A program made the position numbers and the translations under genes. The notes beneath the pieces are model-generated. The model searched no databases and was not told the origin of the DNA. It saw only the letters and a list, made by a program, of their open reading frames with translations. A DNA stretch of 64,000 nt, taken from assembly GCF_001708965.1 (NCBI RefSeq), contig NZ_LVJW01000003.1:1550001-1614000 (forward strand), in the 5' to 3' direction. Positions 1 to 64,000 of this stretch are shown here, one piece after another (positions within the stretch are counted from its first letter, which is position 1; each line of letters begins with the position of its first letter). Source of the stretch: Candidatus Thiodiazotropha endoloripes. GTDB lineage: Bacteria > Pseudomonadota > Gammaproteobacteria > Chromatiales > Chromatiaceae.

Positions 1-317
1 CCATGTCACTCGATCCCGAACTGCTGTTCTTTGACGAACCATCGGCAGGCCTCGATCCGGTCAGCGCTCGTCGTCTGGATGAGCTGATCCTGGAGTTGAG
101 TGAGAGCCTCGATACGACAATTGTGGTGGTGACCCACGAACTGGCGAGTATTTTTGCCATCGGAGACGACTCGGTGTTCCTGGATCCGGTGTGCAAGCGT
201 ATGATCGCCAGTGGCAACCCAAACGAATTACTGGCGACAACAGATGACCCAAGGGTACGTGAATTTCTTACCCGGGGTGATTCAGAGGTGGATCCGAGTC
301 ATGCAATCAAGGATTAG
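1..317 (+). CDS. MCE-type ABC transporter ATPase (MlaF-like), 5' truncated by window edge
   Basis: This is the C-terminal part of an ABC ATPase, and its start lies upstream of the window. Visible are the Walker B segment LLFFDEP, the D-loop SAGLDP and the switch histidine in VVTHEL. The order ATPase, MCE protein, lipoprotein is that of Mla/Pqi/Ttg2-type systems, which move phospholipids or other lipids between inner and outer membrane. The ATPase would power the transport on the cytoplasmic face. The stop codon overlaps the next gene by 17 bases, so the two are translationally coupled. The family call is firm. Which MCE subfamily it belongs to cannot be decided from this fragment. Confidence 0.85.
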   Translation, partial: MSLDPELLFFDEPSAGLDPVSARRLDELILELSESLDTTIVVVTHELASIFAIGDDSVFLDPVCKRMIASGNPNELLATTDDPRVREFLTRGDSEVDPSHAIKD

Positions 318-1311
318 TCCAACCCTTATCGGCAGCTTTGTGCTGGCCAGCCTGGCTCTGGGGCTCGCCTCGGTGTTGCTCTTCTCAAACGGCTCCCTGG
401 CCAACAAACCGACCCAGTTCATTCTCTATTTTGAAGGGGATGTGAAAGGCCTGCAGGTGGGTTCGCCCGTCAATTTTCGCGGAGTGAAGGTGGGGCAGGT
501 CGAGTCCATGTCGATCACCTATGTTCGGGAGTCAAAAGAGTTCAGAATTCCGGTGGTGATCGGAATCCGGGATGGTCATGTGAATGTTGATGGGGTGGTC
601 ACAGAGAGTGGCGTCAAGCTGGAACTCGATGATTTGATTGCCCAGGGTCTCAGAGCCAGGCTCAATCTGCAAAGCCTGGTGACGGGTAAACTGGAGATTG
701 AACTCGATTTCATGCCCGAGACACCGATCCGGCTGATTGCGGAGGATAAGCGCTATCCTGAAATCCCGACGGTGCAATCGAGTATGGAGAAACTGGCCAC
801 TGCGATAGAGCAGATACCGGTTGAGCGGATTACTCAACGGCTTTCAGAGATCCTCGACAGCATTGATGAGATGATGGCGGATGGTGAATTGAAGCGACTG
901 ACAACCTCTCTGCTTCAGATTGCCAAGCGACTCGATCAAATCAGCCTGCTGCTTGCTGAACAGGCCCCGGAACTGTTGACGAACAGTAATGCGACACTGC
1001 TTGAGGCGAGGGCGATGATTACCGAGGTGGCCGGTACCGCGAAACAGACTCAGGCACTGATCTCAGCAACCGATGAAAACCTGACCTCGGCATTTTCCCG
1101 TTGGGACAGAACCCTGGCCAGTGGGGATCAAGCCTTTCGCCAGGTAGGGGAGACGGTCGATACAGCCGACCGGTTGCTCAATGAGGATTCGGAATTGATC
1201 AGTCAACTCACCACCACGCTGCGTGAACTGGGTAGTGCAGCACGGGCGATACGCATCATGTCTGAGTATCTTGAACGCCATCCCGAGGCCTTGCTAAGAG
1301 GGAAACAATAG
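301..1311 (+). CDS. MlaD/MCE domain protein, inner-membrane anchored
   Basis: This 336-residue protein has one N-terminal membrane segment (about residues 9-30) and then an MCE domain beginning FILYFEGDVKGLQVGSPV. A long helical C-terminal part (about 160-330) is rich in Leu, Ala and Gln. MCE proteins form hexameric rings that bind lipid in the periplasm and work with an ABC ATPase and permease. I chose the ATG at 301, which overlaps the ATPase stop, because it puts the membrane segment right at the N-terminus; an in-frame extension to 211 would lie inside the ATPase gene. The long helical tail recalls PqiB/YebT-like needle forms more than the short E. coli MlaD. It shares an operon with the ATPase and the lipoprotein gene 4 bp downstream. 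Confidence 0.85.
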   Translation: MQSRISPTLIGSFVLASLALGLASVLLFSNGSLANKPTQFILYFEGDVKGLQVGSPVNFRGVKVGQVESMSITYVRESKEFRIPVVIGIRDGHVNVDGVVTESGVKLELDDLIAQGLRARLNLQSLVTGKLEIELDFMPETPIRLIAEDKRYPEIPTVQSSMEKLATAIEQIPVERITQRLSEILDSIDEMMADGELKRLTTSLLQIAKRLDQISLLLAEQAPELLTNSNATLLEARAMITEVAGTAKQTQALISATDENLTSAFSRWDRTLASGDQAFRQVGETVDTADRLLNEDSELISQLTTTLRELGSAARAIRIMSEYLERHPEALLRGKQ

Positions 1312-1315
1312 ACAG

Positions 1316-1939
1316 ATGAATACGCTTTCACTCAGGTCATGGATGGTGGTTTTTCTTTTGATCACCCTCTGTATCGGTTGCGCCTCACCTTCACAGCCAA
1401 CCCGCTTTTACCGCTTGGATGCAGGCAGCAACAATCTTGGTCCGATTGATCTGACCCCCAGGCCTGGTGGGGTTGTGATCGGCATCGATGAGGTGCAGCT
1501 GGCCGGGTATCTGGATCGCCCGCAAATCATTGAACGCAGCTCCAGCCATCGCCTCAAACTCTATGAGTTCGATCAGTGGGCAGGCTCGCTGCAGGAGAAC
1601 CTGCTTGGCCTGGTCAGGGAGCGGATACAGCAGCAGTTGAGTGCCATGCAGATCATCGCCTATCCTTGGCCACAGGGCTTGAAACCGGACTATGAGTTGA
1701 AACTTGCCATTCAGCGTTTTGAAAGGGTCGATGGTAGAATTGAGTTGCAGGGGTTATGGACTCTGGTCGAAACTGATCGCCGCAAAATTGTTTTGATGCA
1801 ACAGAACCGCTTGCAGGAACCGATCCAGGGGTCAACGATCGAGGCTGGTGTGGCTGCCGCCAGTGAGGCTGTCAGCAAGCTCTCGGAGCAGATCGCTGAG
1901 CAGATGTTACGCCAGATCGAGTCTGAAAAAGTGCGTTGA
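1316..1939 (+). CDS. ABC-type transport auxiliary lipoprotein (PqiC/YmbA-like)
   Basis: A 207-residue protein with a lipoprotein signal peptide: a hydrophobic stretch ends in CIGC, placing the lipidated Cys near residue 22. The mature part starts with the family's FYRLDAG strand and carries GVVIGIDEVQLAGYLDRPQI, typical of the ABC_trans_aux family (PF03886, PqiC/YmbA). Such lipoproteins sit in the outer membrane and are thought to dock the MCE protein. The gene follows the MCE gene by 4 bp and ends the operon. No clear terminator hairpin follows. Confidence 0.8.
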   Translation: MNTLSLRSWMVVFLLITLCIGCASPSQPTRFYRLDAGSNNLGPIDLTPRPGGVVIGIDEVQLAGYLDRPQIIERSSSHRLKLYEFDQWAGSLQENLLGLVRERIQQQLSAMQIIAYPWPQGLKPDYELKLAIQRFERVDGRIELQGLWTLVETDRRKIVLMQQNRLQEPIQGSTIEAGVAAASEAVSKLSEQIAEQMLRQIESEKVR

Positions 1940-2051
1940 TCTTAAATACCGGTTGTCCGTCGATACTGACTTACCGACCGCGGTTTGGACCTTTCATCGG
2001 CAAGTTCCGGCAATCACTCTCCAATTGGAAGCGCTGAACTCGGGATCTGGT

Positions 2052-2834
2052 CTATTGTGTGTTAGGCACTTTCGTTTCAGGTTGCTGTGATTCTGTGGAT
2101 GGCTCTGGTGTGGTCTCGATCAGTTCCGCTTCTGGTTCAGGCTCTTCGGGTGGAGCAGGCATCTCATATCGAGTGGCAATGGCGAGTATCCCCAATACCG
2201 GGTGATCCAGATAGTGCAGCTTACCGCTACGCATGCGTCGTTTCTCCTGCATGCGGTAGTTTTGTGGACCTGGGTCATACTCCGCTTCATTGAGTGTTTG
2301 ATCCTCCTCCACTCTCAACAGAAGATCCGTCTCCAGATGAAGATAGCGCTTGATGCCGAACTTTATATTCCCCTCCAGAATCGGTAAGGGTTCCTCGAAG
2401 GCCGATTTCCTTTTTGATGCCAGGCTGATATGGATTGGAATTGCCTGATCCGGGTGCGCGACAGGTTGACGCCAGGCGGTGTGATAGAGAGGGCGATAAT
2501 CCCGGGATCTGCGCATGGCACCCCAGGCTTCGGTGAGACTCTTCTCTTCAGCCGGCAAGGCCCGATAGGCGATCGGTTGACCATCCTCAGTCAATGGGCC
2601 AGGGCTAAGCTGTAGACTCTGCTCCTGGTCAGGGATACCTGGATCAAGTGCCCAGCCCTCAGTGGATCCGGCGCCAGGTGCGATGCGACGGAATACCAGG
2701 ACCTCGAATTGATACCAGGGAGCCGACTCCTGTTCCTCATGGGATTCGGCATACAGGTTCATCGGAGCGATGAGCAGCAGACTGAGGATCAGAATGATCA
2801 CTTTTTCCTGTTTAACGATCATCTTACGCAGCAT
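2052..2834 (-). CDS. csiV: CsiV-family exported protein
   Basis: A 260-residue protein with an N-terminal signal peptide (hydrophobic run about 12-28, cleaved near LYAES). The mature start WYQFEVLVFRR is the hallmark of the CsiV family (DUF3530-like), whose Vibrio cholerae member is a periplasmic peptidoglycan-associated partner of LdcV/CsiR-type functions. The C-terminus is rich in Pro and Glu (about 232-260) and looks disordered. It lies directly downstream of mfd on the same strand, an arrangement I recall from other gammaproteobacteria such as pseudomonads. A hairpin repeat occupies the gap between the two genes. A start at 2819 is also possible. The family call is fairly sure; the role is not. 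Confidence 0.7.
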   Translation of the reverse strand: MLRKMIVKQEKVIILILSLLLIAPMNLYAESHEEQESAPWYQFEVLVFRRIAPGAGSTEGWALDPGIPDQEQSLQLSPGPLTEDGQPIAYRALPAEEKSLTEAWGAMRRSRDYRPLYHTAWRQPVAHPDQAIPIHISLASKRKSAFEEPLPILEGNIKFGIKRYLHLETDLLLRVEEDQTLNEAEYDPGPQNYRMQEKRRMRSGKLHYLDHPVLGILAIATRYEMPAPPEEPEPEAELIETTPEPSTESQQPETKVPNTQ

Positions 2835-2868
2835 AGAGTTTCATACCTTCTGAGATTCGAACCTATTC

Positions 2869-2899
2869 GGGCCTATTGGATTAGTGTTAACAGGCCCTA
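2869..2899. repeat. Dispersed hairpin repeat, copy 1
   Basis: An inverted repeat, GGGCCT and AGGCCC, flanks the 17-base core ATTGGATTAGTGTTAAC. The core and right arm recur exactly at 57608-57630. The right arm overlaps the last bases and stop codon of mfd, so the element fills the mfd-csiV gap. It resembles a REP-like intergenic element and could act as a transcript end or mRNA stabiliser between the two genes. Confidence 0.75.
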
Positions 2900-5800
2900 G
2901 TCTATCAGTCTGTCCAGCAATTGGTGGATCTTATCAACCCGGTTGAGCGGATTGTCCAGCTGAGCGTTATACCTTAGCTTATCGTTGCCTTCGAGACGAT
3001 AGGTATTCGGCTTTTGCTGGATCAGCCTGATCAGTGTAGCAGGGTCGAATTTCGGCTGTTCATCGAAGAGCAATCTCGCCCCTTTAGGGCCGGCTTCGAT
3101 CTTACGTATTCCCAGGGGATGGGCACGCAGTTTCAGTTCTGTGATGGAAAACAGGTTTTTTGCCGCATCGGGCAACAGGCCGAACCGGTCGATCATCTCG
3201 ACCTGCAGCTCGCGCAACTCAGCATTGTCTTTGGCGCTGGCGATCCGTTTATAGAGCACCAGGCGGCTGTGGACGTCAGGAAGATAATCTTCCGGTAGCA
3301 GGGCAGGTAGGTTGAGTTCGATTTCGGTGCCATGATCCAAAGGCCGGTCCAGTTCGGGCTGGCGGCCCGATTTGAGGGCCTCGACAGCCCGCTCCAACAG
3401 CTCTGTATAGAGGGCAAAGCCGATCTCCTGTATTTGCCCGCTCTGCTCATCACCCAGCAGTTCTCCAGCACCCCGGATTTCCAGGTCGTGGGTGGCGAGG
3501 GTAAATCCTGCACCAAGATCTTCAAGTGATTCAATAGCTTCCAGGCGTTTTTTAGCATCTGATGTTAAACTTGCTGAAGGGGGTGTGATCAGATAGGCAT
3601 AGGCACGATGGTGGGAGCGACCAACCCGTCCGCGGATCTGGTGGAGTTGTGCCAGGCCCAGCTTGTCCGCCCGGTTGATGATGATGGTATTGGCAGTCGG
3701 TACATCGATACCACTCTCGACGATGGTGGTACAGACCAGCAGATTGAAGCGCTGATGATAGAAGTCCCGCATGATGCCTTCCAGCTGCCGTTCCCGCATC
3801 TGTCCATGAGCGACCTGCAGTCGCACACCCGGTAACAGGCTCTCCAGCCGCTCGGCCATGTTTTCAATGGTGCTGACTTCATTGTGCAGAAAATAGATCT
3901 GCCCACCGCGTTTCAATTCACGCTGGCAGGCCTCGGTGATCAGACTATCGTTCCATTGACTGACAAAGGTCTTGACCGGATGTCTCAAGGCCGGTGGTGT
4001 TGCGATGATCGACAGGTCGCGCATACCGGACATGGCCATGTTCAGGGTACGTGGAATCGGTGTTGCGGTCAGGGTCAGCAGGTCCACTTCACTACGAAGT
4101 GCTTTCAACTTCTCCTTGTGGCGTACGCCGAAGCGGTGCTCTTCGTCAACGATCACCAATCCCAGGTTCTTGAATTCGATGCCGTCGGAAAGCAGTTTAT
4201 GGGTGCCCACAACAATGTCGACACGGCCGTTTTTCAGTCCGTCGAGTACCCCCTGTTGCTGTTTACCGGTTCGGAATCTTGAAAGACTCTCCACTTTGAT
4301 CGGCCAGTCGGCGAATCGGTCGGCAAAGTTCTGGTAGTGCTGCTGTGCCAGCAGAGTGGTGGGTACCAGTACCACAACCTGCTTATTGCCCTGGGTGGCG
4401 GTAAATGCGGCACGCATCGCCACTTCCGTCTTGCCGAACCCAACATCCCCACAGACGACCCGGTCCATCGGTTGAGGCGATGTCATATCATCGATCACCG
4501 CCGAGATGGTCTGTTGCTGATCGGGCGTCTCCTCGAACTCGAAGGAGGTGGCAAAGGCCTGGTATTCCGCATCAGGAGTGGGAAACGCGATCCCCTGTCG
4601 TGCGGCGCGACGGGCATAGATCTCCAACAGCTCAGCCGCCACATCGCGGATCTGTTTGGCGGCTTTGCGCTTGGTCTTCTCCCACTGATCACCACCAAGT
4701 CGATGCAGTGGGGCATGTTCCGGCGAAGCCCCGGCATAACGGCTGATCAGGTGCAGAGAGGCGACGGGTACATAGAGTTTGTCACCCCGGGCGTACTCCA
4801 AAGTCAGAAACTCAGTGGTCTGGCCAGCCACATCCAGGGTTTGCAACCCCAGATAGCGACCCACACCGTGATCTTCATGGACAACGGGGGCACCCACATG
4901 CAGCTCGGTCAGATTGCGTACAATCTGGTCCGGATCCTGGCTGACTTTACGTCGTCTGCGCTCCTGCCGTACCCGTTCGCCATACAACTGGGTTTCGGTG
5001 ATGATGCTCAATCCAGCAGCTTCCAGCCAGAGACCCTGCTCCAGAGGCGCCACACAGAGACCGATTTCAAGATCGCTCTCGAGGAAACTGTGCCAGCTCT
5101 CCACCGGATTGGCGTGAATGCCAAGATCCCGAAGGGTAGCAAGCAGCATTTCACGCCGCCCCGCACCTTCGGCAATGAAGAGGGTGCGTTTTGCCTTATC
5201 CTTGAGAAACTGTTTGAGTGCCGTGGCAGGGGTTTTACTACGTGCCTGAAAGGCTACCGGTGGAGGTAGCTGAGTGTCGTAATTGATCAACTTCGCGTAG
5301 CCCTTCGATCGAGTTGGCAGTTCGTGGTGGCTGAGGCTGATCAATTCCCCTTTTTTCAGTGCTGCAGCCAGCTCGTCATCCCGCATATAGAGCTGTTGGG
5401 GCGGCAGGATAGGGCGGCTGATATCGTGGCGCCGCTCCTCGTATCGGCTGGTGATCTCGTCGAAAAAAACTCGGGCCTGCTCCCTGATATCCTCCCACTG
5501 TATCAGCAGATGGTTTTCTGGCAGATAGTCGAACAGGGTGGCCGTCTGCTCGTAGAACAGGGGCAGGTAGTACTCCAGGCCGCTGGGAATCCTGCCCTCG
5601 GAGACATCCTGATAGATCAGACTCTGTTGCAGATCCCCCTCCAGGTGAATGCGGTAGTTTCGCCTGAACTGCTGGATTCCCTCATCATCCAGGGGGAACT
5701 CCCGAGCCGGCAGCATCTCGATTACCTCAATCTTTTGCAGCGATCGCTGGCTCTCCGGATCAAAGCTGCGGATGGAGTCGATTTCATCATCGAACAGGTC

Positions 5801-6376
5801 GATGCGGTAGGGTCTCTGGCTGCCCATGGGGTAGATGTCGAGCAGCGATCCTCTCACCGCAAACTCCCCGTGGGAAAAGACCTGTGAGACACATTGATAA
5901 CCGCTGCTCTCCAAGCGGCGTCGGGTCTTTTCGATATTTAACGTTTCGCCGGTTTTTATCACCAGGCCGTGTGCGTCCAGAAAACGTTTTGGAGCCAGCC
6001 GCTGCATCAGTGTGGATACCGGTGTGACCAATAAACCCTGCTGCATCGAGGGTAGACGTTGCAGGGTAAGCAGGCGTTGCGAGATCAGCTCTGGCAGGGG
6101 GGAAAAGAGGTCATAGGGGAGGGTTTCCCAGTCGGGGAAATTGATGACCGGAAGTTTGCCATCACCCAGAAAGAAGCGTAATTCGGATTCGAGTCGGGTT
6201 GCCGTCTGCATATCCGGTGTTACAACGAGTATGATCCCCTGATAGTCCTTTGCCGCATTGGCAATCGCCAGGGAGCCACTGCAACCATGCAGGCCGCCCC
6301 ACTGATAGCGTTCCCCATCCGCGACAGGCAGTTGCGGTGAAAGTGGGGAGTTGGTTGTGTCTGATCTTGTGTTCAT
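2897..6376 (-). CDS. mfd: Transcription-repair coupling factor Mfd
   Basis: Full-length at 1159 residues. Mfd removes RNA polymerase stalled at DNA damage and recruits UvrA. In order I see the N-terminal UvrB-homology part (about 1-350), the RNA-polymerase-interaction/CarD-like segment (VVHEDHGVGRYLGLQTL, near 490), and the translocase motor with Walker A (GDVGFGKTEVAMRAAF), DEEHRFG motif II, TATPIPRTL motif III and QIRGRVGRS motif VI. The C-terminal autoinhibitory TRCF domain starts near 1000. All key motifs look intact. A possible promoter (TTGCAC, 18 bases, TTATGA) lies just upstream on the minus strand. The stop codon sits in the dispersed repeat. Confidence 0.98.
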   Translation of the reverse strand: MNTRSDTTNSPLSPQLPVADGERYQWGGLHGCSGSLAIANAAKDYQGIILVVTPDMQTATRLESELRFFLGDGKLPVINFPDWETLPYDLFSPLPELISQRLLTLQRLPSMQQGLLVTPVSTLMQRLAPKRFLDAHGLVIKTGETLNIEKTRRRLESSGYQCVSQVFSHGEFAVRGSLLDIYPMGSQRPYRIDLFDDEIDSIRSFDPESQRSLQKIEVIEMLPAREFPLDDEGIQQFRRNYRIHLEGDLQQSLIYQDVSEGRIPSGLEYYLPLFYEQTATLFDYLPENHLLIQWEDIREQARVFFDEITSRYEERRHDISRPILPPQQLYMRDDELAAALKKGELISLSHHELPTRSKGYAKLINYDTQLPPPVAFQARSKTPATALKQFLKDKAKRTLFIAEGAGRREMLLATLRDLGIHANPVESWHSFLESDLEIGLCVAPLEQGLWLEAAGLSIITETQLYGERVRQERRRRKVSQDPDQIVRNLTELHVGAPVVHEDHGVGRYLGLQTLDVAGQTTEFLTLEYARGDKLYVPVASLHLISRYAGASPEHAPLHRLGGDQWEKTKRKAAKQIRDVAAELLEIYARRAARQGIAFPTPDAEYQAFATSFEFEETPDQQQTISAVIDDMTSPQPMDRVVCGDVGFGKTEVAMRAAFTATQGNKQVVVLVPTTLLAQQHYQNFADRFADWPIKVESLSRFRTGKQQQGVLDGLKNGRVDIVVGTHKLLSDGIEFKNLGLVIVDEEHRFGVRHKEKLKALRSEVDLLTLTATPIPRTLNMAMSGMRDLSIIATPPALRHPVKTFVSQWNDSLITEACQRELKRGGQIYFLHNEVSTIENMAERLESLLPGVRLQVAHGQMRERQLEGIMRDFYHQRFNLLVCTTIVESGIDVPTANTIIINRADKLGLAQLHQIRGRVGRSHHRAYAYLITPPSASLTSDAKKRLEAIESLEDLGAGFTLATHDLEIRGAGELLGDEQSGQIQEIGFALYTELLERAVEALKSGRQPELDRPLDHGTEIELNLPALLPEDYLPDVHSRLVLYKRIASAKDNAELRELQVEMIDRFGLLPDAAKNLFSITELKLRAHPLGIRKIEAGPKGARLLFDEQPKFDPATLIRLIQQKPNTYRLEGNDKLRYNAQLDNPLNRVDKIHQLLDRLID

Positions 6377-6619
6377 CGGAGGCAGGCTGAAATAAAAGCC
6401 AGCAATTGTCTCATAACTGCTGCCGCAGGTCAGCGTGCAATAGATCAGAATGGCGATTGAAAATGATGAAATAAGGTGGTCAACCCAAGCTTTCTAACGA
6501 TCGACGGAAGTGGATATGCCACTCATTTGGGGAATGTGCAAATTACTCAAACAAGCTTAAAATAGGTTACAAAACCAATAAATCATTTCATTCATCGAAA
6601 CCACTCAAGGCAAATTTCT

Positions 6620-7699
6620 GTGAGCAAGAAACTCTATTACCTTTTTATACTCATCTTTTGTTTGGCAACACCCCTCAGTGCAAATGAGTTGGCTGTCAAA
6701 CAACTGCTGGCCAATGGTGAGTGCCGGCAATGTGATCTCTCTGGTGCAGATCTGAGGATGAGCGCTCTGTCAGGCTCTGATCTGAGCGGGGCAATTCTGG
6801 ATAATGCGATTCTCTACGGAAGTGACCTCAGTGATGCCAATCTTCAAGGGGCCAGCCTGCGTGGGACGAGCTTCGCGAGAACAGACCTCTCTGGAGCAAA
6901 CCTACAGGGTGTGGTGATTAAACGGGGCCGCTTCAGCCGGGCCGATTTGAGCGGAGCCAATCTGCAGAACAGTGATCTGGAGGAGGCGAATTTCATCGGC
7001 ACCAATCTCTCAGGGGCCAATCTGACTGGTGCGAATCTTAAATCCTCCATCTTCACAGAGAGTCGTCTGGTGGCGACCGACCTGTCCAATGCCCAACTGG
7101 ATGGCGCTGATCTTCGAGGGGTCGACCTGAGTCAGGTCAGTTCCCTGAGCCAGGCCAGTTTCAAACGGACAAACCTGCGTAACAGCAATCTTTCCGGACT
7201 GGACCTGAGTCATATGGATTTCACTCAGGCCAGGTTGCTCAACGCCAATCTATCCAACACCCTTCTGGTATCCAGCCTGTTAATCGAAACAGAGTTGAAA
7301 AAGGCCCGTATGGGCGGTGCCGACCTGCGTCAGGCCACCCTGAAAAGGTCACAGATGCACGGTGTAAACCTGAAAGGAGCTCAGTTTCAGGGTGCTCAAC
7401 TGGATGGGGTTGTGGTCAGTGGTAACCTGATCGATGTCGATTTTTCCGAGGCCAGTATCGTAAGAGCCAATATGAATGGCGCCAATCTGAAGGGAGCCCT
7501 GTTCCACCAGGCAAAACTTGAATTTACCGATTTTGGCTCTGCCAATCTGTATGGTGCGGATTTCAGTCGGGCAGTGTTACACCGATGCAATTTTCGCAAG
7601 GCAAATCTACTTGAAGCAAAATTCGAAGGTGTGGATTTGACTGGCAATATCATGGATGGGGCACGAGGCGTAGAGTCGAATTCAAAGCAAGCCAAGTGA
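6620..7699 (+). CDS. Exported pentapeptide-repeat protein
   Basis: A 359-residue protein starting with GTG at 6620 and a signal peptide (about 1-21, cleaved after LSA). The remainder is almost entirely pentapeptide repeats of the form A(D/N)LxG, for example LSGADL and LQGASL, predicting a right-handed quadrilateral beta helix. Two Cys (CRQC, about 34-37) precede the repeats and resemble the ECxxCDLSGA cap seen in other exported members. Most studied pentapeptide proteins are cytoplasmic (QnrB/MfpA-like); the signal peptide makes this one periplasmic or surface-located, so DNA mimicry is unlikely. Its stop overlaps the next gene by 4 bases. Function unknown. Confidence 0.85.
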   Translation: MSKKLYYLFILIFCLATPLSANELAVKQLLANGECRQCDLSGADLRMSALSGSDLSGAILDNAILYGSDLSDANLQGASLRGTSFARTDLSGANLQGVVIKRGRFSRADLSGANLQNSDLEEANFIGTNLSGANLTGANLKSSIFTESRLVATDLSNAQLDGADLRGVDLSQVSSLSQASFKRTNLRNSNLSGLDLSHMDFTQARLLNANLSNTLLVSSLLIETELKKARMGGADLRQATLKRSQMHGVNLKGAQFQGAQLDGVVVSGNLIDVDFSEASIVRANMNGANLKGALFHQAKLEFTDFGSANLYGADFSRAVLHRCNFRKANLLEAKFEGVDLTGNIMDGARGVESNSKQAK

Positions 7700-8400
7700 A
7701 GGCTGAACAACTAACACAGAAACTGGAAAGCCTGGCCAATCCGGAGATCGCTGCCAAGTCCCAACGTTTTTTCAAAACCGGCAAGGGTGATTATGGGGAG
7801 GGGGATCGCTTCCTGGGAATCCGCGTCCCCATTCTCCGGCAGCAGGCCAGGGGTTTTCAACAAATGTCTCTGACACAGGTTTTGCGTTGCCTGAAGTCCG
7901 CCTATCATGAAGAACGTTTGTGCGCCTTGTTGATTCTGGTCAGAAAGTTTGAGTCTGGCGATGAGACGCTGCGTGAACGTGTCTTTAGACACTACCTTGA
8001 TAATACCCGTTACATCAACAACTGGGATTTGGTGGACAGTTCTGCCTATCAAATTGTCGGTGCCTATCTTTTGACCCGGGAGCGGGCAATACTCTATGAG
8101 CTGGCAAGGTCCGACTCTCTCTGGGAGCGACGGATTGCGATGATCGCCACCTACCGGTTCATAAAAAACCAGCAGTATGACGATGCACTGGCAATTGCAG
8201 AACTTTTAATGCTGGACCAGCAGGATTTAATTCATAAAGCCGTCGGCTGGATGATCAGGGAAGTGGGCAATCGTGATCGAAACCGGGCACAACAGTTTCT
8301 GAAACCAACCTATCAGGCAATGCCCAGGACAATGTTGCGATATGCGATTGAGAAGTTTCCAGAGCCGCTTAGGCAGATCTATTTAAAAGGCGAGATATAA
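7696..8400 (+). CDS. AlkD-like DNA alkylation repair protein
   Basis: A 234-residue HEAT-like-repeat protein of the AlkD family. AlkD members are DNA glycosylases that excise bulky or cationic alkylated bases such as N7-methylguanine or N3-methyladenine without flipping them. Family features visible are YGEGDRFLGIRVPILR near the N-terminus, YINNWDLVDSSAYQIVG in the middle (Trp and Asp of the active cleft), and HKAVGWMIREVG followed by MPRTMLRYAIEKFP at the end. It starts with a GTG that overlaps the previous stop (GTGA), so it is coupled to the pentapeptide gene, an odd partnership of an exported and a cytoplasmic protein. Confidence 0.85.
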   Translation: MKAEQLTQKLESLANPEIAAKSQRFFKTGKGDYGEGDRFLGIRVPILRQQARGFQQMSLTQVLRCLKSAYHEERLCALLILVRKFESGDETLRERVFRHYLDNTRYINNWDLVDSSAYQIVGAYLLTRERAILYELARSDSLWERRIAMIATYRFIKNQQYDDALAIAELLMLDQQDLIHKAVGWMIREVGNRDRNRAQQFLKPTYQAMPRTMLRYAIEKFPEPLRQIYLKGEI

Positions 8401-8426
8401 GGGATCCGGATCAGTCCAGCGGAAGG

Positions 8427-8460
8427 ACAGGGAACCTCTTAACAATCTGAGGTTCCCTGT
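8427..8460. terminator. Perfect 12-bp hairpin between convergent genes
   Basis: ACAGGGAACCTC and GAGGTTCCCTGT form a perfect 12-bp stem around a 10-base loop, placed between the convergent AlkD-like and fccB genes. Neither side has a T-run, so intrinsic termination is not certain. The position suggests a shared bidirectional transcript end. Confidence 0.5.
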
Positions 8461-8466
8461 GAGTGG

Positions 8467-9771
8467 TCAGGTAAACATGTCAGCAGCGATATTCTTGAAC
8501 CAGCTGCGGGCAAATTTGGCCTCGATGGCCCGGGTTGCGGCACTGGCATTCATCGGCGAAAGGCCACCGGCGCCTTTCACACCAACGATCTTGCCATCAA
8601 CAAGTTGATAGACCGCCGCCACAGAGATACCCCATTCTGGTGAGATAATGCTGTAACAGGTGTTGACGTAGGAGGGTTCACCAGGCTCCTGGCCGTTCAG
8701 TGCTGCAACGATTGCAGCAGCACAGACCTTACCCTGTGAGTTGGCTGCATACCCCGATTTGGGCATTTTGCCGGCAATACAGGCGTCGCCGATGACATGA
8801 ATGTCCTTATGCAGTTTGGACTCAAAGGTCTTCTGATTTACCGGGCACCAGCCCGAGTCATCCGCCAGTCCGGCGACCTGTGCAATCTTACCCGCTTTCT
8901 GAGCCGGTATCAGATTCACAACATCCCCTTTATACTCTTCCACTTCACCGACCAGGGTACGGCTGTTTGGATCGATCGCTTCGATGATGCCGCCACCGGC
9001 GCCGGATACCCACTCAACCATGTCGCCGTAGAACTTCTTATAGCCCTGCATGAACAGACCCTGTTTGGAAAACTTATCCTTGGCGTCAAGGATAATGACC
9101 TTCGACTTGGGCTTATGCATTTTGAAATAGTGCGCGATTTGCGCCGCACGCTCATACGGCCCAGGAGGACAACGAAACGGATTGGGTGGCGCAGCGATAT
9201 AACAGACACCGCCATCCTTCATGGCTTCAAGCTGTTTTCTCAGGGTTACGGTTTGCGGCCCCGCTTTCCAGGCATGGGGAATCTTCTCCGCTACCTGGGC
9301 ATCGTAACCATCAATTTTTTCGTAACGGAAATCGACACCAGGGGAGACGACCAGTTTGTCGTAGTCATACTGTTTGCCGCTTTTACCTTTGACTGTATGT
9401 TTATCAGGATCGATCGCCACGATCTCATCCTGAACCACATTGATGCCTCTCTTATCACTCAGTGTGTCATAACCGAAAGTGAGACTGTCAATGGTCCTGT
9501 CACCGCCCAGCACCTCATTACTCAGAGGGCAGGAGACATAGTTTTTATTTTTTTCGATCAAGGTGACATCGATATCGGCATCAGCCAGTTTGATATATTT
9601 TGCCGCGATGGCGCCACCATAACCTCCGCCGATGACAATTACCCGGCCTTTACCGCCGCCGGATGCACGTTTGGGTGTATTTGCAGTACAGGCATTGATT
9701 GAAGCCAGTGCGCCTAATGCGGTACAGGCGCCGGCAGCTTTAACAAATTTACGTCGCGTGAACATAGCCAT
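8467..9771 (-). CDS. fccB: Flavocytochrome c sulfide dehydrogenase, flavoprotein subunit
   Basis: This 434-residue flavoprotein oxidises sulfide in the periplasm and passes electrons to the haem subunit FccA. It starts with a twin-arginine signal (MFTRRKFVKAAGAC after the first residues), followed by the FAD-binding VIVIGGGYGGAIAAKYI. YVSCPLSNEVLGG carries the Cys expected to hold FAD covalently. PFRCPPGPYER and SGWCPVNQ carry the pair of Cys that form the redox-active disulfide in Allochromatium FccB. The C-terminal part has the family's YVNTCYSIISPEWGISVAAVY segment. It lies 18 bp after fccA in the same operon. All key residues seem present, so an active sulfide dehydrogenase is expected. 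Confidence 0.93.
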   Translation of the reverse strand: MAMFTRRKFVKAAGACTALGALASINACTANTPKRASGGGKGRVIVIGGGYGGAIAAKYIKLADADIDVTLIEKNKNYVSCPLSNEVLGGDRTIDSLTFGYDTLSDKRGINVVQDEIVAIDPDKHTVKGKSGKQYDYDKLVVSPGVDFRYEKIDGYDAQVAEKIPHAWKAGPQTVTLRKQLEAMKDGGVCYIAAPPNPFRCPPGPYERAAQIAHYFKMHKPKSKVIILDAKDKFSKQGLFMQGYKKFYGDMVEWVSGAGGGIIEAIDPNSRTLVGEVEEYKGDVVNLIPAQKAGKIAQVAGLADDSGWCPVNQKTFESKLHKDIHVIGDACIAGKMPKSGYAANSQGKVCAAAIVAALNGQEPGEPSYVNTCYSIISPEWGISVAAVYQLVDGKIVGVKGAGGLSPMNASAATRAIEAKFARSWFKNIAADMFT

Positions 9772-9789
9772 TAATTATTCTCCCCCAAA

Positions 9790-10374
9790 TTACTTTTCAC
9801 TGGCATAAAATTCCGCCATGGCCTTTAACTCTTCATTGGAGAGTTTCATGACGCGTTTGCCCATTTTTCGGGGCTGACAACGTTTCCCTTTGCTATGACA
9901 CCATTCCAGGTAGTGCATGGTATATTCCGGCCACTGTCCGGCCAGTCGGGGGGCATCATCCTCTTGCACTCTGCCGTTGTCTTCATGGCAGGTTTTACAC
10001 TGCTTGTCATGTATCTTTTTACCGATAGCCACCATTTTGGAATCGGTTTTAACCGGGCTGGAGATCCACTCCTGATCCGCCATGAAAGAGGCGATTGCTT
10101 TCAGCTCCGCGTCGCTGTAACCCTTGGCGATCCGTCCCATGATGGTGGAGTCCCGTTCGCCGGTTTTATATTCCAGCAAAATCAATTGTAGGAACTCTTT
10201 TTCCATACCACCGATAATCGGCATTAAGTCACCGGCGCTGGCACCCAGAGTGCCATGACAACCGGCGCAAGTGTTGGCAAGCATGCTGGGTGAGCGAACC
10301 CCTTCCGCAGTCAGGCTGCCCGAGAAAATCACCGCGGCTGTCAATGCGAGTAGCCGTGCTTTTCTGTTTTTCAT
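9790..10374 (-). CDS. fccA: Flavocytochrome c sulfide dehydrogenase, dihaem cytochrome subunit
   Basis: A 194-residue c-type cytochrome with a signal peptide (about 1-23) and two haem sites, CAGCH and CKTCH, in two c4/c553-like halves. It is the electron-accepting partner of FccB. I chose the ATG at 10374 over the longer frame because a strong ribosome site (AGAGGAG) lies just upstream and the signal peptide starts there. The first half holds MEKEFLQLILLEYKTGERDS and the second MHYLEWCHSKGKRCQPRKM, both usual in FccA. It sits between the TPR gene and fccB on the same strand. Electrons would pass on to a soluble cytochrome c and an oxidase or reductase. Confidence 0.9.
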   Translation of the reverse strand: MKNRKARLLALTAAVIFSGSLTAEGVRSPSMLANTCAGCHGTLGASAGDLMPIIGGMEKEFLQLILLEYKTGERDSTIMGRIAKGYSDAELKAIASFMADQEWISSPVKTDSKMVAIGKKIHDKQCKTCHEDNGRVQEDDAPRLAGQWPEYTMHYLEWCHSKGKRCQPRKMGKRVMKLSNEELKAMAEFYASEK

Positions 10375-10400
10375 GAAAATCTCCTCTGGTGAAATCTGAA

Positions 10401-10856
10401 TCAGTGCATCGAGTTCGAGTTGTTGGATGAGCGTTGATTCAGCCACGTAACAACTTTGTCAATTTCTTGTTTTTTGGATGGATCCAGCTGTTGTGCCTGT
10501 TTCAAGGCCTCTCTTGCCAGCTGATATCTTCCAAGGTGCAGATAGGCGACAGCCAGGCCGATGAAGGCTTCTGAATTGGATTGATCCAGCATAATCGCCT
10601 GTTGAAAGTTCTCGATGCCTGAGGAGTAAGACTGCTGTAACAGTTGTACTCCACCAAGTCGAGTATAGGCCAGAGAGGAGGAGGGTGCTTCCTTGATTGC
10701 CTCTTCCAGAAGTGATTGAGCGGCTTTCAGGTCACCAGCTTCTGTTTGATGGAAGGCTTGTTCAATCAGGGTCTGTTGTTCGCTGTTGGCCGTGATTGAG
10801 AAAGAGAGGCTGCAACCGAGTAAAGCAACAACCAGGTATCTTGAGTATCGCAGCAT
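10401..10856 (-). CDS. Exported TPR-repeat protein upstream of fccAB
   Basis: A 151-residue protein with a signal peptide (VVALLGCSLSFSITA) and about three tetratricopeptide repeats (AFHQTEAGDLKAAQSLLEEA, a unit around LGGVQLLQQSYSSGIENFQQ, and one around LAVAYLHLGRYQLAREALKQ). The ATG at 10856 is preferred because GAGGT lies five bases before it; an ATG at 10868 is also in frame. It is 26 bp ahead of fccA in the same direction, so it may help assembly of the sulfide dehydrogenase or link it to partners. That role is inferred from position only. Confidence 0.75.
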   Translation of the reverse strand: MLRYSRYLVVALLGCSLSFSITANSEQQTLIEQAFHQTEAGDLKAAQSLLEEAIKEAPSSSLAYTRLGGVQLLQQSYSSGIENFQQAIMLDQSNSEAFIGLAVAYLHLGRYQLAREALKQAQQLDPSKKQEIDKVVTWLNQRSSNNSNSMH

Positions 10857-10903
10857 TGAATACCTCATTGGAAAAATACGGTAGCGGAAGATTGTGAGAA
10901 ATG

Positions 10904-10934
10904 AAAAACCCCCTTCAGGATCACCTGAAGGGGG
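10904..10934 (-). terminator. Rho-independent terminator after the octaheme cytochrome gene
   Basis: On the minus strand an 11-bp GC-rich stem (CCCCCTTCAGG with CCTGAAGGGGG, loop TGAT) is followed by TTTTT. It lies 10 bp past the octaheme gene stop and about 50 bp before the TPR-fccAB genes, so it should separate the two transcription units or allow only partial readthrough. Confidence 0.85.
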
Positions 10935-10943
10935 TGAGGGGGT

Positions 10944-12437
10944 TTACTTCAGCGCGCCTTTACCGTAGCGCTCTTCAAAACCCTTACGTACCTTGTCGAT
11001 GGACTCCTTGCTCATACCTTCAAAGTACCAGGTGTGACCGTCGATAGGTTTGAAGTACTTGTCGAGCATGGCCTCAGCAAACTTGGTGTTGCCGTCCTTC
11101 TTCATAGACACTTCTTTCAGCTCGGGTATCCATTTCATGTAGGTGTGCTTGGCTACATCATAGATACCGTGCCACCAGGTATAGTCAGGACCACTCATGG
11201 ACGCACCGTGACGAGCGCGGCGGCCTTCATGATGCCAGATTTCCCACCAGGTCCATTCGATCTTGTCGTCAAACGGGGCCTTGGTGATATAGCCGTTCTT
11301 CTTCAGCTCACCCATGACAGCAGCGATAGGTTTGGCGAATTTCTCATTGTAGAGCTCGACCACGTTATCGAACTGGTTGTAGTGACCATTGATAACACTG
11401 TCGCTGTGACAGGCTTTACAGACTTCCTGCATCTTCTTACGACGTTCCTGCCAAGTCACGACCTCGACTACGGTAGAACCCTTGGCCTTGTCACCGACCT
11501 TGGGGATTTTCTTACCCTCTTTGACGTCGAACTCATTACCGTTCTCCAGACGAATCAGGTTGATCTTCTGAGAGATTGGTGGACGCAGGGTCCAGGAGAT
11601 ACGATCACCTACGTTATGGGTCTTGCCCTCTTTGCCGCCGGCGCTCATGTGGCAGGTGGCACAGGTCGGTGCGGCTGAATAGTCGACACCGGCGACCCAC
11701 TTATCGGACTCCATGTTCATCTCATCGACTTTCGCGCGATAGATGATGCCGTGCTTGGACTCGTTGTAGACCTCAATCTGAGGATGGTCGGGACCGACAT
11801 GACACTTACCGCAGGTATCCGGTGTACGGGCCTGGGCTTTGGAGAAACGGTGACGACCGTGACAGGCAGTACAGGAACCGGCGGAACCATCAGGGTTGAT
11901 TCGGCCGATACCGGTGTTGGGCCATGTGGTCGGCAGGGGTCTGCCATCTTCACCGATCTCGATCTTGGAGCCGTGGCACTGGCGGCAACCTGCATTGACT
12001 GCTGCAGGGCCGCCGACTACTTCACCAAGGAGGTTATCGAGGGATGCGAGGATTTGACCGCCTTTAGAGTGATGGGAGCCATCCATCTCTTCGAATTCTA
12101 CCGAGTGGCATTTCGAGCAGTCTTTAGGGGTTACAATAATTGAAATTAGCTGACCTTCATGTTCAAAGCCATCAACATCGTCAGCTTTGGCTTCATGACA
12201 GTCAAGGCAGTTTACACCACTTTGACCGTGTTGACTGTTGTTCCACTCCATGGTCAGTCCTGGATCCTCCTGCCAGTGACACTCCACACACTCATGTCCT
12301 TTTGGGTTGCCCCAATCTTTACCAATTTCACCAGACGGTCTTGCGGCATCTGCTGTTGTGACTTGCAGCATCAGAGCTAGTCCCGCAGCAACACTCCCCA
12401 GTATCGCGGTGAACCGACCATTACCGAAGCGTTTCAT
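10944..12437 (-). CDS. Octaheme c-type cytochrome, hydroxylamine oxidoreductase (HAO) family
   Basis: A 497-residue exported protein with a signal peptide (about 1-31) and eight CXXCH sites: CVECH, CLDCH, CSKCH, CRQCH, CTACH, CGKCH, CATCH and CKACH. Haem spacing and the segments CGKCHVGPDHPQIEVYNESK and GPDYTWWHGIYDVAKH are those of HAO-family octaheme cytochromes. Depending on whether a Tyr cross-links the catalytic haem, members oxidise hydroxylamine or hydrazine, or reduce nitrite or hydroxylamine. Y419 in DYTWWHG is a candidate for that Tyr, but I cannot align it here. No haoB or quinol-reductase partner is adjacent. The start at 12437 has an excellent ribosome site (AGGAGGGAG). A perfect FNR-type box lies upstream and a strong terminator follows. 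Confidence 0.88.
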   Translation of the reverse strand: MKRFGNGRFTAILGSVAAGLALMLQVTTADAARPSGEIGKDWGNPKGHECVECHWQEDPGLTMEWNNSQHGQSGVNCLDCHEAKADDVDGFEHEGQLISIIVTPKDCSKCHSVEFEEMDGSHHSKGGQILASLDNLLGEVVGGPAAVNAGCRQCHGSKIEIGEDGRPLPTTWPNTGIGRINPDGSAGSCTACHGRHRFSKAQARTPDTCGKCHVGPDHPQIEVYNESKHGIIYRAKVDEMNMESDKWVAGVDYSAAPTCATCHMSAGGKEGKTHNVGDRISWTLRPPISQKINLIRLENGNEFDVKEGKKIPKVGDKAKGSTVVEVVTWQERRKKMQEVCKACHSDSVINGHYNQFDNVVELYNEKFAKPIAAVMGELKKNGYITKAPFDDKIEWTWWEIWHHEGRRARHGASMSGPDYTWWHGIYDVAKHTYMKWIPELKEVSMKKDGNTKFAEAMLDKYFKPIDGHTWYFEGMSKESIDKVRKGFEERYGKGALK

Positions 12438-13356
12438 AGCTCCCTCCTGTGATGGGTTGAACAAACAGTTGAAGTGCTCCAATAGACGGCCGCGTCAATA
12501 ATCCAATAGCATTAAAGACGTCAGGTTATCGAATATGGAACCCCTTGTTTTTGTTAATTAGTAAGCGTTTATTAAGACAAGGATGGATACGACTTCCTCC
12601 CAACCCCAAATTTTTATTGTATGGGGACTGCATGGTTTCACTACATTGAGGCCAGTAAAACCCTTTTCTTATTATTGCTTACTGTAGACTATCAAAACGG
12701 TTCGTATAGGGGGGCGCCTTGATTTAAATCAAAAGTGTCAGCGCCGGGCGATCATAGATCATTGAGGAATTTTAAAAGTTGTTCTAAATGCCGTGAAAGA
12801 TATGCAAAAAGTAACTAACTTTACGAATCTTACAAATTAAAATTATGTTTATTTAAACCAGAAAATCAGCAAATTTCTTAAGCTGATTTTAAGAGTGAAA
12901 ATTGTATTGCCCAGAACGAAATAAACATAATTACCCATCTTTAAATAGTCATTATACCTATAAGTAGGTATTTGCAGTTTTGTTTATATTATTAATATCT
13001 GGATGGTTTGTTTATCCCGCTTTAGTTCAATTGATCATACCAGTTTTGGAATCCTCCGATTACCACCGATAGAGTACTGATTATTACTCAACTGAAAAAG
13101 CTGGCTGACCCACTGCTTGAAGCTGCAAGCCACATACAGTGATGTTTTGATATCGCTTTATCTGAATCTGCTGCTATTGATAGGGCAAGGTATATTTCCA
13201 CAAGTACTTTGCTCGGTGAAGTTAACTCAAACTGTTGTTTCGGCTTTGATTCAGAAAGATCGCTGTTGCGTTGAGTCGAGCCTGTCGCTTTTGTACACCA
13301 CAGCTAACTTTCGTTTGAGATGTTATAAAACTTTGAACAGATATATCCTGGCCATA
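12438..13356. other. Long AT-rich intergenic region
   Basis: About 920 bases separate the octaheme gene from the EF-G-like gene. The part nearest the cytochrome holds its presumed promoter and an FNR-type box (12719-12732). The section 12780-13060 is very AT-rich with no convincing frame. An open frame at 13117-13440 begins with TTG, has no ribosome site and runs into the terminator hairpin; I do not call it a gene. Confidence 0.6.
12687..12732 (-). promoter_or_regulatory. FNR/Anr-type box and possible promoter for the octaheme cytochrome
   Basis: TTGATTTAAATCAA at 12719-12732 matches the consensus TTGAT-N4-ATCAA at every position. On the minus strand a weak -10 (GATAGT/TAGTCT, 12687-12694) would place the start near 12684. 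The box centre then falls about 41-43 bases upstream, the classic activating position for FNR or Anr/Dnr. The mRNA leader would be about 245 bases. Box confident; promoter inferred. Confidence 0.65.
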
Positions 13357-13402
13357 AAAGCGAAGCTGAGGGCGCGACTCGGTCGCAGCCTCAGCTCGCT
13401 TT
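13357..13402 (-). terminator. Terminator hairpin after the EF-G-like gene
   Basis: A long imperfect stem (AAAGCG, bulged A, AGCTGAGG pairing with CCTCAGCTCGCTTT; inner GCGAC/GTCGC) is followed on the minus strand by TTTTAT. It lies 24 bases past the stop of the minus-strand EF-G-like gene. Confidence 0.65.
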
Positions 13403-13425
13403 ACCGTTTTCGGGTTAATAAATGG

Positions 13426-15462
13426 TTATGCCTGCTTTGAGCTGCTCATCTGTTTTTGAATGTTCGGGGGAACCGCCTCGTAATGGCTGAACTCAATGCT
13501 ATAGCTGCCTTCGCCACCGGTCATGGCTTTAAGCTGGGTGGAGTAGCCTTCAAGTTCCGCCAGCGGTGCCTGCCCCTTGATTACCAGGGTGTTGTTGCGC
13601 CCAGTCTCCGTGCCACTGATCTGGCCTCTGCGTCCAGCCAAATCACCGGTCAGGTCACCCATGAAACTGTCAGAGGTGGTAATCGAGATATTCACAATGG
13701 GTTCAAGGATAACCGGCCCAGCTTTCTCAACGGCTTCTAGAAAGGCCTTTTTACCAGCAGTAACGAAGGCGATCTCCTTGGAGTCGACAGAGTGAAATTT
13801 ACCATCGTAAATCGTAACTCTTATGTCCTGCATGGTGAAGCCACTGATCGCTCCCTCTTCCATGGCACTTCTGACCCCTTTTTCGACCGCCGGAATAAAT
13901 TGACCGGGAATCGCTCCGCCAACCACTGCGTTGACATACTCAAAGCCTGAACCTCTCTCCAATGGCTCTATTCGCAGAAACACTTCACCGAACTGTCCTG
14001 CGCCACCGGTCTGTTTCTTGTGCCGATAGTGACCCTCTGCCTTGCGGGTAATGGTCTCCCGGTAGGCGATGCTGGGTGGATGGGTCTCGACTTCCACACT
14101 GTATTTCTTTTTGATCTGCTGCAGAAGTACATCGAGATGCAGCTCGCCCAGACCGCGCATGACCGTCTCATTGAGGCTGACATTGTGCTCAACATGGAAA
14201 CAGGGGTCTTCATCTTCCAGCTTATGCAGAGCATCACTCAATTTTTGCTCATCACCGCGCTTGGTGGTGTTGATCGCCAGGCCAAACAGCGGTAAAGGGC
14301 ACTCAATCGAGCGGAGATGGTGGTGGTCTTCATCGTGAGAGTCATGTATCACCGCATCGAAATGAATGTCGTCAATTCGCGCTACGGCGCAGATGTCGCC
14401 GGGTACACCCTGTTTCATCTCCTCCTGATCTTTCCCTTGCAGACGGTAGAGGTGATTGACCTTGAACGGTTTTCTGGCATCGCCGATATAGAGTTGGGAA
14501 TTGACTTCGAGCTTGCCCTGATGGATTCGGAAGATACCCAGTTTGCCCCGGTAGGGATCATTGATTACTTTGAATACATGGCCTATGACATGCTTACTCT
14601 CATTGGGAGAGACGTCAACAGGCTGCATGTCAGCCCCTTCACCCTTCATGAATGGGGGTGGATTGCCTTCTGTTGGATCGGGCATCAGTTTGACGAACAG
14701 ATTGAGCAGCTCATCGATACCGGCGCCGTTCTCTGCCGAAGTAAAACAGACCGGGATCAGATGGCCTTCACGCAGCGCCTTCTCGAATGGATCGTGTAAC
14801 TGTTCGGGTTCAATCGCCTGTCCCTGTTCCAGGTAGAGCTCCATCAGCTCTTCATCCACTTCGACGACCTGGTCCACCAGGTTGTCATGTGCCTGACTGA
14901 CCGAAGAGATATCGGTGGTATCGCCACCCGGTTGAAAGAAGCAGTCGATCACCTTTTTTCCGTTTTCAGCGGGCAGATTGATCGGCAGACACTCTTTACC
15001 AAAGGTCTCCTTCAGATTCTCCAGCAGTGCATCATGGTCAACTTCTTCTGAATCGATCTTGTTGATGATGATAAACCGGCACAGGTTGCGTCGTTTTGCG
15101 GCATCCATCATGCGGATGGTAACCGGTTCGATACCGGTCGTAGCATTGATTACCACCATCGCCGATTCCACGGCAGGCAGGATGCTGATACCCCGACCCA
15201 GAAAATCCGCATATCCGGGGGTGTCGATGATATTGACCTGTTTGTTCTCGTGGCTCAGATGGGTGATGGCGATATCCAGGGAGTGTTGCAGCTCTTTCTC
15301 CAGATCATCGCTGTCACAGACGGTGTCGCCTCGTTCAATTGTCCCTTTTGTCTTGATCATGCCCGATCGGTGCAGCAGGCTCTCGATCAAACTCGTTTTA
15401 CCTGAGCCGGCATGTCCGACCAGTGCGATATTGTGGATATCATGGGTAGAGTAATTGGCCAT
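13426..15462 (-). CDS. Elongation factor G-like GTPase (FusA2 type)
   Basis: A 678-residue translational GTPase with G1 GHAGSGKTSL, G3 DTPGYADF, G4 NKID, then EF-G domains II-V (RGLGELHLDVLLQQI, GGAGQFGEVFLRIEP, GGAIPGQFIPAVEKG). It belongs to the EF-G-like paralogue group seen in many proteobacteria and actinobacteria. It lacks the str-operon context and has shorter, divergent regions compared with canonical FusA, so a specialised role in ribosome recycling or stress is possible but unproven. I start it at 15462 because AGGAG lies just before that ATG; an ATG at 15477 is also open. It has its own promoter-like sequence and terminator and so looks monocistronic. Confidence 0.88.
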   Translation of the reverse strand: MANYSTHDIHNIALVGHAGSGKTSLIESLLHRSGMIKTKGTIERGDTVCDSDDLEKELQHSLDIAITHLSHENKQVNIIDTPGYADFLGRGISILPAVESAMVVINATTGIEPVTIRMMDAAKRRNLCRFIIINKIDSEEVDHDALLENLKETFGKECLPINLPAENGKKVIDCFFQPGGDTTDISSVSQAHDNLVDQVVEVDEELMELYLEQGQAIEPEQLHDPFEKALREGHLIPVCFTSAENGAGIDELLNLFVKLMPDPTEGNPPPFMKGEGADMQPVDVSPNESKHVIGHVFKVINDPYRGKLGIFRIHQGKLEVNSQLYIGDARKPFKVNHLYRLQGKDQEEMKQGVPGDICAVARIDDIHFDAVIHDSHDEDHHHLRSIECPLPLFGLAINTTKRGDEQKLSDALHKLEDEDPCFHVEHNVSLNETVMRGLGELHLDVLLQQIKKKYSVEVETHPPSIAYRETITRKAEGHYRHKKQTGGAGQFGEVFLRIEPLERGSGFEYVNAVVGGAIPGQFIPAVEKGVRSAMEEGAISGFTMQDIRVTIYDGKFHSVDSKEIAFVTAGKKAFLEAVEKAGPVILEPIVNISITTSDSFMGDLTGDLAGRRGQISGTETGRNNTLVIKGQAPLAELEGYSTQLKAMTGGEGSYSIEFSHYEAVPPNIQKQMSSSKQA

Positions 15463-15531
15463 CGGGACTCCTATCATCAGCAGAACATGCCGGGTTTTGT
15501 AGCCATCAGAGGCGTCGGCTAAGTGTTATTG

Positions 15532-15560
15532 ATTATGTTTGTTGCCAGTATATCAATCAA
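15532..15560 (-). promoter_or_regulatory. Sigma-70-type promoter for the EF-G-like gene
   Basis: On the minus strand TTGATT and CATAAT are separated by 17 bases, giving a start near 15525 and a leader of about 60 bases before the EF-G-like start codon. Inferred from consensus match and position. Confidence 0.45.
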
Positions 15561-15616
15561 CTATCTGAAGTTGTTGAGCTCAGGCAGTAGATTGGCATAA
15601 ATCAGCCTGATTTTTC

Positions 15617-15657
15617 AAAAAAAATCATGATGCTGGTCAGCTTCATACCGGCCAGCA
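15617..15657 (-). terminator. Probable terminator of the ccm operon
   Basis: On the minus strand TGCTGG and CCAGCA form a stem followed, after six bases, by a run of eight T. A further perfect 10-bp stem (GGCAAAGGCT with AGCCTTTGCC, 15711-15741) lies between it and the ccmI stop. Together they probably end the ccm transcript. Confidence 0.55.
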
Positions 15658-15752
15658 GGCGATTTACACTCTGTGCAGGGTGTGGGATCGGGCAGAATGG
15701 GTTCTGTTCCGGCAAAGGCTGCGTCAAATCGAGCCTTTGCCAGTGAGGGGAA

Positions 15753-17054
15753 TCAGGGGTGTACCGAATTGATCACGACTTGAACTGTCTCTGCTGATCC
15801 AGGCGCTACCGGCTGAATCTCACCTTCCAGGTCTCCAGCCTGAGCGGTGGGACTGCCAGACATGGATATCCTGGCACCGACCACCACTTCATTGAAGCCG
15901 GAGAGCTTCATCTGCGGCATCATTGCCATGCTGTCATCCAGACTGATTGAAATCGGCAGATCACTGACCTTTTTTCTGACTGCAGCCAGTGGCATAGGGG
16001 GGCCGCTGACCGCCTTGGCATAGATGAATACCAGATCATTCGGTTTGGTCTTGGCCTGCAGTTCAGGGGACAGGGATACGGCGACCTTGATCGCCTCGTT
16101 GGCCGCTGCAGCAGCTGGCTGTGGTTTGGCTTTGGGTTTCTGTTTCTTCACAATGCTCGGCAGCTCTGTCTCTTCCGCAGGAAGACCCAGCTGATTGCGC
16201 GCATCATCGATTGCGTTATTCACCGATTCAAGTTCGGCGCTCTGTGGTGTGAGGCTGGTGCGAAGCGCATCCCAACGCAGGATTGCCGATTTGAAATCGT
16301 TGGATTGATAAGCCTGGATACCAGCCAACCAGAGCACGTTCGGGTTTTCCGGTTCCAGTTGGTACGCCTTTTCGATCATTGGTGCAGCACGACCGGTAAA
16401 ATCGTTGCCGGTTGTTGCGGCAATGGCTTCCGCATAGGCCAGCAGCAGATCCACGCGCTGGTCATTCATCTCCATTGCACGCTGGTAGGCGTTGATTGCC
16501 GCTGAGTGGTCATTGAGGGCCATATAGCTGCGGCCGAGCATGACCCAGCCGTCCTGATTATCCGGATTCTCTTGCAGTTTTTCCGCCAGTCTTCTGACCA
16601 GCTCATCCATTGGCGGAAGGTTTTCCATACCACCGGAGGGTGCCTGGGCAGTCTGCTGGGTTGTGCCAGCTGCCGGCTGTTGAGCCAGATGGTTGATGAT
16701 CTCAGGGGTGCCCAGCTGGTCGTAGAGTAGCCAGGCGGCAAGCGGAACCAACAGAGCGGTGCCTGCCATGATGCGTCCTGATCGGCTCGCCAGATTGCTG
16801 GAATCCGAAGTTGATGTGGAGACATCGGTCAATAGGGACTTCTCCAGGTCCTTGCGGGCCGCATCATAGCGGTTCTGGTCCAGGTTGCCCGCTTCAAGAT
16901 CGTTGTCCAACTCCTCAAGCTGCTGTTTGAAGACAGCCAGGTTGAGTTCGTCAGAGGTGATTTTATCGGTTACCTCTTTTCTTAATAACGGCAGGCCAAC
17001 AAAAGCCATTGCCAGGACGGTCAGCCCGGCAATAATCATCCAGAATAGGGTCAT
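15753..17054 (-). CDS. ccmI: Cytochrome c maturation protein CcmI
   Basis: A 433-residue protein with two N-terminal membrane segments (about 1-20 and 92-110), a cytoplasmic loop between them that contains the Leu-zipper-like stretch, and TPR repeats (about 150-270) in the periplasm. A C-terminal domain (about 320-433) has the SLSPELQAKTKPNDLVFIYA segment. CcmI presents apocytochrome c to the CcmF/H haem lyase by binding its C-terminal helix. It is the fused, long form (CycH type). The start overlaps ccmH by four bases (ATGA). It is the last gene of the ccm operon. Confidence 0.93.
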   Translation of the reverse strand: MTLFWMIIAGLTVLAMAFVGLPLLRKEVTDKITSDELNLAVFKQQLEELDNDLEAGNLDQNRYDAARKDLEKSLLTDVSTSTSDSSNLASRSGRIMAGTALLVPLAAWLLYDQLGTPEIINHLAQQPAAGTTQQTAQAPSGGMENLPPMDELVRRLAEKLQENPDNQDGWVMLGRSYMALNDHSAAINAYQRAMEMNDQRVDLLLAYAEAIAATTGNDFTGRAAPMIEKAYQLEPENPNVLWLAGIQAYQSNDFKSAILRWDALRTSLTPQSAELESVNNAIDDARNQLGLPAEETELPSIVKKQKPKAKPQPAAAAANEAIKVAVSLSPELQAKTKPNDLVFIYAKAVSGPPMPLAAVRKKVSDLPISISLDDSMAMMPQMKLSGFNEVVVGARISMSGSPTAQAGDLEGEIQPVAPGSAETVQVVINSVHP

Positions 17055-17530
17055 TGATTCGTGTCTCTTTGTTCGTTCGACTGATTCAGCAGTTTTTCGA
17101 GTCGTTGTTGTTCTGCCTCACTCAGTTCTGTTTCTCTGCTCTGGTTTTTGCGCTTGATGATCCGAAACAGAACCACACCACCAATCAGAAAAAAGATTAA
17201 CGGGCCGAACCAGATGGGGTAGGTGCTTGGCTTGACAGGCGGACTGTAGAGGACGAAGTCACCATAGCGGGCTACCATGAAATCGATGATCTCCCCCTTG
17301 CTTTGACCACCCTTCATCATGTCGTAGATTTCATTTCTCAGGTCAATCGCCAGTTCTGCATTGGACCCCGCCAGTGACTCGTTCTGACAGACCAGGCAGC
17401 GCATCTCTTCAATGATTTCGCGAAAGTCCTCATCCTGTGCTGGATCCTCGAAGGTATATTCGGCGAGGGTTGCGGCTTGCAGGGCGGTCAGCCCCAGAAG
17501 GTAGATAAAACTGAACAGAAATAGACGCAC
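17051..17530 (-). CDS. ccmH: Cytochrome c maturation protein CcmH
   Basis: A 159-residue membrane-anchored thiol protein with a signal peptide, the redox motif CLVCQN (about residue 45), the family segment SNAELAIDLRNEIYDMM, MVARYGDFVLYSPP, and one C-terminal membrane helix (about 102-122). CcmH reduces the apocytochrome CXXCH thiols together with CcmG before haem ligation. Its length matches the short CycL form, consistent with a separate ccmI. The stop overlaps ccmI, and ccmG lies one base upstream. Confidence 0.95.
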   Translation of the reverse strand: MRLFLFSFIYLLGLTALQAATLAEYTFEDPAQDEDFREIIEEMRCLVCQNESLAGSNAELAIDLRNEIYDMMKGGQSKGEIIDFMVARYGDFVLYSPPVKPSTYPIWFGPLIFFLIGGVVLFRIIKRKNQSRETELSEAEQQRLEKLLNQSNEQRDTNQ

Positions 17531-17531
17531 G

Positions 17532-18074
17532 TTATGATCCTTTGGCTTTCAAATCATTGATCATGGGAAGCAGTGTATCGTTGAATACACCGAGGGTGAG
17601 CGGGCCCGCATGTTTGTAATGAATGATGCCATCGCCATCGACCAAAAAGGTTTCAGGGGCGCCATAGACCCCAAGATCGATGGCTGTGCGTCCCTTCTGA
17701 TCGAAAATGTTGACCGTGTAGGGATCACCCAGTTGTTGTAACCAGGCTTGTGCCTTGACCCGTTCATCTTTCCAGTTCAGCCCCACGATCTCCACTTTAC
17801 CTGAACGGGCTAGGTGAACCAGGGTATCGTGCTCTGCACGACAGGAGACACACCAGGTTGCCCAGACATTCAACAGGTAGATCTTACCCTTGAGGTTCTG
17901 ATCATTGATCATGGTTTGGGCGCTTTCCACCGAGGGCAGGGAGAACTCCGGTATCGATTTGCCGATCAAAGGGGAGGGAATCTCCCTGGGGTTCATGCCC
18001 AGCCCTTTATAGAGGAAAACGGCAATTATCCCGAATACGATCAACGGCACGGAATAACGCAAATAGCGGTTCAT
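17532..18074 (-). CDS. ccmG: Thiol:disulfide oxidoreductase CcmG/DsbE
   Basis: A 180-residue membrane-anchored thioredoxin-like protein. One N-terminal membrane helix (about 7-24) precedes a periplasmic thioredoxin fold with the active site WATWCVSC and the acidic CcmG feature GVYGAPETFLVDGDG. It supplies reducing power to CcmH and apocytochromes. It sits between ccmF and ccmH in the ccm operon, with intervals of a few bases. Confidence 0.95.
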   Translation of the reverse strand: MNRYLRYSVPLIVFGIIAVFLYKGLGMNPREIPSPLIGKSIPEFSLPSVESAQTMINDQNLKGKIYLLNVWATWCVSCRAEHDTLVHLARSGKVEIVGLNWKDERVKAQAWLQQLGDPYTVNIFDQKGRTAIDLGVYGAPETFLVDGDGIIHYKHAGPLTLGVFNDTLLPMINDLKAKGS

Positions 18075-18081
18075 TACAGAA

Positions 18082-20079
18082 TTAACTCCCTGAAGTAGCC
18101 GCCGCTGCAGCAGCGTTGTTTACCATCTCTGGCGAGCGTACTTTGGCGGTTCGGTAGCGTCGGTCGGTGACAGCCAGAATGCCGCCCAGTCCCATCAGTA
18201 CACCACCCAGCCAGATCCATCGTACATAGGGTTTGTAGTAGAGACGCAGGCTCCAGTCGCCACCACCCAGAGGCTCACCCAGTGAGACATAAAGGTCGCG
18301 GGTGAAGCCCCAGTCGATGGAGGCTTCCGTCATCGGGCGTGTCTGTACGAAATAGGTCCGCTTTTCCGGTTCCAGGGTGATGAACGGTTCACCGTCCCGG
18401 GAGACCTGGAAACTGCCTTGATGAGCATTGTAGTTCGGGCCAGGCACCCGTTTTACACCATCGAATCTGAATTCATAGCCGGCAATTTCACTGACATCCC
18501 CGGGACTCATACGGACATCGTTTTCCTGCCCGAAATTGGATACCATGGTGACGCCGACAATGAACATGGCGACACCCAGATGGGCTGTTATCATGCCATA
18601 GTAGCTTCGACCGCCGGTTTTGAAATCCTGCCAGAAACCATTGAAGCCCTTCTTGTTTTTCAGTCGATCCCTGACGTTGACGAGGTGAGATGCGGTCACC
18701 CAGAGGGCCAATCCCATCCCCAGACCCACCAGCCAGTTACCGCCTGAGAACATGGGCAGCAGACTGATCAGGCCAAACGCCACACTGACGACAAACGCCA
18801 CCTTCAGCTGCTTGATCAGCAGAGAGGGTTCGGCATGTTTCCATCGGGATAGGGAGCCGATGCCCATCAGCAGTGCCAGGAAGGGGGTGGTCAGCAGAAA
18901 CATCTTGTTGAACCAGGGGAAACCCACCGAGATCTTGCCCAGTTCCAAAGCATCGTAAATCAGCGGTGCCAGGGTACCCAGAAGTACCAGGGCGGCAAAC
19001 ACCGAAAGCAGCAGATTGTTACCGAGCAGAAAGGTTTCACGGGAGATCAGATCAAATCTTCCGCCACTGGATATGTAGGGTGCACGCCAGGTATAGAGCA
19101 ACAGCGAGCCGCCGATCACGATCAACAGGAAGATCAGGATAAACACACCACGGGCCGGATCCGAGGCGAATGAGTGTACTGAGGTGAGCACCCCGGAACG
19201 TACCAGAAAGGTGCCGAGCAGGCTGAGGGAGAAGGCTGAGATCGCCAACAGTACTGTCCAGCTTTTGAAGGCGCCCCGTTTTTCAGTCACAGCCAAAGAG
19301 TGGATCAATGCCGTACCGACCAGCCAGGGCATGAAGGAGGCATTTTCAACCGGATCCCAGAACCACCAGCCACCCCAGCCCAGTTCATAGTAGGCCCACC
19401 AGCTGCCGAGTACGATACCGAGGGTTAGAAACACCCAGGCGATGGTCGTCCAGGGACGTGACCAGCGGGCCCAGGAGGCATCCAGTCGTCCCCCCAGCAG
19501 TGCGGCAATGGCGAAGGCAAAGGCGACGGAAAAGCCCACGTATCCCATGTAGAGCATGGGGGGGTGGATCGCTAGACCCGGATCCTGCAGCATAGGATTG
19601 AGTTCACCGCCCTCCGCAGGTACAGGGAAGGTTCTGTCGAACGGATTGGAGGTCAGCAACATGAAGAGCATGAAGCCGATGCTCACCATGCCCATCACCG
19701 AGAGAACCCGGGAGACCATCTCCAGTGGCAGATTGCGACTGAAAGCGGCAATCGCCACACTCCAGGCGGCGAGCAGAAAAGCCCACAGCAGCAGGGATCC
19801 TTCATGAGCTCCCCACACAGCGGATATCTTGTAGATGTCCGGTAACTTGGTGTTGCCGTGCTGAGCCACATAGATGACGGAAAAGTCGTTGCTGAGGAAG
19901 GCATTGGTCAGAATCAGCAGCGAAATGGTAAGAAAGACGAACTGACCCCAGGCCAGGCTCCGGGAAGCGGCCATCCAGGCGTTATTCCGGGTATAGGAGC
20001 CGATCAATGGCACGATCGCCTGGGTAACCGCCAGGCAGAGTGCGAGAATTAAGGCGAAGTGACCGAGTTCAGGGATCAT
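18082..20079 (-). CDS. ccmF: Haem lyase subunit CcmF
   Basis: A 665-residue polytopic membrane protein (about 14-15 helices) with the haem-handling signature WGGWWFWDPVENASFMPWL, the preceding HPPMLYMGYVG and the late periplasmic region. With CcmH and CcmI it joins haem from CcmE to the Cys pair of apocytochrome c. Its start overlaps the ccmE stop by four bases. Length and motifs are normal for the family. Confidence 0.97.
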   Translation of the reverse strand: MIPELGHFALILALCLAVTQAIVPLIGSYTRNNAWMAASRSLAWGQFVFLTISLLILTNAFLSNDFSVIYVAQHGNTKLPDIYKISAVWGAHEGSLLLWAFLLAAWSVAIAAFSRNLPLEMVSRVLSVMGMVSIGFMLFMLLTSNPFDRTFPVPAEGGELNPMLQDPGLAIHPPMLYMGYVGFSVAFAFAIAALLGGRLDASWARWSRPWTTIAWVFLTLGIVLGSWWAYYELGWGGWWFWDPVENASFMPWLVGTALIHSLAVTEKRGAFKSWTVLLAISAFSLSLLGTFLVRSGVLTSVHSFASDPARGVFILIFLLIVIGGSLLLYTWRAPYISSGGRFDLISRETFLLGNNLLLSVFAALVLLGTLAPLIYDALELGKISVGFPWFNKMFLLTTPFLALLMGIGSLSRWKHAEPSLLIKQLKVAFVVSVAFGLISLLPMFSGGNWLVGLGMGLALWVTASHLVNVRDRLKNKKGFNGFWQDFKTGGRSYYGMITAHLGVAMFIVGVTMVSNFGQENDVRMSPGDVSEIAGYEFRFDGVKRVPGPNYNAHQGSFQVSRDGEPFITLEPEKRTYFVQTRPMTEASIDWGFTRDLYVSLGEPLGGGDWSLRLYYKPYVRWIWLGGVLMGLGGILAVTDRRYRTAKVRSPEMVNNAAAAAATSGS

Positions 20080-20543
20080 TGTATGCTGGCCTGAGGCTGA
20101 GGATTGGCGACCGCCTCGTCATGGGCGGTTTTCAGAGATTCGGCGACCTCCGGAGGCATATAGTTCTCATCATGTTTGGCCAGTACTTCGCTGGCGATGA
20201 AGATGCCCTGCTGATTGAGTTGGCCCATAGCGACGATACCCTGACCTTCACGAAACAGGTCGGGAAGAATACCGGTATATTCAACGGTTACTGCCTCGGC
20301 ATTATCAGTCACTGAGAATGCGGTGGTCAGGCCATCGGGTTTGCGCTTGACACTGTCTGTCTGTACCAGGCCGCCAATGCGGAACGGATGTGCCTCGGGC
20401 GCCTTGCCTTCCACTACTTCAGAGGGTGAAAAGAAGAACATCAGGTTCTCATCGAAGGCATTCAGTGCCAGCCAGGTGGCAACACCAATACCGGCTATCA
20501 TAAGGCCGATCAGGGTGAGTCTTTTCTTACGTATGGGATTCAT
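20076..20543 (-). CDS. ccmE: Haem chaperone CcmE
   Basis: A 155-residue protein with one N-terminal membrane helix (about 9-28) and an OB-fold periplasmic domain. The motif HDENYMPPEV (about 124-133) carries the His that binds haem covalently and the following Tyr. CcmE takes haem from CcmC and carries it to CcmF. Its start lies inside the end of ccmD (17-bp overlap). Confidence 0.96.
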   Translation of the reverse strand: MNPIRKKRLTLIGLMIAGIGVATWLALNAFDENLMFFFSPSEVVEGKAPEAHPFRIGGLVQTDSVKRKPDGLTTAFSVTDNAEAVTVEYTGILPDLFREGQGIVAMGQLNQQGIFIASEVLAKHDENYMPPEVAESLKTAHDEAVANPQPQASIQ

Positions 20544-20706
20544 TTTGTACTTTCCTGGCCCGACGTATTTTACGGGCGATATCAGTTAAGGCGCGCTTAC
20601 GTTGACGTAGAGGTGCCACCACGTTGGCAACCAATACGATGAACGCCAGGATAAAAGAGGGCCAGACATAGACTGCGTAGCCACCCATTGCGAAAAACTC
20701 GCTCAT
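20527..20706 (-). CDS. ccmD: Haem exporter protein CcmD
   Basis: A 59-residue protein I translated directly from the minus strand. It begins MSEFFAMGGYAVYVWPSF, has one membrane helix (about 10-30), and ends with a basic cytoplasmic tail (LRQRKRALTDIARKIRRARK). This is the usual CcmD layout. CcmD holds CcmC and CcmE together and aids release of holo-CcmE. The gene overlaps ccmC by four bases upstream and ccmE by 17 downstream, both signs of tight coupling. Confidence 0.9.
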   Translation of the reverse strand: MSEFFAMGGYAVYVWPSFILAFIVLVANVVAPLRQRKRALTDIARKIRRARKVQNESHT

Positions 20707-21449
20707 TTCGCCTCCTGTTCAACCATTTCCTGAACCCAGCGACTGTTCCTTTCCCGTTCAACAATTTCTGCGCGCGCGCGCATTAAGACCACAGCGCCGT
20801 AGTAAAGTTTAAACGAGATTGCCATGGTCAGCAGTGGGATCAACATGCTGATATCCATGGAGGGTTTATCGAATTTCGTCACCGATGCGGGCTGATGCAG
20901 GGTGTTCCACCACTCCACCGAATAGTGAATGATCGGTATGTTGACCACCCCGACCAAAGCGAGGATTGAGACGGCCCGGGCAGCGACCCGCTTGTCCTCG
21001 ATGGCGCTGTGCAGGGCGATGATGCCGAGATAGAGAAACAGCAGGATCAATTCCGAGGTCAAGCGTGCATCCCAGACCCACCAGGTACCCCACATGGGTT
21101 TACCCCAGAGCGAGCCGGTGGCCAGGGCGAGGAAGGTGAAAGACGCCCCCACGGTGGCACTGCTGATGACCACGATTTCGGTCATTTTTATTCGCCAGAC
21201 CAGGCTGATCAGCCCGGAAACCGCCATCACCACATAGATGAACATGGACATCCAGGCCGAGGGCACGTGGATGTACATGATGCGGTAGCTCTCTCCCTGC
21301 TGATAATCGGGCGGAGCCACGAACAGGCCGTAGTAGAGGCCGAACACCAGGGTGATCAGAAAACTGACCATGAACCAGGGCACCAGTTTGCCCGCTACAT
21401 TGTAGAAATAGCGAGGCGAACCCATTTGATGAAAGAAACGTATGATCAT
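20703..21449 (-). CDS. ccmC: Haem exporter / haem handling protein CcmC
   Basis: A 248-residue protein with six membrane helices and the tryptophan-rich signature WGTWWVWDARLTSELILLFLY that binds haem in the periplasm before transfer to CcmE. Flanking His residues (YIHVPSAWM and HYSVEWWNTLHQP) are the axial ligands in the family. Length is normal. It follows ccmB by one base and overlaps ccmD. Confidence 0.96.
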   Translation of the reverse strand: MIIRFFHQMGSPRYFYNVAGKLVPWFMVSFLITLVFGLYYGLFVAPPDYQQGESYRIMYIHVPSAWMSMFIYVVMAVSGLISLVWRIKMTEIVVISSATVGASFTFLALATGSLWGKPMWGTWWVWDARLTSELILLFLYLGIIALHSAIEDKRVAARAVSILALVGVVNIPIIHYSVEWWNTLHQPASVTKFDKPSMDISMLIPLLTMAISFKLYYGAVVLMRARAEIVERERNSRWVQEMVEQEAK

Positions 21450-21450
21450 A

Positions 21451-22134
21451 TTAACTCAGACTGATTCTCAATGAGGCGGCAGTGGCCATGGGCGCCAGCA
21501 CCAGGGAGCCGACCAGCATCGCGCCCAGGATGGAGATCTGTGCAGTGGTCGGTATACCGATTATGGCTGTTTTGACAGCATCTGTACCAAATATCAATAC
21601 AGGAACATAGAGGGGCAGCACAAGCAGGGAGAGGATCACGCCACCCCGTCTCAATCCGACTGTCAGCGCCACACCAACCGAACCGATCAGACTCAGCACC
21701 GGAGTGCCCAGGATCAGGGTCAGCATCAGGGTGGGGATTGCGCTGCCGGGGATGTTCAATAGCACGGCCAGCAGGGGTGCCACGATAAACAGTGGCAGGC
21801 CGGTTACCAGCCAGTGCGCGAGGATCTTTGCCAGTACCAGGACCGAGACCGGATGGGCGCTGAGCATGAACTGTTCCAGCGAGCCATCATCGAAATCGGA
21901 ACGAAACATACTATCCAGTGACAGGAGTGAGGCGAGCAGGGCGGCGACCCATACCACCCCGGGACCGACTGCCTCGATCAGCTTGGGATCATTGCCGATA
22001 CCCAGAGGAAACATGGCTGTCACCAGGACGAAGAAGAGCATCGGATTGACCAGTTCCGAGCGTCTCCGATAGGCGAGCACCAGATCCCTTTTCAGGAGCA
22101 GGCTGAAGGCGCTTGTCAGGGAGAGGGTACTCAT
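21451..22134 (-). CDS. ccmB: Haem ABC exporter permease CcmB
   Basis: A 227-residue polytopic protein with six predicted membrane helices, the family start FSLLLKRDLVLAYRRRSELVNPM and the conserved QFMLSAHPVSVLVLAKILAHW. With CcmA and CcmC it forms the ATP-dependent complex that releases haem-loaded CcmE. The start overlaps the ccmA stop by four bases. Confidence 0.95.
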   Translation of the reverse strand: MSTLSLTSAFSLLLKRDLVLAYRRRSELVNPMLFFVLVTAMFPLGIGNDPKLIEAVGPGVVWVAALLASLLSLDSMFRSDFDDGSLEQFMLSAHPVSVLVLAKILAHWLVTGLPLFIVAPLLAVLLNIPGSAIPTLMLTLILGTPVLSLIGSVGVALTVGLRRGGVILSLLVLPLYVPVLIFGTDAVKTAIIGIPTTAQISILGAMLVGSLVLAPMATAASLRISLS

Positions 22135-22829
22135 CGTTCGGAAAGATTGATGCGTACCAGCTCGATCTCATCCTTAAAACCGATACGGTGGTGGGTAGTC
22201 ATAGCCGCCATGCCGCCCTTGTTGAGATGTCCCTCGAAAAGTCGCTCCATATGTTCTATACCCTTACGGTCAAGTGATGTGAAAGGCTCATCGAGTATCC
22301 ACAGTTTTGCATCCGTGACCAGCAGACGGGCAATCGCGAGTCGACGCTGCTGACCCGCTGAAAGATTTCGGGTCGGTACATCTTCAAACCCGTAGAGTCC
22401 GACCTGATCCAATGCCTCCTCCAGATCGATATCCTGGCGGGCCTTGCCCAGGCCTTTGGCGATTCGCAGATTCTCCAAAGGTGTCAGATCCAGTTTCGAG
22501 CCATCCTTATGGCCCAGATAGGCAATGTGCTCATGGAATTCAGGCCCCAACTGAAAAATATCCTCACCCTGCCAGAGCAGGTCTCCGGCTTCGGGCAGGC
22601 GAATACCGCACAGAATTCGCAACAGGGAGGTTTTACCACTGCCGTTTCTACCCTCCAGGACCAGTGCCTGTCCCGGGTTGATGGTGAAATCGAGACCTTC
22701 GAACAGCATACGGTCATCCCGGATACAGGCCAGGGATTTGGCTTCAAAGGTCGCAACAGAGTGGCTTGAAGATGCGGTTGTCACAGATTCAGTCGTTTTA
22801 TCGTTATCGTAATCTTTACAGCCCACCAA
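22131..22829 (-). CDS. ccmA: Haem ABC exporter ATPase CcmA
   Basis: An ABC ATPase with Walker A GRNGSGKTSL, signature LSAGQQRRLAIARLL, Walker B LWILDEPFTSLD and the switch His in TTHH. It drives release of holo-CcmE. As drawn (232 residues, TTG start) it has about 25 more N-terminal residues than usual family members, and no good ribosome site is visible. The true start may be the in-frame GTG at 22781 or another nearby. It is the first gene of the nine-gene ccm operon, whose promoter should lie in the next 100-200 bases upstream. Confidence 0.93.
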   Translation of the reverse strand: MVGCKDYDNDKTTESVTTASSSHSVATFEAKSLACIRDDRMLFEGLDFTINPGQALVLEGRNGSGKTSLLRILCGIRLPEAGDLLWQGEDIFQLGPEFHEHIAYLGHKDGSKLDLTPLENLRIAKGLGKARQDIDLEEALDQVGLYGFEDVPTRNLSAGQQRRLAIARLLVTDAKLWILDEPFTSLDRKGIEHMERLFEGHLNKGGMAAMTTHHRIGFKDEIELVRINLSER

Positions 22830-23107
22830 CCATACCTGAATTTACTCAGGAGTCTCAACAAAAAAAGCTCTTAACCTCTTGCTTTGCCGTTTTGTTGATG
22901 GGCATGGGTTAATATTCCCAAATAGTGACCAGTGCAGACAAGTGTTTGTTCAATTTCGATCTGTTATGAAGACAGAAACCTGAAACAGATCACGCTACGG
23001 TTCTTCCGTAATGGCTTACTGAAAAAGGTGTTTTGTGCGGATTTCGGTATCTCTGGATACCGGAAAGGGGAGTGGAAACAGTTTTTCTGTGAATACCCGA
23101 ATTGCAC

Positions 23108-23245
23108 TCAAGAGGCTTGAGGCTTTTTGATAATCACCTGTTCCTGTTCGAAACTCTGAAGATTGGGGGTTCTGTCAGCAATGTTGGATGTTTGCCAAAA
23201 CAGGGTCATACAGAATGCGATGGCCAACATGAATAGGTATTTCAC
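23108..23245 (-). CDS. Possible 45-residue exported or membrane peptide
   Basis: A short frame starts with GTG and encodes MKYLFMLAIAFCMTLFWQ, a signal-peptide or membrane segment, then a polar tail of about 25 residues ending KKPQAS. A purine-rich stretch (GGGGGT) precedes the start, and an FNR-like box lies about 130 bases upstream. No homologue is recognised. It could be a small membrane protein linked to respiration, or chance; I give it modest weight. Confidence 0.35.
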   Translation of the reverse strand: MKYLFMLAIAFCMTLFWQTSNIADRTPNLQSFEQEQVIIKKPQAS

Positions 23246-23372
23246 CGGATATACCCCCGGAACTCTTATTTGGTGGTGAAATTATAAAGCCTAAATACAA
23301 GGCGGATATTTTTTATGGGGGCAAATATATAGTAATTACCCTGATTCCGCTAGTGTGGGAACCTACTGATTT

Positions 23373-23386
23373 TTGATCTAGATCAC
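23373..23386 (-). promoter_or_regulatory. FNR-like box
   Basis: TTGATCTAGATCAC differs from the FNR/Anr consensus TTGAT-N4-ATCAA at one position. It lies downstream of the Rieske gene and upstream of the tiny minus-strand frame at 23245, with a TACTAT -10-like hexamer between (23329-23334). Confidence 0.4.
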
Positions 23387-23403
23387 CAAAATCGTCTGTT
23401 TAA

Positions 23404-23721
23404 TTAAATTTTTGGCTGTATTAGGATTTGATTATCGTCGATCTTGACGGGATATGTGCCAATTGGTTCGTCTGCGGGCTCTTCCAGAGGTCTTCCTGTT
23501 TTCAGGCAAAAGCGGCTGCCATGAAGTGAGCATTTGATGTTGTGATCCTCAATGCAACCCAGGTAGAGGGATACGTCTTCATGGGTGCATTGGTCGTCAA
23601 CTGCATAGATCTGGCCGTCAACATTCACGATCAGGTATCGATGTTGTTCATAATCAAATCGCTTCATGCTGCCTGGCGGCAGTTCAGCTGTTTCGGCTGC
23701 CTTGATCCATCTCTCGGTCAT
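23404..23721 (-). CDS. Rieske-type [2Fe-2S] ferredoxin
   Basis: A 105-residue single-domain Rieske protein with cluster motifs C45-T-H47 and C64-S-L-H67, followed by GSRFCLKTGRPLEEPADEPI. This soluble form resembles the ferredoxin components of aromatic dioxygenases and NirD-like proteins and should carry single electrons in the cytoplasm. There is no signal peptide. The ATG at 23721 is preferred because GGAGT lies six bases before it. It follows the TrpD2-like gene by 13 bases, so the two are co-transcribed; the partner enzyme is not evident here. Confidence 0.88.
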   Translation of the reverse strand: MTERWIKAAETAELPPGSMKRFDYEQHRYLIVNVDGQIYAVDDQCTHEDVSLYLGCIEDHNIKCSLHGSRFCLKTGRPLEEPADEPIGTYPVKIDDNQILIQPKI

Positions 23722-23734
23722 CTGCACACTCCGG

Positions 23735-24838
23735 CTAGATCACGCGGGCCAATGCCTGGCCGGAATCCAGAACCTGCCGCACCTGGGATGCAGCCTGCTC
23801 CAGTGTTTCATGGCGTCCGCTATGCCAGAGCGTGATGGCGCAGCTGTAGAGCAGCGAATCATACGCCGGCCCCGGTTTTCCCCGTAGTGCATCAAGACCG
23901 GTCTCAGCGGCAAACTCCGCCGCCTTGCCGATATCGGTGATCCGGGCGACCTCATCGTCACTGCTCTTGATGGATGGATCATCCGGTAGCGGAACCGCAC
24001 GGACACTCTGTTCAATCGACAGACTGGACGGTGAGATCTCGACCGGACTCTCCTGATTCAGATTGTCATAGCGATAAATCATCCCCTGCTGCCTCAGCGA
24101 GGGGATTACGCCACCCTCGGTACCTCTCACCAACAGGCAGCCCTCAAAGCCGGCAAAGCGAGCCAGTGAGGCGTATTTGGCTGGATAGGGCTTGTGTACA
24201 TAGCCGGTGAGAAGATGGGTCTTTTGTTTTGCAGTGATCGGCTTGGCCAGCACTTCGACCGTGGTCAATACCTGGCGCTTAATGATACGTTGTCGCAGCC
24301 CGGTAAGGTCGTGTAAACCGGGGCAGAAGGTCTTCTGGTCCACATAGGCCCAGCCCAGATCTGGATTTTCGATGCGCCTTACGGCCTCATCCAGACCCAT
24401 GTCCACATCGATACCGGCGGCCTGCAGGACGTGACGGTGGGTGATACCGAACTTCGGGCCAACCGCATCAAGTCCATGGCTGACACAGGGGAGTCCGCAG
24501 GCTGCGAGCACCACTGGAATCATCGGCGCTATCGGCAGGTTCCTGTTCATTCCGTCGTAGGGATCGGCCAGGGAGATCAGCTCGTCGATATCGGCTGCAC
24601 GGCTCTCAGAGATATTCAGAATAGCCTCAAGCGTGCCTTTGTTTTCATCGTCCGTCTCCCGTTTCATGCGTAAGGCAATCAGAAAGATGGCAGTTTGCAC
24701 GTCATCGATTTCACCACGCAGAATTGCCGACATCCCATCTCTGGCTTCATCCAGGGAGATGTCTTTACTCAATTCTGGGCCAGTGGCGATACGTTGGATA
24801 ATGGAGTGCATCAATGCCGCTGATGTTTGGTTTGTCAT
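23735..24838 (-). CDS. TrpD2/YbiB-like glycosyltransferase-family protein
   Basis: A 367-residue protein of the anthranilate phosphoribosyltransferase superfamily. It has the N-terminal helical domain (LSKDISLDEARDGMSAILRG) and the catalytic-domain segment CVSHGLDAVGPKFGITHRHVL. Canonical TrpD has a GTGGD phosphoribosyl-pyrophosphate loop; here the place corresponding to it reads SHGLDAVG. This is typical of the TrpD2/YbiB group, where nucleic-acid binding rather than anthranilate transfer has been reported for E. coli YbiB. Absence of other trp genes supports a non-tryptophan role. Coupled with a Rieske ferredoxin. Confidence 0.75.
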   Translation of the reverse strand: MTNQTSAALMHSIIQRIATGPELSKDISLDEARDGMSAILRGEIDDVQTAIFLIALRMKRETDDENKGTLEAILNISESRAADIDELISLADPYDGMNRNLPIAPMIPVVLAACGLPCVSHGLDAVGPKFGITHRHVLQAAGIDVDMGLDEAVRRIENPDLGWAYVDQKTFCPGLHDLTGLRQRIIKRQVLTTVEVLAKPITAKQKTHLLTGYVHKPYPAKYASLARFAGFEGCLLVRGTEGGVIPSLRQQGMIYRYDNLNQESPVEISPSSLSIEQSVRAVPLPDDPSIKSSDDEVARITDIGKAAEFAAETGLDALRGKPGPAYDSLLYSCAITLWHSGRHETLEQAASQVRQVLDSGQALARVI

Positions 24839-25133
24839 CTGTACTACCTGGCAGACCGGAGAACTGCAGTTGGAAGATTAAGAGTCGAATTGGCGAGGAG
24901 TATAAAAAACTCAGTAAAATTGTCAAGAATAGCTTCCGTGACAACTGTAGGGGGATTAATGCGGCTGATGATGTAAACCGGTCGAAACTGTTTTACAGAT
25001 TAGCCACTGGTAACCATAAGAATGTGAAAATCAGAGCACGCCAGAGCATTGCAGGGAGAACACCGCAAAGCTCTGGCCTGATAGTTGAAATCGCTGTTGG
25101 CGTTGCGGGGTGGCCGGTGCTGATGTAACGACT

Positions 25134-25427
25134 TCAGCGGTGAAGCACCGAAGTCAGTACATGGTCGTATTCAAAAAAGACGGAATAACTTGGATAGTCC
25201 CAACGGGTGATCGGTGGATCGCCAACCGGTGAATGTGCGGTACTGGGTTGACCGAAACGCTGACTGACCTGATCCATTGTCATACTGCGGGTTGGGCGTG
25301 AAATGCCTTCCTCACTGTTGATGGGGGCAGAATTGATAGAGTCTATCAGCAGAACTTCAGCCACAGCTGAATGGGATAGCAGGCAGGCACACAAAGTCAT
25401 GGATAGGGCGGTTATGCGAAAACTCAT
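25134..25427 (-). CDS. Small exported protein, OmlA/BamE-like fold
   Basis: A 97-residue protein with a signal peptide (about 1-23, cleaved after AVA). The mature part has MTMDQVSQRFGQPSTAHSPV, then WDYPSYSVFFEYDHVLTSVLH. The helix-turn 'M..V...G.P' followed by a short beta sheet resembles the SmpA/OmlA or BLIP-like fold, but with no lipobox. It appears to be a conserved gammaproteobacterial protein of unknown role. It stands alone between TrpD2 and the Lol genes, the latter divergent. Confidence 0.6.
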   Translation of the reverse strand: MSFRITALSMTLCACLLSHSAVAEVLLIDSINSAPINSEEGISRPTRSMTMDQVSQRFGQPSTAHSPVGDPPITRWDYPSYSVFFEYDHVLTSVLHR

Positions 25428-25660
25428 CTGAGCAACTCCGAATTTGTCTCTTCATGAAGGAATATAGCACTCTTGTCTAACCATAGGAAAGCAGGAGTAT
25501 TTATTTGCCGGGTCTATGTTCTGAAATAAAATCATGAAATAGTGGAAACTCTGATCCAGCTAACACTATTCAACCTCTTACCAGGTTGAGACCGCTCCAA
25601 TGGCTGTTTTTTTTGTTAGCCTATGCGGTTTACACACGGTTTGTGTTTTAATGCCGAGCT

Positions 25661-26908
25661 ATGTTTAAACCGATCGAATTGTATATCGGCCTGCGCTACA
25701 CGCGCGCAAAGCGGCGAAATCACTTTATCTCCTTCATCTCCGTGATCTCGATGGTAGGGATCATGCTGGGGGTTGTCGCCCTGATCGTGGTGCTCTCGGT
25801 GATGAATGGATTCCATAAGGAGATCCGCGAACGGATACTCGGTATGGCTTCCCATGCAACCATCTCCGGGGTCAACGGGGAGCTTGCCGATTGGCGGAGT
25901 GTTGAATCCGAAGCGGCGAAGTTTCCCCATGTGGTCGGCAAGGCGCCCTATGTGGAGGGGCAGGGCATGTTGATCAGTGGACAGAAAGTAAGCGGGGTAC
26001 TGCTGAGAGGTATCCTGCCGGAGCAGGAGGGCGAGGTATCGGATGTCATCACCTCCATAACCCATGGCACGATCGAGACCCTGCAGCCGGGCAGCTATGG
26101 CATCGTACTCGGCAGAGAGCTTGCCAATGTGCTGGGGGTTGGGGTCGGCGACCGGGTGACACTGGTCACCCCTCAGGTCAATGTGACACCCGCAGGCATC
26201 ATGCCGCGTCTGAAACGTCTTACCGTCAGCGCCATTTTTCAGGTCGGAATGGGGGAGTATGACCGAGGTGTGGCGATTCTGCATATCAAGGATGCAGCAA
26301 AACTGATGCGACTGCAGGATGGGGTGACCGGCGTTCGACTGAAACTGGATGATCTCTATCTGGCGCCTCAGGTTTCACGTGAGCTGGCTATGAAGATGGG
26401 CGGTTACTATCGTATCAGTGACTGGACAATGCAGCATCGCAACTTCTTCTCGGCACTGCGCACTGAAAAACGCATGATGACCATCATTCTTTCGCTGATT
26501 GTTGCCGTGGCGGCCTTCAATATCGTTTCAACCATGGTGATGGTGGTTACCGACAAGCAGTCGGACATTGCCATCCTGCGTACCCTGGGAGCATCACCGG
26601 CTTCGATCATGGGAATCTTCATGGTTCAGGGGGCGACGATTGGAATCGTCGGTAACATATTCGGCATGTTGGGAGGGACCTTGCTCGCTCACAATGTGGA
26701 GGAGATCGTAAGCTGGATCGAAAAGGCTTTAAGTGTCGATTTTCTCGACCCGAGTATCTACTACATCACCAAACTGCCCTCAGATCCCCATACCAGCGAC
26801 ATACTGTTGATTGGGGGTATGGCTTTTCTGATCACACTGCTGGCGACCCTCTATCCTGCCTGGAAGGCCTCCCGTACCCAGCCTGCCGAGGCGTTGCGTT
26901 ATGAGTAG
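25661..26908 (+). CDS. lolC: Lipoprotein-releasing ABC transporter permease (LolC/LolE family)
   Basis: A 415-residue inner-membrane protein with the family N-terminus [20 protein letters not shown]. It has one helix (about 22-46), a large periplasmic domain (about 47-265) and three C-terminal helices (about 268-400) ending [21 protein letters not shown]. LolCDE extracts outer-membrane lipoproteins from the inner membrane and hands them to LolA. Only one permease gene is present next to lolD, so it may act as a homodimer (LolF-like) or have its partner elsewhere. The stop overlaps lolD by eight bases. Confidence 0.92.
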
Positions 26909-27587
26909 TGAAGAGCGGGTACTCGAGGCGAATGACCTGGTTCGTACATTTACCCAGGGAGGACTTTATGTTGAGGTGTTGCAAGGCGTCAATCTGAAGC
27001 TCAACGCAGGCGAACGGGTCGCCATTGTCGGCTCATCCGGATCTGGAAAAAGTACCCTGCTGCACTGTTTGGGTGGACTGGACAAAGCGGACTCCGGCCG
27101 TGTCAGCATATGCGGTCAGGATCTGCTCAGTCTCAATGAACGGGAAAAGGGACTGTTGCGTAATCGGAACATGGGTTTTGTCTATCAGTTTCACCATCTG
27201 TTGCCGGAATTCACGGCGATGGAAAATGTGGCGATGCCACTGATGATCGGCGGGCACGGAGTAAATCATGCCCGGGATCGGGCAACCGAGATGCTGCAGC
27301 AGGTCGGTCTGGCGGAACGGATGCACCACAAACCCAATGAGCTGTCCGGGGGAGAGAGGCAAAGGGCTGCCTTGGCACGTGCCATGGTCCACCATCCGGC
27401 TTGTGTGTTGGCGGATGAGCCAACCGGCAATCTGGACAGAAAAACAGCGGATCAGGTCTATGAATTGATGCTGCAGCTCAATCAGGAACTCAATATCAGT
27501 TTCATCGTGGTGACCCACGATGCAGATCTAGCCCAACGCATGGACCGCACCCTGCATTTGATCGATGGCAGGTTGACAGAGGGGTAG
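26901..27587 (+). CDS. lolD: Lipoprotein-releasing ABC transporter ATPase LolD
   Basis: A 228-residue ABC ATPase with Walker [14 protein letters not shown]-loop [18 protein letters not shown] (typical of LolD/MacB-type ATPases), signature [14 protein letters not shown], Walker [13 protein letters not shown] and switch VVTHD. It powers lipoprotein release with the permease it overlaps. Lipoproteins that could use it are encoded in this window, for example the PqiC-like protein, the RND adaptor and the C-terminal hydrolase. Confidence 0.95.
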
Positions 27588-27622
27588 CTCGGTTACACTT
27601 TCACCGTGTCCGGCTGATGCGA

Positions 27623-28156
27623 TTATTCAGAGAGCTTGGCGGAGGTGCTGCTATGTCGGCGGTTCTTCCATTTTTCCACAGCGCGCCAGCGCCAGATCCA
27701 TAGAATCAGGCTGTATCCCAGAACCGAAGAGATGGTGGCGCAAACCAATGAGCCCAGGATCAGTGGTATGAGGATCTCAGAGCCGACACTCTGCAGCCAC
27801 TCAAGGCTGAACTGAAAGGGTTCCAGGGAGGCGGTTTCGCCGGTGATCATGATGCCGACTTGATAGGCAAAATAGAACATCGGTGGAATGGTGATCGGGT
27901 TGGTGATCCATACCAGGGCGACCGAGAGCGGCAGGTTGACCCGGAAAAAAATTGCGGCTGCAGCTGCGAGCACCATTTGAAAAGGCACTGGTACAAACGC
28001 CATGAACAGGCCTACCGCAAAAGCACCGGAGACCGAGTGTCTGTTGAGATGCCAGAGGTTGGCATCGTGCAGCAGATCACCGAACACCTTCATGTGCTTG
28101 TGGTTACACACATGGTCGCGGTGTGGCAACAGGCGCTTGATCAGTCGTTTTGGCAT
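27623..28156 (-). CDS. DUF2062 membrane protein
   Basis: A 177-residue protein of the DUF2062 family with the typical start MPKRLIKRLLP, then SVSGAFAVGLFMAFVPVPFQM and LALVWITNPITIPPMFYFAYQVG in about three membrane segments. The function of the family is unknown; members are common in gammaproteobacteria near Lol or lipid A genes, as here. It is convergent with lolD (35-base gap without a clear hairpin). Confidence 0.8.
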   Translation of the reverse strand: MPKRLIKRLLPHRDHVCNHKHMKVFGDLLHDANLWHLNRHSVSGAFAVGLFMAFVPVPFQMVLAAAAAIFFRVNLPLSVALVWITNPITIPPMFYFAYQVGIMITGETASLEPFQFSLEWLQSVGSEILIPLILGSLVCATISSVLGYSLILWIWRWRAVEKWKNRRHSSTSAKLSE

Positions 28157-28461
28157 GTTTAAGGCGATTAAAAACAGTCTAATTGGTTATCGGCAAGTGC
28201 GATCGGAACTTGCGCTTCGGCATGCTACCCCATGCAATCCCGGTGGCAGCCGATCAGAAGCAGTTTCTTCCTTGAAAATCACTTGAGTTGTTACTCGTCC
28301 TGATAATAGTAAATCAATAGTAGTTGTCAGGACTATTGTTTTTTTACAATTCAGGTAGATTGGTAACCCATCACTCTATTTAAAGTGCCGGGTTAATAAG
28401 CATAGTCCACAAGTGCGCCGATATCCGATAAAGTGGACCCGGATCTCGACAAGGAGCAGTC
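28157..28461. other. Intergenic region between divergent DUF2062 and comEC genes
   Basis: About 305 bases presumably hold the promoters of both genes. A weak inverted repeat (GTCCTGA and TCAGGAC, 28297-28332) with a long loop, followed by a T-rich run, is visible on the plus strand. No frame with gene-like content. Confidence 0.4.
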
Positions 28462-30780
28462 GTGAACAGATTTCTGATCGGTTTTGTCATTGGTGTGGCA
28501 CTTTTTCATCTGCTGGGTCAGCTGCCAGGATTGACATGGTTGTCCGTGGCTTTGACCTTCCCACTGCTCTGGCGGTTCAAACCTCTGCGTCCTTTGCTGG
28601 CCATTGCAGCAGGAGCCGGTTGGAGTCTGCTCAATGCCAGCCTGATTCTGCACCACCAGTTACCTCTGAAATTGGAGCGCAGTGACCTGATTCTCGAAGG
28701 TGTGGTGGATTCGCTGCCGGTCACACAGGGTCGACTATCCCGTTTTCAGATGCGGGTCACCTCGTTGCATGATGAAAATGACGAGTTGGTTGATATCTCC
28801 CGGGTTCAGATCAGCTGGTTTGGTGCAACAAAAGAGCTGAGTATTGGTGATGTGTGGCGCTTCAAGGTCAGGTTGATCCGCCCCAGAGGGGCACAGAATC
28901 CAGCTGGTTTCGATCATGAAAAATGGCTGTTCATGCAGCAGATCCAGGCCAAAGGCTATGTCAGGGATTGGGCCGGTAATAGCCAGCTTGATTCAGACCA
29001 ATTTCCCACTCTGCTTGGTTTACTGCGACAAAATATCGCCAAAGCGATCGATAACGCGACCGACAAGCCTGGACCCGCTGCCCTTCTGAAGGCACTTGCT
29101 GTTGGTGATAAACGGGGTATGGATAGGCAGGCCTGGCAGACTTTCACCCATACCGGAACCAACCACCTGATTGCCATTTCCGGATTGCACATCGGCCTGG
29201 TTGCCGGCTGGTGTCTGTTCATCGGTAGCTGGTTGTGGCGTCGCAGTGCCAGACTCTGCCTGCGATTGCCCGCACTCAAAGCCGGTGCCGTGTTCGCCCT
29301 GCTGGGGGCGGCGGTCTATGCCGCATTGGCCGGTTTTACCTTGCCTACCCAGCGGGCGCTGATCATGCTGGTTGCTACCCTTGGGGCTCTGCTCCTGGGC
29401 TATCGTATTCAGTTCGGCCGAAGTCTGTTGATTGCGCTCTTTCTGGTGGTTCTGCTGGATCCTCTGGCAATTCTGAGCCGGGGGTTCTGGCTCTCATTCA
29501 CTGCCGTGGCGGTTATACTGTGGAGTATCGGCGGCCGCCTTGCTCCCTGGCAAAACTGGCGTCAGGGCATACAGGTTCAACTCTCTGTCAGTCTGGGCCT
29601 GTTACCTCTGTTAATACTCTTTTTCAGTCAGATCTCCCTGATCTCGCCGTTGGTGAATCTCCTCATGGTGCCCTGGTTCAGTCTGGTAATTGTGCCGATG
29701 ACTCTGATCGGTCTGCCGCTATTAGCGGTTCCAGCGCTTGCTGATCCCTGGTTCTCGCTGCTGCAAATGCTCTCCGCTGCAACCTTAATGCTGCTGGAGT
29801 GGTGTTCATTGCAGACGTTTGCCATGACTGATCTTGTTCAACAGGATCTGTTGCTGTTGTGGTTTCTTCTGGCAGGCTGCGTGATACTGCTGTTGCCAGC
29901 CGGGATGCCGGGTCGTGGATTGGGATTGCTGCTCTGTGCCCCGATATTATTTGCCTCGGCGGAACGCCCAGCCAAGGGTGAGATTTGGTTCACCTTACTG
30001 GATGTGGGTCAGGGGCTGGCTTGTGTGGTTGAGACCAGCAATCACCTGCTGCTCTATGATACCGGTCCAGGACAGGGGGATCGGACTGCAGCCGATTCCG
30101 TGATCATGCCATTTCTCAGATTCAGAGGGCATCGGAAGATCGATAAGTTGATTGTCAGCAATGGTGACCGTGATCATGCCGGTGGGGTTGAATCATTGAC
30201 TCAATCGATCCCCATCAGCCAGCTCCTGGCAGGCGATCCGCAGATGATTCATGGGGTGGCTGAAGCTTGCCAGGCAGGGAGTGAATGGCATTGGGATGGG
30301 GTGCATTTCCAGATTCTCCATCCGGCTGCCAACACTGAATTCAACGATCGCAACAACCGCTCCTGTGTATTGAAGATCGAGAGTGAGAATTGGACGATAC
30401 TGTTGCCGGGGGATATTGAACAGGCGGCGGAAGATGCCCTGCTCAGGGCCAATCCCCAACAGCTCCGATCGGATCTTGTTGTCGCTCCGCACCATGGTTC
30501 AAGCAGCTCTTCGACCGCTGAGTTTGTGACAGCGGTCGACCCACAGTGGGTGCTATTTTCAACTGGTTACAAAAACAGCTATGGTTTCCCTAAACCGGAG
30601 GTGGTTCAGCGATGGCAGGTACAAGGTGCAGGGCTGTTGAATACGGCGCAGAGCGGTGCCATTGAATTTCGTCTGGGGGTGGATGAGATGAAACCGCAAC
30701 CACGTCTCTATCGCGAACTGAACCAGCGGTTTTGGCACCAGGGTGATGGGGGCTCGGGGAATCATCTGCGGTCTGAGTAG
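28462..30780 (+). CDS. comEC: DNA uptake channel ComEC/Rec2
   Basis: A 772-residue membrane protein: N-terminal DUF4131/OB-like domain (about 20-190), Competence domain with many helices including LLKALAVGDKRGM and HTGTNHLIAISGLHIGLVAG, and a C-terminal metallo-beta-lactamase-like domain (about 505-750) with LLDVGQGLACVVET, SNGDRDHAGG and VVAPHHGSSSS. ComEC carries single-stranded DNA across the inner membrane during transformation. The MBL motif usually reads S-H-x-D-x-D-H; here the first His is Asn, so nuclease activity may be altered. It starts a block conserved in gammaproteobacteria with exbB, exbD and lpxK. Confidence 0.93.
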   Translation: MNRFLIGFVIGVALFHLLGQLPGLTWLSVALTFPLLWRFKPLRPLLAIAAGAGWSLLNASLILHHQLPLKLERSDLILEGVVDSLPVTQGRLSRFQMRVTSLHDENDELVDISRVQISWFGATKELSIGDVWRFKVRLIRPRGAQNPAGFDHEKWLFMQQIQAKGYVRDWAGNSQLDSDQFPTLLGLLRQNIAKAIDNATDKPGPAALLKALAVGDKRGMDRQAWQTFTHTGTNHLIAISGLHIGLVAGWCLFIGSWLWRRSARLCLRLPALKAGAVFALLGAAVYAALAGFTLPTQRALIMLVATLGALLLGYRIQFGRSLLIALFLVVLLDPLAILSRGFWLSFTAVAVILWSIGGRLAPWQNWRQGIQVQLSVSLGLLPLLILFFSQISLISPLVNLLMVPWFSLVIVPMTLIGLPLLAVPALADPWFSLLQMLSAATLMLLEWCSLQTFAMTDLVQQDLLLLWFLLAGCVILLLPAGMPGRGLGLLLCAPILFASAERPAKGEIWFTLLDVGQGLACVVETSNHLLLYDTGPGQGDRTAADSVIMPFLRFRGHRKIDKLIVSNGDRDHAGGVESLTQSIPISQLLAGDPQMIHGVAEACQAGSEWHWDGVHFQILHPAANTEFNDRNNRSCVLKIESENWTILLPGDIEQAAEDALLRANPQQLRSDLVVAPHHGSSSSSTAEFVTAVDPQWVLFSTGYKNSYGFPKPEVVQRWQVQGAGLLNTAQSGAIEFRLGVDEMKPQPRLYRELNQRFWHQGDGGSGNHLRSE

Positions 30781-30933
30781 ACGATCGCCGCAGACGCCGG
30801 GCAGCTGTAGATCGGTGTAGAATCCGACCTGCTCAGGTCGCCATGCAATCTGAGCTGCAACAAGATATCCTGGTCGACTATCATGGTCGTATCGAGAAGA
30901 GTTTTGGTGAAATTCACAGAAGGAAAAGGATAA

Positions 30934-31545
30934 GTGTTTGAACTTGTAAAGTCGGGTGGATGGTTGATGCTGCCCATTATCGCCTGTTCCATTGCTGCAT
31001 TGGGGATTGTCATTGAGCGATTCTGGTCCCTGCAGCGTAAACGGGTCATGCCGGAATATCTGATGCGACAGATATTGCAGCTCCACCAGGATGAAAAACT
31101 GAATCTGGCCGACTTGGACAAGCTGAAGACCAGTTCTCCCCTTGGTCGGATACTGGCAGCCGGTCTGGTTAACCGGAACCATAGTAAGGTTGTCATGAAA
31201 GAGGCGATTGAAGAGGTTGGTCGCCAGGTGGTTCATGAACTGGAGCGATATCTCAATACCCTCGGGACAATCGCCTCCATCTCGCCGTTGCTTGGTCTGC
31301 TGGGAACCGTCATCGGCATGATCAAAGTGTTCAGCGTGATTGTTACCGCAGGCGTCGGGGATCCGGGGGTGTTGGCCGGTGGCATCTCCGAAGCCTTGAT
31401 CACCACCGCGGCCGGGCTCTCGGTTGCCATACCCAGCCTGATGTTCCATCGATACTTTTCCGGTTTGATCGATCAGCTGGTAATCGGCATGGAAGAGCAG
31501 GCATTGAAGATGGTGGAAGTGATCCACGGGGAGAGAGAGCGCTGA
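30934..31545 (+). CDS. exbB: MotA/TolQ/ExbB-family proton channel protein
   Basis: A 203-residue protein with three membrane helices (about 8-28, 108-130, 155-178) and the conserved RYLNTLGTIASISPLLGLLGTVIGMIKVF and GGISEALITTAAGLSVAIPSL. Such proteins form a proton-driven stator with an ExbD/TolR partner, encoded immediately downstream. It begins with GTG preceded by AAGGAAAAGGA. In this position (comEC, exbB, exbD, lpxK) the pair is conserved in gammaproteobacteria, but its energised partner (TonB or other) is not in this window. Confidence 0.9.
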   Translation: MFELVKSGGWLMLPIIACSIAALGIVIERFWSLQRKRVMPEYLMRQILQLHQDEKLNLADLDKLKTSSPLGRILAAGLVNRNHSKVVMKEAIEEVGRQVVHELERYLNTLGTIASISPLLGLLGTVIGMIKVFSVIVTAGVGDPGVLAGGISEALITTAAGLSVAIPSLMFHRYFSGLIDQLVIGMEEQALKMVEVIHGERER

Positions 31546-31546
31546 A

Positions 31547-31966
31547 ATGAATTTCAGAACCAAAGCTCGAAAATCACCAGAGGTGGATATCACGCCGCTC
31601 ATCGACGTGGTCTTCCTGCTGCTGATCTTTTTTATGGTATCGACGACCTTCGAACATGAGAGCCAGATCCTGATCGAACTGCCTGAAGCCACCGGTGAGG
31701 AGATTCAGCGTGAAAAACAGCAGCTCGATATCACCATCAACATAGCCGGTACCTTTTTTGTCGATCAGCGAGAAGTGGTCAATACCGAGATGGAGACCCT
31801 GAAGATGGCGATCAGTAAAGCCATTGGGGACCGGGGTAATATTCCGGTGATCATCAATGCGGATGCACGCACCCCGCATCAGTCGGTGATGACTGCAATG
31901 GATGCGGCAAGCCAACTTGGTTTGACCAAGATGACCTTTTCAGCCCACAAGCCTGCTTTGGAATGA
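31547..31966 (+). CDS. exbD: ExbD/TolR-family protein
   Basis: A 139-residue protein with one membrane helix (about 16-36) carrying the proton-binding Asp in PLIDVVFLLLIFFMV, then a periplasmic domain ending MDAASQLGLTKMTFSA. It works with the ExbB-type protein one base upstream. The lpxK gene starts one base after its stop. Confidence 0.92.
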   Translation: MNFRTKARKSPEVDITPLIDVVFLLLIFFMVSTTFEHESQILIELPEATGEEIQREKQQLDITINIAGTFFVDQREVVNTEMETLKMAISKAIGDRGNIPVIINADARTPHQSVMTAMDAASQLGLTKMTFSAHKPALE

Positions 31967-31967
31967 G

Positions 31968-32960
31968 GTGGCCCTGGCTTTGAATCCGATTGAAGCTTCC
32001 TGGCAACGACGGCAGCCTCTTAATTATCTGCTACTGCCATTGAGTGCTCTGTTCTGTACGGTTGTCGTATTGAGACGCCGCCTCTATCGTTGGGGTTGGC
32101 TCAAAAGTCAGCGGATTGAGTGCCCCGTGATCATCGTCGGCAATATTACAGTAGGTGGCACGGGTAAGACGCCTTTCATCATCTGGTTGGCGCAGAAGCT
32201 CACTGAATGGGGTTACCGGCCGGGGATCATTACCCGTGGCTATGGAGGGCAGTCGGAAACCTGGCCTTGCGAAGTGACTGCCGATGCCACAGCGCAACAG
32301 GTGGGGGATGAAGCCATACTGCTGAAACGTCATGCGGAGTGCCCGGTTTTCGCTGGGCCGGAACGTCCCCTGGTTGCGCAACAACTGCTCTCAAACTATC
32401 CCTGCGATGTGATTCTCTCCGATGATGGCATGCAGCACTATGCCCTGCAGCGGGATCTTGAAATTGCCGTGGTGGACGGTAAACGTCGCTTTGGCAATGG
32501 TTACTGTCTACCAGCCGGACCACTGCGGGAGACTCGAAAGAGACTGCAACAGGTCGATCTGGTGATTGTCAATGGCGATGCCGCTGAGGGCGAGCATGGG
32601 ATGTCGGTGATTGGTGATATGGCATGCCCGGTTGCCGGTGGAGAGTGTAAACCCCTGTCGGAATTCGCCACGGCAGCTGTTGCGGCCGTCGCTGGTATCG
32701 GCCACCCGGAACGTTTTTTCAGCATGCTTGAGTCTGCAGGTCTGAGGGTGGATAGACACCCATTTGCCGACCATTATGAGTTTAGCCCCGAAGATCTGGC
32801 CCCATTCCATCAAAAGACAGTTCTCATGACTGAGAAAGATGCGGTAAAGTGCGAACAGTTCGCCCAGTCCAATCATTGGTATGTGCCTGCGACCGCCAGT
32901 GTGGCCATGGGGTTCGAACATCAACTCAAGACGAAGGTGAAAAGGCTCTTAGATGGATAG
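31968..32960 (+). CDS. lpxK: Tetraacyldisaccharide 4'-kinase LpxK
   Basis: A 330-residue lipid A enzyme that phosphorylates the 4' position of the tetraacyldisaccharide intermediate at the inner membrane. One N-terminal membrane helix (about 21-38) precedes the P-loop [13 protein letters not shown]. Catalytic residues lie in [22 protein letters not shown] and the lid [12 protein letters not shown] ... MTEKDAVKC. It starts with GTG one base after exbD and overlaps the Trm112 gene by eight bases. Confidence 0.95.
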
Positions 32961-33141
32961 AAAACTGCTTGATATTTTGGTTTGTCCGGTGTGTAAGGGG
33001 AAGCTCCTCTATAGGAAGAAAGAGCAGGAGCTGATCTGTCGCGTCGATCGGCTGGCCTATCCGATACGTGATGATATTCCGGTGATGCTCGAAGAGGAGG
33101 CCCGGAAAATTGCCCCGGATGAAGAGCTTCCGGAAGGCTGA
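32953..33141 (+). CDS. Trm112-family zinc-ribbon-like protein
   Basis: A 62-residue protein (YcaR family) with [15 protein letters not shown] and [20 protein letters not shown], typical of Trm112-like proteins. Three Cys are visible; members often stabilise methyltransferases, but in gammaproteobacteria it lies between lpxK and kdsB, as here, and its role is unclear. It overlaps lpxK by eight bases. Confidence 0.9.
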
Positions 33142-33146
33142 AGGAT

Positions 33147-33905
33147 ATGAATTTCAAAGTTGTCATACCGGCCCGATACGCCTCTGTACGCCTACCGGGA
33201 AAACCGTTGTTGGAGATTGCCGGTAAACCGATGATCCAACATGTCCATGAACGTGCGCTGGAGAGCGGTGCCAGTCAGGTGGTGATAGCCACCGACAGCG
33301 AGAAAATTGCAAATATCTGCCGGGAGTTTTCGGCCGATGTCTGTATGACCTCTGCGCAACACCGCAGCGGCTCCGATCGTATCGCTGAAGTGGTGACCCA
33401 GCGAGGCTGGGGGGATGAAGAGATCATCGTTAATCTACAGGGAGACGAACCCTGTATGCCGGCAGAATTGCTCTCCCAGGTTGCCGAGGATATGAGTCAG
33501 CATGATGCAGCAGGCGTGACCACGCTGTCGGCACCGATCACCGAGCGCAAAATGCTTTTTGATCCCCATGTGGTGAAGGTGGTGACGGACATCCAGGGCT
33601 ACGCCCTCTATTTCAGCCGGGCACCGATTCCCTGGCATCGTGACGAATTTATCGACGCTGCAAGTCCACTGCCTGCAGACACCGGTTTTGCCCGTCATAT
33701 TGGACTCTATGCCTATCGTGCCGGTTATCTGGCCCGATTTGTTGCCTGGGAGAGGGCGCCGATTGAACGGGCGGAATCATTGGAGCAGTTGAGAGTGCTT
33801 TGGCATGGTGGACGGATCCACGTCAGTAATGCCAAAACAGACCCCGGACATGGGGTCGATACCCGGGATGATCTGCGACTGGTGGAGGCCCAACTCAGTC
33901 AGTGA
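33147..33905 (+). CDS. kdsB: CMP-KDO synthetase KdsB
   Basis: A 252-residue nucleotidyltransferase that activates KDO with CTP for lipopolysaccharide core synthesis in the cytoplasm. Signature segments are VIPARYASVRLPGKPL, HRSGSDRIAEV, IVNLQGDEPC, and late KTDPGHGVDTRDDL. It follows the Trm112 gene by five bases and ends the lipid A/LPS block. Confidence 0.96.
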   Translation: MNFKVVIPARYASVRLPGKPLLEIAGKPMIQHVHERALESGASQVVIATDSEKIANICREFSADVCMTSAQHRSGSDRIAEVVTQRGWGDEEIIVNLQGDEPCMPAELLSQVAEDMSQHDAAGVTTLSAPITERKMLFDPHVVKVVTDIQGYALYFSRAPIPWHRDEFIDAASPLPADTGFARHIGLYAYRAGYLARFVAWERAPIERAESLEQLRVLWHGGRIHVSNAKTDPGHGVDTRDDLRLVEAQLSQ

Positions 33906-34243
33906 CTTGTTAAACATTGTAAAATTTTTCGACTACTACCCGAAAAATGGGTGATTTAACCCATTGTGATTAGGAATAAGAGGATTTTTTGTCGGGATTT
34001 TTTACACTATTTTTTTTATATTACGTTGTAATTTATTAGGATTGTTATATAAGTCAATGTAATTCAATCGATTTTACTATTTTGGCATAAACCCTGCAAT
34101 GATAAATGTCAATCGCGGCTAAGCATGACGATTGTGACAGATTCGTCATATTTTAAAGTATTTTAATTCTCTAATATTTAAACAATATTTTAGAAAAGCC
34201 GAAAAGTGTTATTGGATAAGACACAAAAATAAAGGGTTATTAC
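33906..34243. other. AT-rich intergenic region upstream of the soluble kinase
   Basis: About 340 AT-rich bases. A short stem AATGGGT-GATTTA-ACCCATT (33946-33965) without a T-run lies 40 bases after kdsB. A sigma-54-like promoter lies at 34082-34098. No coding frame. Confidence 0.5.
34082..34098 (+). promoter_or_regulatory. Sigma-54-like promoter (-24/-12) before the soluble kinase gene
   Basis: TTGGCATAAACCCTGCA has GG and GC separated by exactly ten bases, with TTGGCA and TGCA elements as in the sigma-54 consensus. The start would be near 34108, about 135 bases before the kinase start. An enhancer-binding protein gene is not in the window. Inferred from pattern only. Confidence 0.35.
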
Positions 34244-35080
34244 ATGGCATTGGTAAACGATCATCTGGGCAGTGATGGATTCTTAGGGGTTTCCGCTTTA
34301 AAACTCGCTTCATCTCCATTTCCATTGGCGGAAAAGGAGACTCAGACCGGTGTCTCAATCAACGATAACCTCAGGTTGACCGACCAACATATTCAGGACG
34401 GCCTCTCCTGTCTCAAGCAGTTAAAGCAGGGTGCTCATCATCAGCACGTTAGCTCTGAAGAGCTTGAGAGAAAACGTATCTCCCGCGAACTTCACGATGG
34501 TCTGGGGCAGTTGCTCACCAGCATGGGCTTGCATATTCAGCGTTGTCTTGATGGATGTGATGGGCAGAAGAGTGCAACGCAGAGTCAACAGCGGGAGTCC
34601 CTGGAGGCTGTCTCATCCATGGTCAAGCAGGCGATGTCCGAAGTGAGATCGATCTGCAGTGCAATCCGTCCCGCCATTCTCGATGATCTGGGTGTCATCC
34701 CCGCAATCTCCTGGCAGTGCCGTCAGATTACCAGAGTCTGCAGCGATACCCAGGTAGTGACCGATTTTGACGTGGATGAAGAGTCGATACCCGAGGATTA
34801 CAAGAGTGTCATCTATCGCATCGTACAGGAGTCCCTGAACAATGCGGTCAAATATTCAAAGGCGAAGACCATCACGGTCTCCCTGTTGCAGGCACACGAT
34901 GCTATTCATCTGCTGATCATCGATAACGGCGTCGGATTCGATCCTTCCGAAATTCAGGGGAACCTGGGAATGGGGCTGGTCGGTATGCGTGAGCGGGCTG
35001 AGTCGGTTGATGGCAGAATCCGCATCGATACCGGCATTGATCAAGGCGTACAGATTCGCGCTTCCTTTCCTCTGCAGTAA
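34244..35080 (+). CDS. Soluble NarX/LiaS-type sensor histidine kinase without membrane domain
   Basis: A 278-residue kinase of the HisKA_3 family. The first ~70 residues have no membrane helix or recognisable sensor domain. The dimerisation helix carries H84 in RKRISRELHDGLGQL. The ATP-binding domain is complete: N-box RIVQESLNNAVKYSKA (about 192-207), G1 DNGVGFD (227-233), G2 GMGLVGMRERAE. It must receive its signal through a partner or intracellular cue. A LuxR-type response regulator faces it (convergent), and the pair precedes the giant surface protein and cupredoxin cluster. It could phosphorylate that regulator or complement the ATP-binding-deficient kinase at 55-56 kb; both are inferences. 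Confidence 0.88.
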   Translation: MALVNDHLGSDGFLGVSALKLASSPFPLAEKETQTGVSINDNLRLTDQHIQDGLSCLKQLKQGAHHQHVSSEELERKRISRELHDGLGQLLTSMGLHIQRCLDGCDGQKSATQSQQRESLEAVSSMVKQAMSEVRSICSAIRPAILDDLGVIPAISWQCRQITRVCSDTQVVTDFDVDEESIPEDYKSVIYRIVQESLNNAVKYSKAKTITVSLLQAHDAIHLLIIDNGVGFDPSEIQGNLGMGLVGMRERAESVDGRIRIDTGIDQGVQIRASFPLQ

Positions 35081-35108
35081 TCTGCACAGAAAATCATTCG
35101 ATTTAAAT

Positions 35109-35148
35109 TGCGCAAGGCTATGCGCAGCTGATGTCAGGTCATCCTGAC
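35109..35148. terminator. Two tandem hairpins between convergent kinase and regulator genes
   Basis: TGCGCA-AGGCTA-TGCGCA (35109-35126) and GTCAGG-TCAT-CCTGAC (35133-35148) are perfect six-bp stems in the gap between two converging genes. No T-run follows either, so termination would not be classic. Confidence 0.35.
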
Positions 35149-35189
35149 TGAGACCCACCGTATTTAGGGATTGTTGAGAGCTTTCCCCG

Positions 35190-35852
35190 TTACCGGTTTA
35201 TCAAACCTTTCTCCAGCGCGTATGTGGTCAGCGCTGAAACATTGTGCAGGTCAAGTTTCTTCATCAGATTGGCACGATGTTTTTCAACTGTTTTGACGCT
35301 GATGCAGAGATAGTCGGCCATGCTCTTATTGGTGTGACCTTCAGCGATCAACTTCAATATTTGGCGTTCCCGTTGTGTCACCGTATCCCAGCGGGTGAGA
35401 GGTTCGTTATTGACGTTATTGGTTTGCAGATAACTGTTGACGACTTTTTCCGTGATCTCTGCGCTTAAGTAAGTTTTACCATTCAATACGCGTTCTGCTG
35501 CAGTCATTAACTCATTCTGAGTTGCATCCTTCAGAACATAACCATTGGCACCAGCTTTCAGGCTTGCCAAAACGTACTCTTCCTCATTGTGAACGGTCAA
35601 AACCAGGGTTTTGATTTCAGCATCCCGCTCTCTGATTTCGCGGATTGCATCCATGCCGTTCATGCCGGGCATATTCAGATCCATAATCACCAGATCCGGT
35701 TTGAGTTCAATCACCCGACGTATCGCATCGCGGCCATTGTCGGCTTCACCGATTACATCGAACTGGGGATTGGAGGTCAGGAGTGCTTTTAATCCTGCAC
35801 GCAGAATGTTGTGGTCTTCGGCGATGATGATTTTTTTCTTGTCGCTGTTCAT
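35190..35852 (-). CDS. NarL/FixJ-type response regulator
   Basis: A 220-residue regulator with a receiver domain (about 7-122; acidic pair ED at 12-13, phosphoacceptor D58 in VIMDLNMPGMNG, Thr and Lys switch residues in LVLTVHNEEE and VLKDA) and a LuxR-type helix-turn-helix (about 155-212; TQRERQILKLIAEGHTNKSM, ISVKTVEKHRANLMKKL). The start at 35852 is preferred since AGGTG lies just before it. It is the likely partner of the facing soluble kinase and, by position, of the cupredoxin cluster that begins 560 bases away in the opposite direction. Confidence 0.93.
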   Translation of the reverse strand: MNSDKKKIIIAEDHNILRAGLKALLTSNPQFDVIGEADNGRDAIRRVIELKPDLVIMDLNMPGMNGMDAIREIRERDAEIKTLVLTVHNEEEYVLASLKAGANGYVLKDATQNELMTAAERVLNGKTYLSAEITEKVVNSYLQTNNVNNEPLTRWDTVTQRERQILKLIAEGHTNKSMADYLCISVKTVEKHRANLMKKLDLHNVSALTTYALEKGLINR

Positions 35853-36143
35853 TGTCACCTGAGCCTATCTCATCTCTCTCTGGTTTTGTGTCCCTTGCGC
35901 ATCGATTTCCGGCTTTTACTTCAGACTAGTTTAGGTGTGATTGCAGGTGATGCAAATTTCAAACCTGTATGCCAGCACATGATGATGGAAACATGTGCTA
36001 TTCACCATGACACAAATTGTTTATTGAATAAACCACAAAAATGGCGCCGCCGCCACCGTGCAAAATCACAGATAGGCGTGGATTTTTGCGGGTCGATTGG
36101 TGAATCGATGAAAAGTCAACTTTTTGTCTGTTTTTATATGAAT

Positions 36144-36216
36144 TATAAGATTTTAAGTAGTCATAGGATGACTCTTTCTCCTATTTGTCAACCCTACCAT
36201 ACAGGGTAGGGTTTTT
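36144..36216 (+). ncRNA. Candidate short RNA or attenuated leader with intrinsic terminator
   Basis: A -10-like TATAAG (36144-36149) is followed by hairpin AGTCAT-AGG-ATGACT (36159-36173), a pyrimidine-rich single-stranded stretch CTTTCTCCTATTTG that resembles an anti-Shine-Dalgarno sequence, and a strong intrinsic terminator: 9-bp stem AACCCTACC/GGTAGGGTT (36190-36213) ending in T5. This would make an RNA of about 60 bases. Alternatively it is a premature terminator in the leader of the downstream operon. No good -35 was seen. Confidence 0.45.
36190..36216 (+). terminator. Intrinsic terminator upstream of the structured leader
   Basis: AACCCTACC and GGTAGGGTT pair around ATACAG and run into TTTTT. 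No plus-strand gene ends nearby (the last ends at 35080), so it must end a small RNA or act as an attenuator. Confidence 0.7.
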
Positions 36217-36239
36217 GCTGCCGTGGAAATACCGGGTTA

Positions 36240-36385
36240 TCTCCTTTTCCAGTAGGGGCTGGATTGGAGAAATAGCGTAGTTTCACGCAAAGCCACCTTT
36301 TATATAGAGCTGTAGACTTTGGCCTAAGTACTGGTAATGGGGCTGGTAGTATTTCTGGCTTGAGTCAGAAGAGCCCCGGGAAAGT
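36240..36385 (+). promoter_or_regulatory. Structured leader with c-di-GMP-riboswitch-like core
   Basis: The sequence CACGCAAAGCCAC (36275-36287) followed by GGCCTAAG (about 36322-36329) matches the conserved ACGCAAAGCC and GGCCUAA parts of class I c-di-GMP (GEMM) riboswitches. Upstream, GGCT can pair with AGCC around a small GAAAT/GTTTC hairpin, as in the first GEMM helix. The usual GCAAACC segment and second-helix GGNNACC loop are not recognisable. A further strong stem, GGGGCT with AGCCCC enclosing TTCTG/CAGAA (about 36339-36378), could be the expression platform. The giant gene starts 40 bases later. Confidence 0.4.
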
Positions 36386-36417
36386 TGAATGACCAATAGG
36401 GGTCTGGAGAAAAATCC

Positions 36418-39400
36418 ATGATAAATGAAAGTCAGGGTTACATGAACAGAGGGCTACAGTTATTTGTATTTCTGTGTCTCTCATTTCTGGTTACTGCGCT
36501 GAATGCAGCCTCATTGACCATCAATGTGGTTGATCAGTCGGGCAACCCAATCACTGATCCGAATTTCGGTTTTCGTTGGTTGCTGGAGAGGGATAACACC
36601 TTCCCGGTCGATCCGACGAATCCTGGAACAACAGCTGATGAATTACTGTCGTTGAGTTTTCACGCCAGTAATCACGAAGTCGGCGTTGCTACTGATGGAT
36701 CTGGTTCACTGTCGGGCAATGTAGATGCATCTACAGCCACGATCGGTGATGTAATCCCTGCTGGACGTTACTACGTATCAGTGCACCCCTACAGCGGTTA
36801 CAGCCTGAGTGGCGATTCTGTTGATCTGAGAAACGTAGCGGCCGGTGAGGTTACTGTCACAGTACAGCAGCATCCGATCCCCACTGCACAGATCTCGATC
36901 TATCTGTTTGAAGACAAGCATCCGGTAAATGGTGTTCCGGATCTGCCGGAAGAGCAGAATGACGGCAGCGTTGATTGGACTCAGTTCAGTCTGTTCCTGG
37001 AAGAGCCAGGCGGTCGTTACGGTGCAGCCGGTGGCCAGGTTATCCAGGATGCCTTCGGTAACTACCTCGGCACCACTTATGATCAGACCTGTGCCACCAG
37101 TAACCCGGTCGGCACTGGCGGTGATACCCCGGGTGGCATGATCAACGCCACCTGTATCGATGCTGATGGCAATCCGGTTATCGATGTGCTGGGTGACGGC
37201 ACCATGCAGCCCGATGAGAATGGCTATCTGAATGTTAAAAACCTCGCCCCCGGCAAGTATGGTGTGGTCATTATTCCACCACCCAATGCCGGTTGGCAGC
37301 AGACCAGCACCATTGAGGGCAGTAAGGTCATCGATGCCTGGGTCAAGGCTAACGAGCCTGCGGTTTTCGTCGAATTCGGTATTCCCGGTCCCCATGTCTT
37401 CATGGGTTTTGTGCGTCCTTTCGCCGATTTGCCCCCAGCCCAGCCGGGTGAGCAGGTTGCGACAGTCAGCGGTGTTGTTACCGACATGCACATGTCCCGT
37501 AACCCGGCGACCACTTTCTTCACCGGTCGTCCTTTCCCACAATGCTGGACAGCCATCAACCAGGTTGGTGTGGATGGTGCCCTTGGTCAGGCCGTCTACG
37601 CGGGTGCCTGCGGAGCGGACAGTGACTTCTCAGTGGACCTGGTTCCCCCGGGCCAGTATCAACTGGCCATTTGGGATGCCAACCTTGATGTGGTTTTTGC
37701 CTCCCTGTTGTTCACCGTGGATCCAACCGGTGGTACCTGTAACGGCGGGCTCTCCTGTAACTTCGGTGATGTGCCGGTATTCAACTGGTTCACTCGTCTC
37801 AACACCGGCATCTTCAGAGATGATGATCAGGACGGTTTCTGGGACGACGGTGAGATCGGTATCGGTCCTGAGAGTCAGGAGACCGTACTGCGCTGGCGTG
37901 ACGGTACCATCTATCAGGCCTTCCCGACTGATGGTGATGGTTTAGCACCTTTTGATGAAGTCTTCCCGTTCTTCCATTGGCTGGTGGCTGAAGTCAGCTT
38001 TGGTAATAAGAAAGCGACTGGTGCCACTTTTGTTGTGGATGCAGGTGGTGAAGTTCGTCCCGATGGCGGCTGGGCAGATCCTACTTTTGGCGAGCTCAAC
38101 CCTCAGGGACAGTGTGAGGCTCGTGGCGTAGGTCATAGCGATATCGTTATCTCGGCTACCGATCCTCGCGGTGCGATCGGCGACTGTCTCGGTTCTGATG
38201 ACGGTGGTGTAACCTGGGTTGTTGAAAACGGCCGACAGATGATCAATCCGAATACCGGTAACAATCTGTCACGCACCGAGACCGGTCTGGTGCTTACCCA
38301 GGGCTTCCAAGGCTTCCTGGGTCAGACCAGTGTGATGCAGTTCGGTAAAGTCGACTATGTGATCGATACTCCGTTCGACTTCACCGCATTCCCTCCAAGA
38401 ATTTCCGAGTATGTCGGTGAGAACGGCGGTATCTCCGGTATCGTCTACTACGCCACCACTCGTGCGGAAGATGAGCCACAGTTTGCTGCGGCCGAAGAGT
38501 GGGAGCCTGGTGTACCTCGAGTGCAACTGGCCCTCTATGCGGATGGCGATGTCAACTGTCCGCCACTCAACAACTTCCCGGGTGATCCTTGCGATATCGA
38601 CTGGAACGGCAACAACACCCAGGATCCAGACGATGGCGTGATCGAGGATATCAATGGTATTCCAGGTATTCAGCGTGCGGATGTAAACAACCATCCTGTG
38701 GATGTCTTCCCCGGACCTGAAGATGTGGATTACAACGGCAACGGTGTTTTTGACATGGGCGATGCCCTGCAGGTCACTCACACCGACAGCTGGGATGACA
38801 ATCTTCCGACCGGCTGTCAGGGAACCAATAATCCTCCTGGCGCCGAGGTTGATCCTGCGGTGGATGATCAGCGCTGTTTCGATGGCCTGCGTAACTTCAA
38901 CCAGGTTCGCGATGCACTGTTCGACGGTGGTTATGCCTTCGAAGATTACGATCTGGACCATCTGGCGTCGATTCCTGCCTCTGCCGGTTATAACGCCGCT
39001 GTTGTGGCCGCCAAGCTGACCGCTTTCTACGCTGGACTGAATACCGGTTGGCCCGAATTGAATCTTCCGGAAGCCTGGCTCATTCCTGGTGACTATCTGA
39101 TTGAATCAGCAACACCTGCGGGTTACAAGCTGGTCAGAGAGCACCATAAGAATGTGGACTACGGTGATGAGTACATCCCATCACTGCAGGCTTTCCCAGC
39201 CACCTGTGTGGGTGAGGAAGAGATGGTTCCTGAATATCTGGCCATGGCGACCAAAGATGGCAGTGGTGATGCTGCTCAGCTGATTCCAGGTGTTGAAGCC
39301 ATTGGAGCGCCTTTCGCCGGCGAAATGAGACCGCTCTGTGATCTCAAGCATGTACCGCTCTCAGCCGGTCAGAATGCGGCGGCCGAGTTCTTCCTGATGA

Positions 39401-42400
39401 CCGATGTGCCTAAAGCAGGCAACATCTCGGGTGTGATCCTCAACGACCTGGCCAACGAGTTCAATCCGAACTCACCCCAGTTCGGTGAGAAGTTCGCACC
39501 GCCTCATGTGCCGGTTGCTTTCTACGACTGGAACGGCAATGAGATCAATCGTGTCTATGCGGACAAGTATGGTCGCTACAACCTGATGGTTGCTTCGACC
39601 ACCACCGCGAATCTGCCGATGCCTTCAGGCATGTCGCCGAACATGCTGGTCTCCTGTATGAACGATGCGGGTCCGATTCCGAATTCAGAATTCACTGGTG
39701 CTCCCGGCGACGGTGTTGATGCCAGTGGTAATCCTGAGTTCATTATCGATCCAAATTTCGATACTCAGTACAGCCAGTTCTGTTACACCTTCCAGTATAT
39801 GCCGGGTACCATCACCTATCTGGATACCCCGGTTGAACCGGTCGCCGCGTTTGCCGGTCCGGACCAGTTCCCACTGGATTGTGAAGCGCCAACACAGACC
39901 CCGGCGATCTCCTCCGTACTGCGTGAGGTTGTTCCTGCCAGCGGCATCGAAGGTCCTTTCGTGGTCGCCGGTACCGGTGAGAACATCGTTATCAACTCCA
40001 AAGGTCTGACCGCTGTTCGTAACCCGGAATGGGCCAACGGTGATCCTTTAGCTGAACAGAACATCGATCGGGATTACGGTTTTGGTACCGTTGCCGGTTC
40101 GGTTCTGGTTCAGGATCGCAGCGGTAATCCTGTGGCTACTCTGGGTGTCGTATCCTGGGGTGACAACGCCATTACCGCTTCTACTGGTGGTCTGGCAGCC
40201 GGTGAATACCAACTGCTGGTAGAGCACAGCAACGGTAGTGTCTCTCCAACGGGTATCACACTGACCGTTGGTATCGCTGAAGGTGTGGGTCTTGGTAACA
40301 ACAACTCCACCTATAATGTGGTCAATGTACCAAGTGCAACCTATCCGACGATCCAGGATGCGATCGGCAGTCTGGATAACGGTCTTGGTGGTGTCAGCGC
40401 TGGTGACCTGATCATTGTCAAGCCTGGTCTCTACAATGAGATGGTGATCATGTGGAAGCCGGTCAAACTGCAGGGCTTTGGTGCAGAGACCACCATCCTC
40501 AATGCCCGCCAGACACCGACCGAGAAGATCATCGCCTGGCGTGAATTGGCTGCCGAGCTGGTTGGTACTGGTACCATCGACCAACTGCCTGGACAGCTGG
40601 TGCCCGTACCCTTCTTCGGTGGGGTTCAGGGTGCACTGGGCGCCCCGATCTTCCCAACGGAAGAGGGTGCAGGCATCATGGTTGCGGGTAAGTGGACCGG
40701 TCCTAACCGATTCCATCGTAACAACCGTAACCGCTATGCCCGTATCGATGGTCTGAGCATCATCGGCGCGAGTACCGGTGGCGGCATTGTTGCCAACGGT
40801 TACACACGCTTCCTGGTCATCTCCAACAACCGTCTGACCACCAACTCCGGTTTCTACGGTGGCGGTATCCGTATCGGTCACTCCACCCTGACCCATGAAG
40901 TTACTGGTGAGGATGATGAGTTCTTCAGACGCGGCTATAACAGCTGGCTTGAAGATCAGGCTGAAGACGGTTTCATGGCCTATGATGACGCCTTTGCCGA
41001 CAGCATGAATATCCATCATAACGAGATCATTAAGAATGGTGGATTGAATGGCGCCGGCGGTGGTATCTCTATCCATACGGGTGCCAACAACTATCGTGTT
41101 CGCAGCAACTGGATCTGCGGTAACTTCTCCAAAGGCGATGGTGCCGGTATCGGCCATCTGGGACTCTCCCGCGGTGGTCAGATCCTGGATAACACCATTA
41201 TCTTCAACGAGAGTTTCAGTCAGACACCAGGTACCAAGCCTGCCGGTGGCGGTATCTTCGTCGGCGGTCTGGCTGGACTGCGAGTCGATGAAGAGACTGG
41301 CCTGACCCTGTCTCCCGGTTCCGGTAACGTCAACATTCTCGGTAACGAGATTCGGGGCAACCTGGCCGGTGCCGGTGATGGTGGCGGTATCGCGCTGCTG
41401 AATGTCAACGGTGAGGACATCACAAAAGATCCTGATGTCTTCGGTCGCTGGTATCGGGTGATCGTTGCCAACAACATGCTGAGCAACAATGTCTCAGGTG
41501 TTGCGGGCGCTATCTCCCTGTCAGACAGTGTTAAGAGCTACATCCGTTACAACACGATTGCGAACAACGATTCCACCGCAACCGGTTCACAGGCTTTTGG
41601 TATCACTGATCCCAATCAGTCTATCGCCAAGCCGGCTGGTATCGTTGCCCGCTACCACAGTGCAACCATGATGTCCCTGATCGATGATGACGTCGCAGAA
41701 CAGTTCCCCGGTTCGCAGTTCGATGAAGACGATGTACGCAATCGTAGCGAAGAACGGATGACCTTCTCTGATCCAATCGCTCTGGTGGATAACATCGTCT
41801 ACCACAACCGCTCGTTCTACTGGCGGAATACAGACGATCCAGCCACTGTGGTCCTGGAGAACGGTCTGGTACCGGCAAGCTGTGATAACACCACCAATAC
41901 CAACTGCGATATCACAGTTGTCAACGTGGAGGATTACACCCAGGATCTGGCGGTGTTGAATGGACACACCATCAACCCGGTACATCCACAGTACGGTACG
42001 ATGTTGCTGCGCCCACTGCGTAACGTGTTACAGACCGGTTCATCTGCAATAGCCAACAATACATTTATTGAAGGCTATCTAACTGATGACGAAGATCCTC
42101 ATAACACTGGTGTTCCATTGTTTGTCAATGGCCGCTTCAATCAAGACCGTAATGCACTGCTCTTCCCAGAGTTCAAAGTGCTGCAGGTAGCGGGTGCCTT
42201 CGATGAAGGCGGTAACTTCCTGCAGGTCAACTTCGGTCCACTCTCGCTGCTTGATATCGATGGTGATACCGCAACACCGGATGGCCTTATCGATTATCAC
42301 CTCGAGGCTGGTTTATCAAATCCTGCTGTCGATGCAGCTGCCGCCTCTGCCGGTACTGGCATCTACTCGACCGACATCGATGGTGATGCAAGACCGCAAG

Positions 42401-42438
42401 GCGCCAGAACGGACGCCGGTGCCGATGAGAGGTTGTAA
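36418..42438 (+). CDS. Giant exported SdrD-like / right-handed beta-helix protein
   Basis: A 2006-residue protein with a signal peptide (hydrophobic run about 12-30 counting from 36418; an alternative ATG at 36442 removes eight residues). Many carboxypeptidase-regulatory/SdrD B-like beta-sandwich segments follow (about 35-1180), with calcium-type loops such as DDDQDGFWDDGE near 470 and DWNGNNTQDPDDG near 730. Next come an IPT/TIG-like domain (about 1165-1285), a pectate-lyase/NosD-type beta helix (about 1304-1750, starting YPTIQDAIGSLDNG) and a C-terminal DIDGDARPQG...DAGADE segment as in other surface proteins. No sorting tail or transmembrane helix is seen at the end, so release or outer-membrane secretion is unclear. 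It heads a tandem with three cupredoxin proteins and may be their scaffold; substrate unknown. Confidence 0.85.
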   Translation: MINESQGYMNRGLQLFVFLCLSFLVTALNAASLTINVVDQSGNPITDPNFGFRWLLERDNTFPVDPTNPGTTADELLSLSFHASNHEVGVATDGSGSLSGNVDASTATIGDVIPAGRYYVSVHPYSGYSLSGDSVDLRNVAAGEVTVTVQQHPIPTAQISIYLFEDKHPVNGVPDLPEEQNDGSVDWTQFSLFLEEPGGRYGAAGGQVIQDAFGNYLGTTYDQTCATSNPVGTGGDTPGGMINATCIDADGNPVIDVLGDGTMQPDENGYLNVKNLAPGKYGVVIIPPPNAGWQQTSTIEGSKVIDAWVKANEPAVFVEFGIPGPHVFMGFVRPFADLPPAQPGEQVATVSGVVTDMHMSRNPATTFFTGRPFPQCWTAINQVGVDGALGQAVYAGACGADSDFSVDLVPPGQYQLAIWDANLDVVFASLLFTVDPTGGTCNGGLSCNFGDVPVFNWFTRLNTGIFRDDDQDGFWDDGEIGIGPESQETVLRWRDGTIYQAFPTDGDGLAPFDEVFPFFHWLVAEVSFGNKKATGATFVVDAGGEVRPDGGWADPTFGELNPQGQCEARGVGHSDIVISATDPRGAIGDCLGSDDGGVTWVVENGRQMINPNTGNNLSRTETGLVLTQGFQGFLGQTSVMQFGKVDYVIDTPFDFTAFPPRISEYVGENGGISGIVYYATTRAEDEPQFAAAEEWEPGVPRVQLALYADGDVNCPPLNNFPGDPCDIDWNGNNTQDPDDGVIEDINGIPGIQRADVNNHPVDVFPGPEDVDYNGNGVFDMGDALQVTHTDSWDDNLPTGCQGTNNPPGAEVDPAVDDQRCFDGLRNFNQVRDALFDGGYAFEDYDLDHLASIPASAGYNAAVVAAKLTAFYAGLNTGWPELNLPEAWLIPGDYLIESATPAGYKLVREHHKNVDYGDEYIPSLQAFPATCVGEEEMVPEYLAMATKDGSGDAAQLIPGVEAIGAPFAGEMRPLCDLKHVPLSAGQNAAAEFFLMTDVPKAGNISGVILNDLANEFNPNSPQFGEKFAPPHVPVAFYDWNGNEINRVYADKYGRYNLMVASTTTANLPMPSGMSPNMLVSCMNDAGPIPNSEFTGAPGDGVDASGNPEFIIDPNFDTQYSQFCYTFQYMPGTITYLDTPVEPVAAFAGPDQFPLDCEAPTQTPAISSVLREVVPASGIEGPFVVAGTGENIVINSKGLTAVRNPEWANGDPLAEQNIDRDYGFGTVAGSVLVQDRSGNPVATLGVVSWGDNAITASTGGLAAGEYQLLVEHSNGSVSPTGITLTVGIAEGVGLGNNNSTYNVVNVPSATYPTIQDAIGSLDNGLGGVSAGDLIIVKPGLYNEMVIMWKPVKLQGFGAETTILNARQTPTEKIIAWRELAAELVGTGTIDQLPGQLVPVPFFGGVQGALGAPIFPTEEGAGIMVAGKWTGPNRFHRNNRNRYARIDGLSIIGASTGGGIVANGYTRFLVISNNRLTTNSGFYGGGIRIGHSTLTHEVTGEDDEFFRRGYNSWLEDQAEDGFMAYDDAFADSMNIHHNEIIKNGGLNGAGGGISIHTGANNYRVRSNWICGNFSKGDGAGIGHLGLSRGGQILDNTIIFNESFSQTPGTKPAGGGIFVGGLAGLRVDEETGLTLSPGSGNVNILGNEIRGNLAGAGDGGGIALLNVNGEDITKDPDVFGRWYRVIVANNMLSNNVSGVAGAISLSDSVKSYIRYNTIANNDSTATGSQAFGITDPNQSIAKPAGIVARYHSATMMSLIDDDVAEQFPGSQFDEDDVRNRSEERMTFSDPIALVDNIVYHNRSFYWRNTDDPATVVLENGLVPASCDNTTNTNCDITVVNVEDYTQDLAVLNGHTINPVHPQYGTMLLRPLRNVLQTGSSAIANNTFIEGYLTDDEDPHNTGVPLFVNGRFNQDRNALLFPEFKVLQVAGAFDEGGNFLQVNFGPLSLLDIDGDTATPDGLIDYHLEAGLSNPAVDAAAASAGTGIYSTDIDGDARPQGARTDAGADERL

Positions 42439-42581
42439 TCATGAAAATGATCAACACACATGCAACTGAAAAGCGCCAGCCTGTCACCATGGACAACGTC
42501 CTGGTGGCAGGGTGGAACAAACTTCGCAAACACACATCAGGTGAGTCAGGCGCTTACAAAATGACGAGGAGTAAACGCCCC

Positions 42582-43907
42582 ATGAAACTATTTAGTAAGC
42601 AAGCCCTTGCCGGAGCAATAGCCCTGGCACTGCTGGGCATCTCGGGTCAGGCCAGTGCCATTGTCAATGTACAGTGTCCTGGTGATAACAACGGTGATGC
42701 AGACTGGAATGATGCTGGCGAAGTCCAACCAGCGAATACCAAGTGTATGCACCTGATTGCAGGCGACAGTTTTGCAAAAATGTCGGACGGCAATCCCTTG
42801 TACACTTTCGGTTTCGGTGATCAGACCGGGACACCCCCCGATCAGGTGATTGGTGAAGGTATCCTCAGTGCCGAGTGGCCAGGACCTACCATCGAATTGA
42901 ATGAGGGGGATCAGTTCTTCCTTAACCTGACCAATGTCGGTACGGTGATTCGTCCCGATCTGTTCGACCCGCACACGGTCCACTTTCATGGTTTTCCGAA
43001 TGCCTCAGCAGCATTTGACGGTGTACCCGAGGTTTCGGTCAGTATCAACATGGGATCGACCCTGACCTACTACTACAACATTGTCGAGCCTGGCACCTAC
43101 CTCTACCACTGCCACGTGGAAGCCACCGAGCATATGGAGATGGGCATGTTGGCCAATCTCTATGTTCATCCAATTCAGGATGAAATTGGTTGTTTCGATT
43201 TCGGGCCAGACAACCCTGGTACCACGGAATACGATCCAGAACGAGTGGCTAATGGCAATTGTGCAGCAGCGGTAGGGGATGCGGGTTATGTCTACAATGA
43301 CAGTGACGGCACCACGGCATTTGATGTGGAGAAAGCGATCCAGCTTTCAAGCTTTGATCAGGTGTTCCACGATGCCAGTCTGTTTGTCCAGCCTCTGCCA
43401 TTTGCCCTGCTGGAAGGTAACTATCCGCAGTTTAACGGCCGCGGCTATCCCGACACAGTCAACCCCAATGCACTTCCTGCTCCTGTAGATTCGGTGGATC
43501 CAATCGCAGGCGGTACCGAGGGTAAGGTCACCGGTACGGTTGGAGAAGAGTTGACCGATGGTGCTATCACTCAGTTTCTGGGTTCCGATATCAGCGTCGA
43601 TCAGGGTGAAAAACTGCTGCTACGCCTCTCCAATGTGGGTCTGGATCGTTTCTGGACCATCACCGCGATGGGACTGACCATGAAAGTGGTCGGCACAGGC
43701 GCCAAGCACATGCGGGGAACTGACGGCAAGAATATCTATCGTGAGGTTGCCTCCTATAACTTCGGTGGTGGTGAGACAGTCGATCTGATCATCGATACCA
43801 CAGGAGTTGCCCCCGGCACCTACTTCCTCCACGCAACTGAAGTCCATCAGATGAGTAATGCGACCCAGATGGATGGTGGCATGATCACTGAGATCGTTGT
43901 CAACTGA
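42582..43907 (+). CDS. Multicopper-oxidase domain protein 1, carries type 1 copper and half of the trinuclear ligands
   Basis: A 441-residue exported protein with signal peptide ending QASA (about 26). Cupredoxin domain 1 has H131-T-V-H134-F-H136-G and H176-C177-H178 ... H184 ... M189 (YHCHVEATEHMEMGM), that is, the T1-plus-T2/T3 motifs normally found in the last domain of a multicopper oxidase. Domain 2 (about 260-441) keeps the fold (LRLSNVGLDRFWTITAMG ... GTYFLHATEVHQMSNAT) but lacks the Cys. The other two His-X-His pairs needed for a trinuclear cluster are missing here and present in the next protein. I start it at 42582, where the signal peptide begins and GAGGAG precedes by 10 bases; the frame is open back to an ATG at 42441, three bases after the giant gene's stop. 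The family is related to MofA/MnxG/OmpB-type oxidases by motif. Confidence 0.85.
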   Translation: MKLFSKQALAGAIALALLGISGQASAIVNVQCPGDNNGDADWNDAGEVQPANTKCMHLIAGDSFAKMSDGNPLYTFGFGDQTGTPPDQVIGEGILSAEWPGPTIELNEGDQFFLNLTNVGTVIRPDLFDPHTVHFHGFPNASAAFDGVPEVSVSINMGSTLTYYYNIVEPGTYLYHCHVEATEHMEMGMLANLYVHPIQDEIGCFDFGPDNPGTTEYDPERVANGNCAAAVGDAGYVYNDSDGTTAFDVEKAIQLSSFDQVFHDASLFVQPLPFALLEGNYPQFNGRGYPDTVNPNALPAPVDSVDPIAGGTEGKVTGTVGEELTDGAITQFLGSDISVDQGEKLLLRLSNVGLDRFWTITAMGLTMKVVGTGAKHMRGTDGKNIYREVASYNFGGGETVDLIIDTTGVAPGTYFLHATEVHQMSNATQMDGGMITEIVVN

Positions 43908-43934
43908 GCCTGGCCGAACTAGGAGATGAGATTA

Positions 43935-45365
43935 ATGAAACAACTACTCAAACAACCTGGACGGCTTTTGGGCCTCCTGTTTTTGGGCATGAGCAGTGCA
44001 TTGACCGTGCAGCAGGCACAGGCGGAGCACGACATTCGAGGCATCTCACAGGGTGCCAACGGTGTGTTCAACCTCTATGCCTATCCATTCAACATGAACC
44101 TGCCCGAGGGCACCAGTCTCTACATGTGGGGCTTCGGTGATCTGGATCTGGGCGAAGGCGCCTCGCATGAAGCGGGTGACAACTACCAGTTGCCACAATA
44201 CCCGGCGCCGACACTGATCGTCACCGAGGGTGAGGCGGTCACCATCAACCTGGTGAACTACGGTGTGCCGGACAATATCTCCATTGAGATGACCGGTCAT
44301 GAAGTCAGCTCTCAATGTATCGATATTCCTGCTCCTCAAGGTCCGACACCGACAACCGGTGCGACCAACTGTACAGCCGGGCTGTTTACCAACGAAGCCG
44401 ATGTGGGACAGGCTGTCAGTTACACTTTCACCGCAGGTTCTCCCGGCACCTATATCTACCACAGTCTGGCTGGTGCGAATCCCGGACTGCATACCGAAAT
44501 GGGTCTGGTGGGTGTGATGGTTGTGAGACCGGCTGATTACGATCCAATCACGAACCGGACCGCCTACGGTGCCGGTACCGGAACCGATTACGATCATGAG
44601 AATCTCTACCTGATGACCGAAGTGGATCCGGATATCCATATCCAGATGGAGAAGGGACACATCAATCACTTCACCAATACCGATCGCTACGCCAAGGTCT
44701 GGTTCATCAACGGCCGGGTCTTCCCGGATCTGTTCCAGGGTGACTACAACACCCTGTTTCCGAACCAGCCCTATGAGTCCCTGGTCATGTCAAGACCCGG
44801 TGATGTGGTCCTGGTCCGTAACGTAAATGCGGGTCAGGATGCCCATCCCATGCACTACCATGGCGAGAACCTGCGTTTCATCGGTCGTGACGGCAAGATG
44901 TTGAGCTCCGACGGTGTGGTGGCCAACCTGGGTCGCTCGGACAACACCACCAACTCAGCACCGAAACAGACTATCGATGCTCTCTGGACCTGGACTGGTA
45001 AAGACCTGGGCTGGGACATCTACGGTCACGATGCTGGACACAACTGTATCGATGTCAATCCACGTGACGGTTATGCGGATGCCAACTCGGACTATCCCGG
45101 CGAGTGGTGTAACGACCACGGCAAGCCCATTCCTGTCTCACTGCCTGGTGTGGGTGATCTGACCCTGGGTGGTTGGTGGAGTGGCAGCCCCTTCCTGGGC
45201 GACACTGGCGACCTGCCTCCTGGCGAGGGTGGTCTGAATCCCTTTGGCGGCTACTTCCTGGTATGGCACTCCCATGCTGAAAAAGAGCTGACTACCTTTG
45301 ACATCTTCCCTGGCGGAAGTCTGGGCTCAGTCGTTGTGCTGCCTCCTGGTACACCAATCAATTAA
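43935..45365 (+). CDS. Multicopper-oxidase domain protein 2, carries the complementary trinuclear ligands
   Basis: A 476-residue exported protein (signal peptide about 1-30, ending AQA). Cupredoxin domain 1 is a decayed T1 domain: the place of HCHxxxxxHxxxGM reads YHSLAGANPGLHTEMGL, without Cys. Domain 2 has A-H304-P-M-H307-Y-H309-G and W-H445-S446-H447-A-E, the two His-X-His pairs that in ordinary oxidases come from the first domain. It has no T1 Cys at all, so on its own it could not be a complete oxidase. Combined with protein 1 the full set of ligands appears. The ATG at 43935 is favoured since AGGAG lies nine bases ahead; an ATG at 43926 touches that site. Gap to protein 1 is 27 bases. 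Confidence 0.83.
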   Translation: MKQLLKQPGRLLGLLFLGMSSALTVQQAQAEHDIRGISQGANGVFNLYAYPFNMNLPEGTSLYMWGFGDLDLGEGASHEAGDNYQLPQYPAPTLIVTEGEAVTINLVNYGVPDNISIEMTGHEVSSQCIDIPAPQGPTPTTGATNCTAGLFTNEADVGQAVSYTFTAGSPGTYIYHSLAGANPGLHTEMGLVGVMVVRPADYDPITNRTAYGAGTGTDYDHENLYLMTEVDPDIHIQMEKGHINHFTNTDRYAKVWFINGRVFPDLFQGDYNTLFPNQPYESLVMSRPGDVVLVRNVNAGQDAHPMHYHGENLRFIGRDGKMLSSDGVVANLGRSDNTTNSAPKQTIDALWTWTGKDLGWDIYGHDAGHNCIDVNPRDGYADANSDYPGEWCNDHGKPIPVSLPGVGDLTLGGWWSGSPFLGDTGDLPPGEGGLNPFGGYFLVWHSHAEKELTTFDIFPGGSLGSVVVLPPGTPIN

Positions 45366-45381
45366 TCGGGAGGGCACAAAC

Positions 45382-48300
45382 ATGAAAAGGTCTACTACCA
45401 TGAAGCAAACAATGAAACCCATCGTAGTCGCCTGTGCCTTGGCTTTAGGCGCCGGTCAGGCGAATGCATTGGATGTCTATCTCATTGCAAAAGAGTTCAC
45501 CCAGGACCTGCCCGGTGTTGCGGCAGTGGATGATCCCACCATGTGGGGTTATGCACTGGATCCGGCCGGTGCTTGTTACAATGGCGGCGCACCCGATGTG
45601 CTCGGTGCAGCCTGTACCGGCCCAGCGGCAAGTGCTCCAGGCCCACGGATCACCATCGATCCAACAGATCCTGTGTTGAACATCTACCTGACCAACATGC
45701 TCACCGAAGAGACATCCATTGTGGTGCCCGGTCAGCCGTTGCCTCACTCTGGCGGTGCCATGGGGCCCACCTGGAATGACGGTACTACCGGCAGTCGCGG
45801 CGGCAACATGACGTTGAAGATGCGTTCTTACGGTGTGGAAGCGGCCCCCGGCGGTACTCAGGTCTACACATGGGATGCATCCAACCCAATCGACGATAGC
45901 GGATCGTTCATCTACCACACCGGTACCACACCACAGAAGCAGCTCTACATGGGCCTCTATGGTGCTGCTACCAAGGATGCTGCTGTCGGCAATGTACTTT
46001 ACGATCTGGACGGTACCGTAGGTAACGCAGATGATGTGACCTACGCCAACGAACTGATCCTTTTCTACAGTGACATCGATACGCACTTCAATGCAGAAGT
46101 CGCTGCGGGAACTTTGCAAACCGCGATCGAACGCCATCCTCAATGGTATATGATCAACGGTCAGCCCTATCAGGCTGGTTTTCCAGACATCCAGACAGGT
46201 GAGGGTGGTCTGCCGTTGACAACTTCCGGGCCAACCCTGTTGCGCTTCGTTAGTGCGGCAACTGAAAAGCATGTGTCTGTTCTGCAGGGCCTCTACGGCA
46301 CCATTCATGCTGAGGACGGAATTCAGTATACCTACGAAGATGATACCGGCGTACATGCCGCACCGGTTGAGCAGTATTCTATTGGTCTGCCTCCGCTGAA
46401 AACCAAGGATGTCATCATACAGCCCACCTTCAGTGGTCGTTATGCGATCTATGACGGCAACGGCAACATGACCAACCCGAGTGATCCTGAAGACTTCAAT
46501 CAGGGTGATGAGATCGGTGGCATGCTGCGCTTCCTTGGCTTCAATGTCGGCGCAAACCAACCGCCGATTGCCAATACTGATCCAGTCACTATCCAGATTC
46601 CTGAAGTGTACAATCAACCCACCTATCAGGTACTGGATCAAGTCATTGATGTACTGGCCAATGATATGGACCCGGATGTTGGCGATACACTGGCATTGGT
46701 TGATAGTGTTCTGTTTCCTCTTGATACCTCAATTGCTGATGTCTCGATCAGCTTCGTATGTTCCAGTGTGGACGCCAACTGTACGTTAACCCTGGATAAT
46801 TCACTGATCCCAGCATCGACGGGTGGCGGCAATACTCAGCTCACCTATGAGGTAACTGCTGGTGGAGTAACTGTTCCGGGCACAGTTGATGTCACAGTGG
46901 AAGTTAATAGTGCTCCTATCTTAGCTACCACACCACAGGTTGTGATTACCACAGATGATTTGGTGGCAGATGTAGCAACAATCAATCTGGCGGATCTGGT
47001 GGCGGATGCTACTGATGCAACGGCTGGTGATACGGTAAACGTATCCTTCGTTGACATCGCACCTGTGCCGTCAACAACTGCAACCCTGGTGGGTTGTGAC
47101 TACGGGGCAGGTACCTGCAGCATCAGCTTTGTTGGCACTCCTGCACCAGCCCAGTTGAACCTGGATTTCACCATGACCGACGGCTTGAACTTGGTCGAAG
47201 GTCAGACTGCAACGGTCTCCCTGGCCTTCCCTGGACCAACGCTGTTTGATGATGCAACCACGCTGGATCAGATCGGAACGCTGGATCTCGATGCCAATGA
47301 TGTCAATCTGCCCGCCACCTATGGTCTGGCGCTTGCTTCAGCACCGACTGCCGGTGGTACGGCGACTGTAGAAGACGACGGTACGTTTACCTATACCCCA
47401 CCGGCAGGAACTTTTGCCGGGGATAGCTTCACCTACTGTCTGACCGCTGCACCTTTGGATGACACCTGTCTGGCAACTCCGCCTGCAGCAACCGTTACCA
47501 TCGATCCTACTCCGGCCTCCGGATTGATCGCTGTCGGTGGCAAGACCTACACGACCGATGAGGATGCAGTCCTCGATGTGCTCGCGGCCAACGGTCTGTT
47601 GATCGGTGAATCGCCCATCAATGGCGGTACTCTGGCGGTAGTCGTGGATAGCGCACCTACCTGTGCCAACACCGTGGCTGGCAGCTTCACCTACGACGGT
47701 ACGACTGGTGAATTCCACTACGAGCCTCTGTTGGATTGGAACAGTGTCAATCCTCCAGTGGATGATGGGGACGCCTGTACGCTGAATGACACTGCGGGTG
47801 CAAGAGGTGCCGATACGATCGTCTACCATCTGGAAGAGACCTACTTCGATGGCACCAATACGGTAACCATCAGCAGTAACACGGTGACCGCTGAGATCAC
47901 TGTCAATCCGGTCAATGATGCACCGGTGGCTGTGAACGATACCTTCTATGTTCAGGATGCCTCTACAGCTGTATTGGATGGACAAGGTGAGCCAATATCC
48001 ATGACCTTCAGTGTTGCAGCAGCTGGGGTTCTCGGGAACGATACCGATCTTGAGAATGACGGCCTGCTGGCAACCGAAGTGAATGATCCTGGCAACCTGG
48101 ATCCTGCACTGGGTATCGATGGTTCCATGCCAAGCTTTGCTATCGATCCTACAGCGGTCGGTATTCTGACCAGTGTGGAGTATGAGGCAAGCGATCTCAT
48201 GGCTCAGAGCAACATCGCTACTGCTGATATCGTACGTCAGGTCTCGGTTACCCGTGCCTCCTATCTGCAACGCGGTACTGCGGGTCCCGGCAATGACAGA

Positions 48301-48624
48301 TGGCGCCTCAGAGGTGTGGTTGACACGACAATCCCAACCACGGGTACTGCACAGGGCGTACGGGTCTACCTGGTACGGGTCAATATCAACGGGACACCAT
48401 CCCCACGGGTTGAGATCGTACCCACAGCGACTGGCAATAATAATGGTCGTATCCGGTCCGTCGGCGGACAACATGTCTGGGGTATCAATGTCAACGGTGT
48501 TGGCAACAACAGACCAGAAGTTGAATTGCCAGATGGCAATGACTATCTGGAAATCGAGGTGGTTGATTTACCCACCTACCCAGAGGCTGTCTACAACAAC
48601 GTACCATTTGATATCGAGCCATAG
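45382..48624 (+). CDS. Exported protein with two degenerate cupredoxin domains and cadherin/VCBS-like repeats
   Basis: A 1080-residue protein with a signal peptide (ending GQANA). Residues about 30-390 look like two cupredoxin domains without copper ligands: where the T1 loop would be, the text reads FIYHTGTTPQKQLYMGL. From about 391 (NQPPIANTDP) it continues as four or five Ig-like units of the cadherin/VCBS type (VIDVLANDMDPDVGDTL, VNDAPVAVNDTFYV, GVLGNDTDLENDG). The end (about 975-1080) is a beta-rich domain starting with RWRLRGVVDTTIPTTGT that I do not recognise. It follows protein 2 by 16 bases with a GGGAGG ribosome site. With proteins 1 and 2 it would bring the number of cupredoxin domains to six, as in MnxG or ceruloplasmin. 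Confidence 0.75.
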   Translation: MKRSTTMKQTMKPIVVACALALGAGQANALDVYLIAKEFTQDLPGVAAVDDPTMWGYALDPAGACYNGGAPDVLGAACTGPAASAPGPRITIDPTDPVLNIYLTNMLTEETSIVVPGQPLPHSGGAMGPTWNDGTTGSRGGNMTLKMRSYGVEAAPGGTQVYTWDASNPIDDSGSFIYHTGTTPQKQLYMGLYGAATKDAAVGNVLYDLDGTVGNADDVTYANELILFYSDIDTHFNAEVAAGTLQTAIERHPQWYMINGQPYQAGFPDIQTGEGGLPLTTSGPTLLRFVSAATEKHVSVLQGLYGTIHAEDGIQYTYEDDTGVHAAPVEQYSIGLPPLKTKDVIIQPTFSGRYAIYDGNGNMTNPSDPEDFNQGDEIGGMLRFLGFNVGANQPPIANTDPVTIQIPEVYNQPTYQVLDQVIDVLANDMDPDVGDTLALVDSVLFPLDTSIADVSISFVCSSVDANCTLTLDNSLIPASTGGGNTQLTYEVTAGGVTVPGTVDVTVEVNSAPILATTPQVVITTDDLVADVATINLADLVADATDATAGDTVNVSFVDIAPVPSTTATLVGCDYGAGTCSISFVGTPAPAQLNLDFTMTDGLNLVEGQTATVSLAFPGPTLFDDATTLDQIGTLDLDANDVNLPATYGLALASAPTAGGTATVEDDGTFTYTPPAGTFAGDSFTYCLTAAPLDDTCLATPPAATVTIDPTPASGLIAVGGKTYTTDEDAVLDVLAANGLLIGESPINGGTLAVVVDSAPTCANTVAGSFTYDGTTGEFHYEPLLDWNSVNPPVDDGDACTLNDTAGARGADTIVYHLEETYFDGTNTVTISSNTVTAEITVNPVNDAPVAVNDTFYVQDASTAVLDGQGEPISMTFSVAAAGVLGNDTDLENDGLLATEVNDPGNLDPALGIDGSMPSFAIDPTAVGILTSVEYEASDLMAQSNIATADIVRQVSVTRASYLQRGTAGPGNDRWRLRGVVDTTIPTTGTAQGVRVYLVRVNINGTPSPRVEIVPTATGNNNGRIRSVGGQHVWGINVNGVGNNRPEVELPDGNDYLEIEVVDLPTYPEAVYNNVPFDIEP

Positions 48625-48645
48625 TTAGTATCATGGCGTGAGGCA

Positions 48646-48676
48646 CCGCCCCCTGTACTGCAGGGGGCGGATTTTT
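48646..48676 (+). terminator. Strong intrinsic terminator after the cupredoxin cluster
   Basis: CCGCCCCCTG and CAGGGGGCGG form a perfect 10-bp stem around TACTG and are followed by ATTTTT. It lies 21 bases past the stop of the third cupredoxin protein and marks the end of the giant-protein/cupredoxin transcript. Confidence 0.9.
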
Positions 48677-48718
48677 GTTAAGATCAATCGTCAAACGACA
48701 CAATTCCTGGGTAGTATC

Positions 48719-49312
48719 ATGAAAAGTTCTCACTTTTCCGAAAAAGCGCCTGAGGATGAAAAGGAGAGGCATCCCGGAGGCAATCCACTGCTGGTAATTC
48801 TGGTCCTGGTGATCTGCACCACGGCCTTTCTTGCATTCACTGCATCGGTCGCCAAGGCGGATAGTAAAACCGCAGTGCAGACCGCAGAGCAGGCGACCCC
48901 CAAGCCCTGGAAACCGCCTGTAGCCGTGCCGACAGTTCCCAAACCCCCGGTGGATAAGGAGACCGCCAAGCAAATCGCTGAAAAATGGGGTATTGAGCTA
49001 CTCAGTCTGCGACTTACCGCAGCCGGCTACATGATCGATTTCAGATTTAAGGTACTGGATATCGAGAAAGCCAAGATTTTTTTCGACAGTCGCATCAAAC
49101 CGCACCTCAAAGTCGAGAAATCTAATGCTAAACTACCTATACCCATGGCGGCCAAGGTCGGTGCCTTCAGACCAACCAACCGGGGTATGAACATCAAGTC
49201 CAATAAGACCTATTACATGGTATTTGGCAATCCTGATGCCCATGTGAAATCGGGAGAAAAAGTAACAATGGTGATCGGCGACTTTAAAGCTGAAAATTTA
49301 ACAGTCAACTGA
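48719..49312 (+). CDS. Membrane-anchored periplasmic protein of unknown function
   Basis: A 197-residue protein with an N-terminal cytoplasmic tail of about 20 residues, a membrane helix (about 25-42), a Pro-rich linker (about 56-78), and a compact C-terminal domain (about 80-197) beginning KWGIELLSLRLTAAGYMIDF and ending with NKTYYMVFGNPDAHVKSGEK and VTMVIGDFKAENLTV. The domain looks like a conserved beta-sandwich that I believe recurs near copper or cytochrome genes in other bacteria, but I cannot name it. The ATG at 48719 is used because the upstream in-frame start lies within the terminator. It is likely co-transcribed with the Calx-beta gene 22 bases downstream. Confidence 0.75.
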   Translation: MKSSHFSEKAPEDEKERHPGGNPLLVILVLVICTTAFLAFTASVAKADSKTAVQTAEQATPKPWKPPVAVPTVPKPPVDKETAKQIAEKWGIELLSLRLTAAGYMIDFRFKVLDIEKAKIFFDSRIKPHLKVEKSNAKLPIPMAAKVGAFRPTNRGMNIKSNKTYYMVFGNPDAHVKSGEKVTMVIGDFKAENLTVN

Positions 49313-49334
49313 TCCGTTGACTCGAGAAGGAAAT

Positions 49335-52300
49335 ATGCAATATAGAAATCATCTGCTTGGTTTTCTAACACTACTCGGACTGGTCTCATCTTTTGAATCC
49401 CACGCTGTCGTGACCGTCTATTGCTGCGATGCAACAGCCGAGGCTCAGTTCATCCAGGATCTTTCGAATCTTCCATCCATCTCGCCAGACATCACCAAAG
49501 AGAGCTTTGAGGGCAGCGCCTGGGACGGTACCCGCAGTACCGGTGTTCAGAGTGTCACTTCCCAAGGCATCACCTGGGCGGGGAGCTCCACGGAATCCTC
49601 CTTTGTGCGTACCTCCACCAGTGGTGGCGATGTGCATGAGGGCAGCTATCTGATGTTCCCGGTGGACAACCGAAATGACCATCTGGTACCGGATAAGTAC
49701 ACCTTGACCGCCAGCGGCACGACCCTCTACGGCGTAGGCGGCTGGTTTCGCAGTAGTACAGGTGCGAAAATCGGTTTTACCACCAACGGCTCGGCTCCGG
49801 TCGACTTCACCGGTTCACAGGCCACGGTTACAGGCTGGACCTTTCTCGGTTTCATCGATGATGCCGGTTTCACCAACGTCCTGGTAGAGGCTGTGGATGA
49901 GGGGGGAGATGAGGTCAATATCTTCTTCTCAGATGATTTTACGCTGGGTGCCCAGTCCGGTGCATTCCCCGGCCAGAAACTGCAGTTCAGCAGCGCCACC
50001 TACAGCGTGGCTGAGAATGCCGCTACCCTTCAGCTCACCGTGGAACGTACCGGTGGCACCAGTGGTGCACTCTCCGTTGACTATGCAACTGACAGTGACA
50101 GTGAGACCGACACGGCAAGTGCCAATCTGGACTACACACCGGTTTCCGGAACCCTCAACTTCGCCGATGGTGAGAGTAGCCAGCAGATCAGCATCGATAT
50201 TCTGGACGATACCATCTTCGAGGACAGTGAGACCTTTACGATCAATCTGAGCGGTCTCAACATCGGTGCACAGAACAGTGCCACGGTGACCATCACCGAC
50301 AACGATGCGCCGGCCGTAGGCGAGGTCCAGTTCAGTAGCAGTACTTATACCTTCAGTGAAGGTGACGGCAGCGTTACCATCACCGTGCAACGCGACGGGG
50401 GCAGCTCCGGCAGTGGTTCGGTGGATTATGCCATGAGTGACACAACGGCCACCGCTGGCAGTGACTACACGGCCGCCTCCGGTACGCTTTCGTTTGTCGA
50501 TGGACAGATCAGCAGCAGTATAACCCTTGCTATCACAGACGATGCCACAACAGAAGGGACTGAGTCGCTGTTGATCACACTCTCGAATCCGGTCTCGGTC
50601 TCTCTGGCAGCCCGGGATGTTACCGAAGTCTCGATCACCGACAATGAGCCGGTCTCGAGTTCCGGTAGCCTGCAGTTCAGTGGTTCCAGCTATACCGCCT
50701 CAGAGGGTGATACATCGATTCTGCTGCCGGTGACTCGAACCAACGGTAGCAGTGGGGCGGTCTCGATTAGCTGCTCTACCAGCGATCTTACCGCCACCGC
50801 CGGATCTGACTATACAGCGACCCAGGCGACGGTTAGTTTTGCAGATGGTGAACTCACCAGTAATTGTGTGATACCTGTTCTGGATGACAGCAGTTACGAG
50901 GCGGATGAAACCCTGATGGTCACTCTTTCAACGCCCACTGGTGGCGCTGTACTTGGCACACCGGCATCCGCCGTTGTGACCTTGAGCAGTGATGACCCAA
51001 TACCCACCATGGGCAGCCTGCAGTTCAGCCTCTCTGAATATCAATTGAATGAGGATGGAGGCACAGCCACGATCGCTGTCTCCCGCTCAGGCGGCAGCAG
51101 TGGTTCTGTTGGGGTCAGCTACGCGAGCAGTGATTCAACGGCAACAGCCGGTGAGGATTACACGGCCGCTTCCGGCAGTGTGAGTTTTGCCGATGGCGTA
51201 ACCAGTGGATCCTTCCAGGTGACACTGCTTGATGACAGTGAATACGAGGGTGATGAGCGTATTACGCTGACCTTGAGCAACCCAACCGGTGGTGCCGTAT
51301 TGGGACCGACCGCCCAGGTTGATTTGGTGATCACTGAAGATGATGCGGCACCGGCAACCGGCTTGCTGGTCTTCAGTGCCAGCGACCTTGGCGCGGATGA
51401 GGCTGATGGTCTGATTGAGGTAACGGTTGAACGCCAGGGTGGCAGTAGCGGTGCTGCTCAGGTCAACTATGCAACCGCAGATGGTACTGCAATTGCCGGC
51501 ATCGACTATCAGGTGGCCAGTGGCACCCTGATGTTTGCGGATGGCGAACTGTCGAAGACATTCGAAATTACCATCGTCGATGATGCGCTGTTTGAAGGCA
51601 CCGAAACCATCAATCTGATTCTCTCGGATGCGGTTGGTGCGTCACTTGGTGATACCTCTACGGCAACCATCAGCGTAACTGACGATGATGTACCGCCCGC
51701 AGCCGGTTCCCTGATCTTCTCCAATTCAGCCATAACAGCAGCTGAGGATGGTGGTGACGTCACCGTTACCGTTTCACGCAGTGGTGGTTCAACCGGAGCC
51801 GTATCGGTCGATTACAACACGGCTGATGGCACTGCGATTGCCTCATCTGACTACACCTACACCTCCGGCAACATCAGTTTTGCCGATGGTGATGAAGCGG
51901 ATAAGACCTTTACCGTTCCACTGCTGAACGATACTGAGGTGGAGTCTGATGAGACCATTTTGCTGCAGATGAGTAACTTTCAGGGTGGGGCGGTAGCCGG
52001 TGATCAGAGCAGTGGTCAGATTACCATCACCGATGATGATGTACTCAACGCATCGACAGTGATCGGTTTCACCATTACCAGCCTTACTGTGAATGAATCT
52101 TCAGTCAACGCGAGCTTCACCATTGATCGCAGTGTTGTTCTGACCGGCACGGTCAGTGTCGACCTGAGCGTTGGTACGTCGACCGCCGTTGCCGGTAGCG
52201 ATTTCAATGTCACCACAGGAACCTTGCAGTTTGCCAGTGGCGAGACGCAAAAGACAATCAATGTGGAGATCATTGACAATACGGTTGTTGATGGAGACCG

Positions 52301-52559
52301 GACAATCACCTTTGTGCTGGGTAACGTTTCCGGGACCGCAACCATCGATAGCAACAGCGGCAGTTTCACCCTGACCATCTCCGATGATGACCAGGATGGC
52401 GGCAGTGATGGGGATGACAATGGCGGAGGCGGCGGAGGCGGCGGTTCTGCGGACCTGATGCTTCTGTTGGGCTTGATGATTATATTCTTCGGTTATCTGC
52501 AGCTGCAGAATGCCCGTCAGGCAAGGGCCTGTGCAAAACGTCGTGTTGACGAGCAGTAA
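49335..52559 (+). CDS. Calx-beta repeat surface protein with GlyGly-CTERM-like tail
   Basis: A 1074-residue protein with a signal peptide (about 1-22), an N-terminal beta-sandwich domain (about 45-205, FEGSAWDGTR ... NIFFSDDFTLG) like those of exosortase/rhombosortase substrates, and seven Calx-beta repeats (about 215-1010), each opening like LQFSSATYSVAENAATL and ending with a TITDND-type calcium loop. The tail has Asp/Gly-rich sequence, a run of eight Gly, a hydrophobic helix (LMLLLGLMIIFFGYL) and a basic end, the architecture of a GlyGly-CTERM signal cleaved by rhombosortase. It should be surface-attached and calcium-binding. AAGGA precedes the ATG at 49335. Its neighbours suggest a matrix or adhesin role for the cupredoxin system. 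Confidence 0.88.
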   Translation: MQYRNHLLGFLTLLGLVSSFESHAVVTVYCCDATAEAQFIQDLSNLPSISPDITKESFEGSAWDGTRSTGVQSVTSQGITWAGSSTESSFVRTSTSGGDVHEGSYLMFPVDNRNDHLVPDKYTLTASGTTLYGVGGWFRSSTGAKIGFTTNGSAPVDFTGSQATVTGWTFLGFIDDAGFTNVLVEAVDEGGDEVNIFFSDDFTLGAQSGAFPGQKLQFSSATYSVAENAATLQLTVERTGGTSGALSVDYATDSDSETDTASANLDYTPVSGTLNFADGESSQQISIDILDDTIFEDSETFTINLSGLNIGAQNSATVTITDNDAPAVGEVQFSSSTYTFSEGDGSVTITVQRDGGSSGSGSVDYAMSDTTATAGSDYTAASGTLSFVDGQISSSITLAITDDATTEGTESLLITLSNPVSVSLAARDVTEVSITDNEPVSSSGSLQFSGSSYTASEGDTSILLPVTRTNGSSGAVSISCSTSDLTATAGSDYTATQATVSFADGELTSNCVIPVLDDSSYEADETLMVTLSTPTGGAVLGTPASAVVTLSSDDPIPTMGSLQFSLSEYQLNEDGGTATIAVSRSGGSSGSVGVSYASSDSTATAGEDYTAASGSVSFADGVTSGSFQVTLLDDSEYEGDERITLTLSNPTGGAVLGPTAQVDLVITEDDAAPATGLLVFSASDLGADEADGLIEVTVERQGGSSGAAQVNYATADGTAIAGIDYQVASGTLMFADGELSKTFEITIVDDALFEGTETINLILSDAVGASLGDTSTATISVTDDDVPPAAGSLIFSNSAITAAEDGGDVTVTVSRSGGSTGAVSVDYNTADGTAIASSDYTYTSGNISFADGDEADKTFTVPLLNDTEVESDETILLQMSNFQGGAVAGDQSSGQITITDDDVLNASTVIGFTITSLTVNESSVNASFTIDRSVVLTGTVSVDLSVGTSTAVAGSDFNVTTGTLQFASGETQKTINVEIIDNTVVDGDRTITFVLGNVSGTATIDSNSGSFTLTISDDDQDGGSDGDDNGGGGGGGGSADLMLLLGLMIIFFGYLQLQNARQARACAKRRVDEQ

Positions 52560-52577
52560 CATAAAAGGGTTTATACG

Positions 52578-53378
52578 ATGGATAAAAGAGCATGGAATAA
52601 CGGTTCGGTTGAAAAGTGTCTCAGGGGCATGCTAATGGCATCTGTGCTTTCTGTTGCCATGTTTGTCACAGCGGGCGTTAGTGCCGCTGATCTGCCAAGC
52701 ATTGTGAAATCCAACGGTGGTGAAACCCTTGGGCCACAGTTCAAGCTCGATTGCGTCACCCGACCGGGCAAACCTCAAAACCATGCTGATCGGTTCAAAG
52801 TTGCCATGAACATGCATGACCATTCCCAGCATGGTGGCCATGATGAACATGCTCATCACCGTGCGATGATGGAGAACAAGTCGTACAAGGTAAATCATGC
52901 CAGCTATCAGCTGCCGGATGTGAAGTTGATCTCTCACAAAGGGGAGCAACTGCAGTTGGCGGATATTCTGAACAATGACAAACCGGTGATGCTGAACTTC
53001 ATCTTCACAACCTGTACCACCATCTGCCCGGTTCTTTCGGCCAGTTTTCATCAAGTACAGCAGATACTGGGTGATGAGGTTGACACTGTTTCCATGGTAT
53101 CGATCACCATCGATCCGGACTATGATACGCCTGAACAGTTGATGAAATATTCGAAACGATTCAAGGCGGGTGAGCAATGGAATTTTTATACCGGCAGCTA
53201 CAATGATGTGGTTACCGTAGAGAAGGCTTTTGATATCTTCCGTGGTTCAAAAATGAATCATGAACCGATTACCCTGATCAGGGATCAAGGTGGACAGCAC
53301 TGGACGCGTATCAATGGTCTGGCCAGCGCAGAAGATATTGTCAAGGAGTACAAAAAGATCGTATCGGCTGCAAATTGA
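52578..53378 (+). CDS. SCO1/SenC-family copper chaperone
   Basis: A 266-residue exported protein (signal peptide about 1-37). The SCO fold carries the copper-binding CXXXC as FTTCTTICPVLS (C146, C150), the segment SITIDPDYDTPEQLMKY and a His (H228) in SKMNHEPITLI that fits the third copper ligand. Before the fold lies an unusual His/Met-rich stretch (about 77-98, MNMHDHSQHGGHDEHAHHR) that could bind further copper. SCO proteins load copper into periplasmic enzymes, usually the CuA site of cytochrome oxidase. No oxidase is encoded nearby, so the multicopper proteins upstream are the obvious clients. The stop overlaps the next gene's start codon by one base. Confidence 0.9.
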   Translation: MDKRAWNNGSVEKCLRGMLMASVLSVAMFVTAGVSAADLPSIVKSNGGETLGPQFKLDCVTRPGKPQNHADRFKVAMNMHDHSQHGGHDEHAHHRAMMENKSYKVNHASYQLPDVKLISHKGEQLQLADILNNDKPVMLNFIFTTCTTICPVLSASFHQVQQILGDEVDTVSMVSITIDPDYDTPEQLMKYSKRFKAGEQWNFYTGSYNDVVTVEKAFDIFRGSKMNHEPITLIRDQGGQHWTRINGLASAEDIVKEYKKIVSAAN

Positions 53379-55009
53379 TGCTAAAACTCAACAAAATGAT
53401 CACGGCGATTACACTATTCGCCGGCTTGATCCTATTCTCTACAACCTCGCAAAATGAAGTTGAGGTTGACTCCAAGGCCTACGCAAACGGCAAATCACTC
53501 TACAAACAGGGCATTCTGCCGAATGGCGAACTGGTAAAGGCAACCATTCAGGGCGATATTTCGGTGGAAGGGAATCAATTGATCTGTGAGACCTGTCACC
53601 GCAAGAGCGGCCTGGGCTCAACCGAAGGCCAGCAGGTGGTCCCGGCGGTCGCAGGCAGTGTGCTTTTCAAACCCCTGAAACTGCCCACCAGCAAACCCCC
53701 TGAGCCGCCGGTATATCGTGAAGCCTATACCCGTGAGACCTTGATGGCGGCGGTCAGGGATGGTGTGGATGCCAATGGCCAGCCACTGGATCCATTCATG
53801 CCAAGATATCAGATCGACGATGAGGCGCTGGATGGCTTAATGGCCTATGTCAGTACACTCTCCAATACCCCGTCCCCAGGTGTGGACGAAAAGACCATCC
53901 ATTTCGCAACCATTGTCTTATCCTCGAACAAAGCGGAGGAGAACAAGGCACTGGTCGATGTCATGGCGACCTATGTCGAGCAGAAGAACATTGAAACCAG
54001 ATATGAGTCTAAACGGGCGAAAAATGCCCCTTGGCATAAGGAGTGGATGTTCAAGCCCTATCGAAAATGGCAGATACATGTTTGGGAACTGACAGGTGCC
54101 GAAGAGACCTGGCCGGATCAGCTCAGTACATACTATACAAAACAGCCGGTATTCGCGCTGGTAAACGGTTTGGTACCAACCGGCTGGAATCGGGTCAGTG
54201 AGTTCTGTGAAGGGCATGCGATACCCTGTCTTTTCCCCACCACACAACAGCCGGTTATCAGTGATGAAAACTACTACACCATCTATCTGAACAAGGGTGT
54301 GGCACATGAGTCTGAAGCGGTTGCCTCCTATATCCGGAAAAACCGCCCCGCCGCCCGAGTCGTACAGATTCATGATCAATCTGACATGCTGAGCTCCATA
54401 TCTTCCAATGCGCTCATTGATGAGCTGAATAAGGCGGGCATCAGCGTAGACACCGTTTCTCTGGGGCAACTTGGCGAAAAAGAATCGAGCGCTTTTCGGA
54501 TTGGCAAAGACGATACGGTTGTATTGTGGCTGGATAGAGGCAAATCAGAGCAACTCTTCAACAGTGGTCAGCTTAACAGTGCAGAGTTGATCATGCTCTC
54601 CAGTCAGTATTACGGCACAGACACCAGGCTTATCCCCCCGGATTTGACAGATTCAGTTCTCTTCATTCACAGCGCTGAAATGCCCGATAAGCTGAACAGG
54701 CTGCTGATCCGCTCAACGGGTTGGTTCAGAGCAAAAAGAATCTATAATAAAGAGACCAGAGAGATTCAAGCCAATGCCTACTTCGCGCTAAAGGTGCTTG
54801 GCGATGCAGTGAAGCATATTCGTGGCTACTTCTATCGCGACTATATGATTGAAAAGATTGAACATATGATTGATGACTTGCCTTATACTTCGATCTTCCC
54901 ACGCCTCAGTATGGCGCCGGATCAAAGGTTTGCATCACGTGGGTTCTATGTGGCTAAAACTGACGGCAAAGGAGGAATCGTTAATCTCACTGGTTGGATA
55001 GCTCCCTGA
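53378..55009 (+). CDS. Cytochrome c fused to a periplasmic ligand-binding domain
   Basis: A 543-residue exported protein. After a signal peptide (about 1-24) comes a monohaem cytochrome c domain (about 30-160) with C70-E-T-C73-H74, later DGVDANGQPLDPFMPRYQI that may hold the axial Met, and DEALDGLMAYVSTL. The rest (about 165-543) resembles the two-lobed type I periplasmic binding fold of ABC substrate-binding or amino-acid receptor proteins (HFATIVLSSNKAEENKALV, NYYTIYLNKGVAHESEAVA, ELIMLSSQYYGTDTRLIPPD). There is no transporter nearby. It starts with ATG overlapping the SCO stop (TGATG) and precedes a membrane kinase, so I infer a redox- or ligand-responsive sensor input or an electron acceptor for the oxidase. 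Confidence 0.75.
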   Translation: MLKLNKMITAITLFAGLILFSTTSQNEVEVDSKAYANGKSLYKQGILPNGELVKATIQGDISVEGNQLICETCHRKSGLGSTEGQQVVPAVAGSVLFKPLKLPTSKPPEPPVYREAYTRETLMAAVRDGVDANGQPLDPFMPRYQIDDEALDGLMAYVSTLSNTPSPGVDEKTIHFATIVLSSNKAEENKALVDVMATYVEQKNIETRYESKRAKNAPWHKEWMFKPYRKWQIHVWELTGAEETWPDQLSTYYTKQPVFALVNGLVPTGWNRVSEFCEGHAIPCLFPTTQQPVISDENYYTIYLNKGVAHESEAVASYIRKNRPAARVVQIHDQSDMLSSISSNALIDELNKAGISVDTVSLGQLGEKESSAFRIGKDDTVVLWLDRGKSEQLFNSGQLNSAELIMLSSQYYGTDTRLIPPDLTDSVLFIHSAEMPDKLNRLLIRSTGWFRAKRIYNKETREIQANAYFALKVLGDAVKHIRGYFYRDYMIEKIEHMIDDLPYTSIFPRLSMAPDQRFASRGFYVAKTDGKGGIVNLTGWIAP

Positions 55010-55055
55010 TTTGATTACGCGTTGTGAATATTTGTAAATTAAAGAGCTTTGTTTA

Positions 55056-56444
55056 ATGGATAACAATATCAACTACAACGCAACTCAATACAGGGAAGAT
55101 TACCAGCTGGCCAAACGATTTGGCGTGATCAGTTTTATCGCCATTATCCTGATTGCCATTGTCATACTTTTTCTGTTTCGCTATGAAACTGCCCGCATCA
55201 TCCAGGACTCCACAAAGCAGAGTAATGAGTCACTGACCATCGCTACAGAGTACACGCTGAATGACCATTTTGTGATGTACCTGAATCTGATGAAGCTGAA
55301 TGATAAAAAGCCTGGCGAGATGCCGTTGGAGCCGATGCTCGAACGAGCCTTGCAGAGAATGATACGGGATACCAATGTGGACCGTGTCAAATTGTACGAT
55401 CGATCAGGCAAAGTGGCTTACTCTTCCAGAGCTGATGCCTACGACGACGATGACGAGGATAACGATGGTTTTATCTCGGCACTGTCGGGCTCACCTCGAA
55501 CAGTTCTAAACTATCGGGACAGTTTCAGTATCTTCAACTCCAATGACCACGATGTGAACCTGGTACAGACCTATGTGCCAATTCGTACCAATGAAAGCTC
55601 ACCTGTCATGGGCGTGATGGAGATCTATTACGACATCAGTGACTATGTCAGCAATGCGATGCGGGCAATCATCATCGTGATGTCTGTAACGATGCTATTG
55701 ATGCTGTTTCTCTATACTTTCCTGTTGATGCATATCAAACGCTCCGAACGGATTATCGAAGCGCAAAACCGCATTACCCGAGAGAAAAAAGCGATGCTTG
55801 AATTTCTCACGGCAAAAATGATCAATGCCCAGGAGGATGAGAAGAAACGCATCGCCTTTGAGTTGCATGAGGATGTGGTGCAGACACTATCCGGTGTCAA
55901 AATGCAGCTGGAAAAATATATCCTGCAATTTGACAAACAGGACGACAGGAGCGATGCAGATCAGCTCTCCACAGTCATCATACCCACCCTGCAGAATGCC
56001 GCCCATAAAATCCGTGCGGTCGCACTCGATTTACGTCCGCCAAGCCTGGATGATTTTGGCCTTAAGGCGGCTCTGAATTCACTGGTTTCCGAGTGTCATA
56101 CGATTACCACCGGTGTGCAGATCACGGTGGATGTATCAGTGAATGAAGAGTTGATATCCCAGGACCAGAAATCAATTCTCTACAGAATGTTCAAGGATAC
56201 CCTCAAGGCTATCTGCTTCGATGAGAAAATCGACGGTGAAGTGATTATCTCTCTAAGTAATATCGATGATCTGCTACAACTACAAGCCAAGATCATCAGT
56301 AAGGAGAAAAACCTCAACTACAATGGGCAACTGCCCGGATTTTTCGTTGCCATGCAGGAGAAAACCATACTCTCTGGTGGTGAGTTTTTTGTCATAGAGC
56401 TTTCTGAAAGGTTGCTGGAAGTCAAAGCGGTCTGGTCCTATTGA
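55056..56444 (+). CDS. Membrane sensor histidine kinase with degenerate ATP-binding domain
   Basis: A 462-residue protein with two membrane helices (about 24-42 and 204-226) enclosing a periplasmic sensor domain (about 43-203), which includes the very acidic DDDDEDNDG (130-138). The HisKA_3 helix keeps H271 in EKKRIAFELHEDVVQTLSG and the following ALDLRPPSLDDFGLKAAL. The ATP-binding part (about 350-462) lacks normal motifs: the N-box place reads YRMFKDTLKAICFDEK without Asn pair, no DNGxGF is present, and the G2 place reads PGFFVAMQEK. It is probably a pseudokinase or is phosphorylated in trans, perhaps by the soluble kinase at 34.2 kb. It lies 46 bases after the cytochrome/binding-protein fusion. 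Confidence 0.82.
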   Translation: MDNNINYNATQYREDYQLAKRFGVISFIAIILIAIVILFLFRYETARIIQDSTKQSNESLTIATEYTLNDHFVMYLNLMKLNDKKPGEMPLEPMLERALQRMIRDTNVDRVKLYDRSGKVAYSSRADAYDDDDEDNDGFISALSGSPRTVLNYRDSFSIFNSNDHDVNLVQTYVPIRTNESSPVMGVMEIYYDISDYVSNAMRAIIIVMSVTMLLMLFLYTFLLMHIKRSERIIEAQNRITREKKAMLEFLTAKMINAQEDEKKRIAFELHEDVVQTLSGVKMQLEKYILQFDKQDDRSDADQLSTVIIPTLQNAAHKIRAVALDLRPPSLDDFGLKAALNSLVSECHTITTGVQITVDVSVNEELISQDQKSILYRMFKDTLKAICFDEKIDGEVIISLSNIDDLLQLQAKIISKEKNLNYNGQLPGFFVAMQEKTILSGGEFFVIELSERLLEVKAVWSY

Positions 56445-56489
56445 ATACGCAACCCGCTAGGATTCGGTTAGCCGATTGTTAGTTGCATA

Positions 56490-57500
56490 TTAGGGTTTTT
56501 CGAGACTTAATACTGCCAGCATCCCGTTTCGGTAGATTTGAAAGTTGATTGGTTGTCCCGGCTCCAAACGATCGATTTTTTCTCTTATTTTCTGGAAGCT
56601 AAGTTGGCCATCCAGGGGTATGTCAGCAATGGATACGATGATATCGCCACCCAGCAACAGTTGCTGGTCGTTGATTTTTACCGGAATCGTGCCTTCGCGT
56701 AATTGAAGTCGATCGGTTGCAGAGCCTTCTGCGATCTTCTGTACCAATATTCCATAGTCCAGCGGATAGTTGATTGCCTTTGCTAGATCTGCCGTGATTG
56801 GCACGCCATTCAGACCACTCCAGTAGTTGTTTCTCTCGAGCATCAATGCTCTTGCCGTATTGGATGTAACGGCAAAGCCTATACCCTGGTGACCTCCGGA
56901 GGTGGTCTCAATGTAACTGACGATGCCGATCACTTCGCCATCGAGATTGCAAACCGGTCCTCCAGAGTTGCCTTTATTGATGGCCGCATCGGTTTGTAAA
57001 AAATCACCGAGCAGAAACAGCTTTCCCAGGTCAGGACCAGAGTGTCTGGCGCTGATGTGTCCTGTGGTGAGGGTATGGTGAAGCCCGTAGGGTGATCCGA
57101 TCACAAATACCTCATTGCCGATACTGACTTTGTCGGAATCACCGAGTTTGGCGACGATCAGATTGTCCGGGGTCTTTTGTAATTTGAGTAACGCAAGATC
57201 GGCGGCAGGTTCCGTACCGACGACTTTGGCAAGCACACGCTGGCCATCTTTGAATTCAACATGAACGGCGTCACTGGTATGGACGACATGCGCTGCTGTC
57301 AGAATATCGCCTTCATGGCTGATGACGACGCCGCTGCCCAGGCCTTGCTCCACTTTTTCAGTGACTGGCGATGTGGAGTAGGTATGAAGTACAACCACAG
57401 AAGGATCGACTTGGGCAAACTGACGACTGAAGTCCGTGGCATGACATATTACCGGCAGCAGCATGGCAAAGAGCAGCAACTGAGAGATCGTACGATTCAA
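56490..57500 (-). CDS. HtrA/DegP-like S1C serine protease with PDZ domain
   Basis: A 336-residue exported protease (signal peptide about 1-21). The catalytic triad is visible as H71 in TAAHVVH, D101 in PAADLALLKL and S179 in KGNSGGPV. One PDZ-like domain (about 245-334) contains LGGDIIVSIADIPLDG. It would act in the periplasm on misfolded or exported proteins, and is shorter than DegP (one PDZ). The gene runs opposite to the preceding kinase gene (45-base convergent gap) and could serve quality control of the exported proteins around it; that is inference. Confidence 0.9.
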   Translation of the reverse strand: MNRTISQLLLFAMLLPVICHATDFSRQFAQVDPSVVVLHTYSTSPVTEKVEQGLGSGVVISHEGDILTAAHVVHTSDAVHVEFKDGQRVLAKVVGTEPAADLALLKLQKTPDNLIVAKLGDSDKVSIGNEVFVIGSPYGLHHTLTTGHISARHSGPDLGKLFLLGDFLQTDAAINKGNSGGPVCNLDGEVIGIVSYIETTSGGHQGIGFAVTSNTARALMLERNNYWSGLNGVPITADLAKAINYPLDYGILVQKIAEGSATDRLQLREGTIPVKINDQQLLLGGDIIVSIADIPLDGQLSFQKIREKIDRLEPGQPINFQIYRNGMLAVLSLEKP

Positions 57501-57839
57501 TGGAGTAACCTCGAGTGGTTGGAGAATGAGCGATCTTTGATAAATCGCTCACTTCCCCATTTGCCGGGTTTACGCAAAGTGAATTACCGAAAAGTGTCTT
57601 AGGGCCCATTGGATTAGTGTTAACAGGCCCTAATACAGTCACTATAGCATCAAATAAAACGCTTCCTAATAGGACAGGTTGGAATCGGACACTGTCAAGT
57701 TTTGGTAACACGACATCTCGATCTGAACCGGATTTCGATCAAGCCTGGTAATGATATTGATTCGATTTCATGATCCTACTAAGCTTAAACGGTAAATCAC
57801 GACTTCTGAATCAAACACTCACTAAGTTGGAGGGTGGAG
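57501..57839. other. Intergenic region between divergent protease and small-protein genes
   Basis: About 340 bases that should hold two divergent promoters. The dispersed hairpin repeat (copy 2) lies at 57599-57632. No frame of interest. Confidence 0.5.
57599..57632. repeat. Dispersed hairpin repeat, copy 2
   Basis: TTAGGGCC and GGCCCTAA form a perfect 8-bp stem around a loop that contains ATTGGATTAGTGTTAAC. The core and right arm are identical to copy 1 at 2869-2899; the left arm differs by one base. Here the element sits upstream of the protease rather than downstream of a gene. Confidence 0.75.
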
Positions 57840-58094
57840 ATGGCTGCCAGTAGATTTCTGGTTATTCACTATCTGGATGGTACAAGCGAGACTTTCACTT
57901 TTCCAAAACAGGCGAAAGACCATTACGACCTGATGGGTAAATTGAATGATGCTATGAAGGCGGATCGATTGGTAATCGAAGCAGACGGCCATCTGAATAT
58001 CATTCCATTGAGTGCGATTAAACGATTACAGTTTTCACCCGCGCCAGAAACCTTGCCTGGTGAAGTCATAAAACAGGCTTCATTAAACCCCTGA
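57840..58094 (+). CDS. Small conserved cytoplasmic protein of unknown function
   Basis: An 84-residue protein starting at the ATG at 57840, six bases after a strong GGAGG site. It begins RFLVIHYLDGTSETFTFPKQ and continues with an amphipathic helix (YDLMGKLNDAMKADR) and a strand pair LVIEADGHLNIIPLSAIKRL. The pattern suggests a small beta-alpha-beta module in which side chains of the last strand position a ligand or partner. No signal peptide or metal motif. I do not recognise a named family. Confidence 0.65.
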   Translation: MAASRFLVIHYLDGTSETFTFPKQAKDHYDLMGKLNDAMKADRLVIEADGHLNIIPLSAIKRLQFSPAPETLPGEVIKQASLNP

Positions 58095-58219
58095 ATCACA
58101 GCACACTGTTGCGACTGTTTTCAGTTGTTTGTGCCCGGATAGACTTTGTCTATCCGGGATCCAGAACATCAATATTCCAATCCGGGTATTGCCTGTTTCT
58201 GCATAGATTCAGTGGTTGG

Positions 58220-61200
58220 CTATCGCTCCGCCGGTGGTTGAATCTTGAACAGAATGGCATAGAGTGTCGGCACGAACAGCAGGGTCAGCAGGGTGGCAAA
58301 GCCCAGTCCGGCCATGATGGTCAGAGACATGTTGACAAAGAAGACATCCTGCAACAATGGGATCAGGCCAAGGATCGTGGTTGCGGCGGCCAGTACCACC
58401 GGCCGTAGACGACTCACCGTTGAATCGAGGATCGCTTCATAACCGGCTTTCCCATTGGCGATCTGCTGATCGATCTCATCAATCAGAACGATGGCGTTCT
58501 TGATCAGCAGACCAATCAGTGAGAGCGCTCCAAGCAGGGACATAAAATCGAAGGCGCCGTTGAAACCGAGCAATCCTGCAGTGATGCCGACGATCGCCAA
58601 GGGTACGGTAAGCCAGATGATCAGCGGTTGGCGCAGTTTTCCGAAGAGCAGAATACTGACCAGAATCATCAGCAGAAAACCGAAAGGCAGTGAACTGGCA
58701 AGACCGGCCTGGGCGTTCTTTGAATCCTCATACTCACCACCCCAGCTGAAACTGTAGCCAGGGGGCAGTTCCATCGACTCGATCTGCGGCTTAAGACGGT
58801 TAAACAGCGGGGTTGCCAGTTCACCGGTTGGGTTACACTGGGCGATGATGGTTTGAATCCGGTCGCGGGAGCGGATCAGCGGATTTTCGAAAACCGTCTC
58901 GAATCCATTAACCACCTGGGCCGCAGGTACCGATTGGTTGAGTACCGGGCTCCACAACACGATATCCCGCAGGTTGCCCACATCGCTGCGCTCATCTTCT
59001 GAGGCTCGCATATAGATCGGCAATACCCTTATCCCATCCCGGAACTGACCCACAGGGGTGCCATCCATCGCATACTGCAGGGCGTAGGCGAGACTCTCCC
59101 GGGTGATACCCAGTTGGCGGCCGACCTGCTCATTGAAAATCGGTCGGATCAGTTTTACCGGTTGGCGCCAATCATCACGGATATCCTTAGCTTCCGGATC
59201 TGCCCGCATGATCTGCTGGGCCTGTTGTGAGAGTTGGCGCAGGACGACTGGGTCCGGTCCTTGAAAGCGCGCTTCAATCTTGCTGTCCCGGCCAGGTCCG
59301 ATCCGCAGGGATTTGATGATCGGGTCAGTCCAGGGATAGTGTTGCTTCATATGTCGGTCGACTTTGTCCCAGACCTCGGCAATACGCTCCCGACTATCGG
59401 TCTTGACGATAATCTGGCTGTAGACGGATGAGGTCTCCTTGGGGTCGTAGACCAGTGTGAACCGCTGATGGCCGCCACCGATGCTGATACTGGTCTGTTC
59501 CACACCTTCCTGCTCCAGCAGAAACTGATTGATTCGCAGCGTATCTTCACGGGTGGCCCGAATATCCGTTCCCTCGATCTCCCAGATATCGACAAAGAAC
59601 ATGGGTGTGTTGGATTCCGGAAAGAACGCCTGTTTGACGCTGCCGAATCCGATCACCGCGAGTATGAACAGACCGATCACGATGCTGACTGTGATCCAAC
59701 GCAGACGAATCGCACGATCCACCAGATTGCGAAACAGTTTGAAGACACCACTGCCATAGGGATCATCAGCCTGATCTCCAGTGGTTGAGCCTGGCTTCAT
59801 CAACAGTGAGCAGAGCAGGGGGGTTGTGCTGATGGCAGTGACCCAGGAGAGTAACAGCGAGTAGAGAATCACCCAGAACAGGGAGTTGGCGAATTCACCG
59901 GTACTATCCTGGGAAAGACCGATGGCAGAGAAGGCAAGAATTCCGATGATGGTACCGCCAAGCAGTGCCCAGATGGTTTTCCCCACCGTCTCTTGTGCGG
60001 CCTGGGTCGCACGCATGCCGCTCTGCATGCGCACCAGCATACCCTCGGCCACCACGATGGCATTATCCACCAGCATGCCCAGGGCGATGACCAGTGCGCC
60101 AAGTGAAATGCGTTGCAGCTCAATACCCTCAAGGTACATCAACAGCAGGGTTCCCGCCACTGTGATCAGCAAGACAGCGCCGATGATCAGGCCGACCCGT
60201 AAACCCATAAACAGCAGCAGAACGACGATGACGATGGCCACCGCCTGACCCACGCTGACCAGAAATCCACTGACCGATTTATCAACTTCCAGTGGCTGGT
60301 TGTAGATCTCTTTGATCTCCATGCCAATGGGAATATTGGGTATCAACTCCATCACTCTGTTGCTGAGCCGTTCACCGACAGCTACCACATTCTCACCGGA
60401 CTGCATGGAGATTCCGAGAGTCAGGGCGGGTTTGCCGTTCAGATAGTAGAGTTGACTGGGAACCTCAGCGTAAGCCCGGGTGATGCTGGCGATGTCCCTC
60501 AAATAGATCAGTCGTTTATCTTCAGAGGCGACCAGAATGTCACCAATCGCGGTCACTGATGTGAGTTCACCACTGGGAACGATCCGCAGTCGTTGATGTT
60601 GTACATTGCCATGTCCGGCGGTCACTACCGCGTTCTGGGATTGAAGCAGTTGAGCGATGCTGGAGGGTGAGATACCAAGTTCGCCGAGGCGTTCGCGGGA
60701 GATATCCACATACACCACCTCCTTCTGTTCACCACCGATCGTGACTTTGCGTATCCCGGGCACCAGCACCAGTTCCTGCTTGAGGTAGTCGGCGAAATCC
60801 CACAGATCGCGCCAGCTGTAACCTTGTCCGGTCAGTGCCAGATAGACACCGTAGACATCCCCGAAGTCGTCGATCACCATCGGATCCTGGGCGCCGGGAG
60901 GCAGCTTGTTTTTCATGTCCACGATTTTACGTCGCAACTCATCGTAGATATCGGGAAAATCATCGGCCCGGTATTTATCCTTGAACTCGATGGAGATGTC
61001 GGACATGCCTGGCCTTGAGATCGACATCTTGATCCGCTTGACCTGTTCCAGACGCTGGATGGCATCCTCGATGTGATAGGTCACTTCATCCTCCACCTCC
61101 TGGGCGGATGCACCGGGATAGAGGGTGATGACCTTGGCGTTTTTGATGGTGAATGCCGGATCTTCCAGCTTACCCATTTTGTCGAAACTGAGCAGGCCGC

Positions 61201-61270
61201 CGCCGACCAGAATGATCACCAGCAACCAGGAGATGACCGGTGTGCGGACAGAGTATTCCCCGATATTCAT
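58220..61270 (-). CDS. RND-family efflux permease (HAE1/AcrB-like)
   Basis: A 1016-residue inner-membrane pump with twelve predicted helices and two large periplasmic loops. It begins MNIGEYSVRTPVISWLLVI, has LGMLVDNAIVVAEGM in helix 4 (proton-relay Asp), and ends with LRPVVLAAATTILGLIPLL in the second half. It exports small molecules from the periplasm or inner membrane with an adaptor and an outer-membrane channel. It lacks the second Asp of the AcrB pair (Asn instead), as in many HAE1 relatives. The adaptor gene is 27 bases upstream; no outer-membrane channel gene is in the window. Substrate unknown. Confidence 0.93.
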   Translation of the reverse strand: MNIGEYSVRTPVISWLLVIILVGGGLLSFDKMGKLEDPAFTIKNAKVITLYPGASAQEVEDEVTYHIEDAIQRLEQVKRIKMSISRPGMSDISIEFKDKYRADDFPDIYDELRRKIVDMKNKLPPGAQDPMVIDDFGDVYGVYLALTGQGYSWRDLWDFADYLKQELVLVPGIRKVTIGGEQKEVVYVDISRERLGELGISPSSIAQLLQSQNAVVTAGHGNVQHQRLRIVPSGELTSVTAIGDILVASEDKRLIYLRDIASITRAYAEVPSQLYYLNGKPALTLGISMQSGENVVAVGERLSNRVMELIPNIPIGMEIKEIYNQPLEVDKSVSGFLVSVGQAVAIVIVVLLLFMGLRVGLIIGAVLLITVAGTLLLMYLEGIELQRISLGALVIALGMLVDNAIVVAEGMLVRMQSGMRATQAAQETVGKTIWALLGGTIIGILAFSAIGLSQDSTGEFANSLFWVILYSLLLSWVTAISTTPLLCSLLMKPGSTTGDQADDPYGSGVFKLFRNLVDRAIRLRWITVSIVIGLFILAVIGFGSVKQAFFPESNTPMFFVDIWEIEGTDIRATREDTLRINQFLLEQEGVEQTSISIGGGHQRFTLVYDPKETSSVYSQIIVKTDSRERIAEVWDKVDRHMKQHYPWTDPIIKSLRIGPGRDSKIEARFQGPDPVVLRQLSQQAQQIMRADPEAKDIRDDWRQPVKLIRPIFNEQVGRQLGITRESLAYALQYAMDGTPVGQFRDGIRVLPIYMRASEDERSDVGNLRDIVLWSPVLNQSVPAAQVVNGFETVFENPLIRSRDRIQTIIAQCNPTGELATPLFNRLKPQIESMELPPGYSFSWGGEYEDSKNAQAGLASSLPFGFLLMILVSILLFGKLRQPLIIWLTVPLAIVGITAGLLGFNGAFDFMSLLGALSLIGLLIKNAIVLIDEIDQQIANGKAGYEAILDSTVSRLRPVVLAAATTILGLIPLLQDVFFVNMSLTIMAGLGFATLLTLLFVPTLYAILFKIQPPAER

Positions 61271-61297
61271 GTGTGCCCCTATGCTTGGTGTTGCCGG

Positions 61298-62422
61298 CTA
61301 TTGGTAGTTCAGATCTTCAGGTCGCTGTATCGCCTGTTCTTTGTCCGGCATCAGCCGCACCTTCATACCTTCGACCAGAAACGGGGTTCCGGCGGTGACG
61401 ATCCTGTCTCCGGGCATCAATCCTTCCAAAACTTCTATATTTTCGCCCGACAGGCGTCCGACCTTCACGGTTCGGGGCAGAACCGTCATACTCTCGGATT
61501 CAATCACCCAGGCTTGAGGATCCAGTTTGTAGTCACCAACGATTGCACTGGCGGGTACAGTGAAGACGCTGCTGCCGCCACTGTCGAATTTGCTGAAATC
61601 GACAGTCACCTTGGCGGTCATGCCTGGCAGGATATTGGCACTCTCCACTCTTTGCATGGTGTAGGTGATTTGAAAGGTCTGGGTCTTGGCGTCGGCCTGG
61701 GTGGTGATTTCACGGAAGGTCAGTGGGAAACTGCTGCCGGGAATGTCGGCAAACGAGACACTGACCGAGACGTCGTCTTTGGCTCTCGCCCGGTCCTCGG
61801 AGGTCAATCCCCGCAGCAGACTTTCCGGTACATCGAATTTAACCTCCAGCTCTGAGATATCCTGCAGCACCAGGATCGACTGCTTCGCCTGAATCTCTTC
61901 AAAGTTTTCGATATTGAGCCGGGCGATGGTGCCATTGAATGGCGCTGTCAGCTTGGTGTAGTTGAGATCCTGCTGGGCAGCCTCCAGGGAGGCCGTGGAG
62001 CTTTTGAAGTCCGCCTCAAGTCGATCGAAATCCATCTTCGAAATATTGCCCTTTTTTATCAGTTCCTTGGCTCTGGTAAAGTTGCGCTTGGCCTTGTCAA
62101 AATTGGCTTTGCGATCGTTATAGACGATCTGCAGATCGGTGGGATCGAGGGCAGCGACCTGTTGTCCAGCCTGAACCTGATCCCCCTCTTTGACCGCCAC
62201 TTGCTTGAGTACACCGGAAACCCGAAAAGCGAGCTCCGCCTTACGGCCGGCATCGATTCGTGCCGGAAAGGTACGGATTGCACCGCTGGCTGTGGTTTCA
62301 ATCAGAAAACTCTTTACCGGACGGACCGCGTCGGTCTGAATGGTGACAGGGGGTTCACTGCAACCACTGAGAGAGAGACAGACCAGGGCTAACCCGAAGA
62401 CGGTACGATTGGACTGATACAT
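61298..62422 (-). CDS. RND efflux periplasmic adaptor lipoprotein
   Basis: A 374-residue membrane-fusion protein. A lipoprotein signal (LSLSGC, Cys near residue 21) precedes the barrel-sandwich and hairpin segments (FRVSGVLKQVAVKEGDQVQAG, QQVAALDPTDLQIVYNDRKA, helical hairpin about 80-160, TAPFNGTIARLNIENFEEI). A beta-barrel domain and the membrane-proximal VLEGLMPGDRIVTAGTPFL follow. It links the RND pump to an outer-membrane channel. First gene of the two-gene operon; divergent from the hydrolase gene. Confidence 0.92.
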   Translation of the reverse strand: MYQSNRTVFGLALVCLSLSGCSEPPVTIQTDAVRPVKSFLIETTASGAIRTFPARIDAGRKAELAFRVSGVLKQVAVKEGDQVQAGQQVAALDPTDLQIVYNDRKANFDKAKRNFTRAKELIKKGNISKMDFDRLEADFKSSTASLEAAQQDLNYTKLTAPFNGTIARLNIENFEEIQAKQSILVLQDISELEVKFDVPESLLRGLTSEDRARAKDDVSVSVSFADIPGSSFPLTFREITTQADAKTQTFQITYTMQRVESANILPGMTAKVTVDFSKFDSGGSSVFTVPASAIVGDYKLDPQAWVIESESMTVLPRTVKVGRLSGENIEVLEGLMPGDRIVTAGTPFLVEGMKVRLMPDKEQAIQRPEDLNYQ

Positions 62423-62691
62423 AGTTAGCTTGCACTCCAGCTGAATAGGCCCAGCAGGCTGGACTTTTTATATTCTTGGTTTAACCTGAATCTGTGGGTC
62501 GATGACGGCATATGGCCCGAGTCGTGGCGATCGCTGGGGTACAAAATTGTCTGCTAAATCGATCAAGCGTGGATTTTTGATTCCAATGGGAATCCAATAA
62601 TTAACACTTAGTCTCGCGTATGACCCCACAGGTTCAGCTTTAGCTTAACTTTAACGCCAATCAATAAAAATAGACAGCTGGTGACAGCACA

Positions 62692-63978
62692 ATGAAGCTT
62701 GTAAAAACCCTTAATATCCTCGGTTTATTAGATCGGACAACCATTCCGTATTCACTGTTGAGCACACTGTTTACGATACTGCTTCTGAGCATCATGAGCA
62801 GTGGCTGTTCACTGTTGGAGATCTCACAACAGAGCGAGGGTGTGAATAAGGCCGGGACCATCTCCGGTCGTGTCGTGATCGAGAGTGGCAGTGATGCGCC
62901 GGTGACGATTCTGCTTTTTACCAAACAGGATTTCGCACCGGAGCTGGAACGTAAGTATATCTTGCAGGGGGACGGGGAGTTTCGTTTCTACGCAGAGGAA
63001 GGTAGCTACTATGTCGCTGCTTTTCAGGATACCAACCGGGATAGTCTCTATCAGCAAACCGAACCGGCGACCCTGTATGGTGGTAGTGATCTGTTCAATG
63101 CCACGCCGGTGGTGCTGCAGCCAAGTAACCATGTGGAACTGGATACGCTGATACTCAAGGGCCCGATTGCCAAAAAAATAAACCGGGACAATATCTCTTT
63201 TGAAATTGAACAGGACCATACCGGTGAAGTTGCCTCACTGGATGATCCCAGATTCTCCCGTGAGATCGGTTCACTGGGATTGTGGAAGCCGATCTCTTTC
63301 ATCGATCAGGTAGGTATCGGACTCTATATGCTCAGCTCACCGGAGGCGAAGCGGATCCCTGTGATTTTCATACATGGCGCTGGCGGGACACCCCTGGAGT
63401 TCGCCGATTTGGCAAAAAGCCTGGACAGCCAACGCTTTCAACCCTGGGTACTCCACTATCCAAGCGGTTTGCGATTGGACATCGTCAGCGACTATCTGGT
63501 GAAAAGCATCAATCAGCTGGAGAGTCAGTATCCGTTCGACAATTTCTATTTGATAGCCCACAGCATGGGTGGACTGGTGATGCGCTCAACGGTTAAGAAA
63601 TATACCGAGAGTGAACATCATCCAGTGATCGGCTTGACCATGACCATCAACAGTCCCATGGATGGGATGGCGAGTGCCAAATTTGGTGCCCGGTCGTCAC
63701 CGATTGTCATTCCCTCTTGGCGGGATATTGCACAGAACAGTGAGTTCCTCACCCTTATCAGGGGTTGGCCCTGGCCAGAGGAGATACCTTATCACCTGGT
63801 GTTCTCCTATCAGGGGGGTGATAGTGATGATGGGGTGGTTGATCTGGAGAGTCAGATTCCTTTGTCGTTGCAGGCTGAAGCAACACGGTTATACGGATTC
63901 AATGCCGGACACGCGACGATTCTAACCAATCCGGAGTTTATCCAGAGGTTTCAAAATATCCTCGACAGCAGCTTATAG
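62692..63978 (+). CDS. Lipoprotein alpha/beta hydrolase
   Basis: A 428-residue protein. The N-terminus has a hydrophobic segment ending SIMSSGCS, a likely lipobox with Cys near residue 39, preceded by an unusually long N-region. A beta-sandwich domain (about 55-165, GRVVIESGSDAPVTILLF) precedes an alpha/beta-hydrolase domain (about 220-428) with oxyanion-loop IFIHGAGGTPLEF, nucleophile motif AHSMGG, a late acidic residue in GGDSDDGVVDLES and His in FNAGHATIL. It resembles PGAP1-like esterases/lipases. It is likely membrane-anchored in the periplasm. Substrate unknown. The gene ends 22 bases before the window edge. Confidence 0.8.
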   Translation: MKLVKTLNILGLLDRTTIPYSLLSTLFTILLLSIMSSGCSLLEISQQSEGVNKAGTISGRVVIESGSDAPVTILLFTKQDFAPELERKYILQGDGEFRFYAEEGSYYVAAFQDTNRDSLYQQTEPATLYGGSDLFNATPVVLQPSNHVELDTLILKGPIAKKINRDNISFEIEQDHTGEVASLDDPRFSREIGSLGLWKPISFIDQVGIGLYMLSSPEAKRIPVIFIHGAGGTPLEFADLAKSLDSQRFQPWVLHYPSGLRLDIVSDYLVKSINQLESQYPFDNFYLIAHSMGGLVMRSTVKKYTESEHHPVIGLTMTINSPMDGMASAKFGARSSPIVIPSWRDIAQNSEFLTLIRGWPWPEEIPYHLVFSYQGGDSDDGVVDLESQIPLSLQAEATRLYGFNAGHATILTNPEFIQRFQNILDSSL

Positions 63979-64000
63979 ACCAGCTCAGGCGATGGTAATG

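Follow-up and report, generated by a model that had tools for sequence, protein, structure and literature searches.

The copper ligands of one multicopper oxidase site are divided between the products of two adjacent genes, A and B, in the genome of Candidatus Thiodiazotropha endoloripes. The division is conserved among relatives, a third, ligand-free gene, C, follows in the order A-B-C, both ligand-bearing chains are homologous to type C two-domain oxidases, and A and B were fused in none of the loci seen. We think it likely that the three products are secreted and assemble into an A-B-C heterotrimer whose only active site lies at the interface between domain 1 of A and domain 2 of B, the ring and the A/B interface being predictions of structural models. 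Few metal sites have been studied as thoroughly as the trinuclear copper cluster. In the portions of the literature consulted, both halves of the cluster come from one gene in the known oxidase classes.

Division of the copper ligands between two chains

The window, i.e., the whole stretch of 64,000 nucleotides that was analyzed, contains consecutive open reading frames for A (42441-43907) and B (43926-45365), in which ribosome-site-like sequence favors starts at 42582 and 43935, respectively. Both proteins begin, by inspection, with a Sec-type signal peptide. Matches above cut-off were obtained to PF07732, PF07731 and PF00394 for A and to PF07732 and PF07731 for B; by these Pfam domains A and B are members of the multicopper oxidase superfamily, as is C by its homology to B. 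The ligand motifs are as follows, with the Met at 42582 as residue 1 of A.

42582..43907, + strand: subunit A, two cupredoxin domains, with all ligands in domain 1 and none in domain 2
42972..42992, + strand: A motif HTVHFHG, with H131 as type 1 ligand and H134 and H136 as trinuclear ligands; aligns with HTIHWHG of 3g5w domain 1
43107..43148, + strand: A motif HCHVEATEHMEMGM, with H176 and H178 as trinuclear ligands and C177, H184 and M189 as type 1 ligands
43935..45365, + strand: subunit B, two cupredoxin domains, with ligands only in domain 2 and domain 1 ligand-free
44844..44864, + strand: B motif HPMHYHG, with H307 and H309 as trinuclear ligands; H304 is likewise invariant
45267..45275, + strand: B motif HSH (in WHSH), with H445 and H447 as trinuclear ligands and Ser at the place of the type 1 Cys

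Translation and motif checks bore out the original prediction, which had given A the motifs H131-x2-H134-x-H136 and HCH...H...GM, and B the motifs HPMHYH and HSH with no Cys ligand; B indeed has no Cys in a type 1 position. It had also held that neither chain is complete by itself. This was correct: together they carry a full type 1 set and eight trinuclear His, four from each chain, and the type 1 site plus eight trinuclear His required in the superfamily are found only in A and B jointly. The coordinates proposed for the pair, 42582-45365, were right as well; beyond them, the locus takes in protein C, which ends at 48624, and the scaffold, SCO1 and cytochrome genes on the flanks.

In profile searches of the PDB, both A and B matched the Nitrosomonas europaea blue copper oxidase 3g5w first and the metagenome laccase 2zwn second (best E values, 1.9e-19 for A and 3.9e-19 for B); both structures are called type C here from their motifs, type C oxidases being those whose N-terminal domain bears the type 1 site according to the available part of PMC13151041. 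In the printed alignments, HCHVEATEHMEMGM of A falls on HCHVNVNEHVTMRGM of 3g5w domain 1, HPMHYHG of B on HAIHTHG of 3g5w domain 2, and HSH of B on HDH of 2zwn domain 2, the last in a weak piece of 3.2 bits. A domain 2 and B domain 1 align to the same 3g5w-type chain with their ligands replaced. Judged from these alignments, A and B share out what one type C two-domain chain holds; that known oxidases keep both halves in one chain, as had been claimed, is seen in 3g5w and 2zwn.

Conservation was assessed by a peptide-pattern scan of genome contigs that gave 470 relatives, of which the best 80 were kept and analyzed; all locus counts below refer to these 80 unless stated otherwise. Because HCH and HxHG are part of the two A peptide patterns with which the scan was run, the invariance of the A ligands is partly built in; that of the B ligands is not. 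Residue numbers in the conservation counts follow P0001 and P0002, those of A being one less than in the numbering from Met-1. All eight A ligands were invariant in 81 of 81 rows (window plus 80 loci). H304, H307 and H309 of B were invariant in 80 of 80 rows, the window included, and H445 and H447 in all 76 rows with letters at these positions, the other 4 of the 80 being gapped. Over the whole chains, the other His or Cys residues kept in at least 85% of rows were C31, C54, H56 and H262 in A, H56 being only partly conserved, and H235, C371 and H395 in B. Chance occurrence of the motifs was rejected on the strength of this invariance across the aligned relatives.

A was present in 80, B in 79 and C in 74 of the 80 loci. 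B lay downstream of A in 79, the remaining locus stopping at a contig edge, as do the six loci without B or a full C; wherever all three genes were found (74 of 74), they were on the same strand in the order A-B-C. Record titles of these 80 best matches name Candidatus Thiodiazotropha, tubeworm symbionts, Thiobacillus, Rhodoferax, Gallionellaceae and Methylocaldum, as well as Desulfobulbus, Desulfosarcina, Nitrospirae and Acidobacteria, and the partition was kept in loci from Gamma-, Beta- and Deltaproteobacteria, Nitrospirae and Acidobacteria. B appears broken in three loci (L059, L094 and L116). L059 also has an extra, fragmented copy.

A survey of homologues for fusion of the two genes had been proposed as a check. 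No A-B, B-C or A-C fusion was present among the open reading frames of the 80 loci; nine frames flagged by two subunit models turned out to be B alone, the C model matching the very stretch that the B model covers. One copper site across two polypeptides is therefore the best reading, since the ligand sets are complementary with respect to 3g5w and 2zwn, A and B co-occur side by side, and no fusion of the two was seen in these loci.

The same association was seen among 274 genomes of the class, with A detected in 7 at an E value of at most 9e-40 and B in the same 7 at an E value of at most 3.1e-37. At 1e-10, A was found in 30 and B in 8 of the 274, the extra hits being shorter local matches. 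Nine further loci in those 7 genomes have the order A, B, C; C runs into the contig end in L031, L033 and L034. Pairwise identities of A and B correlate at 0.93, and those of A and C and of B and C also at 0.87, values for which common ancestry alone would suffice.

The third chain and the predicted ring

C and the other neighbors of the pair are listed in the order of their coordinates.

34244..35080, + strand: histidine kinase adjoining the cluster
35190..35858, - strand: LuxR-type response regulator; a similar gene is present in 24 of 49 well-covered loci
36418..42438, + strand: large secreted scaffold of 2006 aa; SdrD_B and choice-of-anchor Q matches are weak, below cut-off
45382..48624, + strand: subunit C, about 390 N-terminal residues forming two cupredoxin domains without ligands, then Big_9/cadherin-like repeats
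48638..49312, + strand: small conserved protein without a Pfam family
52578..53378, + strand: SCO1/SenC copper chaperone, a candidate for copper loading
53375..55009, + strand: cytochrome c plus periplasmic-binding-like protein, resembling the MofC-like proteins described in the available part of PMC5566968

Protein C, which had escaped the original prediction, also starts with a Sec-type signal peptide (by inspection). Window B and the C protein of L031 share 29% identity (E value of 3e-16). A Pfam search of the window's C gave matches to Big_9 and cadherin-like repeats and none to the oxidase families. No His or Cys was conserved in at least 85% of 75 C rows; when only nine C rows were aligned, a single His position of domain 2 was flagged as shared by seven or more of them. 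The repeats are absent from L076 and L085, where the C frame has only 332 and 339 aa. C is fused to the large scaffold protein in L035 to L037. The same is probable for L141 (Cupriavidus metallidurans CH34) and L142 (Paraburkholderia), whose open frames measure 2708 and 2744 aa. In L100 and L102, it is A that shares one frame with the scaffold. These fusions link A, C and the scaffold.

Neighbors were counted in the 49 of the 80 loci whose sequence reaches more than 8 kb beyond A in both directions. All 49 have the scaffold gene near A-B-C; the small protein is encoded in 48, an SCO1-like gene was seen in 29 and one similar to the cytochrome gene in 27. As 19 of the 49 lack both SCO1 and the cytochrome within reach, we claim no fixed link of these two with A-B-C. 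A Calx-beta protein is also among the neighbors in the window.

In the genome as a whole, PF07732 matches four places, one each in A and B and two in a 661-aa oxidase (near 1665449), and a search with PF07731 adds an 876-aa oxidase (near 914370). Both of these oxidases were rejected as partners supplying a missing half, since four His motifs stand together on the single chain of each. No other oxidase found in the genome completes A or B, and the proposed split thus holds against a third chain that would do so.

For structure prediction with AlphaFold2, we took advantage of L076 (Desulfobulbus), in which A, B and C lie in one frame, with stops read as Ser (1169 aa); 84 further alignment rows were chosen from 156 prepared, and the motif columns agreed except in one row at HCH. 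The model reached a pTM of 0.86 and a mean pLDDT of 84.8, although joining the chains through read-through stops and signal peptides may favor compact packing; pLDDT was below 50 only at two linkers, one short loop and the C terminus. AlphaFold2 may recall known cupredoxin rings in such a model.

In structure searches with this model, most of the matches listed were two-domain oxidases and nitrite reductases aligned within one chain. The one-chain oxidase 6vow, by contrast, aligned over 375 of 409 residues at 2.5 Å and covered model residues 23-829, beginning in A domain 1 and ending with the final strand of B domain 2, an argument drawn from the first and last aligned residues, the rmsd and the length. 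6tfo (residues 129-834, 268 residues, 3.4 Å) fits the A-to-B span too, and 6tfd and 2dv6 span A and B only at about 14 Å. Foldseek gave a target TM score of 0.71 for Thermus laccase 2xu9 and aligned ceruloplasmin along all domains at a TM score of 0.2 and 34 Å. A search of a viral fold library yielded nothing useful. Matches of this kind would be expected from a ring arranged A-C-B, in which B domain 2 adjoins A domain 1.

The corresponding read-through model of window A-B (900 aa, 60 rows) had a pTM of 0.50, and none of its 50 listed structure matches spans both chains, all lying within B. The split interface is thus predicted for A-B-C of the relative L076, not for the bare A-B pair of the window. 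The presence of C in every locus long enough and the pTM values of 0.50 for A-B vs 0.86 for A-B-C indicate that the oligomer is probably an A-B-C ring rather than an A-B dimer.

Such an oligomer could arise and work as follows. A, B and C would be three diverged copies of a type C-like two-domain oxidase, whose homotrimer became an obligate heterotrimer. After export, the subunits would be loaded with copper, probably with the SCO1 protein, and form a six-domain cupredoxin ring with just one active interface out of three. There, A domain 1 would provide the type 1 copper and four His, and B domain 2 the remaining four trinuclear His. An electron donor would be oxidized at the type 1 copper of A, and the electrons would pass through the His-Cys-His motif to the cluster held by A and B, where O2 would presumably be reduced to water. 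C, free of copper, would close the ring and link the enzyme with the scaffold at the surface. A donor outside the cell is probable and might be Fe(II), tentatively the likeliest candidate, or another reduced metal or mineral; a metal-oxidase role is weakly suggested by the expression of a syntenic cluster in one iron oxidizer, as given in the available part of PMC12016527.

A second split family and alternative explanations

Weaker matches revealed adjacent pairs in the reverse order, B'-A'. In these, domain 2 of B' contains HFH and H[NT]H-type motifs, and domain 1 of A' contains HTIHLHG and HCHVHTVKHLEMGM-like motifs. A' of L150 matched 15 of the 274 genomes at an E value of at most 1e-15, and a B'-like gene lay directly upstream of A' in 11 of the 12 loci opened; L160 has a second A' in the stretch examined. 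By pattern search, 8 of the 11 B'-like genes have the HxHG motif and 4 have the second HxH, and in L155, L158 and L159 the pattern did not pick up the B' ligand set. No third chain was found beside B'-A' within the 14 to 20 kb read at three loci.

These pairs bear on the possibility that A and B alone form the site, as dimers or an alternating hexamer, with C as a surface anchor or an unrelated cupredoxin. The ligands do reside on A and B only, and the B'-A' pairs show that a split can exist without a third chain in the stretches read. However, C is homologous to B and follows it in all 74 loci that have the three genes, and A-B was not confidently packed whereas A-B-C was, an unclean comparison given that species and alignments differ. 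We regard a two-chain enzyme as unlikely.

Somewhat less probable still is that A is a blue copper carrier or a type 1-only metal oxidase and B a copper store or scaffold, without any trinuclear cluster. In its favor, no structure or assay was found, but the eight trinuclear His are invariant across several phyla in four type C motifs, and a plain blue copper site would not retain H134, H136, H176 and H178 of A or the four His of B.

A tree was computed from 57 chosen chains (A, B and C from 11 loci, A' and B' from 8 loci, and 8 one-chain oxidases). A, B, C, A', B' and the one-chain oxidases each formed one side of a branch (bootstrap of 100, SH-aLRT of 95 to 100). The grouping of A with A' was weakly supported (88/60), so that one or two origins of the split are both compatible with the tree. 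This topology adds to the case against decayed remnants, i.e., a duplicated two-domain oxidase whose ligands were lost by drift. Complementary loss is the starting point of neutral partition after duplication, and the three loci with an apparently broken B would fit decay, but A, B and C each keep to one side of a branch with full bootstrap support, and the same partition recurs from Gamma-, Beta- and Deltaproteobacteria to Nitrospirae and Acidobacteria; decay, already disfavored, is very improbable. Just as improbable is a homotrimer of A (or of B) with three complete sites built from other residues, on the pattern of known two-domain oxidases, which form homotrimers with cluster ligands from two protomers according to the available part of PMC13151041, since outside the ligand motifs A conserves no His but H262 and, in part, H56, and B none but H235 and H395, leaving an A-only or B-only interface with four of the eight trinuclear His.

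Relation to known oxidases

The A-B-C heterotrimer thus remains the reading that we favor. A copper nitrite reductase (NirK) was rejected as an identity for either chain: the family cut-off of TIGR02376 is 296.3, whereas A scored 29.5 bits and B 24.5 bits. By their scores the chains pass for ordinary oxidase domain proteins, or they are annotated as hypothetical, e.g., in Paraburkholderia; the present analysis corrects this annotation.

The gene cluster itself is already in print. The available part of PMC12016527 describes Slit_1812-1818 of Sideroxydans lithotrophicus ES-1, which encode SCO1, a predicted cytochrome, small proteins and a trio of cupredoxin proteins; expression was lower in Fe(II)-citrate cultures than in late magnetite cultures. 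Canonical oxidase motifs occur in two of the cupredoxin proteins, and the third, which is larger, lacks them and has adhesin- and lyase-like domains. Similar clusters are reported there for Paraburkholderia, Ralstonia and Anaeromyxobacter. From this make-up and from L142, we infer that the ES-1 cluster is an A-B-C cluster. Slit_1816-1818, tandem oxidase genes with SCO1 and cytochrome genes, have the same composition and neighbors as A-B-C, but in the available portions of PMC12016527 and PMC5566968 the motifs of two chains are described as canonical and complementary halves go unremarked. Neither an oxidase site split over two genes nor a dead third subunit of one enzyme was found described in the literature searched, mostly titles and the openings of abstracts with few subscription journals.

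If the proposed arrangement is true, the two gene-encoded halves and the dead paralogue would show a route from a homotrimer to a ceruloplasmin-like ring with a single site, and single expressed members of such clusters might appear inactive. It would also provide a defined target in the search for the unidentified extracellular oxidases of iron-oxidizing and symbiotic bacteria. A broader reading, to which we give an even chance, is that three-gene, pseudo-threefold heterotrimer oxidases with one active site divided over two gene products are widespread, with the dead C subunit tethering them to a cell-surface scaffold as mineral-facing enzymes, and that the B'-A' pairs make splitting a general option; A-B-C would then be the natural multi-chain counterpart of single-chain ceruloplasmin.

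Among metal oxidases, OmpB and MofA resemble A-B-C in having MofC-like genes nearby, and OmpB also an SCO1 gene, as described in the available part of PMC5566968. Ceruloplasmin, MnxG and their bacterial relatives have six cupredoxin domains and a single trinuclear cluster; the ring predicted for A-B-C would also have six domains, and the matches of the L076 model are compatible with a pseudo-threefold ring that has one such cluster. In the portion of PMC3600357 consulted, six-domain oxidases are given at most one trinuclear site, which in bacteria lies between domains 2 and 3. They differ in that each is one chain, whereas three chains are involved here. Their type 1 sites also occupy even domains (2, 4 and 6 in ceruloplasmin and 2 in the bacterial six-domain oxidases, according to the same portion), whereas here the site is in the first, odd domain of A. 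In this respect A is closer to the type C two-domain oxidases 3g5w and 2zwn, which likewise have the type 1 site in domain 1 and none in domain 2, but the sequences here argue for a heterotrimer, as predicted, in place of a homotrimer. In those enzymes, each chain of a one-chain trimer has both halves of the cluster, whereas here C holds neither half, A lacks the His of domain 2 and B the ligands of domain 1, the two halves being held by A and B.

Divided and single-chain oxidases

A second family of split oxidases was found whose two genes stand in the reverse order, B' then A', each chain comprising approximately 340 aa. No third chain was seen near these pairs in the 14 to 20 kb read at three loci. 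Two other oxidases of the window's own genome (contig G000:C3) carry the four His motifs within a single chain.

L150:8276-10349, + strand, B'-A' pair
L038:8258-10286, - strand, B'-A' pair
L039:7477-9370, + strand, B'-A' pair
L151-L162, further loci of the B'-A' family
G000:C3 near 914370, single-chain oxidase, 876 aa
G000:C3 near 1665449, single-chain oxidase, 661 aa

Scaffold fusions and apparently broken B copies

In certain lineages the large secreted scaffold protein shares one reading frame with A; in others it does so with C, the ligand-free chain.

L100:3206-11218, scaffold in frame with A
L102:1173-8540, scaffold in frame with A
L035-L037, and probably L141 and L142, scaffold in frame with C

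The B gene looks broken at L059:9986-13918, L094 and L116; an additional, fragmented B copy is present at L059.

Conserved residues and neighboring genes

Past the first domain, a His is invariant in both A and B (A H262, 81/81 sequences; B H235, 80/80; P0001/P0002 numbering), despite lying outside the set of expected copper ligands. Close to the mature N-terminus of A, the Cys pair C31 and C54 (P0001 numbering) is also invariant (81/81), possibly forming a disulfide.

The small protein encoded at window 48638-49312 belongs to a family that no Pfam model covers and that occurs near A-B-C in 48 of the 49 well-covered loci. In the SCO1-like protein (window 52578-53378), the SCO1 domain is preceded by a His-rich stretch, MHDHSQHGGHDEHAHH, which is perhaps a copper-binding arm.
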